Position numbers and translations under genes: made by a program
Shown: positions 1 through 64,000 of the stretch, in pieces
How the letters are laid out: each line of letters opens with the position of its first letter
How positions within the stretch are numbered: position 1 is the stretch's first letter
Assembly (NCBI GenBank): GCA_029532415.1
Contig: JAQOTA010000071.1
Location: forward strand, 310,001 to 374,000
Direction of reading: 5' to 3'
DNA: 64,000 nucleotides
Source of the DNA: Marasmius tenuissimus
Taxonomy: Eukaryota; Basidiomycota; Agaricomycetes; Agaricales; Marasmiaceae
The notes under the pieces: generated by a model
Database searches by the model: none
Told to the model about the DNA's origin: nothing
Seen by the model: the letters and a program-made list of their open reading frames with translations, nothing else

Positions 1-638
1 TTGGTAGGAGGTATCGTATTGTTCCAACATGGAGGTATTGACTGCAAAAAGTTCTTCCCCATTGGCTGACACAGTGGCCTTCATCAAATACCATATACAT
101 GAGGCGGGAGGTGAATGTGGAGCTGTTCCAGAGAGCTTTACATGGCTCTTCATTCAAAAGCTCTGGACCAATGGTGACAACATTGTACTTGCCAGCCAGA
201 ATGTCCTATAGTATTGACAGTTAGCATAGGTCAGTCAAACAGTACTGATAGACACACTTTATATGTCTTGGCAGTCGAGTTTTCCCTACTGACTCCAATC
301 GCTGAAAGAGCCCCTCCACCATTCAAGACAACTGAGTTCTGCTTTCCTAGCAGATTCAACGGGGTAACCACAATTACTGTCTTCTCCTTTCCCTCTTCCC
401 ATGCCATAAGCAATGCAATCCAAAAGCTCAATGTTTTGCCAGCTCCAGTTGGTGCCACACCAATGACATCTTTTCCTTCATACAGACTCCTAGCTGCCTT
501 TATCTGCCACCAGCATGCCCTTTTCCCCATCTTCTTCTTCACCAACTCCTGAATGGCCGCATTTGTCCATTTGTGAGGACTCATCGTTGGCTTTGGGGTA
601 GATTGACTGGCAGATTGAGTCAGGCAGGGTGGTGACAT
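1..638 (-). CDS. RecQ-like DNA helicase, N-terminal part, runs off the left edge
   Basis: ATP-dependent 3'-5' DNA helicase of the RecQ type, known for unwinding recombination and replication intermediates. The first exon (638 down to 258) carries a Walker A motif in the context GVAPTGAGKT about 65 residues from the start. An intron at 257-206 (52 bp, GTGTGT donor, TGCTAAC branch site, TATAG acceptor) restores the frame. The next exon (205 to the edge) reads through IGPELL and the motif II form DEGHCVSQWG, a variant of the RecQ DEAHCISQWG with Gly for Ala. The frame is open to position 1, so the C-terminal helicase and RQC/HRDC parts lie outside. Many Agaricomycete RecQ paralogues are TE- or telomere-associated; which kind this is cannot be told here. 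The start is the first ATG; a second in-frame ATG lies 18 codons further in. Confidence 0.8.
206..257 (-). other. spliceosomal intron in the RecQ-like gene
   Basis: Donor GTGTGTC at 257, branch-like TGCTAAC, acceptor ATAG ending at 206. Removing these 52 bases joins two reading frames that match consecutive RecQ blocks. Confidence 0.75.
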
Positions 639-699
639 GAATTAGAAAATAGTAGACATAAAAGAATAAATAAGTGAAAGAGTGTGGTACGAGAGGGAA

Positions 700-2745
700 G
701 GATGAATGTCCGACGAGGATTCTGAACGATGTTGAATGCAATCAACAAACTGCATGTCATGGCGTGTGCAATTCTAATTTCCACGTGGGTGCCGAGGCCA
801 ATGCCACAACAGTTGTTCCAGCCCCTGTACACTACCACCTGAGGCTTTCTGCCTTCTCTTTCTCCTGCTCCCTGCAGTATTGCAACTAGGTGAGTTGGTA
901 TCAGTTCCCCACTAATCCCAGTGTCAAACAACAAACGCCCCCCCACTAATTATCATAATTATCACGATCAGGCTGAAGACTTCCCACCGATGCGTTCAGG
1001 TTGCTGGAATAAGGAGGTCTGGTGTATTCATGAACACAGGGAACTTGTTCAGTGTTGGCTGCCTTCCTGGCCCACAGGACCCTGTCTGGTGACTCGCAAG
1101 TCCTGTAATCTCTCGGCGTGTGTTGTCATAATCAACACCATGATTTTGGCTTTGTTTTTCTGCTCATGTCTTAGATCGGCATGCTAAAACTTCTGCTCTA
1201 CCAACTCATCTCCTGGATGACCATATCTCGCACCCATACGTTCCCGGTTGATGTTACCTTCCAAGCCTTTGGGCAGTGGCAGAGATGACAAGCAACATCT
1301 AGACAGAATACACTATGTAGGTCCTAGTGCTTGTTTACATTTGCTATGCAATTTTTTCTGTCAGTGAACTGCGATCACAGTAGGGTTGTCCCAGCCATCT
1401 TCCCCCTCTTCTGGGGAAATCTCTTGGCCTTGCCCTTCTTGTTGAGTCCTTGCAGCATGTACCATTGGGGTGGAGCTTTGATCCATGTCACCACTCTGAT
1501 AGCACATTGGTGTACCATGATGTAGTGACTCAGGAGAAGAAGATGAGGGCAAGTGGCTGGCATTAGAGTTTCAATCTTGATGATTGGGTGGGTAGCTGCA
1601 CTTCAGGGAGGGTTTGAAAGTCAAGATTGCACTCACTGCTGTGATAGGAGTACTCACCATAGAGTGGCTTGTTGTTCTGGGGAACTTCTTTGTACAAATC
1701 TACTGAATTGGGAACAGCATAAACCGCGAACGTTCCGTCTTCAAAGGTCCCAGACAATAGCCCAAGCTTCCTGGCTTGTTGATCGGGCCCTTCTCCAGCA
1801 AACTAAGAAAACAGGGGTGTGGCTCAGACATTCCAGCACAGAGGAGTGTCCACACAGTCCCAAGAGACCACTCACACTTGAATTAGTAGGTAGTGGTATC
1901 CCTTTCAACAAATGAGCTGGGCCAGAATCCAAACACAGTGCATCTTCATCAGTCGCTTTGCCTTTTCCCTTTCAATCATTTGGTTTTGCTCCACGTGCTG
2001 CTCTTTGTGTGCTTGGGAGTAAGCTCCAAATCTGGACATTCCCTGGTGTAGAGGTACCAGGATTGCGTCTTTTACCTATTTCAGGCGAGTGTTGTTTAGA
2101 GGGAAAGGCTGAGGCTGCAAGGTAATGCAAGGGTTGAAATACCTTGCAATGTCAGTAGATATTGACCACAAGTAAAAATGTAAATTCACTTTGGCAGTCG
2201 TCTTCATATACTGGGCACCAGCCTAAACCCCACACTGGAGCTCCTGCATTGAAAGTGTGGGATTTAGACTCAAGTATAAACCTAGCTTTGAAACACGTCA
2301 GATTTATTGTACACACAAAGCACTATGAGCTGCCTACCCATTGGGAACACCGTAAATGCAGGAACTTCCACCTTAGTTTGAGCACTGAAGGGGCCAAAGG
2401 AGCACACCACCAGAGGCGGGGGCTTAAGCTCACTGCTCTCCACAGTTGTGGTATCTGTTGGCAGGAAGATGCTTGTCCGCTCAAGAGGTTGGATCTTGTG
2501 AGTGTTGTGGATACCAATCATCATAAGTGCAAAACTCACACTCAGCTTAGCAGCTTCCATCCAGCCTTCAGCTTCACATTACCATGAACTCACTTTTTTT
2601 CGGCTCATCTTCATCTGGGATATCGTCATCCATAGAACACTTTGTACCATGTACAATCTTTGGCCAGCTCCCAGGACAGTCTTGGACCAGAATTGTAGCT
2701 CCAGCTCTTCCCAATGCAATCAGATACCTTTTCATTTGACATGAA
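700..2745 (-). pseudogene. WD40 protein resembling TFIIIC subunit 6 (Tfc6/Sfc6 type), degenerate
   Basis: Several minus-strand exon-like pieces occur in the order expected for the Agaricomycete TFIIIC-like WD40 family. About 2735-2594 encodes an acidic block ending DDDIPDEDEPKK before a GTGAGT donor. About 2540-2340 encodes a strand-rich segment containing GPFSAQTKVEVPAF. About 1930-1865 and 1800-1680 carry the blade LSGTFEDGTFAVYAVP. About 1600-1370 carries SHYIMVHQCAIRVVTWIKAP and, in a shifted frame, WDNPTVIAV. A decayed tail (WNN block) may lie near 830-750. TFIIIC recruits RNA polymerase III to tRNA promoters, but this copy has frame changes and lacks the usual VWGLDW exon, so it is probably dead. 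The identification comes from remembered family motifs, not a search; the exon edges are approximate. Confidence 0.5.
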
Positions 2746-2828
2746 TGAGTTGGTCTCTGTCATCTCTGGTTCCTTGAAGACCAGTTGCTTGACCCTACAT
2801 ATTTTCTTTGGCCTGCAGGCTCAAGGGC

Positions 2829-3469
2829 TTACTGCGACCAGATCATTACAGTTGACATTGATGGCAGAGGCCCAAGAAGAGGAGTCAAAGACAAGAACTC
2901 AATGAACTCTATTTCAATGTTTGATATTGAACAATGACTTGTTATTTGCCCAGAATCCTTGACTTTCCACCAACACAGTGACCAGGCCGCTGTCTCGACA
3001 GCAATCATCAAGTTGATATCGATGTGTACGATACACTTGTACACATTATGAGATTATTTCAATCCAATCACCTGCCCATGAATATGTTCCTATGAGACGT
3101 GTTGGGCTTTCGAAAGGTCTGAGTTTAACTATTAGTGCTTGTAAATAAATAAAGATGCCATTAATGCTTACCAGGGTGTTCATCTGTGTTCTGTCTGGAC
3201 CTGTCCAACAACCCCAGAAATTATCCCTTTGAGGCTCAAAGAATCTCGGCCTTTGGCTCATCGGTGATTGATAAATAGCTAAAAAATGCTAAGACAGCTA
3301 TAACATCAATATGAGACTTTCTGGAACAAGGAACGTATCTAGGAGTTGTGAGCTTGTAGGAGTATGATATGAATTGATGACAGGGCATACACTGTGACTC
3401 ATCATGCTCATGACTAGGGTGTGGGAAGATGTCAACAAATATAGCAAGTGTTGCTGAAACAGGTGGCAC
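2829..3469 (-). other. unrecognised minus-strand reading frames
   Basis: Three short minus-strand frames (3469-3236, 3261-3046, 3044-2829) lie upstream of the WD40-like gene. The longest holds a CMPC pair and the stretch RYVPCSRKSHIDVI, which looks protein-like and is followed by a possible splice boundary. They could be 5' exons of the WD40-like pseudogene or a separate remnant. I recognise no domain. Confidence 0.25.
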
Positions 3470-3475
3470 ATCGAC

Positions 3476-3566
3476 CTATATAGAGAAGATTTTTCTCACA
3501 TCTTAATTTTTGGAGGAGAAATGTTTCCGAGACAGAAATAGCTGAATATCTCATTCCTCGAATTCG
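3476..3566 (-). repeat. dispersed repeat R1, inverted diverged copy
   Basis: The reverse complement aligns with 8353-8445 and 13789-13880: a shared GAATTCGAGGAA-like start, then CTCGGAAACATTT, AAGATGTGAGA and TTCT..ATATA. It is clearly more diverged than the two direct copies. Together with similarity between 3790-3870 and the reverse complement of about 7570-7660, it suggests a larger inverted structure around the hAT nest. Confidence 0.5.
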
Positions 3567-3990
3567 GAAAAGTTAAATGTTTAGACAACAGCCTAGTAGA
3601 CCTTGGAAAGGGGATTGTCCACATTCTGGTGTTGGGCACAAGACTACAGAGGTGATCAAGGTCGTCTCAGTTGATGCGTTGATGATACATATTGAAAATA
3701 GGTTGTGCCCATGGTGAAAGTCACTCAACAGATGGCTAATGGTAGTGACTGTTGACCGAGTTGACCAGCCATGCCCTGAGGCTCAAACTGAAGTTGACAG
3801 CTAACTTCATAATTGTAGGCCACCCCTGAAAATTGCCTGCTGACAAATGTTTTCCACCCCACACTTCTCCCACCTCCCTCAACTATGTTAAACCTTCAGG
3901 CTTCCCTTGTCACTCCCTCCCAGCAACCACTTATTGAGGATATCTGTACAGTAAATTCACTGGAACGTGGTCATCCTACATTGTTGTGGT

Positions 3991-3998
3991 TCTTGAGG
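3991..3998. repeat. 8-bp target-site duplication, left (TCTTGAGG)
   Basis: TCTTGAGG stands immediately left of the terminal TAGGGATGTCAA and is repeated at 7438-7445 immediately right of the opposite terminus. Eight bp is the hAT hallmark. Confidence 0.85.
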
Positions 3999-4327
3999 TA
4001 GGGATGTCAATGGCTGGTTTGGGTTTGAACCAGTCCGGTTTGGTGGTGGTCTGGTTTTATTTGGTTTAGAAACCACTATTAAGTCATTGGTCCAGTTTTA
4101 ACCCAAACTGGACCAGTTTACCATGGTTTTAGCCACCTTTATTTTTAATTTAGTTTTGATTCAATTTCAATGTGCCTGAGCCCTGTAAATATTACCTTTT
4201 TTGGGACTATAGAAAATTACTGTTCAATTTTGGTTCTAATATACTATTCAGTCTCACAGCAATATCTTACAATGCTCACAGGGTAGATGTCTACTATGAT
4301 GGCTTTGTAAAGGAGGATCTCATCCAC

Positions 4328-5003
4328 TAGTGTTGCCATCAGTCGGTCTGGTCTGGTTCCGGTTTGGTTTGAGTGGTTTGGGCAGAACTGGATCTCCTTA
4401 ACCAGTTCAAGGCTAAGTGGTTCCAGTCTCGGAACCGCTCAAGCCGGTTAAGCTGTGGTTTTGACCACTCTGACAAAATCCTAAAAAAAGTTATATAATC
4501 TCACCAGAATGTTGTGGGCATGCGTAAAAACTTGACACTGACATGCCAACTTTCAAGTTTGCCCATGAAAAATAAAGCTAGCTCAAGATGGCTGTGTGAG
4601 AAAATGAGAGAACTAGCACTGCCACTGCACAGCAGCCTGCCAAATACCTTTGTTTTTTTTTTGTACAATAGTTGTGATTTCTAAATTGTGACACAGCAAG
4701 CTGAATCTTTGATTTTAGCATACAATACATAGATGTATCTACCACAAGGTCACATAAACAATCATATATGTACATAATAAGTGTGTAGGACCTTACCAGC
4801 TGCTTTGGTCCAGCACGGTTAGGGAGTGTGAAAAAAATGTTGGCTTGAACCAGTTGAACAAGTCACCAAACTGGTCACCAAACTGGTTTCAAGCCGAATC
4901 GGTGAGCCGGTTCCAGGGTAAACTGATTCCTGGAACCGGTTTGGGGGCGGTCTGGTTTCAAACCAGTCAAACTGCGGTTTTAACTGGACCACTGGTAACA
5001 TTA
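4328..5003. mobile_element. nested hAT-type miniature element, 676 bp
   Basis: It begins TAGTGTTGCCATCAG and ends with the complement of TAATGTTACCAGTGG. Both sides carry TCATCCAC (4320-4327 and 5004-5011), an 8-bp target duplication. The interior is rich in CCGGTT-type motifs near both ends and has no convincing reading frame. Its TGTTGCCA-type end differs from the GATGTCAA-type end of its host, so two hAT subfamilies have been active. It entered the host element after that one was in place. Confidence 0.85.
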
Positions 5004-5201
5004 TCATCCACTCAGTTGAGCAATAAAAACATGTCATTGGAATATTTGGTTTGAACCGGTGGTTTGTGTTTGATCCAGTGTAGCGCCTGCTATGAAAAAG
5101 CAGCTTCGGAGCCTTGTTTTGTGCAATTTTAGCATAAAACAGATAAGAAATGACTAGGTAATACAAGTACTAGAGCGAGTCCCAAGCGGCTAGTAAAAGG
5201 C

Positions 5202-5785
5202 TCAGATCCTAGCATAAGGAGAGAATAGTGCCTTGGAGGCGTCTCTCCTTTGAGAGAGCCAACGACCCATGACAGGGGAGTACTTGAAGAACGAGAGCTT
5301 GGTATAGTCCAGCTTCAGAGGCACTGGGCACTCAGCACAACTGACGACGGCGTCAATCCAAGCATTGACGGCACCAGGAGTACGAGCGGTTTTGAAGTCG
5401 AGGAAACCAACTCGAGCAATGGACTCAGTGACCATGTCGATGACAGACCTGGCATCGTGAGGAATGAAGTGGTCGAAGGTGTCCTCACAGAGATAGATTT
5501 CGTCCTGGATCATGTCATAATGAATCACGTAGCCCCAGTAGATGGATCTGTGGCGACTGAGGAAGAAATGCTGGAAGATGATTCTGAGGATAGCTTCTTG
5601 TTCGGCATCGAGTGGAAGGATGATGCGGCACTCTTTGATCTTATCGGAGTAATCTTCTGGATACCACCAGAGCTTATACAACTTTGAAGGGGAAGTCAGA
5701 AGGCTGCCTCGGAATCTAGAAAATAGAAAGACTCACTATAGAGTAAGTTGCAGAAGTGGTCTTCAATGTTATGCAAGCATGCCAT
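5202..5785 (-). pseudogene. element AB gene, copy A (damaged)
   Basis: Two-exon gene of unknown function, matching 31,575-32,269 of copy B. Exon 1 (5785-5737) begins ATG and ends at a good GTGAGT donor. Exon 2 (from about 5687) carries the conserved block with WWYPEDYSDKIK, FFLSRHRSIYWGY and DTFDHFIPH. In copy B the acceptor is CTCCAG; here it reads TTCAA, so the AG is lost by a G-to-A change, although an AAG two bases on might serve. The C-terminus is replaced by unrelated residues after WLSQ because of the internal deletion. The residues between copies are otherwise very similar. Confidence 0.6.
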
Positions 5786-6635
5786 AGTGTGCTCGGGGGA
5801 AAAGTAAGCAAGGAATTGGGACGACCTAGTACATGCTTTTACTGACCTCTGGACTTGCCGACAAAGTGGAAATTTTACTTCAGAAACTAGGAAATTAGCG
5901 CTTCAGAGGCGTGGATCCGAACCAGGCACTGGGCACTAAACAATGATTGAGAAGTGATCAAAGGTGTTGGACCTTTGGCAATACCTCCCTCGTACTTGTA
6001 CATTGAGATATTGACTGTACTAAGGGTATAGTTGGTGCTGGTAGCAACCGCAGAGCTCAACTGCACTAGAAGGCAAGGGACTAAGAAAGAACGGAATGGT
6101 GTACTGAAGAATCAAGTAGGAGTTCTGGCTGAACCATTGAACTATTACCTGGTATCCAAGGCACCAAGATTGGATATAGTGGGGCGACCATATGGATGGC
6201 AGGACATCAGAACTATCCAAGCTATAGAAAGGACATCAACCTGGCTATGGACAGCTGGGTAACTAAATGCATATAGGCATATAGTAGCACTTCGGAGGCA
6301 AGTACTTTGATTCAGACAAAGGGAGTATACACTTCAGAGGCAGATAGAACAGGATGACCTATGACAATTGAAGAGTCTAGAACTGGAGAATCAATGCTGC
6401 AGAGGCAGATAGGCAGAACAGAACCATCAATAGGAGAGACCCGGAAGAAAAGAATGTTAGAGAATGTTCGAGGCTGATGATACTTCCGAAGCAAATTATT
6501 GGTTTTGACTTGGGGTTCAAAAGCGTAGATTAAAGACAAAACTCTCCAAGTATATTCCAAAGTAGGTAGTTTATGCCTCCGAGGCATGGTTTATTCGATA
6601 TTTGTACAATTCAGTAGAATTAGAGCCTCCTAGGG

Positions 6636-6643
6636 TATATAAG
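6636..6643 (+). promoter_or_regulatory. TATA box (TATATAAG) in element AB
   Basis: TATATAAGCAGTGGGG lies downstream of CCTCCTAGGG. The complement is kept in copy B at about 30,719-30,726. It points away from the two-exon gene, implying divergent transcription within the element. Confidence 0.45.
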
Positions 6644-6758
6644 CAGTGGGGTTTTCATTAAGAATCCCCAAGCAATCTGTACGATTAGTATTCAGAGGAT
6701 ACGAAGCTATTCCACTTGTTGGGTAGTCAGTTGACTCGGGAGCGCTTCTGGAGAGACA

Positions 6759-7052
6759 TTAGAACAGAATAGAACTTTGTTTGCCCAAACCTAGAAAATC
6801 CATTGAACACTTGCTTGACCTTGACTTTGCATTGTTTGTCTGCGACGCCGACTTGACTGGCTGAGCTATTGTTGAACCTCCGAAGCTAATTGAGCTGAGG
6901 ATATTGTTCGCCGTTGACAGTTGGTCTTCGGTCATTGACAGACTTGATTGGAGTCTTATTGCCATTGTTTGATTTGATTGTCTTGTTGCTCCTTGCTGTT
7001 TGAGTGGTTCTGAAGCTAGTTGAAGCCTAAGAACGCACTTCCGAAGCACCAA
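6759..7052 (-). other. 97-codon frame conserved in both AB copies
   Basis: The predicted 97-residue product is identical to that of 30,310-30,603 in copy B (Ser/Gln/Thr-rich, begins MVLRKCVLRL). Identity over the whole stretch could simply reflect recent duplication. The TATATAAG box at about 6636 would drive transcription in the opposite direction, so this may be antisense to a transcript and not a real protein. No domain recognised. Confidence 0.3.
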
Positions 7053-7437
7053 ACAAACTCTACACTCCCCGAATTAACCTATAAACCTCTCTTCCAAACC
7101 CCACTTTTGACCCCGAACTGGTTTCAGAGGCAAAGCTACCTTAGTTGGATAGTTTCTTGAGTCAGATTTCTTTCAGCCTACTATTGCAGTCTGGCTAAGA
7201 GCGGAACCTACGATCAACGCCAATCCCGATTCCCGCAACCTTCAGCTACACTCTTGAGTGTTGGGAGGATTTGATCTACGAGTTAGATTTTATTATACAC
7301 CATGAGTGGCGCTTTACACTGGTCTGGAAACCAGACCATGATGCCAGTTTGGCCAAACCATTGTTATGCCATGGTCTATTTTTAAACTGGACTGTTTGGC
7401 TTAAACTGTGGGTTTCCACCAACTGTTAACATCCCTA

Positions 7438-8350
7438 TCTTGAGGTCATATTTACAGAAAGGTACATGTATATTTCACAGTTTGAATTACCAGTTTCAGC
7501 TTTCTGCGCAATTTCTGTGTACCGGGCACATCCTGTTGTAGCTCTCAGTGGGTGTAATAATGGCGTAGCAGGTGATATCATTGTGGGGTGTGGACAGATT
7601 TATCAGCAGCCAAATTTTGGGGCTGGCCTACGATTATGAAGTTAGTTGGAAATGTCTAAGACAGGTCATGCACCGTGCGAAAGTCGTGCCGGTGTTGACC
7701 GAGGTCTGTACAGGTCATGCAAAAATTGATGCTGCTTCCTAATATGGAAGTATCTCTGACAGCAGGGAAGTGAACTTTGTGCTGTAAGTAATATCCCAAG
7801 ATGCTTATGTAGAGCTCACATGAATTTTTTTGAGCTCTCAGGTTGTGATATTACAGTTCTAAGAACTTGGGGGTATTAGGCTACTGCACAGTGGCAACCT
7901 GGGCACAGTTTTGGAGGCCAAAACCACTCAAGAGAACTAAGCACTCAGGAACCACAACCAAGTTGACTCAATCTAGAGCCCTATATCCACCAAAACCCTT
8001 TGAGGTGAGTTGATTTTCAACAGCATGGTATGGTGGATGAGATTGACATTTGTCACCCTCTAGCCCGCCAAAGTGATTTCAGACTGCGAAGAATGGATGT
8101 TTAGACATCAATGCAAAGATTCTTGGCAAGGCAGAGCCAGATATGGAATCAAGTTCAATGCTGAAGATATGGAACAATGGCCAAACAAATCCACTGTCTG
8201 GGCAAGGCTCAAGCTGAACAAGTTCCTCGTGGAACCAGTCAAAGATTGAGCAAGGGACCCCTTGCACAAATCAGTAAATCAGCAATGCACAATCTCTTTC
8301 TGTGAGCTGTGGCCGGCTGGGTAGTGGGTACAGCCAGGCTGCGACGAAAG
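7438..8350. other. non-coding stretch with inverted similarity to 3.7-3.9 kb
   Basis: After the target duplication no supported gene is present. About 7570-7740 resembles the reverse complement of about 3700-3870, both carrying a version of AACTTCATAAT.GTAGGCC. This suggests the hAT nest lies between inverted arms of an older element. A 62-codon minus-strand frame at 8079-8267 (FDWFHEELVQLEP) is not recognised. Confidence 0.35.
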
Positions 8351-8697
8351 ACATTCCAAATTTGAGGAACAAGAATTAGGCTTTTTCCGTCCCGGAAACA
8401 TTTTTCCACTGAAGCTTAAGATGTGAGAGTTTTCTACCAGATATAGTTCGAAGTGCCGCCCTTTTTGGCCTCTCCTTCCTATTTTAGTGTGTTTCTCTCA
8501 CGCATCAGGTCTTCCTCCCATTTTTGGATGGGCTTCAGGATGAAGCCAGAAGCTGTATCCCATTTGGTCAAATTTTCACATGCACTCTGGAAGCCTTGCG
8601 CCCTAACTCAGGATACAACATGAATGTTGTGGACACTGCTCACCCATTCCCTTCTCCCAAATCTATCCCATTTGCCTCTCCTACCACCACTCACACC
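8351..8697 (+). repeat. dispersed repeat R1, direct copy 1
   Basis: Shares with 13,787-14,097 the series TTCCAAATT.GAGGAAC, GAATTAGGCTTTTTCC, AAGATGTGAGAGTTTTCTAC and AGTGCCGCCCTTTTTGGC, continuing through TGCGCCCTAACTCA to CATCCCATTTGCC. No coding role is clear; it looks like a miniature or eroded TE. Confidence 0.65.
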
Positions 8698-8889
8698 TTC
8701 ACGGAAGATCCCAGAATAGACAAACCAGTGGTTCTCTCTGATCTCATACCCTATAAATTTCATCATTTGGAGAACAGCACCGCCAGAACTCAACATCACC
8801 ACCAAGTCATTTTCTAATGCAATGTCCAGCCTTCTTTGTTTTCCTAATCTCAATTGTACTCATGACCAACTGGTAGAGAAAATTTACCT

Positions 8890-9320
8890 GAACTTTTGAG
8901 TTTTATCTCCAGCCTGCAGCTGCCTCACCCCCTGGACTATACTCTTTAATTCTGCAGGCCAACATATGTATTGTCAGGTCCTTCAAACTGGGCAATGAGA
9001 CTACATTATTAAGCAGTTTAAACTGAAAGTTCACATCAAGAATGGACCACTCATTGTCTGTGCAAGGGTACTGAAACCGCCAACCTTACAGTACGGGAGT
9101 AAGAGTAGAGAGCCTACCATTGTGAGTTCTTGACTTTTTTTGAAGCGTGCCCATTGTTTCTGGTTTCTCAAAGGCCCCTCGGAAGGCATATGGCATATGT
9201 AAGTCATTGTATCGTGAAACATTGATGGTCCCCATGTTTCTGTATTACTGTCTTGTTCTGGATCATTGTCATGCGGTGCCCAGGATACCTCATACATGGC
9301 ACTAGTCTCGAGCACTGACT
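8890..9320 (-). other. two exon-like frames of an unrecognised gene
   Basis: Minus-strand frame 9315 to about 9115 ends FKKSQELTM before GTAGGC. A possible acceptor (GGTTTCAG) at about 9071 leads into a second frame reading PCTDNEWSILDVNFQF and ending near 8895. The composition is protein-like, but no family was recognised and no start or stop context could be fixed. It may be a captured or decayed gene fragment. Confidence 0.25.
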
Positions 9321-9908
9321 CTTCTGTGACTAATTACACAGCTACCTGTCACATACAGACAGTTAAACAATAGTTGATAGAGGATTTGGAGGGTATGGTC
9401 AAGGTAAGCCTTCTTCCTCATTCAGGTCTTGATGTTAACGACATCACTTCCTCCCTGCTCCTTCAAAGGAAATTGTACAATGAAATATTGATGAGCAGGT
9501 AAACATAAAAAAGAAAGAGCGGGCCTCTCCAGTACACTTAATATTCTATCAGGGTGTGTTGACTTGGATGCTGTATGGATTGCAGTACTTATGCACAATC
9601 AATAGATGGAGTAGATGGAACAGAGTTTGCAGGAGTACTTGAACATGGTGAGTTGCCTGAGTCTTTGACATTGAGCTGGTGAATCCTGATCATATCCCTC
9701 AGAATCCCTGGCCCTTCAAAGAACTTACCAGCATCAGACGTACCTTTTCATGAAATGTGATCCTTTGAGCATGTGAATTTTACTACACTTATGCACCGAT
9801 AGCTGAGTTGCAGCGTACAGTTTCTACCCAAAAATGACTCGTCGTGGCTGGAAAGAAACATCATATTTGGTCAGCCACATCCTCATCAGGGCTCTTCTAC
9901 ATCCATAC

Positions 9909-9970
9909 TAGTGTTGCCAACAGTCAGTTCAGTTTGGTTATGGTTCCCGAGCTGTGGTTCCGACCGACCG
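9909..9970 (+). repeat. orphan hAT-type terminus
   Basis: TAGTGTTGCCAACAGTCAG followed by GGTT/CCGG-like motifs resembles the start of the miniature element at 4328. No matching right end or 8-bp duplication (ATCCATAC expected) was seen downstream, so it is probably truncated. Confidence 0.4.
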
Positions 9971-10782
9971 CGGCTCCCGGAGCTGTTGACTCAAAGCGAC
10001 TGTGCAGACCCCAGTGGAAACTGCCTCGCAGCAATGGTCATTGATTCTGGCATAACTCAACCCACTGAGTTTGATAACTACTTACAGTCTCATGGGGGAA
10101 TTCTCGGAACACAGCGGAATAATCAAATCATAGCATCTGAGTGAACATCAGAAAGCCATATGCAGAGTTAGAGCTTGATTATTCACACACAAGTCCCAAC
10201 CTTTGCATCTTTGCTACACTTCCTGTAGCCAATCTCCAAGCTGGGAGACTACCTTCAAAGGATAATCTCAAAGTATATAGAAAATGCATCTGACTCGGTC
10301 ACTTCAGTGGATACTCTGATTCACGTGGTCTGGTCAACAATATCAGGCAGGATTTGCCACCCAAGGTGATACTGACATTGATCTTAGCTGAATTTGTTCA
10401 ACACTCGAAAAATTTTTGGTGTATGGGTAGTCATTTCTTGCCCACTACCTGGCGCCACCACAATGAAGGAAGGTGTAGATCTTCTGTGGAATGTATCTAG
10501 CAAGGCTGGCAAAAATTTTCAAGGTGTGTTGTGACCCCTCCTGCTGACAGTGTTGGGGATAGGAGCAACAACACCTGGTGTCACAGGTGATGGGGTGATA
10601 GAATGACCATACTCAAGTTGGGACAAGAAGTCACAGTTTGGCCAGAGGCTCTCTGCTGTGTAGGGGGGCTATTTTTGCCTCACAGGCGGTTCTTTTACAT
10701 CCAGCTTTATGGGTATCCATCTGTCACAGTAGCCTGAATGTACACAGAACCAGAATGTCAGAATATGGTTCATGCTTTTGAA

Positions 10783-10822
10783 TTCAGACCTGCCGGCAGA
10801 GCCGGCTGACACTCCAAGTAGA
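10783..10822 (+). repeat. short repeat shared with 14,814-14,855
   Basis: GAATTC.GACCTGCC.GCAGAGCCGGCTGAC followed by CCAAGT occurs here and just left of the Copia LTR at 14,858. The Copia element therefore probably inserted into a member of this repeat family. Confidence 0.55.
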
Positions 10823-12314
10823 GGAATTATGAAATTGTGGTAGGAAGGAAAGAAAGTTGGTTATGCATAACAACAGTAATGTGGGTAAAGCCTAAAGGGC
10901 TCCCCATCATTCACATTGGTTAATTTGTCTAGCTTTTGATTTTTGTTCGTATCCAAGGTGTAATTTTTTGTGTTCTGGGCTACATGGCCCAAAGGTAAAT
11001 TCATTGTAGTCTTGTGAGTTGTAGATGCTTTGTTTTCATTTGCATCTCAGCTCATCCCTTGACTGTGATGATTATCTAGTCCCGTTTAAGTTCATCATAG
11101 CAAACAACTTTCATTGCCGGGTTTCACTGGACATCAGTCGACGTCCAATGGTGTCGACTGATTTCTTGTTGAGTTTCAGGGCTGAGAGTGTTTAAATGCA
11201 ATGGCTATGTGTGCCTGAATGGAAGGGAAAGAGTTGGATCACAGAAGGTGATTCAGTGACCTGAACCATCAGGCAGTGGAAACACGTCCTGGGTCTGACT
11301 ATCGAGACACAAAGCTAAAAGAAGTAAATTAGAGTGTAGGTACTATGGTAGAGACAGCGTGAGAGTTACACCCCAGCCTATATAACTAACACTCCATTTA
11401 TCGCATATTTAAGAACCAGTATTCAATCCAAAACAGAAAAATTCAGTAGTACTAATGAGGCTGAGGTAGGAAGGTATAATATAAAAGAACCACGCACCGG
11501 CATATTTGCTAAATGTTTCATGGGTATTTTCCAACCAAAAAGAGACGCAATATTTGGAACTTGGTGCAATTTGGGGCACCAGAAGATCAAGCAAAACAGA
11601 AAGGATTGGGGTCAAGGAGACAATGGGATATCATGAGGCCGGAACAAGGCTGTAAAAGTGCTGAGTAAATAAGCTGACTGAATTTGATGGGAATTTGGCA
11701 CCTTGACAGATTTGACCCATTTATAGTAATTTTAAAGGTGCCGACGAGGGCATTATGACTAGGGTAACGTTTAGTACCGAATTTGCTCCATATATAGATA
11801 TATTACATCTATATAAAGTAATTCTGGTCAAATTGAACGTCACATGATTGCTCACTTAAAATGGCACACTTGGTGCAAGGATAAATGACAGTAGTCGCAA
11901 GCTTCAAAACTGTGACAAAAGAATTTGAGTTGTACAAGGTGGAGGGGCTGGAGGAGCACCTGCCACACGCATTTCAGAGTGATTTTCCAAATTAAGAAGT
12001 GGCATCAATTTTTGCATCACCTGTATGATGTTATCAAATCATTGTCTTGAACCCATTATTCTTGCCCAAGTATCTCCTACCAACATGAGCATTGTCCTCA
12101 CCAAATCAACATGCCTCGCAGTCTGATTGGTCATCATCTCAGTATCTGTCTAAGTGCCTCATTGCGGCATTCAGAACAGTGGTCTGGCCTGGGTCTGGTT
12201 TGCTCGGATGAGATCTTCTTCCCCTCATCTGGAACTGGATATTCATGAAATAGTAGCCCCCTGACTATATAATCACACTGCTGCTAAATAACACTGTATA
12301 GTGAATCTCGAGCT

Positions 12315-12490
12315 TTTTGGGACTATACATCAGGAAAAAGGGTCCTGATGCTGGGGTAACCTGGGTGCTCTAGGCTGTCCTAGAGGCGCAAAGAGGCCAA
12401 CTTAGCTGGGTTATCCCAGGAAATAGTTTCCCACATCCCCAAACCTGGGTCATCCCAGGACCAACCTGAGCCAACCTCAGGCGTCTCTTT
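12315..12490 (+). repeat. miniature-like repeat, copy 1
   Basis: The block GGACTATACATCAGGAAA, then GGTCCTGATGCTGGGGTAAC with several CCTGGG/CCCAGG motifs, resembles 33,520-33,700. The internal CCTGGG/CCCAGG pairs could fold. No terminal duplication was identified. Confidence 0.45.
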
Positions 12491-13786
12491 TGCGTCCGCA
12501 GGTGCCATGAGGTGACATACCAGTAGGCCCAAGTTTTCTGAGGGTACGCCTTGAATGGAACTCCCAGATTGCTATTGCTAGCAGCACATGATACGCAATA
12601 GTGTACACCATGGAAATTACAGTTTAGAAAGACAGAGGAGTAAATGCAACTTGTATTTCATATAAATTACAGGCTAGTAGATACTACCACTATGGGGTGT
12701 TACATTATGTCATTGAATAACACATTGGCCTTACATCCTCTTGGTGATAACCACCCACACTGCTGACAACAGTTGTTCATCACAACTTGTGTGACTTCTC
12801 TATCATGAATCGGTTAGCTTCAGTGTGAATATGAGTAGTGACATTCAAACTCACCTTGAGACAGCTGTCAAGTGCCAGGTCACTTTCACGTGTCAGATGC
12901 TGGGAGAATAGGTTCTGAAAGGACATGAGATGAGCTGTAGTCATTAACATTTGAATGGTCTTTAGACATACCAGTGAGGGCTGTCAAAGGTGATAGCTTC
13001 CTATGAGGTATTCCCAGAGGATGTAGTACATAAGTGGCAAGTATGAAACCTTGCTTAGACCTTGCTAGATTTTTATGGATTGTGAGGTCCTTGTTAAGTC
13101 AAAAAGTCCAGGTCGCTGGAAAAAATTATGACCAATCAGAGCAGTCTAAGGGGAAAAAAGTAGCATACACACCTATAGCCCATTGCCTACCAAATCAAGA
13201 CGAACAGTGAATAGAGACAGAGGTAAGGCAGGTCTCATTGACCATTGATGAGAGCCTTGGAGACAGGATTAAATGAAAAGGGCAGTGAAAAGCCGGTGTG
13301 TATTAAGTTGACTGAAGAGGTGGCTTCAGAAATTGCCAATAAGAACTGCATAGTTCATTCTCATGGGTGACACAGCCTGTGTCATGACGCACAACAGTCC
13401 GAGTACATTTATATAAGTCTGCCCCTCATCAGTGCATCAAATTGAAGATTTTATCCATAGTCCAGAGCAAGAATCTTCAAATCCCCCTGACATTCCGACA
13501 GCATTCGTTACAGATTCCCTCAAAATCAGAATGTCAGCATTTCACCCCTTTTGGCACAATCCACTGGCCTTCTGTGATGCATCCTCATGACCTTCCAACA
13601 GAGATTCTTCATGATGATTGGGCACCTAGGGCCAGCTACTGCCTAGCAGCACTGGCCGCCATTCCTTGGGCTATTTAGTTCTTAGGTCTCCAGTTTGTGC
13701 TTGATGAGCTTGGTAGAAAAATATAGTTGTGATTCTATTATATTGTACACAGTACAGAAAGTTACAATTGTTAAGAACCAACATGT

Positions 13787-14097
13787 GTTCCAAATTCGAG
13801 GAACGAGAATTAGGCTTTTTCCCTCCTGGAAACAATTTCTCACCAAAGCTCAAGATGTGAGAGTTTTCTACCAGATATAGTCCAAAGTGCCGCCCTTTTT
13901 GGCGTCTCCTTCCTAGTTTAGTACCATTCTCTCATGCATCAAGGCTTCCTCCCCTTTTTGGATGAGCTTCAGGACAGAGCCAGAAGCTGTATCCGATTTG
14001 GTCACCTTTTCACATGCCCTCAAAGCCCTGCGCCCTAACTCAAACCAACCCATTCACCCCTTCCTTTCTCCCAAAACCATCCCATTTGCCCCACCTA
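13787..14097 (+). repeat. dispersed repeat R1, direct copy 2
   Basis: Direct copy of 8351-8697 with small indels and substitutions across about 300 bp; both share the run AGTGCCGCCCTTTTTGGC. Confidence 0.65.
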
Positions 14098-14244
14098 ACA
14101 AACTGGGTACATTATTGGTATGTCTCTTCTCATGTGTTTGTGGTTTGTAAATTCTGTTTCAGAGTCCGACTAATAATGAGAAATCTGATTAGCAAGGCTC
14201 TAATTCTAATGCCTTCCAAACCCTTCTTGTAATGCTAGTATGAA

Positions 14245-14687
14245 TCATGTTTCATTCTTGGAGGTATTCAACACATGATTGCTGAGTAGTTGTTGCAGTT
14301 TTGCAATATGATAGATAGTGAGTTCATTCTTTGTTTGTCTAAGCCACTGGGAATAGTCTCCACAGTAGTACAATTCTGGCTGACCAGTGTAAACAGTTTT
14401 AAACTGATGTGTTAATTGGAACATGCTCATGTTATTCTGTACCTTTTCTTGTCAAAAACTTGCAATTGAAATGGGTGAATATGCAGCCTTTTGATTACTG
14501 TTGGCAAGTGGGCTGCAAGGAGCCAGCCAAAGGCCGGGCAATGAGCAGCCCAGGAAAGATGGCACCATTCAAATAGTGACACTCTTCTATGGTTGTCTGA
14601 CTTGACTAGGAATGCTACCACTCCTGGTGTTCCCCTCCATCCCTTGTGTCTACCAATAAAGCTACTATGTGACTTGGCCAGCCACAC
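14245..14687 (-). other. unrecognised minus-strand frames
   Basis: Two frames (14,687-14,427 and 14,430-14,245) could be joined by an intron beginning GTACAG and ending TTCCCAG. The product would be about 110 residues with no recognised motif. It may be a fragment of an older TE or captured gene. Confidence 0.2.
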
Positions 14688-14852
14688 ATTGTTATATTCT
14701 GTTCTGCCACCAACAGATATGACCTTCTTGTGAGCTGTCCTGAACTAATTCAATTTAGTGAGCATCAGCATTCAGGTTTGAGTCTTGACTCTTGTTTGGT
14801 CAACTTGAACTTGCGAATTCGGACCTGCCAGCAGAGCCGGCTGACTCCCCAA

Positions 14853-14857
14853 GTTGC
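14853..14857. repeat. Copia target-site duplication, 3' side (GTTGC)
   Basis: GTTGC directly abuts the outer end of the LTR. Its partner is GCAAC (the reverse complement) at 33,897-33,901 outside the 5' LTR. The pair becomes a direct 5-bp duplication only if the segment between the two Copia halves is inverted back. Confidence 0.75.
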
Positions 14858-15115
14858 TGTTGAGGCAGAGGTCCTGCCCATGCAGTGGCAGCATGGGACA
14901 GACTAGCTCACCTGGAGATAGGCTTAGAGGCAGCAATGAGAGTAGTAAAAGTACTGGTATTGCATGTAGATACAGATCTACTTATATACTATACAGAGGC
15001 GGCTGTAGCTACTATAACAGGAGTGACTAGGAATAGCACAGATCATAGTGAAACTATTGAAGCATAGATGTGGCCTGATACAACGGTCCATATATCCGGT
15101 AGTCCAGATTCAACA
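14858..15115 (-). mobile_element. Copia 3' LTR
   Basis: On the minus strand it begins TGTTGAATCTGG and ends CTCTGCCTCAACA, with TGTTGA...TCAACA termini. It is the reverse complement of the LTR at 33,902-34,148 with small indels and substitutions. It stands immediately downstream of the RNase H end of pol on the minus strand, so it is the 3' LTR. Confidence 0.85.
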
Positions 15116-15124
15116 CTCCCCCTC
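15116..15124 (-). other. polypurine tract of the Copia element
   Basis: GAGGGGGAG on the minus strand, directly upstream of the LTR start TGTTGAATC, is the expected plus-strand priming site for reverse transcription. Confidence 0.65.
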
Positions 15125-15156
15125 GCTAAGTGCGGCACAAGGAGAGCACGAAGTGT

Positions 15157-16412
15157 CTATTCAGATGAATAAAATTCAAGTCCAAGATGTTCTCTAAAAG
15201 CAGAGAACCTGACATGACCCAAATTCTTGGTAAACATGTCCGCAGGATTGTAGGAACTGTCAATAAGGAAAAGATCGATCTTCTGGTCTGAAACACATTC
15301 ATGAATGTAGTGATAGCAAATATCAAAGTCTTTGGTGCGACATTCTTGAACTGGGTTAGAGGCAATGAAAATCAAACCTTGATTGTCTCCACATATGGGT
15401 ATGGGAGTCATATCAATCCCAAGTTCAGAGAGTAACTGTTGAATCCACACAGTCTGACGACTACAGTTGGATAGCACCATGTATTCAGCTTTAGTGGATA
15501 AAAGCACAACAGGCTTCTGGGTGCGTGATTGCCAACAGAAGATGCCACCTGCCAACTTGAAGAAATAGCCCGTGATCGACTGACGCTTGATAGGATCAGC
15601 AGCCCAATCTGAATCAGTGAATGCTAGTAAACCTCTGTCAGAGGCTCCATCATAGACCAGTGCATAGTCTGGAGTTCCTGCAAGATAGCAGCAAATATAA
15701 AGTGCCTTCTTCAGGTAATCTTCTGATGGATTAGAAGAAAATTGAGAAAGCTTTGTAACAGCGTAGGCAACATCTGGACGAGTGCCAAGCATGATATACA
15801 GAAGCAATCCAATCACTGATTGATATCAAGCACGACGTTTGGGATCAACAGGACCTTTGTTGGGTTGTGGAATATAGCCAGCAGGAAGAGGAGTATCAGC
15901 TGCTTTTGCATTCTGCATGCTGAATCGCTTCAAGACCTTCTTCAAGTAGTCGGTCTGGTTAAGAAGGATTTTGCGGCCTTTGCATTGAATATGCATGTGC
16001 AAGAACTCCTTTGCTTCTCCCAAATCACAGCATTCCCAACGAGTCATAAACTCAGCTTTCTTCTTGTCGACAAAGGCTTTGTTGGGTCCAAGGAATAATG
16101 CATCGTCAACATAGATTAATGCAATACATTCTTCACCAGTCTCATAATCCTTGCAGATGAAGAGACCTGCATCAGAAGTCAGGTGTTTGAAGCCCATTAC
16201 TTCCATGGACAAATTGAGGGTACACCATCACTCAAGAGCGGCTTGCTTCAGTCCATATAATGCATGGTGAAGGCGATAGACTTTGCCTTCCTGACCCTTA
16301 ACCTTGAAACCTTCAGGTTGATCCATATAGATCTCTTCTTTAAGTTTGCTATTGAGAAAAGTGTTCTTCACATCCAATGCCTGAATGTGCCAACCTTTCC
16401 TCCAATTGCTAC
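15157..16412 (-). pseudogene. Copia pol, C-terminal half (reverse transcriptase and RNase H)
   Basis: The minus-strand frame from 16,412 starts in the reverse transcriptase just before WHIQALDVK, runs through IYMDQPEGF and ALYGLKQA, then the catalytic YVDDALFLGPN. It then enters the Ty1/Copia RNase H with FTDSDWAADP and STKAEYM, ending at 15,157. The usual STEAEY has become STKAEY. Two in-frame TGA codons break it: 16,230-16,228 (a TGG position) and 15,828-15,826 (a CGA position). The sequence upstream of the break is not here but on the opposite strand at 38,439, where the other half stops at the same place in the domain. It is non-functional. Confidence 0.9.
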
Positions 16413-17435
16413 AGCCCGGTGTCCGAGGCCCAACCTCGAAGGCGAGGTAAAAAGGCAGCTCAGAATGGTACGTACTTCATTACCTTCAGCTTTATTCATC
16501 ATTCTTATCATTGTAGTAGCCCCGCAACCGCAACGTTCCTTGTTTGAGGACACCTCCCACCCCATCCTCCCTCTCTTACTTCCGGCATTCGTTGGACTCA
16601 ATGCGACGATTGACGACACACCGGGTGACGAATTGTGCCTGGTAAACCCCCAAAACTCAAGTTGGTTGCCCCTGACCCGGCCGTGTTTGTGGGAACAAAA
16701 GAAGATGCCAAACGCGAGGTTTACCTTGCTGGCTGGCGTGATCTGCATACTTCGTGGATGGCCCATTGCCGAGCCTCGCCGCACCCCAAGACCGTGTCCA
16801 ACACAGTCTGGAGGAAGCTCCTTTTCCTTGGGTCGAGTGGCAGCTGGCCCGCCGGGAAGGTACCCTCCTCTTCGTCAGATTGCAACCATCACGAAGCTTC
16901 GATCTTACTTTCCTATACGCTCCGTGACTTCCCCCCATCTCTCCCCACCAATTCCTCTCCCCCAAGTAATGACGAGAGCAGGTTCATGATGCATGAACTC
17001 AGTGTCATCAACTTCCGGTTTCAATTGCTTGCTCTGGACTGTGTGCTTGATGAGACAGTGCCCCAGGCGTCTCATTTACTCTCGGAGGCTGACCTCGAGG
17101 TTTCAAGGCTTGTGCATCAAAGACGACGCACAGAGTTGGTTACGGAGTACTTTGGTGGCAGCCACGACACATTTTCCGTTCACGATGCAACTTTCACGTT
17201 AGGTTTTGCCACTGAGAAATGGTGTGACCATGTCGGCACCCTACGTGCCCTTGCGAAGTTGATGGGGTCTTGGCCTGGTGAGAAGGGTGGGATCTGGCAA
17301 CAAGGGGAAGATCCAAACCTTCCGCAGCTTGTCGGCCCCGGCATGGAGTGGGAGAAGACTCTGTACACGTTCTTTGTGCAGTCTTACTTCAACATCTTTG
17401 GATTTCCCCTGGTTCTCCCTCGCTGCCGCACATAG
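16413..17435 (+). pseudogene. unknown Agaricomycete family, C-terminal half (split from 38,440-39,571)
   Basis: After a basic stretch (RRRGKKAAQN) and an intron (GTACGT...TTGTAG, about 16,471-16,519) it reads RSLFEDTSHPILP. In a shifted frame from 16,635 it reads APDPAVFVGTKEDAKREVYLAGW, then HELSVINFRFQLLALDCVLDE, to the stop at 17,433. These blocks are the C-terminal part of a common Agaricomycete-only family of unknown function; the plus-strand gene at 27,546-29,484 has the same blocks (FELNFRQELLVLDSQL). There is no N-terminal half or promoter here. The missing half lies on the minus strand from 39,571 to 38,440, and undoing the inferred inversion would join them in the right order. Function unknown. 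Confidence 0.65.
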
Positions 17436-18027
17436 ACCATTTTTTGAGTATATCTTGTGTATGATACATCATCAGGGCAGAATGAAAGTACTACCATATC
17501 TCAGATAACAATTGCGTGACCAGTGTAAGGCACGAAAACTTCTGGTTCATTAGGATAGAGATTGGGAGTATTGAGATAGGTAGAGGATGAGGAACGTGAT
17601 GTGAGACTGAAGGCTTATGATGTAGATACTAGACGGTGAATTGCAGGGCTGCCACAAAACTCGCGTACGAGTAGCAGAAGGACCCATATGGGCAAGAGAA
17701 TGAATCGAGGGGTACATATACGTGGAGAGGTGATTGCGAGCTGAGTTGGGTGCGAAATAAGATAAGAAAGAGACGAGTTGAGAGACTTGGTGATATCGCT
17801 ACAGAATTCTGGACTTAGTGGCAAATAGGATACTCACCAGAAAAGTTGAAAATTTGTTCAAAAAAAAAGGTGTTATATCACGGTTTAAACCGGTTCGCCG
17901 CGGTTGAAACCAGTTCAAAACCGAACCAGCAGTACGGTTTGGCCAAACTGGTTTGACGTCACGGTCTGGTTCGGTCCGGAACCGGGTGCTTCAAACCGCC
18001 GGTTCTGCCCAAACGTTGACATCCCTA
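17436..18027 (-). mobile_element. hAT left terminus and 5' region, displaced by inversion
   Basis: On the minus strand it starts TAGGGATGTCAACG at 18,027, followed by about 150 bp dense in CCGG/AACC motifs. It then runs about 400 bp, with a GTGAGT donor near 17,835 and an ATG at 17,687 opening a short frame (MGPSATRTRVLWQ). It abuts the unknown-family gene at 17,435. The neighbouring octamer CCTCATGG at 18,028-18,035 is the reverse complement of the octamer beyond the hAT right end at 48,750. I infer this is the left end of the hAT whose transposase lies at 43,165-48,387. Confidence 0.65.
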
Positions 18028-18035
18028 CCTCATGG
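18028..18035. repeat. hAT target-site duplication, left partner (CCTCATGG)
   Basis: Reverse complement of CCATGAGG at 48,751-48,758. It would be a direct 8-bp duplication once the 22-kb segment is turned back. Confidence 0.65.
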
Positions 18036-18432
18036 CCACCTGGGGCTTTGAAGCCGACCACTACTACCATAAACGTCCGGATGAACACAGTGACAACAAC
18101 TTACAAGCCTCACTCAGCGACTGATTCCTGAAGCATGAATAACATCATTGCTCTATTGTTCCGAAACCTGCAGTCACAGTCAGTTTCTATTAACAGGCAT
18201 TGAAAGCAGCTGCAGAGTGCAAAACTGTGCAATGTATTGATAAGCTGCAATGTAACTGGGAAGTGAAAATGGGCACATAAAATCATCTACTACAATGACC
18301 AAAGTGTTTACAAGGACCAAGATTGTTGTTTCTAATCATTCCACTCAGTATAAGACTTCATAGCCTGAGGACAGTATGCCCTGCGTTGCTCACGCCACAA
18401 AGTAGCCTCCAGTTCCTCTCGGAAAATCCCAC

Positions 18433-18520
18433 CTGCCGCTGCGGCTGGAAGTACCGGACCGGGTCATGTAAGGCAAAAAACTTTTTTCCCATTTTCACGG
18501 AATTATGCAAAACCCAGTAA
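18433..18520 (+). repeat. 88-bp repeat, copy 1
   Basis: CTGCC.CTGCGGCTGGAAG through GAATTATGCAAAACCCAGTAA is repeated at 48,888-48,975 with only two differences, both CpG transitions. In the un-inverted arrangement the two copies face each other on either side of the hAT, so they look like terminal inverted repeats beginning TTACTGGGTTTTGC. Confidence 0.8.
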
Positions 18521-19354
18521 CGATGGCAAAGAATCTTCAAAGGTGATGTTTGCGGTTGCCTCTGGCCCTGCCCGGAACCAGTGTTATCAAGGCAGACTAC
18601 AAATCAAGTTCAAAACCCTAACCTATGTACAACCAAGAACAGACTTTTGTCGCAAATTTTTGGAAAGTGCATTAAAAGGCATTATAAGCGAATATCAGGG
18701 GGACCCCCCTTTTAAGGCCTTGTAAGGAAAACGATCAGCCGATAAGGTACCATATAATGTAGCTTGTAATGGAGATTTTATTGCATAATATTGTTAGCCA
18801 CTTTTCATTGAATGGTTGCCGGGCTAACCCATATAAGGTCTCAACTTGGCCAGGTAAAGCCATACAAGGGGCCTTTTATGACACATTACAAGGACCAAAT
18901 AATATACCAAACAAGACCTCCTAAAGATGGCAAAATCTTGGCCGGCACTTATATGCCGACCTAATTCCTTGGATCCCTCTGGTATTTGAACCCTCAACCT
19001 CATACTTAAGACCTAGGACCTTAATAGGACCTTATCCAAGTTGACGTTTTTTTCTACTAGGCCAAGCGGCCTTATTTGTGATATACGCTACCTCATATAT
19101 AACCATCCCCTGCACCACGTAATAACTAATAAAAACTCATTCACTGAGTGAGCGCAAGTTGTTGGACACAAAATCCTCATGCTTCTCTGGGTGTGGTTCA
19201 TGCTTCAGGTCTATTGATTGGTCACTGAGCAAGACCTACAAGAGAAATAACGAGGAGAAACAATGAAGAGATGACATTATACATACAAAGTCGCTGAAAA
19301 AACTACGTAGAATGTAAGTATACAAACTACAGTCAAGAAATAGCTGTCTACAAT
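18521..19354. other. intergenic stretch, no gene seen
   Basis: AT-rich with several TTAAGGCC/AAGGCC-like words and a CCCCCCTTTTAAGG motif that recurs in complement near 29,870. TGTCGCAAATTTT also recurs in complement near 29,895. This hints at shared miniature-element ends, but no boundaries were fixed. Confidence 0.4.
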
Positions 19355-21923
19355 CTACTCAGACTCCTCCTCATCACCATGGCACTCGACAGAGATGGAC
19401 TTCAGGTTGCTTGAGGCACCGTGGTGGGTGAGGCAGTGGATGGGTTGAGGTTCCGGAACCTCCTCATCCGTAGCAATCTCGAGAGCCTGAGCCTTTCGTC
19501 TCCCTCCACAGCCCCTTCCAGTACCTGCCCCACCACCCCATGCAGCACCAGGCGCATTGACCTTCCCACCGCCTACTCCACGACCCCGCCCAACCTTTTT
19601 GCCAGCAGTTGCCCCGCCACACTTTGTTTGACCTCCCTCCTGGGGTACCGTATTGCCTTCGAATACCTTGTCCTGAGGTGCTGGAATGTCTTCTGTGGGC
19701 ACTGTAGCATCCTCAGCCTGTGCCTCCGTGGTTTGGTCGGGGGTAGGGGTTGAAGTGAGAGTAGCTGTGGGAGTGAGTGGAGGAGAAGGGGCAGCAGAAG
19801 CAATAGGGGTTGCGTCTCCTTTGTCGTCGGAACCCATGCCGCCAATGACCTTCAGCATCTCGTTGACCTCAGGGTTGTCATTAGTTTCATTATCTACGAC
19901 AACCTCCAGAGCAGTACCAAAAAGGTGTTTGTTCCACAATGCGAGGGTTTTCTGGATGTGAGGGCTACCGGCGGTCACAATCAGAGTCTTCTTGTAGTAG
20001 TCAAAATCATTTGCATATTTGATTTGGCCAGATTTCGTGAACTCTTTGTCTTTGGAGAAGAGGAAACAAACCTGGGCATCAAACACCGCGAGTTAGAATA
20101 AAAGTAGATCAAGATATGGGACTCTGTAGTACTCACAAAGACTGCAATGAAAGCGATCAACCCAGGTGTCGTGGACTTGACATTCCAGAGCTGCCCATAA
20201 GTCTTCTTGGTCTTGGTGGCATTGGGTGTGATGGATTGAGGACCAAACAACAGGACTTTGCCGAACTATAGTTATGACTGAGCTTTGTAAAGAAAGCGCA
20301 AAGCAGAATAAACAAACCTTGTACATCTCTTCATTGTGGAAAAGACCGTTCGGATCCTGGATGTTAAATGACCGGAATAATACTGGCGGGAGGACCAAGT
20401 ATGTCTGGTCGAGGGGATTGAAGCCAAGTAACCTTTGGGCCTCAGGATGTTTGTTAGGATTGTGCGGATCGGATAGGGATAAGATAAGATATGGGATTTT
20501 ATATGCTGTCGGATAGATGGATAGGAAAGAGATATGATGAAGGAGTGTGGGAGCAACGGATCTAGAGCAGACAGTAGCTGAAGGTTTCGCCAACAGCACC
20601 ATGAACTGAGCTGTCCTTCTACTAGACTAAGAGGACAAGTTGCGAGAGAGAAGAAAAGACATTAGAGTCATGATGGGGATTGACCCAGATTGAAACCTGG
20701 TTGATTTCGAGTCTTCCGATACAGGATAGAAGTATAGAGCTTATATAGGGTTATAGTAAATGAATGAATGATAAGTGAGTCAAGTGCGGGAAAGGTTGAT
20801 GTATCATATGGAAGTCAAATACGGGGAGAAATGTACCGGAAGGGAAATGAACCGGAAATGAATAAGTGCGTGATGGAATGAAGATATGAATAGAATAAGT
20901 GAGTGTGGGAATATCTTGGAAGTCGGAGATAAGTAAGTCAGAATAAGTCAGAATGAAGAATAGAAGTAGTCGCGGAAGCGGAGGCAGAAATGGTGGAGGT
21001 TCCGGGGATGGACTTGGTGTGAGAGACTGAACCGCGGAAGTGAGGGTTGAGTGCCGGGGATGGAATAGTGTTGGAATGAGCTAGAATAATAGCCCGGAAA
21101 TACCCGGAAATACTCGGAATGGGTCTGGAGGTGATGTGACTAGCCAAGTGTGACGTGACTAGGTGAGATAGACCAGGGTAAGATGCATGGATGTAACAAT
21201 GTTCTGCTTGTTTGCCGGGTTCGCCGCGAGCGATGAAGAAGTTTGGGTATTCCCGGTTGAATGCCATGTAGATATTGCCGCCTGCCAGCTTCAACTGTGA
21301 GACAAGATTGGTTCGTCCTGAGTTTAGGCCTGACTGGAACTGCCAAAGAGATGAGAAATTGAACATGGTGAAGTAAAAGGAACGTACAGCCTTGATGTAC
21401 TTGGGCAAACGTCCCTTGAGCATGTCCAAATGCTCAGGAGTTTTGGGGATCACGTTGTATAGCTCCATGTACTCGCACTGTTCTCTCAACCTGGGATTTG
21501 TGTAACGGAGGACGTCATAGGGATCGGTGAACTCTGCCTCCTCGATTGAGCCGGTGTACAATGTGGGTTCCCAGGGGCGATACATCACCATGTATTTCTG
21601 GCCACTTTGTCTCACCTTGCCCTTCCGTGCTTCACTGGTTGAGGACTTGGAGGACGATTTGCTGGAGATGGAAGATCCAGCTTCTCCATCATTTTTCCTG
21701 TGGATGTGCACGTCTTTGAGCTGAGATGTGAGGGCCTGATTGTCAAGTCGGGACTTCCGCAATGCAGAAGCTAGGGCTTTCTGAACAAAGTCATGAGCTC
21801 AACGAACCCAGTGTGGTGACAGCAACGGAGACTCACGTTTTCATCCGCAACCTTGTCAAAATCGACGGGGGCTTCAGGCAGTGTTGCACTGACAGGCATA
21901 TTTGGACCGGGAGTACTAGACAT
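19355..21923 (-). CDS. DUF6698-like protein, multi-exon
   Basis: Agaricomycete-restricted family of unknown function, often found among TEs. Exon 1 begins ATG at 21,923 (MSSTPGPNMPVSATLPEAP), followed by a GTGAGT...TTCAG intron. The next exons encode a Ser/Lys-rich linker, then YMVMYRPWEPTLY and LREQCEYMELYNVIPKTPEH. An intron (GTACGT...TTGGCAG) follows, then GRTNLVSQLKLAGGN. The C-terminal core reads RLLGFNPLDQTYLVLPPVLF, a GTTTGT...TATAG intron, FGKVLLFGPQSI, a GTGAGT...CCCAG intron, then VCFLFSKDKEFTKSG. The tail is Pro/Thr-rich and Gly/Arg-rich (RGRG) to the stop at 19,355. The stretch 20,560-21,170 between the two core blocks is long and unclear, so an exon may be missed there. No stop breaks the clear exons. 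The DUF6698 name is from memory. Confidence 0.6.
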
Positions 21924-22234
21924 GATGGTGAGAGCAGGAAGAACAAAGAGATGTTACGAAGAACGGTGGTAGAGGAATGGTGGGGAAAGGGAATCATATC
22001 TCTGCCTTTTGTACTGTCTGATACGTGCTGCCTCATTTCTATCCAACTTGAGAAAAAACATATTAATTGACATGTTTATTGTAAGGTAGGAAGCATGTTC
22101 ATTCGTTTTCAGCGACTGCCATAAACATAGTGTACGAGCAAGTCAGCAGTGGGGTCCCAGATACACACATGAGAGTAATGAGACGTACTTTCTATAAAAA
22201 AAGCCATCGGGAATCAGAGGAACTGGTAGTCGCT

Positions 22235-25200
22235 TCAAAAGATGAGCGATTGCATTCTCATGAACATGTTCTCATTGATATCGTCCATGACAAAGTACTC
22301 ATCATCCCCGAAGTTCTGACCGTACCTCTCCACTAGTACTGCGCCTAGAATGATTATGCGCGCTGGAATGAAGTACGAGTCCTTTTGCATCTTTGCCTTC
22401 ACCCGATACAAACCCATGTCCTGGTCAACGGGTTGTGTACCCCTTTCGGTGCATCGTATGGGTGGACTAGGGCAAATTTGAAGACTTCCGAGTCTACTTT
22501 GCACTTGAAGAGGAAGACCAAACACGCAAAGATGACTTTACCGGGAGCAGAGCTGATAAGAACGGCATCATACCACTTGTTGCTGAAGAATTCGGGGTGT
22601 GCTCAAGAGAAATCACATTGAATCTCCCAGCCAACAAGGGACTGGTAAAAGTTTTTGATCAAGCGATGTTCTTGAATGATCTAAGAAAAGGGAATTTCGG
22701 AATTTGCTTGCCACTCAACCATGAAGCGAGGCCTTGCGACTCACCTCGTCTTCCTCCCCAAAACAGTATGACAGGAGGGGCTGTTTGGTGGTATACTTGT
22801 GTATAAATTCTGGGAGATACCGCTGAAACCGCAGGCAGAAGCCCCGAAACGCAGGGTTGTCCTTATAAGCCTCTTCCAGAGCTTTAAACGACCATGTCTT
22901 TCCGATAACAAGCATTGTGAGGCCTTCCGAGTCTGAGGCCAGCTCGCTGGGCTCCTCTTTTACTGCAAGACCAATGCCCTCCCCCGTTGTATTCGACACA
23001 CTCAAGTCGCACTGTGCTCTTGCCTCCTGTGGCACTAGCGGTGACGTTTTCTTGAGGGCTTCCTGTTGATCGTAATGGTCAAGACGTTGGTTGATGATTG
23101 ATGCGACATAAGCGCAATGATCGATGCAAAGAATCTAACCACTTGACTAAGTTCACAGCCATGAGGGAGCACAAGAAGATGTACCTGAGGTGCAAATTCA
23201 CGGAAATTAGACTGGAGTTGATAGGACTTTTTTAAGGGTCCATGCATGTTTTTGTTTATCTTGGTTGCAAAATTACACGCAGCACCTTTGTTCATTATGT
23301 CGTCGAAGACGTGCTTATATGTATGTGCCTTCGGAAAGTTCCATGAAGTATGCTTATTGCTCAACTGCCAGGATTCGACTGCCGCCTTCTCACTATACTC
23401 CTGTGAGATTGTCAGAATTCATTGACATTCTGGAGGATATGGCAGCCTGTTACCTGAATGAGCTTTGATAACTCGATTGCTGAGAGTCGTCCTTTTCTGA
23501 TGGTGTCCTTCGTATGTCGAGTGAGGGCTGTGTACATGTTGAAACACCTAAAGGCGTGCAAACACCTCAAGAGTAACCATCCGTTAGGATCACACTCTTT
23601 TGTCAACACATTGAGTGCACAAAACCCAGTTTGCTTTCATGACAGGAGAGTTAGGTCATGCAAAGCATAAACCAACCAACACGTACTTTTGCTATAGCCT
23701 CCTCCTTTGTTCTGTTCGTGAAATTCATTTCCATTATGTAGCTGAAGTGGGGAAGGCCACTCCACCGAGGAAACGCGGCCATTCTAACCGAGCAAGGTCA
23801 GTGTTCAGTACACGTATTAGGTGGTGTCAATGCCTACTGTTGATCAACCTTATCCATTGCACCTGTGCCGCAGCTTTTGATACGGGCCTGGAGTTCCAAA
23901 AGGAGGTGATGGAACAAGCCAATTGCAGCGTGAAGTCAGTCGTATGAGCATGCTAGATAGGGATTGGAATGATTGAGATCCCAGAAGAAGTTCTGCCGAA
24001 GACTTAAGTGCATCGCAAGGATCAGCATTGAGAAAGAAACATACCTCCACATTCCTTATGCCAGCCTCTTTCATTGCATCTGCATCTTCTGTTTGAATTA
24101 GGGCACGCATACTCTCTGTCATTCTCGCGGGGTACTCCTTTGAATGGTCTGATAATTGTTCTTTTGGCACGAGGCAGACTGGACAAGGTGCTTTCGAATT
24201 CGGGCCCTTCATGAGAGTGTAGAAACCTCTATACAACCGTGAATGAGATTCGTAGACCACTTATCGAGAGGTCGCACTTACTGTTTCTCATAATCGGAAG
24301 AGCTCATGGGAATACATGGCCACAGGTGGAGCTCCTCTTTGGGCTTGAACTCGAAATGAATCCCATACGAGTTGTTCTCCTTGACTGAACTGAGGATCAT
24401 TTCCATCTGCTTTTGCCACAAAATCCTCTTCAGCTCAATAAAGCCTTTCAGCTTCTTATACTTGGAGTTGTCCGGGATCTGATTTGTATGTCAAATTGAT
24501 ACACTGTGTAGCGGAGAGTTCGTCAAGAACAACTCACAATGTCAATCCAGCCGATCACTCGTCCTCCTCCTATGTTAATATTACTATTTTGCACAGCATT
24601 GTCAATGTTGGCAATTCGAGCGATGACTGGATAGCCCGTAGCTGAACCGAAAGACAAAAGTCTCGTCTTGTCAGAGTATACGATGTAGGCAAGGGGTTTC
24701 CCGCTGGCAGGCAGTGCGGACTATCAGATAGAAAGACTATCAGCCGATGTGCCTTTGATTCAATCGAGAGACGTACCTGTATTTCCCAAAATCTGTCCGC
24801 TGTCCAGGGCAATGAAACGAACCTCTCCCACCCAGCTCCGGTCCACCTGTACAACCGTTGAGCGTCCCAATGAAACCGGTGTCCAACAAGGGGATCTTCA
24901 AGGAGGTCCCGCGTTCATTTCCATGTGTCTCGTACATAACACAACAAGTTATACTCCACTTCCTCCGTGCCAGTTTTGAAACTGGGAGGTAAATCTTGCT
25001 TCTCGAACTATGAAGACGTGAGGTGCAAACCAGAAAGGGAACTAGAGGCAGAGCACTTACTGGCGTTGAGATATGTGAGGCTGACTCCCAAGCATCGCAA
25101 ACACTCTGGTGGTTTTTGAACAAAACTTTTTCGCCCACAGTTATCTGCTTGATCAATTGAAGGAGTACGTCAGTTAGGTTCTTATTCAAACGTGCTTCTA

Positions 25201-25863
25201 ACGCAAAATTTGCAACATCGAAATCGATCCGTGATAGGAATTGTGCCCATGGCTTCATTTTCAAGGGAGGTATTGCTGCCTGTTGCCGTTGTGACTTGAG
25301 ATATGATTGGAAAGGCATGACGTGATTGGGCGCCATGATTGATGGATGATGCTCGACTAAGATGTCATTCCCCACTGGCATGTACGACCTGCTGCAATAA
25401 GGTTCCCCGTTCCAAGCATCTGGGGGATTCAAGATGAGCAACGCTTGTAAACTCATACAAATGGTGCTTACCGAGAGTCAGCTCTGTTCCTTCTCCTTCA
25501 CTAGGCCACCCTCCAACATCGGCTTCATGATCGTGCCAAGCTTCGGCGGCTCCAGTCAGCTCGGGATCTAAGCTCGACGATGGGAAGCGCGCCTGGTGAA
25601 ATTCTGGAAGAGCTAAAGCTTTCTGTGAGCAGGTAAAAGCATGGATTTGAACACTACACACAATTTGCATGTCAATTCCTTGGTCTGCTAGAGCGTGTTG
25701 CATGGAACGCAGCAGTCCTCTGCGCATTCTCTTGGTTTTCTCTACATGCTTTCTGGTGTATACCGATTCCTCGTGCGCCCACAGAGGCCCCACATATTTC
25801 ACAGATTTTGTCAGGCATGGTGAAGGTGAGGAGAAGGTGATCGATTGAATCCATGGCCGGCAT
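22235..25863 (-). pseudogene. Plavaka-type transposase, degenerate copy
   Basis: DNA transposase of the Plavaka group (related to CACTA/EnSpm), common in Agaricomycetes. Exons in order: an N-terminal Cys/His module CEICGASVGARGIGIHQKAC (25,800s); PWAQFLSRIDFDVANFALEA (about 25,230); WTADRFWEIQ (about 24,780); SDKTRLLSFGSATGYPV (about 24,660); CIPMSSSDYEKQ (about 24,300); APCPVCLVPKEQL (about 24,180); NFFWDLNHSNPYLACSYD (about 23,970); WNFPKAHTYKHVFDDIM (about 23,320); MHGPLKKSYQL (about 23,240); and a C-terminal YFVMDDINENMF near 22,260. An in-frame TGA at 23,938-23,936 stands exactly where the family has Arg (SYD-R-LHA), and further stops and frame changes occur near 23,800 and 22,680. It is probably inactive. 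Compare the intact copy at 54,886-59,283. Confidence 0.8.
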
Positions 25864-27545
25864 ACAAGACTACAAACACTATCAATATGACATATTAACG
25901 TGTCATGAGTATCGTCCCCACGGGCTGAAGACGACCTTCTGAATATAGTTTGGGAGGCAGGCTTCCAAAGTCCACAAATATGAGTCTTTAGGTTTGCTAA
26001 AGGTGGTAGGAAGCAGGCTTACTTGAACAGAAACCTCTGCAAATCCTTTCACCGACGTCCTTTGCATACAGGGCAGCAGCAACCTTCATCCTCCAGGGTC
26101 GGGGTTTCCAGCTGCTTCTGCAGATCCATAGAGCCTGTCAAGACGCTTCTGAATGTCCAATTGGCGTGCTTTTCATCTCTGAGTAGTACTAAACATCAGG
26201 TTTTGTTGAATAGATTGAAGCGCAAACGACTTACCACTCCGGGAGTAAATATGAGAGCAAGTTTTTGAGACTTTGGAGCCGTTGAGGGTTGACATCCAAG
26301 CCAAAGTGTTTGAAAGGGTTATTCCGAGAGACAGGGCATAGGTCAACACCGTACACTCTGTAAAACGTTGGTGTAAATCACAAGTGATTGGTGCAAACCA
26401 TATCACAGAAAACAGCTTCCTATATCTGAAGATCAGCGCAAACTGAATAGGTCAGCAGCCAGAATGCGGCTTACCAGTTTGGTGTATCCTGAAAATGGAG
26501 GTACGTCCCTGAATATCGCCCAAGTCGTAAGAAATTCTGAGGATATGAGATGACATTGGCGGGGGCCAAATGCGCTATAGAACGTCGGCGTGAACCAGAC
26601 GTTATGTGGTTGGCACAAACCAGACCACAAATTGCGGGGTAAGAAGGTATAGAGCAAGCGGAAAGTGTCGTGGTGGTGGTTGAGAAGAAAGAACTTTGTT
26701 GTGACATCAAGTCACGTCCAGTGATCTCAATGTGATCTGATTGTCACTCCATTCCAAACCTTGCCTCTTGACCAGAACCTTGCAACAATGCAAGTAAGTC
26801 ATTCTGACAGCCAGTTTGTCTCTTTTTGCTCACAAAAAAGATATCAGTTCATCTCCAAATCAAGACTTCATCCTCTGGACCAGATTGGACGGTTCGTGCT
26901 GCCAGTCTTGCGATATGATTTCAATCGGTCGCTTTTGACCCAAAGACTCACATCTTGGTTCAAGTTATTGTCTCTCGTTTCGTCTTCAATGCGGTCTTTT
27001 CTGTTACCAGGTGCGTGACTCGCCTTCCTGCTGTTTTTCTCGTCATGGAATCTTCCCCACAGATACCATTATCTCACAAGTCCTCTCAGGTTCCGCCTGT
27101 TCATGTTACATATAAAGTACATGTTCTAGCTTCTATTACCTCTCTCAGGGAGTCTCACACACTTGCTAATAGGATTGTAGACCCTCAAGGTGACGCGTTT
27201 TCTCACCATTACTTTGAACTAGACGGTTTGCGCCGCTAGTTTTGCGATACGATCACTATCGGTCGCTTGTGAGTCCAAGGCCTTCACTTGGCTTGCAGTT
27301 TGCTTGGCATATCTCCTTTGGCCTCAGAGACTGAACCACCATCTATTGTTTCTCTAGATCTCTCTGATGAGTTCTTCGATCCCCGATTATGCCTTCTCTC
27401 ATGCCCTGGAGACACAAGACTTCTTGAAAGATCCTTCCCTCCTCACTCGCTATGCCAATCCCGATGCCCGTGTGTTCTGATCCATACACTGCTTACCTAC
27501 CTCTGCTAATTCGTATACTCAGCTATACGCTCATTCGAAGGTCAA
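25864..27545. other. stretch without a firm gene
   Basis: Short frames only. About 26,160-26,060 on the minus strand gives an exon-like piece (CCCPVC). About 26,365-26,415 and 26,580-26,635 are related to each other (AAACGT.GG.GT.AA and GTG.TTGG..CAAACCA), an internal repeat. About 27,376-27,480 on the plus strand has a short protein-like frame (PDYAFSHALETQDF) upstream of the next gene and may be its 5' part. Confidence 0.35.
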
Positions 27546-29484
27546 GTGGGAAATGCTTACCCTGGAAATGTTCTGATCACTTCCCCCAACATGGACGTCC
27601 TGTACACACCTCCAATCAATGACTGCCGTGTTCGAATACAAAAAGACTTCCATTTCGGCCAAGATGATCCTTTCTTCCATCCACAGCCCTTCAGTCGTCC
27701 TATAGCCCACCTTGCGGTTATCCTGACACCATCTTCTGATCCTACTCACAGCCTTTCAGCGGCTTGGGTACAACCTACCTCAGAGGATTTTGAGGAGAGG
27801 GCAGCCTTGGACGTGTGCAAAGGTTTGGGGAGACTGTCCCGTGGTCTGTACTGGAGGTTTCATGCTTTGGCGTCCACCATTCTCGAAAGGTCATCCAGCA
27901 AGAGCGAAGACATATATATTGGCGTGCAGTCGACCCAGCTCTGCTCGCTGCTAGAACAATTTGAAAGTCAATGGGCTTCCAAAAGTGTTACCTTCCTAAG
28001 ATTCACATCTGTACAGTGTCAATGTCTCGAGCTCCTGGCCAGACACGACTGGGTGGATAGCTATCAAGAGTGATTTATGGTCAGAGGAATTGGAGACAAG
28101 GTTGTTCCAGTCAACCAAGAGATCATGGGGGCTTTTTTGGATGACTTAGATGTGGTAGACTGTCTCTTTAATGCGGGTATTCCAGTGTGGTACACACGTC
28201 CGATCTCTCAGTCGCTAGATGTTCGTATCAACAAGGCCGTAATATTCATCACAGAGAATCACTGGCAGATGATCGAGCTGCATAGTGGATACGAAGTTGA
28301 TCTGGTGGAAGCCCAACCCACGGCTTGTGTCATTTACACTGGGCTTGCCAACAAAGCCGAGCGGTATCACACAATGGCCAACTTCGTACACTTGTTGCTC
28401 CAATACCCTTCCCTTTTTGGTTCTTCTGAGCCTCAGAGCTCGACATCTCTGCTCAGGACATCACTTTCCTCCTCCTCCGTTGTTCCTGGCTCTTCACAGG
28501 GCGCACCTTGTAAGTCAAACACATAGCCTTTTCCTTCATCACCACCTCAAATATCTACATAATTGCCTAGATGCAAGAACAGGGAAAGTTCTGGTGTCTA
28601 GCAAGCATGGCGTCAATATGTTCCTTGATCCTGTTTCGCATTTGATGCCCCCCCAGTGTCCCAGCATGGAAGTCAGCCCTTGAGGCTCTATCCAGCTACA
28701 ATAGCACTCTTCCTGCACCGGACAGTGTTGGTGGTGGGTGTTTTCTCCCTCCCCCCGTCTCTTTATCAATTCTCAGAGGGACGAAACCAAGGTCACCTTG
28801 ATCATTACTTGGCTCAAACTGCAGCAAGTTCTCCTGTACCGCCTCTTTGTAGAGTCTCGGCGATTCTCAAACAAGCAGTGGTGAGCTCTCCTCCTAGGTG
28901 CCAATCCTGGAGCTGGTCCCTCGGACCCAAAACAAGTGTCGCACTCGAAGGAAATGCGTGAAGTTTTACAGGACTTCATTCAAAAATCCGGCCTTTCACT
29001 CAAACCTGATAATCTAGACGGCATAAAGCCCTCATGGGAAGGGATGAAACTCGAAGAGGGCCAGCTCCCCTCCTCCCGAATTGTCCACGAGATCATGTGT
29101 GAGCTCTTTGAGCTGAATTTCAGGCAGGAGTTACTGGTACTTGACTCCCAGCTCAATGGAAGCAGCATGTCTTTGTTCAACAGATGGTGTCTTCTGGATG
29201 CATGTTGGGTTTGCTCTGCAGATCGTACACCCAACATCAGTTGCTCAGACGGACTTGGTAATGATTTGATCCAGGGCTGGTCACCTTACCTTGCTGCCCT
29301 CCCTAAGGTGATGTCGACGTGGAGAATATCGAAGCCAATGGAGCTGCTCAATGCCTTTCCTAACAACAAAACCGCTCACAACCATTATGCCACCGTTGAA
29401 CGGGTAGAACGTGCACTTGCGTCGTCCTACACCAGTGCCACGTTGGATATATTCAGTCATGCATCAGTCCCACATTCCCTTTGA
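27546..29484 (+). pseudogene. unknown Agaricomycete family, near full-length copy with stops
   Basis: Same family as the split gene at 38,440-39,571 plus 16,413-17,435. N-terminal block: FGQDDPFFHPQPFSRPI. Middle block: NQEIMGAFLDDLDVVD, then FNAGIPVWYTRP. C-terminal blocks: VPAWKSALEAL (about 28,640), YRLFVESRRFSNKQW (about 28,840), and FELNFRQELLVLDSQL (about 29,110) to the stop at 29,484. A TGA at 28,071-28,073 (a CGA-type site) separates the first two blocks, and another TGA follows KQW near 28,888. Frame changes near 28,560-28,780 may be introns. It has no enzyme signature I can name. It is useful as the template showing the N- and C-terminal halves belong to one gene. Confidence 0.6.
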
Positions 29485-30038
29485 TAGCCGGGCTTCTGGG
29501 GTTGCCTTTCAGACTACGGTGCATGGTTTTCGCGAGTTTTCTTGTCAACTACTAAAAGGAGGACTCCGTCACTATCTTGGTCGTAGGACACCGTTTTTGC
29601 ATACACCCATCATGTCGTTGTTGTGGTCTTTTGTACAATATCTTTACCCACAATTCTATCTAGATGTCTTTGCTTCAACTCAGTTCATACCCTGAACAAC
29701 CTGGAGTGACCTCTGACTTGTCTACGTGCTAACAGAGGTGTCGCCGCCATTTGTCGTTCCTTGTTGGATGTAAATAACGTACAGCTGTGGTAAATAACGT
29801 ACAGTCTGTGGCATATTAGGCCCTTTTAAGTAACTAATTAAGGGCGGACCGCTACCAAATCAGGCACCCCCCCTTAAAAGGCTGCCTGAAAATTTGCGAC
29901 ATTATCACGCACCTTCATGCACGTTTTCTCTGTTGGTTCTGTCCTTCGTGATACAGAAATCATTATTCTCCTCATAGTCAGAGAAATTGCATCTGTGTAA
30001 CTGGGTGCCTGCTACTGAGCAGCAAGAGCTGAGTCAGT
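29485..30038. other. intergenic stretch with a short tandem duplication
   Basis: GTAAATAACGTACAG occurs twice in tandem (about 29,770-29,805). The C-run CCCCCCCTTAAAAGG near 29,870 and TTTGCGACA nearby echo words at 18,640-18,720 in complement. No gene seen. Confidence 0.4.
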
Positions 30039-30309
30039 CCGCTGTAAAGCGCCACTCGCGGTGTATAATATAATCTAACTCGTAGGTCAAATCCTCCCAA
30101 CACTCAAGAGTGTAGCTGAAGGGTGCGGGAATCGGGGATCGGCATTGATCGTAGGTTCCGCTCTTAGCCAGACTGCAATGGTAGGCTGAAAGAAATCTGA
30201 CTCAAGAAACTATCCAACTAAGGTAGCTTTGCCTCTGAAACCAGTTCGGGGTCAAAAGTGGGGTTTGGAAGAGAGGTTTATAGGTTAATTCGGGGAGTGT
30301 AGAGTTTGT

Positions 30310-30603
30310 TTGGTGCTTCGGAAGTGCGTTCTTAGGCTTCAACTAGCTTCAGAACCACTCAAACAGCAAGGAGCAACAAGACAATCAAATCAAACAATGG
30401 CAATAAGACTCCAATCAAGTCTGTCAATGACCGAAGACCAACTGTCAACGGCGAACAATATCCTCAGCTCAATTAGCTTCGGAGGTTCAACAATAGCTCA
30501 GCCAGTCAAGTCGGCGTCGCAGACAAACAATGCAAAGTCAAGGTCAAGCAAGTGTTCAATGGATTTTCTAGGTTTGGGCAAACAAAGTTCTATTCTGTTC
30601 TAA
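30310..30603 (+). other. 97-codon frame of element AB, copy B
   Basis: Identical in translation to 7052-6759 in copy A. It opens MVLRKCVLRL and is Ser/Thr/Gln-rich with no motif. It overlaps the region expected to be transcribed the other way from the TATA box near 30,722, so protein status is doubtful. Confidence 0.3.
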
Positions 30604-31574
30604 TGTCTCTCCAGAAGCGCTCCCGAGTCAACTGACTACCCAACAAGTGGAATAGCTTCGTATCCTCTGAATACTAATCGTACAGATTGCTTGGGGATTC
30701 TTAATGAAAACCCCACTGCTTATATACCCTAGGAGGCTCTAATTCTACTGAATTGTACAAATATCGAATAAACCATGCCTCGGAGGCATAAACTACCTAC
30801 TTTGGAATATACTTGGAGAGTTTTGTCTTTAATCTACGCTTTTGAACCCCAAAGTCAAAACCAATAATTTGCTTCGGAAGTATCATCAGCCTCGAACATT
30901 CTCTAACATTCTTTTCTTCCGGGTCTCTCCTATTGATGGTTCTGTTCTGCCTATCTGCCTCTGCAGCATTGATTCTCCAGTTCTAGACTCTTCAATTGTC
31001 ATAGGTCATCCTGTTCTATCTGCCTCTGAAGCGTATACTCCCTTTGTCTGAATCAAAGTACTTGCCTCCGAAGTGCTACTATATGCCTATATGCATTTAG
31101 TTACCCAGCTGTCCATAGCCAGGTTGATGTCCTTTCTATAGCTTGGATAGTTCTGATGTCCTGCCATCCATATGGTCGCCCCACTATATCCAATCTTGGT
31201 GCCTTGGATACCAGGTAATAGTTCAATGGTTCAGCCAGAACTCCCACTCGATTCTTTGGTACACCATTCCTTTCTTTCTAGTCCCTTGCCTCCCAGTGCA
31301 GTTGAGCACTGTGTTTTGCCACCAGCACCAACTATGCCTTAGTACAGTCAATATCTCCATGTACGAGTACAAGGGAGGTACCTCGACGGTGCAACTCCTT
31401 CGATCACTTCTCGATCATTGTTTAGCGCCCAGTGCCTGGTTCGGATCCACGCCTCCGAAGCGCTAATTTCCTAGTTTCTGAAGTAAAATTTCCATTTCAG
31501 CGGCCAGTCCAGAGGTCAGTAAAAGCAAGTGCTAGGTTGTCCCAATTCCTTGCTTACTTTTCCCTGAGCGTACT

Positions 31575-32269
31575 ATGGCACGCTTGCATAACATTGAAGA
31601 CCACTTTCGCAACTTACTCTATAGTAAGCCTTTCTACTTTCTAGATTCCGAGGCGGCCTTCTGACTTCCTCTCCAGAGTTGTATAAGCTCTGGTGGTATC
31701 CAGAAGATTACTCTGATAAGATCAAGGAGCGCCGCATCATCCTACCCATTCCACTCGATGCAGAACGAGAAGCTATCCTTGGAATCATCTTCCAGCAGTT
31801 CTTCCTCAGTCGCCACAGATCCGTCTACTGGGGCTACGTGATTCGTTACGACATGATCCAGGACGAAATCTATCTCTGCGAGGACACCTTTGACCACTTC
31901 ATTCCTCACAACGCCAGGTCTGTCATCGACATGGTCGCCGAGTCCATGGCTCGAGTTGGTTTCCTTGACTTCAAAACCGCTCGTACTCCTGGAGCCGTCA
32001 ACGCTTGGATCGACGCCGTCGTCAGCTGTGCTGAGTGCCCAGCACCTCCGAAGCTTGACTATACCAAGCTCTCGTTCTTCAAGTATTCCCCTGTCATGGG
32101 TCATTGGCTCTCTCAATCCTTTTCTTTCTATAATCCTATTTTATGCGATCCATTCTATACCGATTATCTAGATCATGAAACCTTCATTGATTCTTATTAT
32201 CCTGAAGATTCCGACGTAGATAATTACTTCGGTTGGGATGAGGTAGCTCTAGCCAATATGGATGACTAG
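31575..32269 (+). CDS. two-exon gene of unknown function in element AB
   Basis: Exon 1 (31,575-31,623) starts ATG and encodes MARLHNIEDHFRNLLY. The intron 31,624-31,676 (53 bp, GTAAGC...CTCCAG) leads into exon 2 (31,677-32,269), for about 213 residues in all. Its conserved parts include WWYPEDYSDKIK, FFLSRHRSVYWGYVIRYDM, YLCEDTFDHFIPHNARSVID and DFKTARTPGAVNAWIDAVV, with an acidic tail (YYPEDSDVDNYF). The donor is kept as GTGAGT in copy A, which supports real splicing. It is rich in W, Y, D and F and looks like a folded protein, but I recognise no family. A capsid-like or passenger protein is possible; that is only a guess. Confidence 0.55.
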
Positions 32270-32747
32270 CGTAACCTGTAGTATACCTAGTATACTTGAA
32301 TTAATCATGCCTCCAAAGCGAGGCCTCGACCTTATACCAAGCTTCTGAGGCTCGACTTAGTCTCGCTTTCCGACCATCCATGCTTCTGCGGTGACCTCCT
32401 CTGTCTATCCCTACTAGTACGGGTCTTCGTTAAGTCTGATTCTGTTATTCGAATCCTTAGTACAATGCCTCCAAGCCACTGGAGATATTCCCTTGTTATG
32501 ACTACAGGTCCTAGTCGTGCCTCCGAAGTGATACTTTCGTCAGTTATACGACTCCTACAGTTTTCAGAGATAAGGAGAGACGCCTCTGAGGCGCTATTCT
32601 CTCCTTATGCTAGGATCTGAGCCTTTTACTAGCCGCTCGGGACTCACTCTAGTACTTGTATTACCTAGTCATTTCTTATCTGTTTTATGCTAAAATCGCA
32701 CAAAACAAGGCTCCGAAGCTGCTTTTTAATAGCAGGCGCTACACCGC

Positions 32748-33896
32748 TCAAGTAACTCCCGATGGCAACAACACCCTTACCTTTTTATTCATGTCTCCAA
32801 GTGAAGGCCATCTGGAACTTGGATGTTTACTATATAGCTCTTGAGAGTAATGGTTAGTGAAAAAGTGAAATAGTTAACAGGAAACTTTATAGTACCTATT
32901 GATTACTATACAGTACTATATAGTGCTGTATAGTAGCTTCTTTACTGAGGGTTTGGCAAGGATCAAGGGATATTTGGCCAATCAGAACCCTCGGGGCCAT
33001 CACAAGTATGACATGACATCCAGTCCGCCAAATTGGACACAGGACAGTATGTCGCGTCTGACTCTATGGAATACCACGTCTCCGACGCGTCAATGGTATC
33101 AGAAGTTCTGTTGCTTGGATTCTTCACTGAATATACTGTAATATTCAAACAATATTACATACAGAAGGACGAACTACGAGCCAGACAGACATAAAATTTG
33201 AGAGATAAAATATATACTGGGCTTCCACAGAAACCTGGGACCTTGAAACTGACATGAGAATTTGACGACACTTAGGTCAGGCCAAATCACTTACTTGAAG
33301 AGTCTCGCAGACTACTTGAGTTGGTGCTGGGGGGGTGATATTGAGGGTCCTGGGCAAGTCCAATCATTCACTTTAAAATCAGACTTGGTGATTGAAAACT
33401 TACCTAGGATATCTTGCACCAGGCAGGTCGTCAGATGTGGAGATGGTGAATTGTGAGTCAAATTTGACATGTGTTCGACAATTGCGACACCCCTTAGCCC
33501 CCATGGTTGCATAGTAATTTTTCATTGGACTATAGCATCAGGAAATTGGGGTCTGGTGCTGGGACAACCTGGGAAGGCAAACACTGGACCAGATTCCCTG
33601 GTGACTCTGGGGACGCCAGGTTGGTCCAGGTTGACCCAAGCCAATGCAAGTTGCCAGGTTTGCCTGGGCAAACCTGACCCAACTTAGAAAGTTGGCTGTC
33701 AGAACAGATTCCCAGGACAGGCAAGGTCAAATTAAGGATAACCTAAGTGTTAATGCATATAGCATGCAGGCTCACAGGTATGCTGTCTACTCTTGTGCTG
33801 AATGGTTTATGGTTTGCTCACTTTTAAGTTACAGACCTATCATCCTTATTCTTGACCAACATACCTCCCTACTCTTTTCATTTTCCAATACATATT
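32748..33896. other. non-coding stretch with miniature-like repeat
   Basis: AT-rich palindromic words (ACTATACAGTACTATATAG) lie at about 32,913-32,935. About 33,520-33,700 repeats the 12,315-12,490 unit (GGACTATAGCATCAGG, GGTCTGGTGCTGGGACAAC, many CCTGGG/CCCAGG). No gene seen. Confidence 0.45.
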
Positions 33897-33901
33897 GCAA
33901 C
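33897..33901. repeat. Copia target-site duplication, 5' side (GCAAC)
   Basis: Directly outside the 5' LTR. It is the reverse complement of GTTGC at 14,853-14,857, as expected if one inversion separated the element's two ends. Confidence 0.75.
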
Positions 33902-34148
33902 TGTTGAATCCAGACTACCAGATATATCAACCGTTGTATCAGGCCACATCTATGCTTTTCACTATGATCTATGCTATTCCTAGTCACTCCTGTTATAGTA
34001 GCTCCACCTCTGTATAGTATATAAGTAGATCTGTATCTACATGCAATACCAGTACTTTTACTACTCTCATTGCTGCCTCTAAGCCTATCTCCAGGTGAGC
34101 TAGTCTGTCCCATGCTGCCACTGCGTGGGCAGGACCTCTGCCTCAACA
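33902..34148 (+). mobile_element. Copia 5' LTR
   Basis: Starts TGTTGAATCC and ends CTCTGCCTCAACA. Homologous to 14,858-15,115 in reverse. It is followed at once by a primer-binding site and, after about 240 bp, by gag, which makes it the 5' LTR. Confidence 0.85.
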
Positions 34149-34160
34149 GGTTATGGGCCC
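34149..34160 (+). promoter_or_regulatory. primer-binding site matching the initiator tRNA-Met anticodon arm
   Basis: GGTTATGGGCCC directly follows the LTR. It is complementary to GGGCCCATAACC, the anticodon stem-loop of eukaryotic initiator tRNA-Met, not to the tRNA 3' end. Drosophila copia and several relatives are known to prime with such a half-tRNA. Confidence 0.75.
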
Positions 34161-34384
34161 CGGTGCCCTATTGATGTGCCCTGCAATGGCAAGCTCTCTA
34201 GGACATGCACCTTTACTGAGTGCTGCCTATGATGATGCACTATTGTGGTTGTTGCACTTGATAACCATCATGACTGCTTAATCGCTGTCGTGATGGGCAG
34301 ACCGTTCACACCGGTTCTGGATCTGTGAAGTCGACATCTTCATTGATGTTTGACGATGGTGGAATGTGTCCTCAACAATGACCA

Positions 34385-35386
34385 ATGGCTATCGCTGTTG
34401 ACCATGCAGTGATTTTATTTATCATTGCTTATGATGATGAACCTATGCTGATTGTTGTTTTATTACTCCAGACCGCTATGGCTCCTGTTATGTCTACCCT
34501 CATTGCTACTGTTGAAGTATTCAATGGTGTCAATCCTCCTTTTCGCAAGTGGTCCAAAGGTCTTTCCACCTATGCGATGATCAACAAGTTTTACGACCAT
34601 TACACTGGGGAAGCTAAGATCCCTGTTGCACCAGTCAAACCAACTGCTCCAGTACAACCTCAACCAACTATGACCATGACTGGGACTGGTGAGAGTGCGC
34701 AGGAGACTATTGTTCCTATTCCCACCACCACCATGACCTGGTACCGTGCTGATGTTGAGAAGTATGAGAAGGATGTTGAGAAGTGGGAGAAGGACATGGA
34801 GAAGCATGACAAGGTTATGTGTTGTTGGAAGAAGCTTGAAAACAAGGCTATTGGTGCATTACAAGCCACTACCACACTTGCTGTGCAGACTGTCATGGAT
34901 GACAACACCTTCTCTGCTAAACAATGCTTTGATGCTATCAAAGAGAGGTTTGCCACAAGGACTTCTGTCTCCGTTTGGGCAGACTCCAAGACAATCATGG
35001 ACTTTTGTTTGTCTGGTGGCAACCCCATTCCCGAGATTGCCAGACTCAAATTTCTTTTTGATCAACTCTATGAAGCCTCCATTGAACTTCCTGATGTCAT
35101 TAAAGCGATGCTCCTACTCTCCATTCTTCCTCAACAATGGTTGAATGCTTGTGAATTCACTACGAATGGCAACTCCCCTTCTGAGCTTACTTTCAAAGTT
35201 GCTTGTGAAGCTGTTGTTAACCATTACAAAGCCTGGAAACCTGCTCCTCTTGGATCATGTATCTCCTCTGTTAAGAAGAAGGACAGGGACCCAAAGCTTA
35301 ACCAACAGTCCTCTCCTCCTTTGTCATCGTCTAACAATAACAACCAGTCCAATAATGACAACGACCAGAAAAAGAAGAACAACTGA
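34385..35386 (+). pseudogene. Copia Gag
   Basis: Capsid-type Gag of the Copia group: VFNGVNPPFRKWSKGL near the true start (an internal ATG at about 34,478 is more likely than the first one), a Lys/Glu-rich helix (EKYEKDVEKWEKDMEK), then FDAIKERFATRTSVSVW and PEIARLKFLFDQLYEA, as in the UBN2-type Gag domain. The tail is Asn/Gln/Lys-rich. The frame ends at TGA 35,384-35,386, but the same frame continues after it with a basic GRKKKGDSQ stretch into pol. The stop is therefore probably a decayed CGA inside a once continuous Gag-Pol. No CCHC knuckle was noticed before the stop. Confidence 0.8.
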
Positions 35387-35473
35387 CGTGGCAGGAAGAA
35401 GAAGGGTGATTCTCAGGACAACAAGGGTGACTCCTCTCACAAGGGTCATTCTCATATCGCATCCCTCGCTCAT

Positions 35474-38439
35474 TTGTCCATCTCCTCACCGCCCATCGTT
35501 CCTGACACTCCATCTGTCATACATCCCGTGGATCGATCCTGGGATCCACTCCACATGCAGTGTTTCTCTGGTGCTACCTTGGGTGGTACTGTTTTTGAGA
35601 ATGCTCAGGCTGCTCACAGTCTTGCCGATTGTCTTGGTGTTCCCAAGTATGCCCACGTCCTTGAACCTATGAAACAGGGATATGCGGCTGCTTCCTCTTC
35701 CTCCCTGAAGCATTGTATTGATGGTCCCTCCTCCACTGCTCCATATGCAAAGCGTGCTAAGAGTGTTGAGAAGGTTTACGACCTCCATGATTCCTTCTAT
35801 GCGGACTCCAACTCTGAACGTGAGGATCATATCATGTTGAACGCTGTTAACGATTCTTTGCGTACAGAGACTGCAAGCAGAAGTGCCATGGACGTTGACA
35901 GTGAGATTGCAGATGCCACTGGTTTTTCTGACGATGTTGAGTACGATTCGGTCTCCATCGGATCTGAGGAATCTGACTATGACAGGCAAGTGCCTTATCT
36001 CAGTCTCTCATCTCACACTGATATGAACCTACAGTGCACTGATCTTTTGGCCGCTTCTAAATGTAGTCGTTCTAGTATCGTGTCCCATATCAAATTTGCG
36101 CAATATATTGGTAATCACTTTGCCACATGCGCTAATTGTAAGGGAAAGAGAGCGACTGGAAACTTGCAAGAGTGGATTGTCAATTCAGGTGCTTCATCGC
36201 ACTTTACTTATGATCTCAAAGATTTTGCCGAGTATGAACCCATGAACAATGGACCACAGCTAAACACTGTGAACAAGGACAACCCTATTCAAATTAAGGG
36301 GAAAGGGACTGTGTTCATTGGTCATTCTGTTGAAGGATCTGACGGTCATATGGAGGAACACATTATGCAACTCTATCCTGTCTATTATGTTCCACTTCTG
36401 TCAATTTGACTTCTCTCACTTGGAGAATTCTTGCAAGGTGGTCTGCAAGTACGTGGATTGTCTAGCAAATTGGCTTTTTATAACAAGGGTCAATGCCAAT
36501 CATTGGTATCTTACCCACTTACGCCTGGTCAAACCATCTTTTGGGTTAGCTCACAGAAAGCTTCTGCTCGTAGCTTAATGACCAAGACAACAATGGATAA
36601 AGTTGACTACAAGACTCTACACAGATGTTTCAGACATTGTTCAGACAAGGCTCTGGATAAAGCTCGGAAGCATACTAAGAACTTCCTGGAATTCGACTGA
36701 AAACTGAAGAAAACCTGATTATGCTGAGGATGTGCAGAAGGAAAAATGCACTCCAAATCGTTCCCTGACTCCACTACCTGTGCCTCGAAACCCTTCGAGA
36801 AAATCCACTCCGACCTCAAACAATTCCCCACTGAGTCATACCACAAATACAAATGGTATATGTTGTTTGTCAATGACTGTACTTCACATGGCTGGACAAT
36901 GCTCATGCAACACAAATCTGACTCTGTCAAGATGCTCTGTGACTTTATTGCTATGGTGAAGGTGCAATCTGGTGTTGATATTAAGGAATGGATGTCCGAT
37001 GGAGGGGGAGAGTACAAATCGGATGCCTTTGATGATGTACTAAAGGAGCACAGTATCGAAATTCTGACCAACATTCCATATACACCGGAACAGAACAGTT
37101 GTGCAGAACAGTTCAATTGGACCATTGTCAAGAAAGCTCAAGCTCTTTGCTTTGATGCTTGTCTTCCACCTTCTTGGTGAGAATTCTGTGTGTTGCATGC
37201 TGTTGTACTTCACAATCGGATGCCGTCCCAGTGCTTACGTTGGTTGATCCTGCATGAGAAGTTACATGGCAGTGCACCAGATGTCTGATCTCTGAGTCTT
37301 CGGATGTGCAACGTATGTGTTTATTCCGGAAAAGTGTTGAGTTAACAAGTTATCCCTGCGTTTGGAACTGATGACCTTTATCAGTTTTCAGGAAGACATG
37401 AAAGGATATGTCTTCATGAAGATGTCTAATAATGCTATCTTCAAAAGCGCTACTGCTCTGTTTGATGAAAACTTGTTCCCGAAGTGTTCTGATCAGAAAC
37501 CTTGTGGCTTTACCCCAGTGGGTGAAATCCCTGAAATACCACCAGTATTGGGTGAAAATCCCAACTTCTCTTTGGATAGTGATGATGATTTGTCTGATGA
37601 CGATCTTTATCCTCCCGAGAACCTTCCAAAGCAATTTGAATCTCCGCATGACGATGATGGAGATGGTACTGTACCTCAGGGTGAACATCAACATCCTGAT
37701 CCTGATCCTCCAATTCAGCCTCCCAGGCCACCTACACCAGTGGGTGGACAAGAGCAGACTCCACCTCCAAGGCATTCAGGCAGAACTCAGACGGGTACTA
37801 AGCAACCTGATAATGTATTTGGTGAACAACAAGACCCAAATAATCCCTCGCACATTGTGCGTGATATGGAGAAAACTTCTACATGGAGAGATGCCACAGG
37901 TGATAGAGAACCCATGGATCCACCTACTACTTGTAGGAGAGGCAGACCTAGAAAAGTTCCTGGGACTAATTGTGCCAGTCTGTCTACCATGTGTAACTCC
38001 AGGGGGAGTCAGCCCAATAGCTTAGTGCAACAATTATCCCAGGAAGGGGGAGTAGGTTTCGTGATTTATCTGTTAAATCAGGCAGTTCCCATTCACAATG
38101 ACCTCACTGATATGTCTAACATTCGAGAGTGGACTCTCTGTGACATACTGAAGCTGCCAACTGAGCAGCAGAGAGAATGGAAGGCTGCTTGCTGTGATGA
38201 ACTAGAGGCTCTTTGCAGGTGCAAGGTTTTCGAATTGGTTGACCTACCTCAAGGTTGCAAGGCTGTCAAGAATAAATGGGTGTTTGACGTCAAGTCAGAC
38301 GGTCGAAAGAAAGCTTGACTTGTTGCCAAGGGTTTCTCTCAGGTCAAAGGTGCTGACTTTGATGAGATCTTCTCACCAGTTGTGCGGTTTGAAACTGTAC
38401 GGATGATGCTCACATTAGCAGCTCTCAAAAACTGGGGGT
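35474..38439 (+). pseudogene. Copia pol, N-terminal half (protease, integrase, start of RT), broken
   Basis: Domains in order. Protease near 36,170: the active motif reads WIVNSGASSHFT, with Asn where the catalytic Asp should be. GAG-pre-integrase region near 36,730 (GCAEGKMHSKSFPDS). Integrase core 36,790-37,180 with KPFEKIHSDL, WMSDGGGEY and a decayed ENS..AEQFNWTI (normally NGVAER.NRTI). An acidic/Pro-rich linker with RRGRPRK follows, then the RT start KWVFDVKSDG and LVAKGFSQVKGADF. In-frame stops lie at 36,407, 36,725, 37,178 and 38,316; several stand where Arg CGA is expected. The frame then stops abruptly at about 38,439, where the unknown-family gene begins on the other strand. The rest of RT and RNase H is at 16,412-15,157. 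Confidence 0.85.
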
Positions 38440-39571
38440 GGAACGATTGACACCGCCAGTGGAGGAAGAAGCACTAGTGGAGAGAGGGTGAGAGTGGGTG
38501 GACGAAGTGATCTTGCCTGCGGAACCTTGGCTATATGACGACGAATATGCACCTGGAAGGTGCATGTTCTCAAAGGGGCTGGCGGTCGAGAAACATCTTG
38601 CGGCTGCTGCACGTAAAGCAGTGAACTTTGTGTCGTGGCCGGCCTGAGCATTAGCAAGGAGTACGGGATAGGGTGGCGTTGCGGTCATGGTATAGATGAA
38701 AGGCTTGCGGAAAGGTTTCACAGTGAGAATGATTTGTCGGTCGAAAGTGCCATAAGGCCGGACGTAATAAACAGGGAGTCCAAAGTGCTGGAGGAAGAGG
38801 GCATCCCGGTCGGTCCAGATGAAAGCCCCCATTCGATGTTCGGGGTAATGGATGCTGTTGGCGTTCGCATTGCTCTGCTCTAACCAATCCAGCAGCACAA
38901 CCGTGTACGACCACGCTCGCCGTAGCTCAGAAACCCCTAGTTGGATATCCTTGAACGACATCGACACATTGCGAACCCGGTTCAAGCATATGGTCAGCGT
39001 GTTGTCGAACTCCTGAATGAGCTGAGAGACGTTAATCTGGCCAACTACACCGGCCTGTTTGAATTGTCTCGAACGTTCCCGTAGACGATGTACCACCTGC
39101 TCGAGACTGTCGCCCAAAGGCTTCCTAAGAACTCCTTCGTTGCGGGGCGTGCCTTGTGCAGTGAACTCCATATCATACGTTGATATCCGAACCCACATAT
39201 TGCTATCACTGATGTAGGGATGATTCTCGTCGGATGGTGGACAGGGTATCCAAGCAAGATAGAGATTCCGATGGTTGAAGGGCTGTGGGGTTTGAACAGG
39301 ATCGTCGGGGCCAAAGAGCCCGTCTTCTCGACGGTACAAGTTGCGTGTGGAGCCAAATGGAGGGATGGGAATGGTTGATGAGTTCGGAGAGGTGACGAAT
39401 TCACGCGTTCTCGGATGCAAGCAGGCCACGAGTCCATTGGAATGAGAGAGGGTGCCTGCGTATCTTATTAGACCTTGTAGCTGACTAATCAAAGTGGAAA
39501 AACTCACCAGTGAAGCCCTCCAACGGGACGTTCCTCGTCAGATTGTGTTCCGTCAGGTTCAGAGAGTCCAT
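38440..39571 (-). pseudogene. unknown Agaricomycete family, N-terminal half (split from 16,413-17,435)
   Basis: Exon 1 starts ATG at 39,571 (MDSLNLTEHNLTRNVPLEGF) and is joined by a GTGAGT...ACGCAG intron (about 39,506-39,456) to a long exon: LSHSNGLVACLHPRTREF, YRREDGLFGPDDPVQTPQPF, WLEQSNANANSIHYPEHRMG and GAFIWTDRDALFLQHF, then GLPVYYVRPYG. It matches the order of the copy at 27,546. The frame reaches a stop only by running into Copia sequence at 38,425, so the natural C-terminal half is missing here. That half sits at 16,413-17,435 on the other strand. In the un-inverted order the gene would be a passenger of the hAT element, transcribed against the transposase. Before the break it has no internal stop. 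Confidence 0.7.
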
Positions 39572-40143
39572 TGCGACGAATACGCAAGGACTGGGTGATC
39601 TAGAGTGTCACTTAAAGTTTCTTGAGGACAGGCACGCAACAATCGTTGCAGCCAAGGGAATGTTAAGAGAGCAAACGGTTGGGGCGGACGTGATGTTCGA
39701 ATCAGGGAGGGAGGCCGACCTTCGTTGAGGGGATGGTACAACGGGTAAAAGTCGCTCGAATCACTTCAAGGACAGTGCGCGCAAAACGTTTTTGTGGCTC
39801 TGGAGGGCCTTGCAAGGGAGAGGAGAGAGGAAATGCTGTAAAATATGTTACAATATGTTAGTATGTACAATAATATCGAAATAGAAAAGACTTACTTATG
39901 ATTTTGAGGGACGTTGGGGGGAACGGGGCTTTGTGGGCGTCAACTTGAGCTGTATGGGGTGGGCATTGTGTTGTGTGTACAGTGCCGCCTGTTTGTGCAG
40001 CTGTGTGAACCTTAATCGTGAACCTTAATTGTGAGAACTGCGTGTAGTTCTCACAATTAAGGTTTGCACAGCTCAGCTCAGCCCTCAGCCCTCCCCACAC
40101 TGTCTGCTTAACGCCCTACCCTTCCCACTGCCGCCAACGTCTC
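39572..40143. other. upstream region with a perfect hairpin
   Basis: Lies between the divergent start of the unknown gene and the interrupted plus-strand exons. It contains AACCTTAATTGTGAGAACT (40,021-40,039), a 6-base loop GCGTGT and the perfect complement (40,046-40,064), with further imperfect pairing outward (AGCTGTG/CACAGCT). It may be a regulatory or terminal structure of the hAT element. Confidence 0.5.
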
Positions 40144-40341
40144 TCGTCTTCATTGATGTTGCCATCGGCGGCATTCTACACAACCCGATTCTATCTGCTA
40201 CTCTCGTGGACTTGGACTCACCTCTCCCTTTCAAATTCACCTCCCGCCGTCTTCCTCAGTCACCGTCCCCAACTTCAAGGCAAAGAGCCTTCATGCCGAC
40301 ATACAAGGTATGTTTTTTTTTTCTTCTCTCTCAATTGTATG

Positions 40342-41986
40342 TACAGTCGCTCAAAAAACTGGCCAAATGTTGGAGTACCCCATAAAGAATGGCCCATATC
40401 TCCACCATGGAGCATGATTACCTAATACTCTAGATACACAAAATGGACCCTGAAAGCACCACTTTCAGGTGCAGCTTACCCCATTGGATTATCAGCTCCC
40501 AGTGTGGAGATATTCCACATTCAAGTCAAAATTGCATTTGGCCAGTTTTTTGACCAGGGGGTTAAAATCAGTGGATTTTACATTCTAGTACTTTGTATGG
40601 CCTCCCTTGGCCTTGATAACTGCAGCACACCATCTAGGCATACTTTCTATCAGCTTCTGACACACTTCCACCTCAATCTTCACCCACTCCTCTGCTGCCC
40701 TGTCCCACAATTCATAAACTCCAGAAGGGGGTGCATCATAGCCTGTAAGTCGACTTTTAAGGTGTTTCCAAAGGTTCTCAATGGGGTTGAGGTCAGGAGA
40801 CTGGGAAGGCCACTCCATAACCTCAATTCCATTGTCTTTGGACCACTTGGAGGCCAATTTTGATGTGTGTTTGGGGTCATTATCTTGTTGAAAGATGAAT
40901 TCATCAGAAGAAAGGTTGAGATTTTCCCTGCTGATTGGCAAATGCTCCTCCAAAATGTCCACATACTGCTGTGCATCCATCCTCCCTTCAACCTCCACCA
41001 ACTGCCCCACACCATTCCAGCTCACACATCCCCAAACCATTATATTCCCTCCCCCAAACTTCACAGTTTCCTTCACCTCCCGCTCCAGTAGTGGATCTCC
41101 CTTTGTTTTCCACACATATGACCTCCCATCTGACTCATATCGGTTCACCTTGGACTCATCTGTGAACATAACCCTTTTCCAGTCTTCCACTGTCCAGTTC
41201 ATGTGCTTCTGTGCCCATGCCAACCTGCCCCGCTTGTGGTATGGCTTGATTAGTGGTTTCTTTTTCTGTTTTGTGGCATACATATGATGCTTGTGAAGGA
41301 GATTTCTGGTGGTTTGTGGAGTGATAGGGGAGTCCAGGACAGTGTTGAGGGTTCGGGTCATGTGAGAGGCATCCTTGGAAGCACCAGTGCGGATTTGTGT
41401 CAGAATATGGTGTTCATCACGGGGGGGCGAGTTTCTTGGGACGGCCACCACAAGGGTTCTCTTTGTCAGGGAGCAGTTTGTTGATGTAGTTGGTGACCGT
41501 GGTCTTGCTACAATGCACTTTGGCTGCAATATCCCTGGCAGAAAGGCTGGGATCTGCAGCAAGTTCCAGGATAAGCTTTTGTTTAGCTTTAGAGAGGGGG
41601 CGCATGTTGGTGCCCCATCTCAAAGATGCTCAAGCCTTTTATAATGTCCAGTGGAGTACATGATGTCACTCAAGACATCATAGATGATGCTGTCAAAAGT
41701 CTGAAGTCATACTGATGTCATATCTTACAACACAATAGAATTACTCCTCAACATCACTGATTTTGACCCCCCGGTCAAAAAACTGGCCAAATGCAATTTT
41801 GACTTGAATGTGGAATATCTCCACACTGGGAGCTGATAATCCAATGGGGTAAACTGCACCTGAAAGTGGTGCTTTCAGGGTCCATTTTGTGTATCTAGAG
41901 TATTAGGTAATCATGCTCCATGGTGGAGATATGGGCCATTCTTTATGGGGTACCCCAACATTTGGCCAGTTTTTTGGGCGACTGTA
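40342..41986 (-). mobile_element. Tc1/mariner transposon, complete ends, with TA duplications
   Basis: Starts CAGTCGCTCAAAAAACTGGC at 40,344 and ends with the complement at 41,984; a TA stands outside each end (40,342-40,343 and 41,985-41,986). The terminal inverted repeats are about 220-230 bp with only a few differences. Within each, the word TCAAAAAACTGGCCAAATG occurs at the outer edge and again, inverted, at the inner edge, giving four copies per element. Body 1641 bp with one transposase gene. It inserted into a stretch that looks like an intron. Confidence 0.9.
40585..41623 (-). pseudogene. Tc1-like transposase with a frameshift in a C7 run
   Basis: DDE transposase that cuts and pastes at TA. 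The N-terminal helix-turn-helix DNA-binding part (41,623-41,417) reads ADPSLSARDIAAKVHCSKTT and ends in GGRPKK. The catalytic part (from about 41,425 to 40,585) has MFTDESKVNRYE (first Asp), FQQDNDPKHTS (second Asp) and PSQSPDLNPIENLW (third acidic residue, Glu), so the triad is intact. The two parts are in different frames. The switch falls at a run of seven C (41,427-41,421), where losing one or gaining two bases would restore the frame. The copy is young, and a sequencing error in the homopolymer is also possible. Confidence 0.9.
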
Positions 41987-43164
41987 CTTTACGCTAACAT
42001 TTTCGATTTTTTTTTGCATAGACTCGACTTGTTAATTCACCTCGCATCCGGGGCCACGTCGCAAGACGCGCGCCAGTCCTCAGTGATACTGAGCGACTTC
42101 CTTTGGGACAGCATACCTTCTGCCGCGACGTGCGCCGTACGCATGCCCTCGGAGCAATCCGAGTGACTTTATCCATCACTGCTGCACGTCGCAATCAAGA
42201 CATTGAGGACTGCAGATCACAGGTTCGTTCTTCAGTGCTCCTTGGAGCTGGATGTCTCTCAACCTCTGCTATCTCACAGGTCCACAAGCAGACCTCTGAA
42301 TGCTCTGGAATTGGTGGTAAGTGCTTCAAATATTTCGTTATTTACATCACGCTAATGTGTCGTATATTTTTATCTTGCCCTCATTCCCCTGCCACGACGT
42401 AAGTCATGCGCATGTCCTCAGAAAATTCTGGGTGACTTCTTTCAGTTAGAGGGTGTTGTTACTGCTTGTCATCTGCATATATTACGTCAAATAGAATGCG
42501 CACTGAACCCCAATTGCCTCCGTGTATGACTCACGAACCGCAAGTTAGACCCTCTCTCGACTCCACTCCTGACTAAAACATGCCTCGAGACGCTTAATCT
42601 CGGCTCTGAGGAGATGAAAGTGATGGTTTTTTTAACCTCATGTTGATCATCGTGGTCGCCTATGCATTCCGCGCAAGCCTTGGGTACAAATTCAGAGCAT
42701 CATGGTATGTCAATCTCGCTTGTCACTATCCACTTTCCCTCTTTGGCTGCCTCGTCACGCACTCATGCTGTTGATATGAAGCCGGGTAATCGTCTTCATG
42801 GGAATCGCCGCGAGAAACGCGTCACATCAAACTTTTCTTCCCCATTGGAGTGCAAAATCTCGTTCTCTTGTCCCTCATGTGTGCGTTCTTTTTTTCTAAC
42901 ATGTCCTATCACGTCTAGCGACCACCTCTGTCAATACTCTTACGTTTCTTCGGTCTTTTTGTACCTCTCAACTGCCTCCTGGTTCGCCATTCACATCGAT
43001 TATAACTCTCGTATTCTACAGCTTACTGACTCCATTGGACAGGGTCTCGAATCCCGGGAATCTCAGCGAAGGATTCCAAAGAATGTTGACGCGTAATTCG
43101 CAATGCAATCGCGCTTGAATCATATATATACCTGCTATATTGCGACTGAGTTTGTTGTACAGTC
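41987..43164. other. 5' region of the hAT transposase gene, unclear
   Basis: Apart from the Arg-rich frame at 42,019-42,220 there are short plus-strand frames with possible GTAAGT/CAG signals (42,315; 42,888), but no recognisable protein. No second hAT terminus is visible here, although one would be expected if the hAT began just upstream of its transposase. Confidence 0.35.
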
Positions 43165-46100
43165 ATGGCTTCTCGAAAAAAGGCAGCTCAGAAGGCAGCT
43201 CGTGCTGGTGCTGGCCCACCAAAGCAAGCCCCTGCTCCCCAAGTACAAGGTATGGCTCCCTGCTCCCTGCCCGAAGTCATTGCTAACTCCATATCAGTGC
43301 CTCGAAGAAAGACCAGGCGTGGCCAAATGGATGAAGAACCTGTCGATAATCCACCCCCAGCGAAGGGTGAGCCAGTAGCCACTCCACACCATCACGTGCC
43401 TTTAACAAAGTCCACAGCAGTGAATAAGCCACAAGCCACCAAGTCTAAGGCTCACACAAAGGCTTTCGAAAGCACTCTCGAGGAGCCTGCAACACTGCCA
43501 GCAGATGGTGAGTATTTCCCTTTTCTCTATTCCCTCATCACGCACTCATAGTCTCACAGGCGGAACTCGCATTGCGCCAAAACCCACAAATGGAACCAAG
43601 CAGCCTCCTCCCGAACCGATTGAAGAAGTTCCTCCTCCCCGCCCACAACCCAAACCTTGTGGAAAAGCGGCCCAGACAAAGGCGATCAATGAGAGTATAG
43701 CAGTTGGCAAGGACAAGGGCAAGGGAGTTGACAGGGGTGAGTATTGTATATATGTGAAGCACCAATTCTGACAGAATATGCACATAGGACCCGTAGAACC
43801 TCAAGTGGAAGTTCTCGACATGGCTTTCAGCGACGAGGATGACCCCTTTGCAGCTGTTTTAGGTAAGCCATGATTTTTGTTCGGTGGATCGTAAAGTAAC
43901 ATTCATGGAGATCTGTAAAGAGAGTTGAATACACCCTTCAACATTTGGACTACTGCCCTTGCTCACCAACCGAGTATGTCATCTTCATCACTCGTTTCTC
44001 GCAATGATGCTCATCGATTCTTTAGACACACCAGGACCTGATTTCTTGACCTTTGAAGAGGGCGACTACGAGTTTGTTGAGGATGACGCCCCCGGGCCAA
44101 GTAAGTTTAGCACTTTGCTAGTGGGATCTATACTCATTCATCTCCAGGTCAGCTTGTGATCGCATCAACGCCCGTGCGGTCAGTGGATGGCCACATCACT
44201 GCGACCCCATTGCGTTGGTCCAAAAGACCCCCCACACCCTCAAGGAGCCAGATTCCGCAGACGATCGTGGAAACACCCTTAAGGAAACCCCGCCGTAGGC
44301 TGGCTGTTGAGTCTGATGGTGATGAAGAGGAGGAGGAGGAGACTGGGAGCGAAGGGGAAGTTCGACACCAGTCTGACCCCGGTATGTATATTCCTCCTAT
44401 CCTGTCAGTCTGAGCTTGAACGTCTTGGAAACAGAGACTTATGTGATGCCTAAAAAACCCAGGACAAAGGCTCAACGTGAGTTCTCCTTGTACGATTGAT
44501 GATTCTGACACTCACTTACCCTCATCAGTCGCTAAGCGAGCAAAGGCAAAGGCCAAGGCCAAGGCCACAGCAAAGGCAAAGGCAAAGGCAAAGGCAAAGG
44601 CAAAGAGGGTGGCATTTACAGAGGGTACAGCAGAAGACTTCAGTGACGAAGTTGCGGCAGTCGAGAAGGACCCAGATGACTCAGATAGCCCAGGACCTGA
44701 CCCGCTGCCAAAGAAAAGTCGGAAGGTTGGCAGTCGTGTGTTCAGGGATGATAGGCCACACATTCTGCGCGTCTTTGTTGCAGATTTGGTTCCGTTTCTT
44801 ACACTGGAGCCCGGCGGGGAACGTTCAGCCTGCAATTTTTGCAAGTAAGTTCTAGCTATGTCGTTTTCTACATCGTTTGGTTTACACATTGGCAGGGAAA
44901 AAGCTGAGGGTGATCCACGGCACCCTGTGACGACATTTGCAGAAGGATCTTCAACCGGTACCATTCGCGGGCATTTTTGGGACCAGCATCGCCATTCATG
45001 GATCACAGCCTGCGACACCACCAACCCACCCATCAAACTTCAGGGCAAACAAGGCCGAGCAGCCATAACGTACCAGGCTGAGAACGACATGAAGATCGCC
45101 CCAGTTATCGACCACCCCGCATTCAGCCTAGAAGTGCTTGGAAGCCTCCTGATGAAGTTGATTGTTGAGGAGGATCTCGTGAGTATCCTCTAACTTTTGT
45201 GTTCGAACGCTACTGATATATACCAGCCTATCTCATTCATTGAGGCGCCGACTTTGCGCAATATATTGCTGATTGCCAAGGAGAGTCTCCGGAACGATCA
45301 GATCCCGAAGCGTACCACCATGACGAACCTCATCATGCAAAGCTTCGTTACTGAGATGCATACGCTGAAGGATGAGTTCAAGGTAAGCTCTTTGTTCCTC
45401 TTTATTCTAGTTCTGTGCTAATGTTTGCTTTAGTTGGCGATGGGGAAGATCTTGTTCACGACTGATGGCTGGTCCACCTTTCTCCTCTATCCATTCATTG
45501 CTGTAATCGCCCACTGGATCCAAAAAGAAGCTATCAACGACCCCAAGCTTCGAGAACAACTTGGTCTTGACTACACCCTCACTCTCCGCTCCAATGTCAT
45601 TGGGTTTTATGGACTTCCCATTAGCCACACTGGCGAACACCTTGCATCCACCTTTATCCATATATTGAATCGCCTTAAGATCTTGTTGAAAGTGAGTACT
45701 CTTGCATTGATGTTCAGTTTGGTTCGAACCAACTGGTTTCGACCATACAGCTCGGATACATCACATCTGATAACGCTTCAAATAACACAACAATGCTCAT
45801 TGTCATCAGACGCAAGCTCATGGAGAACCACATCTTCACCAACTACAGTCCAACACAGAGTCAAATACGGTATGATTCGTCTTCAGTCAGATGGCCCTCA
45901 ACGCTGATTCTTATCCAGCTGCTTCGCACACATTCTTCATCTAGCATGTATGGCCATCATTGAGGCGGCCAATATAGGTGGCCTGGCCAAGAATTACACC
46001 GACAGTGATGCCGAGAAGAAACTCATTGAGAAGATGGGGAACTTGGGTATCTTCACCTGTGTCAGGGAAATCATTCGACAGGTATGTTGAGTCCATTCTG

Positions 46101-48387
46101 TACCCACTCATGAACTGACTTTGTTTTACAGTGTCGTTCCAGTGGTGGCCGTCGGAAACTATGGGAGGAGATCACGTTAGATGAGCTGAAAGAGGTTCTC
46201 CAGCTCCTTCGTGATGTCGACAACCGCTGGTCTTCCACCTTCTTTATGATCCAACGTCTTTTCAAAACTCACCAAGTAAGTCTACTGCACCCCTACCTGA
46301 GCCAGGGCTTATTATTGTCATCAGTGTCTTCCAAGATTCATTGACGAAGGCAAACACACTGACATCAAGATCCTGTTACCGTCAGAGCTGTTGTTGATTG
46401 AAGAGCTCATCACAATACTTAAGGTATGTCACCCTTGCTTTGTCGTCACTCTATTACCTGTCACCAACTGTGTGTAGGTGGGGAACACTTTCCAGCAGTC
46501 ACTGAGCACCGACAAGACTCCGACACTCTGTGACTATCTCCCCAACCTGTTCCGCGTTATTACGAAATGGAAGAGCCTACAGGTTACCTATCCACGGCTT
46601 GAGGGTCCCCTCCAGCTGGGTATCAACAAACTGTTGGACTACCAGGACAAGGTTGAGAACGTGGACGTGTACAAGTTGGCACTGTGTAAGTTGCACCTTA
46701 TTCCGGTCCGATATGCACTTAATCTTTGTCGCAGTGGTCCATCCGAACCGGAAGGTCAAATGGTTTGTGAAGAACACACCTTGTGAGGTTGAGAACATGA
46801 AACAAACCTTTATTGCTGTGCTCGAGGTACTACATTCAGCGATTATGTGGTCCATGGTGCTAACTCCATGTTTTAGCGTATCAAATTACCAGAAGACACT
46901 CGTTCTGGTACGAATGCACCAGAAGACCCTGCACCATCCATGCACGCTGCTTGGGATGCTGAGTTGGGTAATTCCGACGATGATGACCTTGAGGTTGGTG
47001 GTATTCGCTCAGCACGAGCAGAGGCCAAAGCCTATCTGGACTACATGGATCATCAGGTATACACTAATGTCTTGGTTGCATGGTCATCGCTGGTACGTTG
47101 CTTGTTACTGTCATGAGTCGAAAATCGACCATACCCTGACACATGAATTTCCAAGTTATCAACGGGCCGGGTGGATCCGGCTGATGCCCATGGTAATTTC
47201 AGGCGCTGGGCTTCAAAACCAATGAATACCGCAGCTCCGCACTTATTCAATGATTTATTCTCAAGTCCCATTATCTGTTCTCTCACAGTATCCACCAAAG
47301 CACAGCTTGCTCCCGCCGCAGTATTTGATTCTTGATCCAAGGGCTTCAAGACCCAATAGTCCTAAACGGTATGTTCTCTTGTGTCATTCTGCTGCGGAAA
47401 AGCTGTTCAAATTTCCTTTCCGAGAAATCTATTATCCATGTCCGGACCGTAGGTACAAGATCTCCATGTAATAGATAGTGTGAATGTATAAAAGGACTGA
47501 GGATTTTAGATATTTTGCGCCCCTCCCGTGTTGTCTTTTGCCCCCACTGTTGTTTCTGCCCCATTTCTCTGTGCTGTTTCGTCTCCCCTCCCCTGTTCTC
47601 TATTTTTCCTAGTTCTAGATAGCCTTAGCTATCTCCAGCTGTCTCTCCCGCTCCTATAGCTGTTCCCTTGCACTTTTTGTGCACAATTCTTTGTTCCCTT
47701 CAATCCTGTTATTCTTTGAGTCCCTCGTTGTTCTCGTAGATAGCATTGACTCCTTATATAATAATAAAGAGTCCCGATTTTGTTTCAAACACTTGTGTGG
47801 CTCTGAGACTAAATCTGAGATTCCCGCCTCAAGTTTTGACATTACAATAACGTGTATTAAATTCTAGATACTTAACACAAGTATCTACGTTGGTGTTCTA
47901 ATTCCTGAGCAGTCATTTTGCTCCCTCAATCTCCACGTCCCGTGTTGTGTTGTGCGTTAGCAGTCGCCGTTTAAGTCTTAAAACCTCGGTCCCCGAGTGC
48001 ATCGGTTTGGTTGCAGCTTCGTCACAGTTACTATCTTTTCGATAACAAGCTCATATTTCGCAGGAGTATCAAAAGGCTTTTCCATGTGTCTTCCACTTGG
48101 CAATGGATATCTTACCTGTCCAGGGGACGTCAGTACCCTGTGAACGGGTGTTCTCCCCTGCCAAATCGACAATGACTGATGCTTGCAATCAACTTGGACC
48201 CGAACTTATGGAAGCCCTGCAGGTACTTAAGCACCTCTGGCGCTCGAAATCATGCATCAATTTCACAGCGCATCTGTGCCAAGACCAGCAAATGGCGGAG
48301 TTGGAAGCAGCCACTGCTCTTGCTGACGCAACTCCCACAGATGCAGAGCATTTCAATCACAGCCTTCGTCCTCTTCCAGAACTGTAA
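43165..48387 (+). CDS. hAT transposase, many exons
   Basis: Cut-and-paste transposase of the hAT superfamily. It starts ATG at 43,165 (MASRKKAAQKAARAG). Low-complexity 5' exons are joined by short introns (for example GTATGG...ATCAG at 43,249-43,297). An (AK)n stretch at 44,540-44,610 precedes a BED-type zinc finger: SACNFC, an intron, then a GHFWDQHRHSW stretch. The RNase H-like core includes LFTTDGWSTF, GYITSDNASNN and CFAHILHLACMAII. The C-terminal dimerisation block is GTSVPCERVFSPAKSTMTDA to LKHLW. The last exon (from 48,062) is separated by a 1-kb intron that seems to hold another insertion. I see no in-frame stop in the recognisable exons. The right terminus is at 48,750; the left terminus appears to be the one now at 18,027. 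Confidence 0.85.
44540..44612 (+). repeat. GCAAAG/GCCAAG hexanucleotide tract
   Basis: Tandem six-base units encode alternating Ala-Lys within the hAT transposase just before its zinc finger. Likely length-variable. Confidence 0.7.
47467..47845 (+). mobile_element. possible solo LTR in the last hAT intron
   Basis: Begins TGTAATAG and ends GACATTACA (TGTAAT...ATTACA). It contains CTTATATAATAATAAAGAG, which could serve as TATA and polyadenylation signals, and is T/C-rich as many fungal Gypsy LTRs are. A clean 5-bp duplication was not found (CTCCA against ATAAC), so boundaries are uncertain. Confidence 0.35.
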
Positions 48388-48599
48388 TGTTGTGTTACGT
48401 TACCATATTTCTTGACTTGATGTTGTCGCAATCCATATACATTGTACTTTAAATGTTGTTTGAACTTACTGTACTATAATTTCTTGACTTACAACAACGT
48501 TACAATCTGTATACTCGTAATACTTGTTGTAGCTAGTGTGGCCCTGGCCAACGTGCCAATCAATCTTGACTTAGAGAAAGAAAAAATCCGCCGGAAAAA

Positions 48600-48750
48600 A
48601 ATATTTACTTATGCCAGTTTCAACCGCAGTTAACCGGGTTGGGTGGTTCCAAAACCGGACCATCGGTTCCGAAACGGTTTTCAAACCGCTGGAACCGGAC
48701 CATCCGGTTTGGAAACTGGTTGAAACCGGAACCGCCCAGTGGCAACCCTA
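48600..48750 (+). mobile_element. hAT right terminus
   Basis: About 150 bp of CCGG/AACC-type motifs ending CCCAGTGGCAACCCTA, whose complement TAGGGTTGCCACTGGG matches the hAT start pattern. CCATGAGG follows at 48,751-48,758. It is the right end of the element that encodes the transposase just upstream. Confidence 0.8.
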
Positions 48751-48758
48751 CCATGAGG
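48751..48758. repeat. hAT target-site duplication, right (CCATGAGG)
   Basis: Abuts the right terminus. The only matching octamer beside a hAT terminus in the window is its reverse complement at 18,028-18,035. Confidence 0.65.
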
Positions 48759-48887
48759 CTTCAAAGCTCATCAAATACCTCAACATCCTGTACTGATGAC
48801 ATTGAAGGAGAAGGCATGTCGGGCGTGTCGATGTGCTAGCTACCCACTCACCAAATTGATCATAGACTGCGGGGTTTCAAAATGTCT

Positions 48888-48975
48888 CTGCCACTGCGGC
48901 TGGAAGTACCGGACCGGGTCACGTAAGGCAAAAAACTTTTTTCCCATTTTCACGGAATTATGCAAAACCCAGTAA
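48888..48975 (+). repeat. 88-bp repeat, copy 2
   Basis: Two differences from 18,433-18,520 over 88 bp, both at CpG/TpG or CpG/CpA sites. It lies 129 bp outside the hAT right end; copy 1 lies 397 bp outside the hAT left end. Confidence 0.8.
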
Positions 48976-49025
48976 GTCGACCGTCTCTCACCCTTTGTGT
49001 AGCCCGCAAAACGTCTGGTGCAGAC

Positions 49026-52000
49026 ATGGATTCGCTCGCTGGTCCCTCGACTCTTGCAGGACGATTAGATGCCACGACTTCCGGGGCTTCATGTCCTCGC
49101 AATTTGGCCAGAGATAACGCAGAGAGCCAGCGAAGTGGCAGAAAAACCTGGAGACACAATGGTGGTCGTCCTCATACTCGTAGCTATGATAATACCCAGA
49201 ACGACGGCAATCGCAACAGAACCTACAATCGTTCCCGCGGTATGTTTTTGGTATTCGTATTCATGAAGTTCATTACTCATTTTCTTGCACAGTGTCAGAG
49301 CAACATGTGAGTGTGAGTGCAGTTGCAAAAGGAAGCAAGCCTTCAATATCCTCGACGGTTACAGAGATACGACAGACAATCAAATAGCAATGCAGAGGTT
49401 CATGTTCACGTTCAGTATGAACGGGAAAGGTGCGTTCACGATGGATGATAGGCAAATCATCATCTCACAGTCCGAAAAGTTCTTTGCCAGCGAGGAGAGA
49501 GTCGACTTCATTGCCTCTTGAGAGGCCGCACAGGCGACAAAGCGCTGCCTCTTTGTCAAGGGGGAAGTCGAGCTCCCCGTCTACCTGTCGTATCGATATT
49601 CCATCACAAGGCCTCAGCTCCACACCCACGTCACCCATCGAAGAGCCTTGTGCTCGACAAACCACTTCATTGCCGAATGGGGAGTCACTTTCAACTCGAT
49701 CCACTCACGCCAAGTCACAAGACGCCCTCTTCAATCACACATCCTCATCGCCTTCTGACGGATTGAATTTGACACGGCAAACCAAGGGAAAGGACCAGAT
49801 GTGGACGCGAAGTGAGCGTTATGAATCACTGTTGCTTAGATGTAAGCTTGGATTTCCGCTTTGGGTGCCCTCTCCTCAATGTACACCGGACGGCGAGTAC
49901 TACATGCCAGAAATCGGAGACGTCGGAGTCTTGTCTCATGGGCTCCCCTTCAACACACTCTTCAACATCGCTCAACCTCTCAGTAGTCTTGCGAACAAAG
50001 ATGGAGTGCTGGAAGGCTTTGACCCACCTTGTGACCTGAAGCTGCGATGGATAACGATCAAAGAGAGGAAAAATCCGTCACAGATCCCGCTCTTCCAACC
50101 CAGAGGGGCGATTTCAGATCAGAACAGCGGACTGGCTACCAATGGCTTGTCAAGGTGCATCTTTCCGTTCTACGCCTTTACTTGCTGCCCACTAAACTCC
50201 CGTCTCCACCCGACACGCAGAGTCTTCACGTTCGATTTGTCGGAGGAAGAGGGAGCCCTCTTGATGCTGCCATGTGGAAGCATATTACAGAACCTCGAAA
50301 GCACAGCACGACTCGAGGAGCGGGCACGACTCCAATGGCGTCAGTAGTATGATTATGCAAACGATCAGATAAACCTTGGAGATGGTCGAGCTCTCTACCT
50401 TGTGACAGGTGTTGAGAGGTGTAGAACCTGGGCGATGGCTGCATGGGATGCATGTCAAACCTGTGACAGATTAGGCTCGATAGAGCTCACAGTTGACAGC
50501 AACACTGGTGCCTGCTCATGGGGATTCCCTCCTGCGCGCTGCTCAGCGGAAGTTTCAGATTCCCCCACAACCGGGATATTACAATCAAATCAAGAGACTG
50601 TTTTCATTCGCGGGTTTCGGATAGATGTCCTTGATGGGGGCGTTAGTTTACGGCCACCTGGTCTATCATCGCGACCTGCAAAAGAAAAGGATGGGAACAA
50701 TGGGAACCCGGGTCCTGGAGGAAGTGGTTCGCGAGGCCCTTCGCCTCCATCTAGTGACTCTCCTTCCGACCCGTCGCCCTCCATGCATCCCTCTTCTCAC
50801 GGTAGTGGACGCCCCGGAGCCTCAGAGTCTCAATTTTATCCCCTAGACCTCCCGATAGGCAAATCACAGATACTGGAGCTGGAGCTGGATATGATTTTCT
50901 CGGGCAACGAAGAAGACTCCGTACGTTCTCTTTCACAAATCAACGCAGTCAGCTCGCAACAGATTCTGAACCCTCTTCCCAGATTACTCATCCCTGTAAA
51001 ATCATCAATAACTTCGCCTTTGAGTTGATCTCAAAGACCAAACCAGCTTTGTTGGATGCTGGTTATGCCGCGTTATCGCATGACGAAGATTGGATCAGCA
51101 TCGTTGAAGACGTGTGTAATCAAAATCCTCCTTTTAGTACTCTCCTCAATGCTACAATTCGTAGTTCGATGAGGAGTTCCCATCGAACGTTGAAATCGTC
51201 CAACGAATATGTTCCAAGTTCAAGTTCACCATTGATGCAGGTAGGTCTTGTCCTTCGATCTTCAGGGCCAGAGCTCAGCAAGCAATACCGTAGATGTGAT
51301 ATACACCACGTCCATGAACGAGCTGGACAGAAAATTTTTCGAGAGGAGCAAGGCATCACGACTTCCGGGCCAAGGCAGTGTGACTTCTGTGATAGTCCTG
51401 GTGGTGTTTGCGGAGGACAGCAATAGTATCAGCCTTGCTGAAGACCGTTTTGAGGCCTCATTGTATGAGCCGCCGCCTTTGGTACGTCTGAATGGGGGCA
51501 GTGCGACCGTTCTTGTCGATTCATACGAAAACTCTCTCGAGCTGGAGCATGAGCACGATCACGAGCTTGGCCGCAATGCGGGCATAAGGGATCCGCATAC
51601 GAATGCAATACGCCTTCCCAAGAGAGCCCCATCTGCATCGGCAGACGATTCGAGGATCAAGTTTATCTGGCCCGAAAATGAAGAAGCAGCAAGGTCGTTT
51701 ACTGCTGGGTTCCCAGCTGAGCATGCTTTGGCTGATTTTACGATTGCTCGTACGTTCTCTCTGTATATCTGTCCTGTGACATAGACCAACGAAGCCGTTT
51801 GTCTATTCGATAGCCGATGGGTCTTTCGTCGAGACGTCCTCTGGAGCAGCAGCGGTGGATTTAAAGAGGAAATACGATAGTGAACTTGGTCATAATGCGA
51901 GCGTGAGGACCCCGTTTGCGATTACTGCGTTCATCAACCAGCATGGGAGAAGAGTGTTTAGAATTGGGTGAGTCTCATTCTGAGCTTCCTAGTGTATCTT

Positions 52001-52402
52001 GTTCAGTTCTCCCGCGACAGTCCTCAAGATTTCTCTGCGCCAGCGACAGCAGTGCCCATAGCGTCCACGAACACGCGCGCTAGCTCGTCTCATCAAGACC
52101 CAACCCCAGCCATACCAACCACAGCAGGCCAGATGGCAAAGATCATATTTGGAAAACCGTTGTACCCGTCATTACGTCCCGCAACTGGGAGCTCAGACTC
52201 TACGTTCTCATCTTCCGACTTTGATGGCAACGTCGAGTTTGTGGCACAAGATGATGACGAACAGGGCTCAGACTGGGTAGGAGAGGAAGGAGAACAGCGG
52301 GGCAGAGGGAGACAAGAACGAGACGAAGACGGTGTGAACCAAGCACCAGAAAAAGTGCGGGCCGTTCATGTACTCACATATTCGCTCAGGGCGCTTATGT
52401 GA
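49026..52402 (+). pseudogene. Agaricomycete-specific unknown protein, broken by stops
   Basis: Ser/Arg-rich 5' exons from ATG 49,026 are followed by the recognisable family core: RYESLLLRCKLGFPLWVPSP, EIGDVGVLSHGLPFNTLFNI, FTFDLSEEEGALLMLPCGS and, after TAG 50,345-50,347, the continuation YDYANDQINLGDGRALYLVT in the same frame. Later exons give a Pro/Ser/Gly-rich linker, FELISKTKPALLDAGYAALS (about 51,040) and pieces up to about 51,780. A last frame (51,968-52,402) is acidic and runs into a hairpin. The family is common in mushroom genomes with no known function. The TAG in the core and several frame changes suggest a dead or dying copy. Confidence 0.55.
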
Positions 52403-52417
52403 GTACGTGAACGGCCC
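52359..52417. repeat. 22-bp hairpin-forming inverted repeat
   Basis: GGGCCGTTCATGTACTCACATA (52,359-52,380) pairs with 52,396-52,417 with one mispaired position, leaving a 15-base loop. The next 150 bp has many TCAGG/CCTGA and CATGA/TCATG words, as in a foldback miniature element. Confidence 0.6.
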
Positions 52418-53033
52418 TGAGACTCACGCGCCTCATAAGCGCTCATGAACTTCCTGAGGCTCAGGAGCGGTTCATGATCGTTTATGATCGGTCCTGAGTC
52501 TGTTCAGGAAGTTCAAACGAGTTTATGGGCCCTTATGTACCGTCTGAGGCTCACAGAGGGCTCATTTAAACTTATAATTAGGCCTGAATATCACAATTAC
52601 CATATTTAGACATGAATACAGATTTTTTTTGACAAAAAATAATGTGGGGTACAAGTGTAAGTACTGTACCTACCCCAAACGACGTACAAACCATCGCCGT
52701 CGTCATGGTGGTCGATGACGACGTAACGGCGATGCCATGAGGCGCACGCGGCCATTGGGCGCAGCCTCATTCCCTCTTGACCATCAACCACCACCATCAA
52801 ACCCCCCACTTCCCCCCCACTTCCCCCCCACTTCCCCCCACATCCCCCCAACTGCCTTCCTCTGCCCTCTGCACCATCCCAGGACCCAAACCAAGGATAT
52901 AGACTGTAGGAAAAGGGTCAAGGTGCGTTCCAAATCGATTTTTGACAGGTTTTGAGCACTTACTGGGCTTTTTTGCACCTCTGCTGGACATTTTTGCCTC
53001 CTAGGACGACTTTCTTCTCACTTTCCGTCGAAT
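52418..53033. other. non-coding stretch with CCCCAC-type microsatellite
   Basis: Contains repeated GAGGCTCA/TGAGCC-like words (to about 52,570) and, at 52,798-52,850, a CCCCCCACTT simple repeat. No gene seen before the ATG at 53,034. Confidence 0.5.
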
Positions 53034-54143
53034 ATGAACGAATTTTGGCTCCCTCAGACTACCGAGCATGTCTACCAGTCCGACCTGAACGTTCTTGGGC
53101 CGACGTTGGACGGTTTTGGACCGACGCCGGACGATTTTGACTCGATGTTGGTCGACTTTGACTCGATGTTGGACGACTTTGGGCCTGCGTTGAACGACTT
53201 CCCCTTGACCTTGAATCCGACTGACGAACACGTCTACCAGTCCGACCTGAACGTTCTTGGGCCGACGTTGGACGGTTTTGGACCGACGCCGGACGGTTTT
53301 GACTTGATGTTGGACGACTATGGGCCGGCGTTGAACGACTTCCCCCTGACCTTGAATCCGACTGACGAACATGTCCATCAGTCCGACCTGAACATTCTTG
53401 GGCCGACGTTGGATGGTTTTGGCCCGGCATTAGACGGTTTTGACTCGATGTCGGATGACTTTGGGCCGGCGTTGGACGACTTCCCCCCGACTTTGGATCC
53501 GACCGCCGAAGACATCTATCAGTCCAATATAAACGGTTTTGGGCCGACGATGGATGGTTTTGGCCCGGCGTCGGGTAATTTTGGTCCCCGGTTAGACGAT
53601 TGTCCTCCGACGTTCAACGTTGGTCCAACGATGCTCAACAAAAACACGCCGACCTTGTATAATCATACGGGCCCGGTCTTCAACTATTCCCCCCCAACCT
53701 TCTTGAACTTTTATCCGTCGACGTTGACCGGCTATTCCTCTACGTCCAACGACTGTACCCCGATCATGAACCCACATCCCTCAACGTTGAAACTCCACCC
53801 CCCAATCTTGAACATGCATCCCTCGGCGTCGAACGCCTATGCTGATCCAGCCTATTCCTTGCCCACAGACTATGAATCCGGAACGCAATTTCCCTCGTAT
53901 CCGTCAACCTCGACCGCCTACGCGTATCCTCCCCATCCCTTGTCAACCAACTCCTCACATTTCTTGAATGGCTATTACGCCTATCCCTCCACCATCAACG
54001 CAATCGTTGATCCGTACGCCTACGATCAACGACTCCAGCTTTTGCCCTCGACGATTGGCTCCATTTCCTTCAACTCCGGCCCTGACCCTCAGTACGCGCC
54101 GGTGTACTATACACGATCGTCAACGTCGACCTCTCGTCAGTGA
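53034..54143 (+). CDS. tandem-repeat protein, GPTLDGF type
   Basis: An open frame of 369 codons. The N-terminal half has four units of about 40-55 residues, each opening with a version of EHVYQSDLNVLGPTLDGFGP and containing short 7-8-residue sub-repeats of the form GPxLDxF. The C-terminal half is Pro/Ser/Tyr-rich with looser repeats (PSTL, YPST). No signal peptide or membrane segment is visible and I know no matching family. The antisense strand is also open over the repeat block, but it has no start context. It lies directly upstream of the T5orf172-type gene on the same strand; a 33-bp GT...AG stretch (54,136-54,168) could join them in frame but is unusually short. Confidence 0.5.
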   Translation: MNEFWLPQTTEHVYQSDLNVLGPTLDGFGPTPDDFDSMLVDFDSMLDDFGPALNDFPLTLNPTDEHVYQSDLNVLGPTLDGFGPTPDGFDLMLDDYGPALNDFPLTLNPTDEHVHQSDLNILGPTLDGFGPALDGFDSMSDDFGPALDDFPPTLDPTAEDIYQSNINGFGPTMDGFGPASGNFGPRLDDCPPTFNVGPTMLNKNTPTLYNHTGPVFNYSPPTFLNFYPSTLTGYSSTSNDCTPIMNPHPSTLKLHPPILNMHPSASNAYADPAYSLPTDYESGTQFPSYPSTSTAYAYPPHPLSTNSSHFLNGYYAYPSTINAIVDPYAYDQRLQLLPSTIGSISFNSGPDPQYAPVYYTRSSTSTSRQ

Positions 54144-54200
54144 CCGTTGTTCACTTATGAACCTCTAGACGACGTGCGCTGCCGTTCCTCTGTCGTCGCC

Positions 54201-54760
54201 ATGGATAAAGTCCAGCCATCGCCGAGGCAATCTGATGCTCGCCCTTGGGAGTGGGTGGACCCATCCATGGTCGGAATTGTCGAACGGGTCCTAGGCATCA
54301 CCCTCAGGGGCATTTCGTTGCCGAAGTTTGAGGTGGAGGGTTCAATCTATTGTTACCGGATCCACACGGACGTGAAAGATCCCGACACCGGCCTTTTCAA
54401 GGTTGGGAGGACCGGCGATGTCAAAAGGCGGGAAACGGAGTGGCGCCGGCAGTGTCATTCGCAAAACCAGGAGTGGTTTGACGAAGTAAAGGTGCAACAC
54501 TGCCATCTTACCGGTAAGTTATACTGTCTCGCCGATAAGTTGCACCGCTGACTTACCTAGAACGACTGGTACACCTCAAACTCCATCAAGAATGTGTTTC
54601 GAGGCCAAGAGGCCGTTGTGATGACTGCACGAGGAGGCACAACGAAGTATTTGAGTTAGTATTAGTTCCCGATAACATGACAGTAGATGTTAAAATCGTA
54701 CCTTTGGTACAAGCAATTGATTGTCTGGTTTCAAAAGTGATTCGTGTTGAGAAGAAGTAG
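54201..54760 (+). CDS. T5orf172-type (GIY-YIG-like) nuclease domain protein
   Basis: Two exons: 54,201-54,513 and 54,561-54,760, with a 47-bp intron (GTAAGT...CCTAG) that restores the frame; 170 residues. The domain has YCYRIHTDVKDP, then GLFKVGRTGDVKRRETEW, the KxGRTxDxxRRxxxW core of the phage T5 Orf172 / MUG113 branch of the GIY-YIG superfamily. It continues with TERLVHLKLH and a Cys/His cluster (RCDDC....H.E.F) typical of its eukaryotic members. This branch is thought to bind or cut DNA. It is convergent with the Plavaka transposase, whose stop is 126 bp away, so it may be an accessory gene of that transposon or a host gene beside it. It appears intact. Confidence 0.75.
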
Positions 54761-54885
54761 TAGAAGTAGTCTTTTGTAGTATCATTTCTTGGGCATGGGC
54801 AACACCTGCGGGTGAGGGGTGTTGCCCCGACTGGTAGAGTATGTACCCGCACGACGATCTCGAGGTGGAGGATGGCATCGAAGCG

Positions 54886-57800
54886 CTAATCCAAGCCATC
54901 CCCAGCCTCATCCACGTCGACCCATTCATCTTCATTGCTGCTGTCGTTCGAGTCGTAGATATCCAGTCCGGGCTCGTCTGACGAGCTTCCATCCAAGGAG
55001 CTGATTTCGTCCTCGTCCGAGAACGCGCGATGTTCGTTCTGCTCCTCAGGATCCTCTCCAACCTCGAGATCTTCAGGGACATCTTCCAGTATCTCTCCTG
55101 TCGCTGGGTCGTAATTGGGGAGAGGCGTATCGTTCATGGTCGCCTCACGTTCCAACTCTTGAGTGAAAGCGCGTGTTGAATGTCCAACACCTCCACCGCG
55201 ATTCCTCATGAATAGATCACGGTTGCCGAAGCTATTCAAACAGTTAGCATGGGAATTCTCGTAGAAGAACAATGGACTCACAAGTTGGCGTAGTAGGCAC
55301 GCCAGTCTCCGAGCTCAACAGCGGGCTTCCCATTGTGAAAGCTGTGGTACACTCTGCAGACGGAATCCTCACCAAGGATACCGCCGATCGTTGTCGAGAT
55401 ATGAGTGAAACCATCTTCGAACGCGGGTTCAAGGAAAGCCCCTCGAAGTACCGTGGCAGGATTGACGAATCCGAACGCTTGGGGATCGTTTGCCGGTAGA
55501 AATCGTAGTTTGGGGAGTCGTTTAGCTTTCCATCCGTGTCGGTGTGTCGTGTCCAACTCGTACCATCGAACCCAAAGGAAATTCATCTTCCGAACCTTCA
55601 TGTCTTCATACGGCAGATTGGGGTCGAATACCCGTACGTTCGCGTGAAATATTCCGATGACCCTAGCATAGTGATAAGGGTGCCCTTGCTCCTGAGCAGT
55701 GACCTCATCTGCCAGCATCTTAATGTCTGGATGGGTACGAGGGTTGATCGTTTGAGCCTTGCGACGCAAGTTGTACGTGTTGTAGTGTATACGATAGGTC
55801 CGGTGAGTGTAGATGCGATTCTTGACGAAAACGAGACTTCTCAACTCCTCCTTGCTCAGCTTCTCGTTGCCAGAGAGATTGCAAAGTCGGTAGAGGAGAT
55901 GGGCGCGCAAGTCTTCTTCAAAGTTCTGGAAGAGAATCAATAATGATGTTGGTCAATAGCACAATAACTACGTACCGCCACCGCAGGATCACCGGCGTTC
56001 TCATACAGAAAATCATCCAGACGCAGCGGGTATCGTTCGCTGGTAGATATCTGGTATTTTTCCTTGGGATTTCCGGGGGGCAGCCTCTCCCGATCTGGCA
56101 GGGTATACACGCCATCCTTTCTCTTGTGATGATCTGCGAACCTCGCCTTGACACGAACGGAATGAAGCATTCGTGATCGTCTGTGGTACATGGCCATTTG
56201 AGGCTCATGATTCTTCTTGTTCGTTCTACTGTACAACTTCTTGGTGCGAATATGTTCACGTTCTCCCTGTCAAGACATTAGTAACGGAATTTGGGACAGA
56301 AAAACCAACCAACCAAACGTGTCGTGTAGCTATCCAAGCTACCAAACTTCTTGATGAAGTAGGGGTAGTGTGTTATCAAGTGAGTCTTGATCGTGTTGAT
56401 GCTGAATGTCTTCAATAAACGTCCGTCTTCGTCGTCGTGATCCCGCTTGGTGCCCCTCTTCTTCGTCTGTTTTCCCTCTTTCAGCCTTTTCTCCTCACGT
56501 CTGGCCTCCGCATTCCGTCGTTTCTCCGCCTCCTCGGGGATCTCCCTCGTCTCATAAGCTGCGCAGGTAGTATTCGCGAAATGTCGTAACGATTTCCCCA
56601 ACTCCGTAATGGTACTGTCAAGCGTCGCCACGGTAGAGTCTGTGTGTAGACCAAGCGACGCGTATGCCATGAGGACATTGAAGTCCCAGAGTAGATCGAG
56701 GAGGTCCTTGTTGTGCGGCTCGGGCAACAAGCCCTCAAAGCAGGGAATAGCACACTGGTCAAATTGTTCAGTATCCAAACAAAAGGAACTCGCAAGTTAT
56801 CTTACCTGTATCACGTCCTCAAAGTCCCTGAATGCAAACTTCTTCATCAGGGTGACGTTGTTCACGAATCGGCGAATGGTGCCGTTGTCAAACATAGGAA
56901 CTCTGCGGAACCTTTGAAGGGTGTAAGCCAGGATCAGTGTCAAACTGTCCAAGGCTTACCTTTCGTTTAGAACATCTAGATTTCCCGAATCTCCAGCAAA
57001 GACAAGACAATTGCATTGTTTGAATATATTCTCCATCAAACCCGCGAGTTCGTGCATCGTGTCGGCGACAATGACATCGTAGAAATTGTCTCCTACTTGG
57101 TGGAGCAGCCCGGAAAACGTATTCTATAACGACCAGTAAGTTCGTGGGTATTGGAATCCACGGAGAGGAAGACTTACCCTGTCCACTTGCTCTGATGTTC
57201 CCCTCATCAGTTCCGTGACGAACTCGCTCGTCAAAGCCATCCCATTTTCGAAGATGCATTCACGAGCTTCCTCCACACGGGACCTGCGCTCGTCCGAGTC
57301 CTCTCGCTGCTTGTCTCTACGTTTACGATCCAATTTAGTTCCAAGCATGTGTATCTGTGACTTCTTGATCATGCATTGGGGACACGGAAACGCTGATAGA
57401 AACTTGATGCTTGCTAACAAGACCCTGGAAATAATCTGGTTAAGAGTGTTGCCTTGCAGTGCGAGGGGATTGGCTTACTTTTCTACGTAGTCAGCGGAGT
57501 GCGCGAAAAGCCTTGGAAACAATAGGCGAAGGACGCCATCAGCACATCGTTCCAACTTGCCGTTGAGGTACGCATCCACAAAGTTGGGATCGGATAGTAT
57601 CAGCGCCCAAACGAGCTGTATCATCTCACGCTTAACGAAGCGGAGTACCTCGTCGGTGACAGCGCGTTCCAGTAGGTCCTTGTATGTCTGTTTGAAAGAA
57701 TCTGGTATCTGGAAGAGTCGTTAGAACGTAAGTGATGAAAGACGAGGCGGGAAACCCACCTTCGGAACATACACGATGTGGTTCATCGCAAACATGGACG

Positions 57801-59283
57801 GATTGGACCGCCGATACTTTGACATATTCCCGAACGAGATGTATCCAGGCCAGATAGACCGATCCCCGAAATGCGTGAGGTTGGTACTATCGGAGTACTG
57901 CATGATGGCAACTACGACCACTTCGTGATTGCAGTCAGCAGGTACCCTCCGTAGCACATCCTGTTCCATCTCCAACATCCTGTCGGATGTGTAGACCTCC
58001 GAGTATACCCTTTGAATCGGGCCGTCAGGTTCTGGCTGCCAGAACTGCTTGAATGGTTTGAGGTGGAATGAATAGAACGACGTGTCCTGAAAGTCGTCCT
58101 GAATGGCGGAAAGGGCACTCCGGTACCATATATCGTCCACTCTGAACTTGTAGGTTTCGTGCTCTGTGCACTTATGGCCAGCGCGTGGAAGGGGTATATC
58201 AACGAAGCCTTCATTCCATCCCGAATACGAGGTGAAGGGAAGTCCTGTTGCTAGAGACTTTTCAGCGGCTGGAATCTCTTCACCGGACACTGCTTCTACT
58301 GCTACGAGTTTGCCTTTGCCCTTGCCCTCGGGGATTTCTCCGCCAACGTAGGCATCCATTTTCTTCCCTTCTTTGACACAATCAAACTTTGCGATGTGAG
58401 AAGGGTCGTAGTCTGGATGGCGGAAGATGGCAACGAGCTCGTTGAAGTTGAACAAGGAAAGACCATTTGCTGCCGTGTTGTAGTACCAGTCCATAAGACG
58501 GAATGAGGTGGGGTTCGAGAATGGGAGGTAAGCGGATTTCCCTTCGTTTTCGTCAGATGCGGGGGTATCTGTGGTTTCTGGGCGGTCGGCCATTGCGATG
58601 TTCTCGGTAGACATAGCAATCGATGCAGATGATGGGGTATCGACTTTTCGAGTACCAAATACTGCACCTGGTCGACGGCCTCGTATAGGATTGACTGCGA
58701 ATCCTCCCGAATCAACCAGATCGTCCATGGCGATATCATCGTCTGGGTTCCGGGATGGAAGTCCAAATCGATAGACAGTGAAAAGTCCGAACTCATCCTT
58801 TGACGAGACGAAGAGTGGATCTGGCTCTGGCGTTGGCTGAGGATCTGGTTCGGGGGATGGCTGAGGATCTGGCTCTGGTTCAGGGATGGGGGCGGGTTCT
58901 GGTTCTGGTTCTGGCATTGCTTGCGAGAGAAAACCGCATCGAGAGGAGAGGTCCATCTCTATGTAACGAACCGGTATTTTGCGCGTCCGTTGCAACCTTT
59001 CCCTGGTCTGCGAGTTCACCGGCGTTTCTTCAACGACAGGCTCCGGGATATTCTGGGTTTGTTCGGACTGCCCTGGTTCGCCGTGGTCTTCATCCAACAA
59101 AATCTCTTCTTCATCCTGCCTCCCTGGGTCCTCCTCAGCTTCCTGAGGAGCTACACCAATCGTTCCATCTATCTGGCTCGCTTCACCAAGACGTTTTACA
59201 CGACAATAGCGGTGGTGATTGCTGAGGCTATGGCGAGAATCAAATTCACGAGAGCAATATAAACATAACTGAGAAAAACGCAA
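54886..59283 (-). CDS. Plavaka-type transposase, apparently complete
   Basis: About nine exons. Exon 1 (59,283 to about 57,760) opens with a Cys/His finger (CLYCSREFDSRHSLSNHH), a run of Pro-Glu repeats (PEPEPEPAPIPEPEPDPQPS), PTSFRLMDWYYNTAANGLSL, FKQFWQPEPDGPIQRVYSEV and MQYSDSTNLTHFGDRSIWPG, the family signature. Later exons read LERCADGVLRRLFPRLFAHS (about 57,530), CPQCMIKKSQIHMLGTKLDR (57,380), VADTMHELAGLMENIF (57,050), RRVPMFDNGTIRRFVNN (56,900), CAIPCFEGLLPEPHNKDLLD (56,740), YNLRRKAQTINPRTHPDI (55,780) and FGNRDLFMRNRGGGVGH (55,230), ending in an acidic tail. All introns seen have GT...AG ends and no stop interrupts. Plavaka is a CACTA-related group known from Agaricomycetes. Terminal repeats could not be placed. 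It looks younger than the copy at 22-26 kb. Confidence 0.85.
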
Positions 59284-59427
59284 TAGTCAGCTGGATGCAC
59301 GGAATGCATGGCGTCAGAAGAATGAACTCACCGGCATCGGGGTCAATAAATAGACAGCGGCCAACACCAGGTCGGTCAACAACCTAGAAAACAAGGAGGG
59401 CGAATCAGCATCGTTATTCGAGGCAGC

Positions 59428-59470
59428 ATGAGTCGTCCTAGGAACATGAGTCGTCCTAGCAGCATGAATT
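59428..59470 (+). repeat. short direct repeat CATGAGTCGTCCTAG
   Basis: CATGAGTCGTCCTAG occurs twice (about 59,428 and 59,446), followed by CAGCATGAATTGTG and a poly-T run. It may be subterminal transposon sequence. Confidence 0.5.
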
Positions 59471-59611
59471 GTGCTGGTTTTTTTTTTTTATCCGTTTTTC
59501 GCGAGTCTTTTCGACTCTTCTTTGGTTCTCAAGGCTTACTTATACATAACTCGCTTGTTATTGTAGGTATAATACGGTTTGTACTACGTAGGGAATGTTA
59601 TAGGGATTCTT

Positions 59612-59901
59612 ACCTGAGCTTGACGGTGGTGGTTCTGGTTCAAGAGTCGCATAGGTGGCTGTGCAGTTCGAACGCCCACGATATTCCCAGCGTGATGTGG
59701 AAATCAGCTAGCGCCCGGAAAATATCAAGCGCCGTAGAGATAACAGATAACAGGACAGATAAGACGGTCTAATCTCTACGGCGCTTGATATTTTCCGGGC
59801 GCTAGCTGATTTCCACATCACGCTGGGAATATCGTGGGCGTTCGAACTGCACAGCCACCTATGCGACTCTTGAACCAGAACCACCACCGTCAAGCTCAGG
59901 T
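59612..59901. repeat. perfect 130-bp inverted repeat (giant hairpin)
   Basis: Bases 59,612-59,741 and 59,772-59,901 are exact reverse complements, with a 30-bp spacer. They encode the same 39-residue frame on both strands. The left arm, read on the minus strand, runs into GTAAGAATCCC, a splice-donor-like sequence. The right arm ends inside CTCAGGTGG. It lies between the Plavaka and SPT5-like genes, which are divergently transcribed. Confidence 0.95.
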
Positions 59902-60238
59902 GGTCCTCGTTGCGAGGTAAGTGTGCCTCACAATCGTAGAATAATTAGAGTAGAATATAACAATTACAATCCAATCGTTCTCTAAGTAAATGAGTGAATG
60001 CAATGGCGGCGAAAAGCCCCATAAAAATTCTTTTACCATAGACGAAAACGAAAAAACCCAGCCAAAGATGCTGACGGTCTATTTTACAGGCTCAGTTGCT
60101 GCCGCACCATGAACTAGGTGCATCGTTCTTCACGTTCTCAATTGGTACGAGCTATATTCCATGCATCTGTGGAAAAGACACGCTGACTCTGTTGTTTTCA
60201 GGACTTACAACTCTCACCCCGCGAAAACTCGAAGCTTG

Positions 60239-63200
60239 ATGGCTGCTGGAAAGCGCAAAAGAACAGGCGTTGACTCGTTTCTGGACGTTGCTGCCGTAGA
60301 GGATGGAAATGACGAGGATGAAGGAGAATTGGAAGACGAGGAGCACTTCGAGTTCAGCGACGACGACGACAACGGTAAGTTCACCTTACTTTTGTTATTG
60401 CACTGGGTTTCAATGTTGTTTTCTGCACAGATCCCACTTCTTCCCGTACACAAGTGTCCCCCGAAGCACGCGCAGATCAACAGGCATTTGTAGATGCTCT
60501 CTGCGACGACCTCACTACTCGTTATGTCCGCGATCCTAAGCCCAATGAAAGACCATCCCCACCTCGACACACTCTGTTATTCCTTCCATCTTCCTCAGAA
60601 CCACCAACTGTACCAATGTTTCCTTCCATGTCTCCCCGGCTCTCGAGGCCCATCTCTCAGATCCCTCTCGTTGATCGAATGGACCCTTGGGAGCGTATTC
60701 ATACACTCAACAGGAATGCCGAAAACGCCAATACCTCCACTTTGGATCGCGGCTACATTCGCGAAGAGAAGAAACGATATTCTCGTGCCGTCAGTACCCG
60801 ATTGAGAGAGTACGTTGGGCCTCTCGAATGGGTGACTGTTTGCTCTGGGACATACCGTGGCGACGTGGGTATAGCGATCTCGCTGCCACGAGACTTCGAA
60901 GACGACGAAGAAGACAGGGAACGGGAGGAGATCCTTCAGAATAAACTGAAGTACAACCCGGCGAAGAAGCGGAGGCTCGAGCATGAAAAGGATATTGAGC
61001 AGATGAGGGCTGAACAGAGGGAATTCATTCACGAGTTGCGCCACGAACAAAGAGGCGTGGATTTCCTCGAACTGGAGGATCTTTGCTGTAAACGCGACGA
61101 ATTTCAGGTTCTCCTCGTGCCACGGCATCCTCTCAGCAAACGCGAAAAGTCTGAGCTACAACAGGAGGATCCGGACATTATTCGACCTTTTGCCAGCAAA
61201 ACTGACGGATCCTCCGTTCACCGCAATCCTCCCCGTCTATTCAACGCCAAAGAGTACGATAATGTTGAAAAGGTCAAAGTTGGGGAACTCAAGCTCTACC
61301 GATACAACAACTTGATGTTTGTCCCCGAGGGACTACTCATTACCAACTATCATCGAAAGAACCTTCTACTCGCGACTTCGATTCCACTCAAGCTCGAGAA
61401 AGCTTTCAGGGAGTCGAACTACTTCATCCTTCAATCCTCTCCTTTCCCCCATCCCTCCGGGTGGTCCTTTGACGACGGCGAAGATGTCGTTTGGACCGAT
61501 CCTTCTCCACCATCTGCATCAAATCAGACCCCTCGCCGCGGAATGATCGTTACCTTCAAGCACTTGCAGGTCCAAGCTAGGTTGAGTAACCCCCAGATGG
61601 CCATCATGAGCACCAAGGTAGACGCGGAGCAGGTCTTGAAGTCTATCGTTGGTCCCGTTGACTATGCGAACGAGACACCTGAGGGGAAGTTTCTGCGAGA
61701 GAGGAAGGAAGAAGAAACTCGGCGTGAACAACGAAGGCTTCAGGAGGTAGTCAGCAAGGGCGAACATGCTGCTCAAGTCCAACATCTTCTCAAGCCTCAC
61801 AAGAAAGATGACTGGGTCATCATAATGACAGGGAAAGATTGCGGTAAACATGGTCGCGTTCTCGCCAGATACGAGGACATCCTTACCGTGATCATACCTG
61901 AATATCACATCTTCGCAACCTGCCATGTCAACGCAGCAAAGCAAATACCTTCTCCTGTGGAGAGAGACACTTGTCTCGACGTGTTTGGTACGAGGAGGGA
62001 GCTTGTCCCGGTTCCCTGGGTAGGGATTGAGGTACGGGTGACCAGAGGGCCTCAAAGCGGGTGCATCGGCCGTGTTGAGATGGTGGAGAGGGTGGAGGGG
62101 AGATTTGGAAGAAGATTGATGGTTGGCCTGTGGGTTGATGCACTCAAGAAGTTGGTCTTCGCTGACCACGACCACATATTGACAACTCTGTGAGTCTTCT
62201 ACATTGGCTTTTTTCATAGATATTATTCTAACTTTATCACCAGTAGGGCGCAACGACTGCGAGATGCTCAACCTTTGAGCGAGAGGCAGAACGTTATCTA
62301 CGGCATCTCTCGCTCATTGTTGACTGGCCGTGAACCGTGGTTGGGCACTCGAGTACGCATTACTAAGGGTCAGCTCAAAGGACAGTTAGGATTGGTACGA
62401 GGGGTAAACGTCACCTTCGAGACGAATAACTTGCAGAAAGACCGGCACGTTTTAGGAAAGACCTTGTCGAATCGCAAAGGGATCCAGCTCAGGATCGAAC
62501 TCGAGACACACATGGCCGTGAACACAGGACTGGCAACCGTTGACTACTTACGCGTCCGCGATACGAAGAGCGGCAGGTTGCTGAACCAAGCGTACCCTGT
62601 CAGATCCGGCTCTTTTTACGACTTTCGACCCGACCTCGAGGAGCTCCCGGTTCTAGTGGAGGAGTTGGATCGTTCGGAGGGTTCTGGTACTCCCCAGTGG
62701 ACAAGAGAAGAGATAGAAACCATGCACTCTGATATGACACTGGGACCTCACTGGGATCCCAATTCGATTTCTCCTTACCCGATCAGTACAATCGCTACTC
62801 CCCAGTGGTCAGGACACGAGATGGAGGACATGCTCTTCGGTACGACACCGGCAAGTCATTGGGACCCTAACTCATCTTCTCCCTTCTCCGTTGGACTACC
62901 TGTTCCAGACCCATCGACTACCTCGACTTGTGCTCCCCTTCCCTCAATCCCAACTATTTCGCCAGTTGAACCCCTTGACCACTCTGAACAGATTGCAGCT
63001 GATAGACTGGAGGCGTTTTGCCTAGAGGCCTTTCGCGAGGCAGAGGAAGAGGAAGCCGCATCGGCAGCGTCGGTCCCCCAACACTGGATACTCCATGCTA
63101 ATCTCGTGGGCCTCAAGGTGCAAGCGAACTTCGAGAACGAAGACGTTTACCTCAGTATCGTTAAGGGGCACCGTGGGGCGCGCGCCATGAAGAACTCAGA

Positions 63201-63585
63201 TGGCAAGAAGGAAGCCATTCATGACCCTACTAGCATCCAGCATGCTCGCAATCTGATCAACGCCAGCACCGAGCGGAACTTGATGGTGGTCGTCGGTGGA
63301 CAATCTGAGCACATTGGCAAGCTCGTGCGACGGATCTCCAACTTTTACTTGGGCTCAAGGTTGGATGAGAATCTTCGGATCGTTGTTGCGGTCATCGAGA
63401 GGGATAGCCCGACTGCTGAAGAACGTGTTACTCCAGAACGGCTGGAGCTGGATCCCAAGACGATGCTGGCGAGGGTTTTCGAAACTGACAGGAATCGAGC
63501 AAAGTTCAACAAGGTTCTGAAGTCAGAGCGAGACGAGTGGCATGCCCTCAACAAGCGTATGATCCCGGTTCGCCCATTACCTTGA
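60239..63585 (+). CDS. SPT5-like KOW-domain protein
   Basis: Three exons: 60,239-60,374, 60,431-62,189 and 62,244-63,585, giving 1078 residues. The introns are 56 and 54 bp with GTAAGT...GCACAG and GTGAGT...CACCAG. The start has an acidic stretch after MAAGKRKRTGVDSFLD. The middle (from about residue 165) has EYVGPLEWVTVCSGTYRGDV. Three KOW-like segments follow: WVIIMTGKDCGKHGRVLARY, VRVTRGPQSGCIGRVEMV and VRITKGQLKGQLGLVRGV. A low-complexity part with repeated SHWDPNSSSPF-type phrases comes next, then a C-terminal conserved block. SPT5 acts with SPT4 on RNA polymerase II; Agaricomycetes have many divergent SPT5-like paralogues near DNA transposons, and this is probably one of those, not the housekeeping gene. 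No damage seen. Confidence 0.7.
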
Positions 63586-63830
63586 ACTCTTTCCCTTCGA
63601 CGGCCATTTTACTTAAGATTGTTCATTTCTTGTATCAGTAGCACGATATATGTATCTTTCTAGCTTAGTTTTCCGCGAATGTATAGCATATAGATGGCAC
63701 ACGACTGTCGTGATTGACAGACGCGTCCAAACTTGACCAAACAATACGCGCCCCATAAATTCGCGTCCCCAATTCCTTCCCTCCCACATCGTATCTTCTC
63801 TTCCTACCACAACCAACTCTCCTGTCCTCG
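63586..63830. other. short intergenic region with promoter-like sequence
   Basis: AT-rich near 63,600-63,690, then a pyrimidine-rich leader (CCTTCCCTCCC, TCTTCTCTTCC) directly before ATG 63,831, as is usual at fungal starts. Confidence 0.4.
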
Positions 63831-64000
63831 ATGTCTTCTACTACTACGAATGCTCGGCCAAAGGCTACTTATACTCGCGCCGCTCAACCTCGAACTCAAC
63901 AAGCTCAGCTTACAACTCCTGCTAGTTCGGTCGCTCGACCTGTAGCTCAAGTTCCTCAACGTGCTCGGCCTCAAACTCCTCAAGCCCCTCAGCCCGCACG
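63831..64000 (+). CDS. start of a P/Q/A-rich protein, runs off the right edge
   Basis: ATG at 63,831 after a CT-rich leader opens a frame of 56 codons to the edge without a stop. It begins MSSTTTNARPKATYTRAAQP and continues rich in Pro, Gln, Ala, Arg and Thr with repeated APQ/RPQ words. This composition is typical of the disordered N-termini of Agaricomycete TE-linked proteins (Gag, Plavaka or hAT), but too little is present to name it. Confidence 0.45.
   Translation, partial: MSSTTTNARPKATYTRAAQPRTQQAQLTTPASSVARPVAQVPQRARPQTPQAPQPA

Follow-up and report, generated by a model that had tools for sequence, protein, structure and literature searches.

One 22-kb inversion as the probable origin of two split transposons in a genome assembly of Marasmius tenuissimus

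How do a Copia retrotransposon and a hAT transposon, lying in the same stretch of a fungal chromosome, each come to be present as two widely separated pieces? The question is raised by a window of 64,000 bp, positions 310,001–374,000 of contig C27 in a 71-Mb, 70-contig assembly of Marasmius tenuissimus. This fungus is reported as a cause of cacao thread blight (PMC11053350); no published account of the assembly itself was found in the literature searched. An earlier interpretation, made from the letters alone (hereafter the sequence-only reading), proposed that a single inversion of positions 16,413–38,439 explains four split structures. To follow this up we let intact copies and unoccupied insertion sites at other places in the genome stand in for the un-inverted allele. 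We conclude, with a probability of roughly 0.94, that one inversion of about 22 kb, joined by end joining, followed the insertion of both the Copia and the hAT element; the conclusion is drawn from one assembly. The inverted segment measures 22,043 bp (16,393–38,435, no strand assigned) and its ends are known to within a 3-bp TGG/CCA found at both junctions.

The 3′ piece of the Copia element (14,858–16,392, minus strand, 1,535 bp) comprises the end of the reverse transcriptase, the downstream part and the 3′ LTR (14,858–15,115, minus strand). The 5′ piece (33,902–38,435, plus strand, 4,534 bp) holds several open frames and comprises the 5′ LTR (33,902–34,148, plus strand), gag, the integrase and the start of the reverse transcriptase. 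Both LTR termini were read by eye. A Pfam search placed RVT_2 at 15,826–16,227 in the 3′ piece (profile positions 137–242, E = 6.5e-14). In the 5′ piece Pol_BBD and rve, the integrase core, were above the cut-off, with Retrotran_gag_2, SH3_retrovirus and RVT_2 (profile positions 2–30) below it. Directly outside the LTR ends lie the flanks GTTGC (14,853–14,857, plus strand, outside the inversion) and GCAAC (33,897–33,901, plus strand, inside it). As claimed in the sequence-only reading, these are reverse complements and become direct once the segment is turned. For comparison, in a sample of 200,000 position pairs drawn at random from the window, 5-bp reverse-complement matches had a frequency of 0.0012. 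The element thus shows LTRs, a 5-bp target duplication, RVT_2, and an integrase that precedes the reverse transcriptase, the last being the defining order of Copia (Ty1-type) LTR retrotransposons.

Where exactly was the Copia element cut? We compared 300 bases from each break with the genome, scoring the best 40 of 372 candidates for the 3′ probe and the best 40 of 395 for the 5′ probe. Among the matches listed, 39 of 39 non-self rows for the 3′ probe stop at query positions 278–280, corresponding to window positions 16,390–16,392; for the 5′ probe 39 of 39 stop at 294–296, or 38,433–38,435 in the window. Since similarity to the other copies ends at 16,392 and 38,435, the bases 16,393–16,412 and 38,436–38,439 belong to the side of the gene and hAT and not to Copia. 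The cut points proposed at first, 16,413 and 38,439, are therefore not correct as they stood, but they shift by just 20 and 4 bases. The window's 5′ and 3′ pieces adjoin, with one TGG in common (a 3-bp overlap), in 28 of 28 other loci representing 23 distinct places, a count that leaves out the window's own three loci; in one of the 28, L020, the match to the 3′ piece is limited to 24 bases. In these uncut copies the TGG (CCA) occurs once, whereas in the window it occurs at both junctions.

A complete Copia copy elsewhere that matched the pieces better had been named as evidence against an inversion. With one 300-base probe per break no such copy emerged among the best 40 of 372 and of 395 candidates: the closest non-self match there is 95% identical for the 3′ probe (on C62) and 94% for the 5′ probe (on C10), and these two are different copies. 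It counts against the reading that no unoccupied insertion site of the Copia element was found. The candidate considered, a 45-bp repeat at 10,775–10,819, does not run on into the other Copia flank.

What lies on the other side of the two cuts? The right piece of a hAT transposon (16,393–18,027, plus strand, 1,635 bp) ends in the terminal inverted repeat TAGGGATGTCAACG, and the left piece (38,436–48,750, plus strand, 10,315 bp) ends in the other, TAGGGTTGCCACTGG, both read inwards. The 8-bp target-site flanks, CCTCATGG (18,028–18,035, plus strand, inside the inversion) and CCATGAGG (48,751–48,758, plus strand, outside it), are reverse complements as had been asserted, and direct once the segment is turned; in the same sample of position pairs a match of this length had a frequency of 0.00001. 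The C-terminal dimerisation domain of hAT transposases, PF05699, was located at 48,061–48,231 (C27:358061-358231, plus strand, E = 2.4e-9), marking the transposase end. The built-in control of this search, over 14 genomes, gave no match, no other transposase domain was found in the frames tested, and a complete transposase was not read. Two short relatives that retain both ends (L023 and L025) have 8-bp duplications of their own, as judged by eye. The possibility of a better-fitting hAT copy elsewhere, also raised by the sequence-only reading, was pursued with 16,393–18,040; none of the 17 candidates scored is a further complete copy of it. Nested within the hAT element, at 40,341–41,987 on the minus strand, is a Tc1/mariner-like element with 233-bp inverted ends (98% identical) and the domains DDE_3 and HTH_Tnp_Tc3_2.

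The 8-bp target duplication and short terminal inverted repeats are those of a hAT transposon, and likewise the TAGGG..TG.CA ends and the PF05699 domain. The window's element differs from other hAT transposons in carrying, on the opposite strand, a second gene that does not encode a transposase; to our knowledge none has been described with such a gene.

This second gene is the one that is split. Sequence comparison places its N-terminal half at 38,436–39,571 (minus strand) and its C-terminal half at 16,393–17,435 (plus strand), the latter apparently interrupted by an intron. By eye, the C-terminal half also shifts frame upstream of about 16,629, and two TGA codons were counted in it. An unsplit paralogue on C10 (L045) has both halves in order, at protein identities of 56% and 58%, and also has stops. 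The frame change shows this copy to have been, or to have become, broken; because of it and of the stops in the C10 paralogue, the continuity of the gene is read from aligned sequences, not from an uninterrupted frame. Further homologues span the same two halves. A protein of M. oreades (P0006) matches the N-terminal half over residues 8–225 (46%) and the C-terminal half over 310–571 (48%); one of Marasmius sp. AFHP31 (P0004) does so over residues 23–361 (44%) and 432–625 (37%). The public M. tenuissimus model PM082_015663 (P0001) is 99% identical to the N-terminal half over 93% of it, and its own C-terminal end consists of a few residues read from Copia antisense; the inversion accounts for this chimeric gene model. 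The other M. tenuissimus protein set contributed a single hit, AAF712_016310 (P0002, 55%), and this resembles the C10 paralogue, not the window's copy. Pfam gave no match for the two halves and nothing convincing for six homologues, the sole hit being Nakanori at E = 0.18 in one of them.

Into what was the hAT element inserted? The stretches 18,028–18,520 and 48,751–48,975 (neither assigned a strand) together make up a dispersed repeat whose inverted ends, of 88 bp each, lie at 18,433–18,520 and 48,888–48,975. In 11 of 11 non-self loci examined these two parts adjoin around a single 8-bp site. The site is exactly CCATGAGG in nine of the 11; in five loci (L057–L061) the next four bases differ too, so that 12 bases stand between the aligned flanks. 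By this comparison the dispersed repeat is a related empty site for the hAT element. Within the window it is divided between the inside and the outside of the inverted segment, as an inversion predicts.

Is a single inversion sufficient to account for all of this? Turning the segment restores the Copia element, the split gene and both target-site duplications to their normal order, which supports the single event originally claimed. The repeat holding the hAT element was not in the original set of markers, and its order is likewise restored by one inversion. The junctions are reciprocal, and turning the segment brings back a contiguous order, as expected of a simple two-break inversion; the pieces were compared separately. 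A 23-base pattern across the left junction occurs once in 71 Mb, at this locus (genome pattern search), and only the window itself spans the right break among the rows of the similarity search there. The four markers first put forward as unrelated do agree on one event, but they reduce to two transposons, each cut once: since the split gene lies inside the hAT element, it is not a separate marker, although both its halves are real and are cut at the same two points, the C-terminal one being frameshifted. With the dispersed repeat there are at most three, the third not being wholly independent of hAT because the target site is common to both. As the inversion cuts the Copia and the hAT element alike, it is younger than both insertions. 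Such an event belongs to an ordinary class. What distinguishes this one is the exactness with which it can be read: with two insertions and an empty-site repeat, a single assembly suffices to place both breakpoints to within 3 bp, and no comparison strain is needed. Nested transposons can thus be used for reading the history of a rearrangement.

By what route did the segment come to be turned? We infer a real event in the living fungus, not an artefact of assembly. The Copia and hAT elements would both have inserted in normal form. Two chromosome breaks would then have arisen, one in the Copia reverse transcriptase and one in the hAT-carried gene, and end joining, as opposed to repeat recombination, would have put the 22,043-bp piece between them back in reverse. 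Ectopic recombination between copies of a transposon is a known route to inversions, and here too there are transposons at both breakpoints. However, these are unlike transposons with no detected common sequence, and they were cut, not mediating the exchange. When the 1 kb around one break was compared with that around the other, no similarity at E ≤ 1 was found. The lack of shared sequence, together with the unique left junction, makes recombination between repeats unlikely, while two double-strand breaks and end joining fit. In two studies (PMC6861252, PMC7584159) inversions in Drosophila are attributed to breaks at non-homologous sequences followed by end joining. The inversions discussed there resemble the present one in having two breaks at unlike sequences and a reverse rejoining; they differ in that ours is small (22 kb), fungal and seen in one assembly as against population data.

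The doubling of TGG suggests a staggered break. The break in the Copia element would have been staggered by three bases and filled in, so that TGG was copied to both junctions; small end duplications are to be expected with staggered breaks. Might the same inversion instead have been joined through a 3-bp inverted microhomology, the gene site already having had a TGG facing the Copia CCA, with nothing duplicated? This too would leave CCA/TGG at both junctions, as seen. Yet once the extra 3 bp are removed, the gene junction region has the length of the C10 paralogue (by eye). That agreement with the length expected when the gene has no additional bases favours the staggered break, weakly, the linker being poorly conserved. 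We regard joining by microhomology as possible, at somewhat less than an even chance.

Could the assembler, rather than the fungus, have turned the piece? The region is rich in repeats and one assembly is the sole source of the evidence, both of which invite the suspicion that a piece was placed in the wrong orientation. Such errors are expected where one repeat stands inverted at both ends, whereas here the neighbourhoods of the breakpoints have no match to each other at E ≤ 1, the two Copia junctions correspond to within three bases and the other break falls in low-copy sequence. An assembly error is therefore improbable. Recombination between inverted transposon copies is more improbable still. 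The window does contain a pair of similar inverted copies, at 5,078–7,318 and 30,043–32,744, but neither is at a breakpoint, and inverted homologous repeats at both breakpoints, the mark of a repeat-mediated inversion, are not what was found. Moreover, since one copy lies outside the inverted piece and the other inside, the two were in direct orientation before the inversion. We also considered that there was no inversion at all and that unrelated truncated Copia and hAT copies were inserted separately, both families being multi-copy. This would call for reciprocal truncation of two elements at the same two points, for target duplications matched by chance and for a break in the host repeat at that very site, and we give it hardly any credence. 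Of 248 aligned bases in the window's two Copia LTRs, 240 are identical, and there are 11 gap columns; the comparison was between these two LTRs only, so that their agreement has no bearing on the case of unrelated copies. An inversion by end joining, with the staggered break weakly preferred, is the reading that we retain.

What of the gene that the hAT element carries? The genome holds 49 stretches matching the split gene at E ≤ 0.001, some of them weak, and homologues occur in Marasmius, Stygiomarasmius and one further source (7,999 candidates sharing most words scored). Six relatives have nearly equal scores (C28:1261719, C32:955680, C14:314565, C49:49868, C34:525384 and C62:265778). In a second copy, on C62, the last residue of the gene lies 121 bp from the start of a matching hAT end, which is 69% identical to the window's over 170 bases. 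In the window the corresponding distance is 427 bp, of which 296 are a short dispersed repeat between the end of the gene and the right end of hAT (17,563–17,858, no strand assigned), leaving 131; in both copies the spacing between gene and hAT end is thus much alike. That the gene rides only on hAT is contradicted by the relatives on C28 and C32, the two of the six that were compared, which lie in long, near-identical DNA (99.6% over 3,990 bases from the end of the gene onwards). No hAT end was found in this shared DNA, and Pfam gave no match for eight C28 frames. The shared stretch is possibly part of a large mobile element. We tentatively suggest that the gene family travels on mobile DNA, and that it may be a companion gene kept by the mobile elements of this group of fungi because it is helpful to them.

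The inverted pair of transposon copies is itself of some interest. It was tried as an LTR pair cut by the inversion and rejected, each copy having both its own ends (by eye). Between 6,228–7,227 and 30,135–31,135 the two copies differ at a single one of 1,049 aligned bases (1,048 identical) across seven blocks of 150 bases (30,185–31,234); past these blocks identity falls sharply, to about 88–95% per block. Other full-length copies of the 30,135–31,135 transposon are 95–96% identical (38 among the matches listed). The near-identical tract looks like one of gene conversion. By eye, the left copy (5,078–7,318) is flanked by CCAG/CTGG, reverse complements and not a direct duplication, a pattern that may be due to chance; the flanks of the right copy are direct, CCGC on both sides. 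On C5 the 30,135–31,135 repeat occurs three times (3500452, 3507485 and 3514518) at intervals of exactly 7,033 bp, which suggests a tandem array. Elsewhere in the window, an inverted repeat at 59,612–59,901 (130 bp, 100% complementary, 30-bp spacer) lies near a Plavaka transposase frame (57,721–59,286). A 141-bp tandem repeat (53,054–53,574) is found inside the open frame 52,956–54,143, which is directly followed by a frame with a T5orf172 domain (54,144–54,551).
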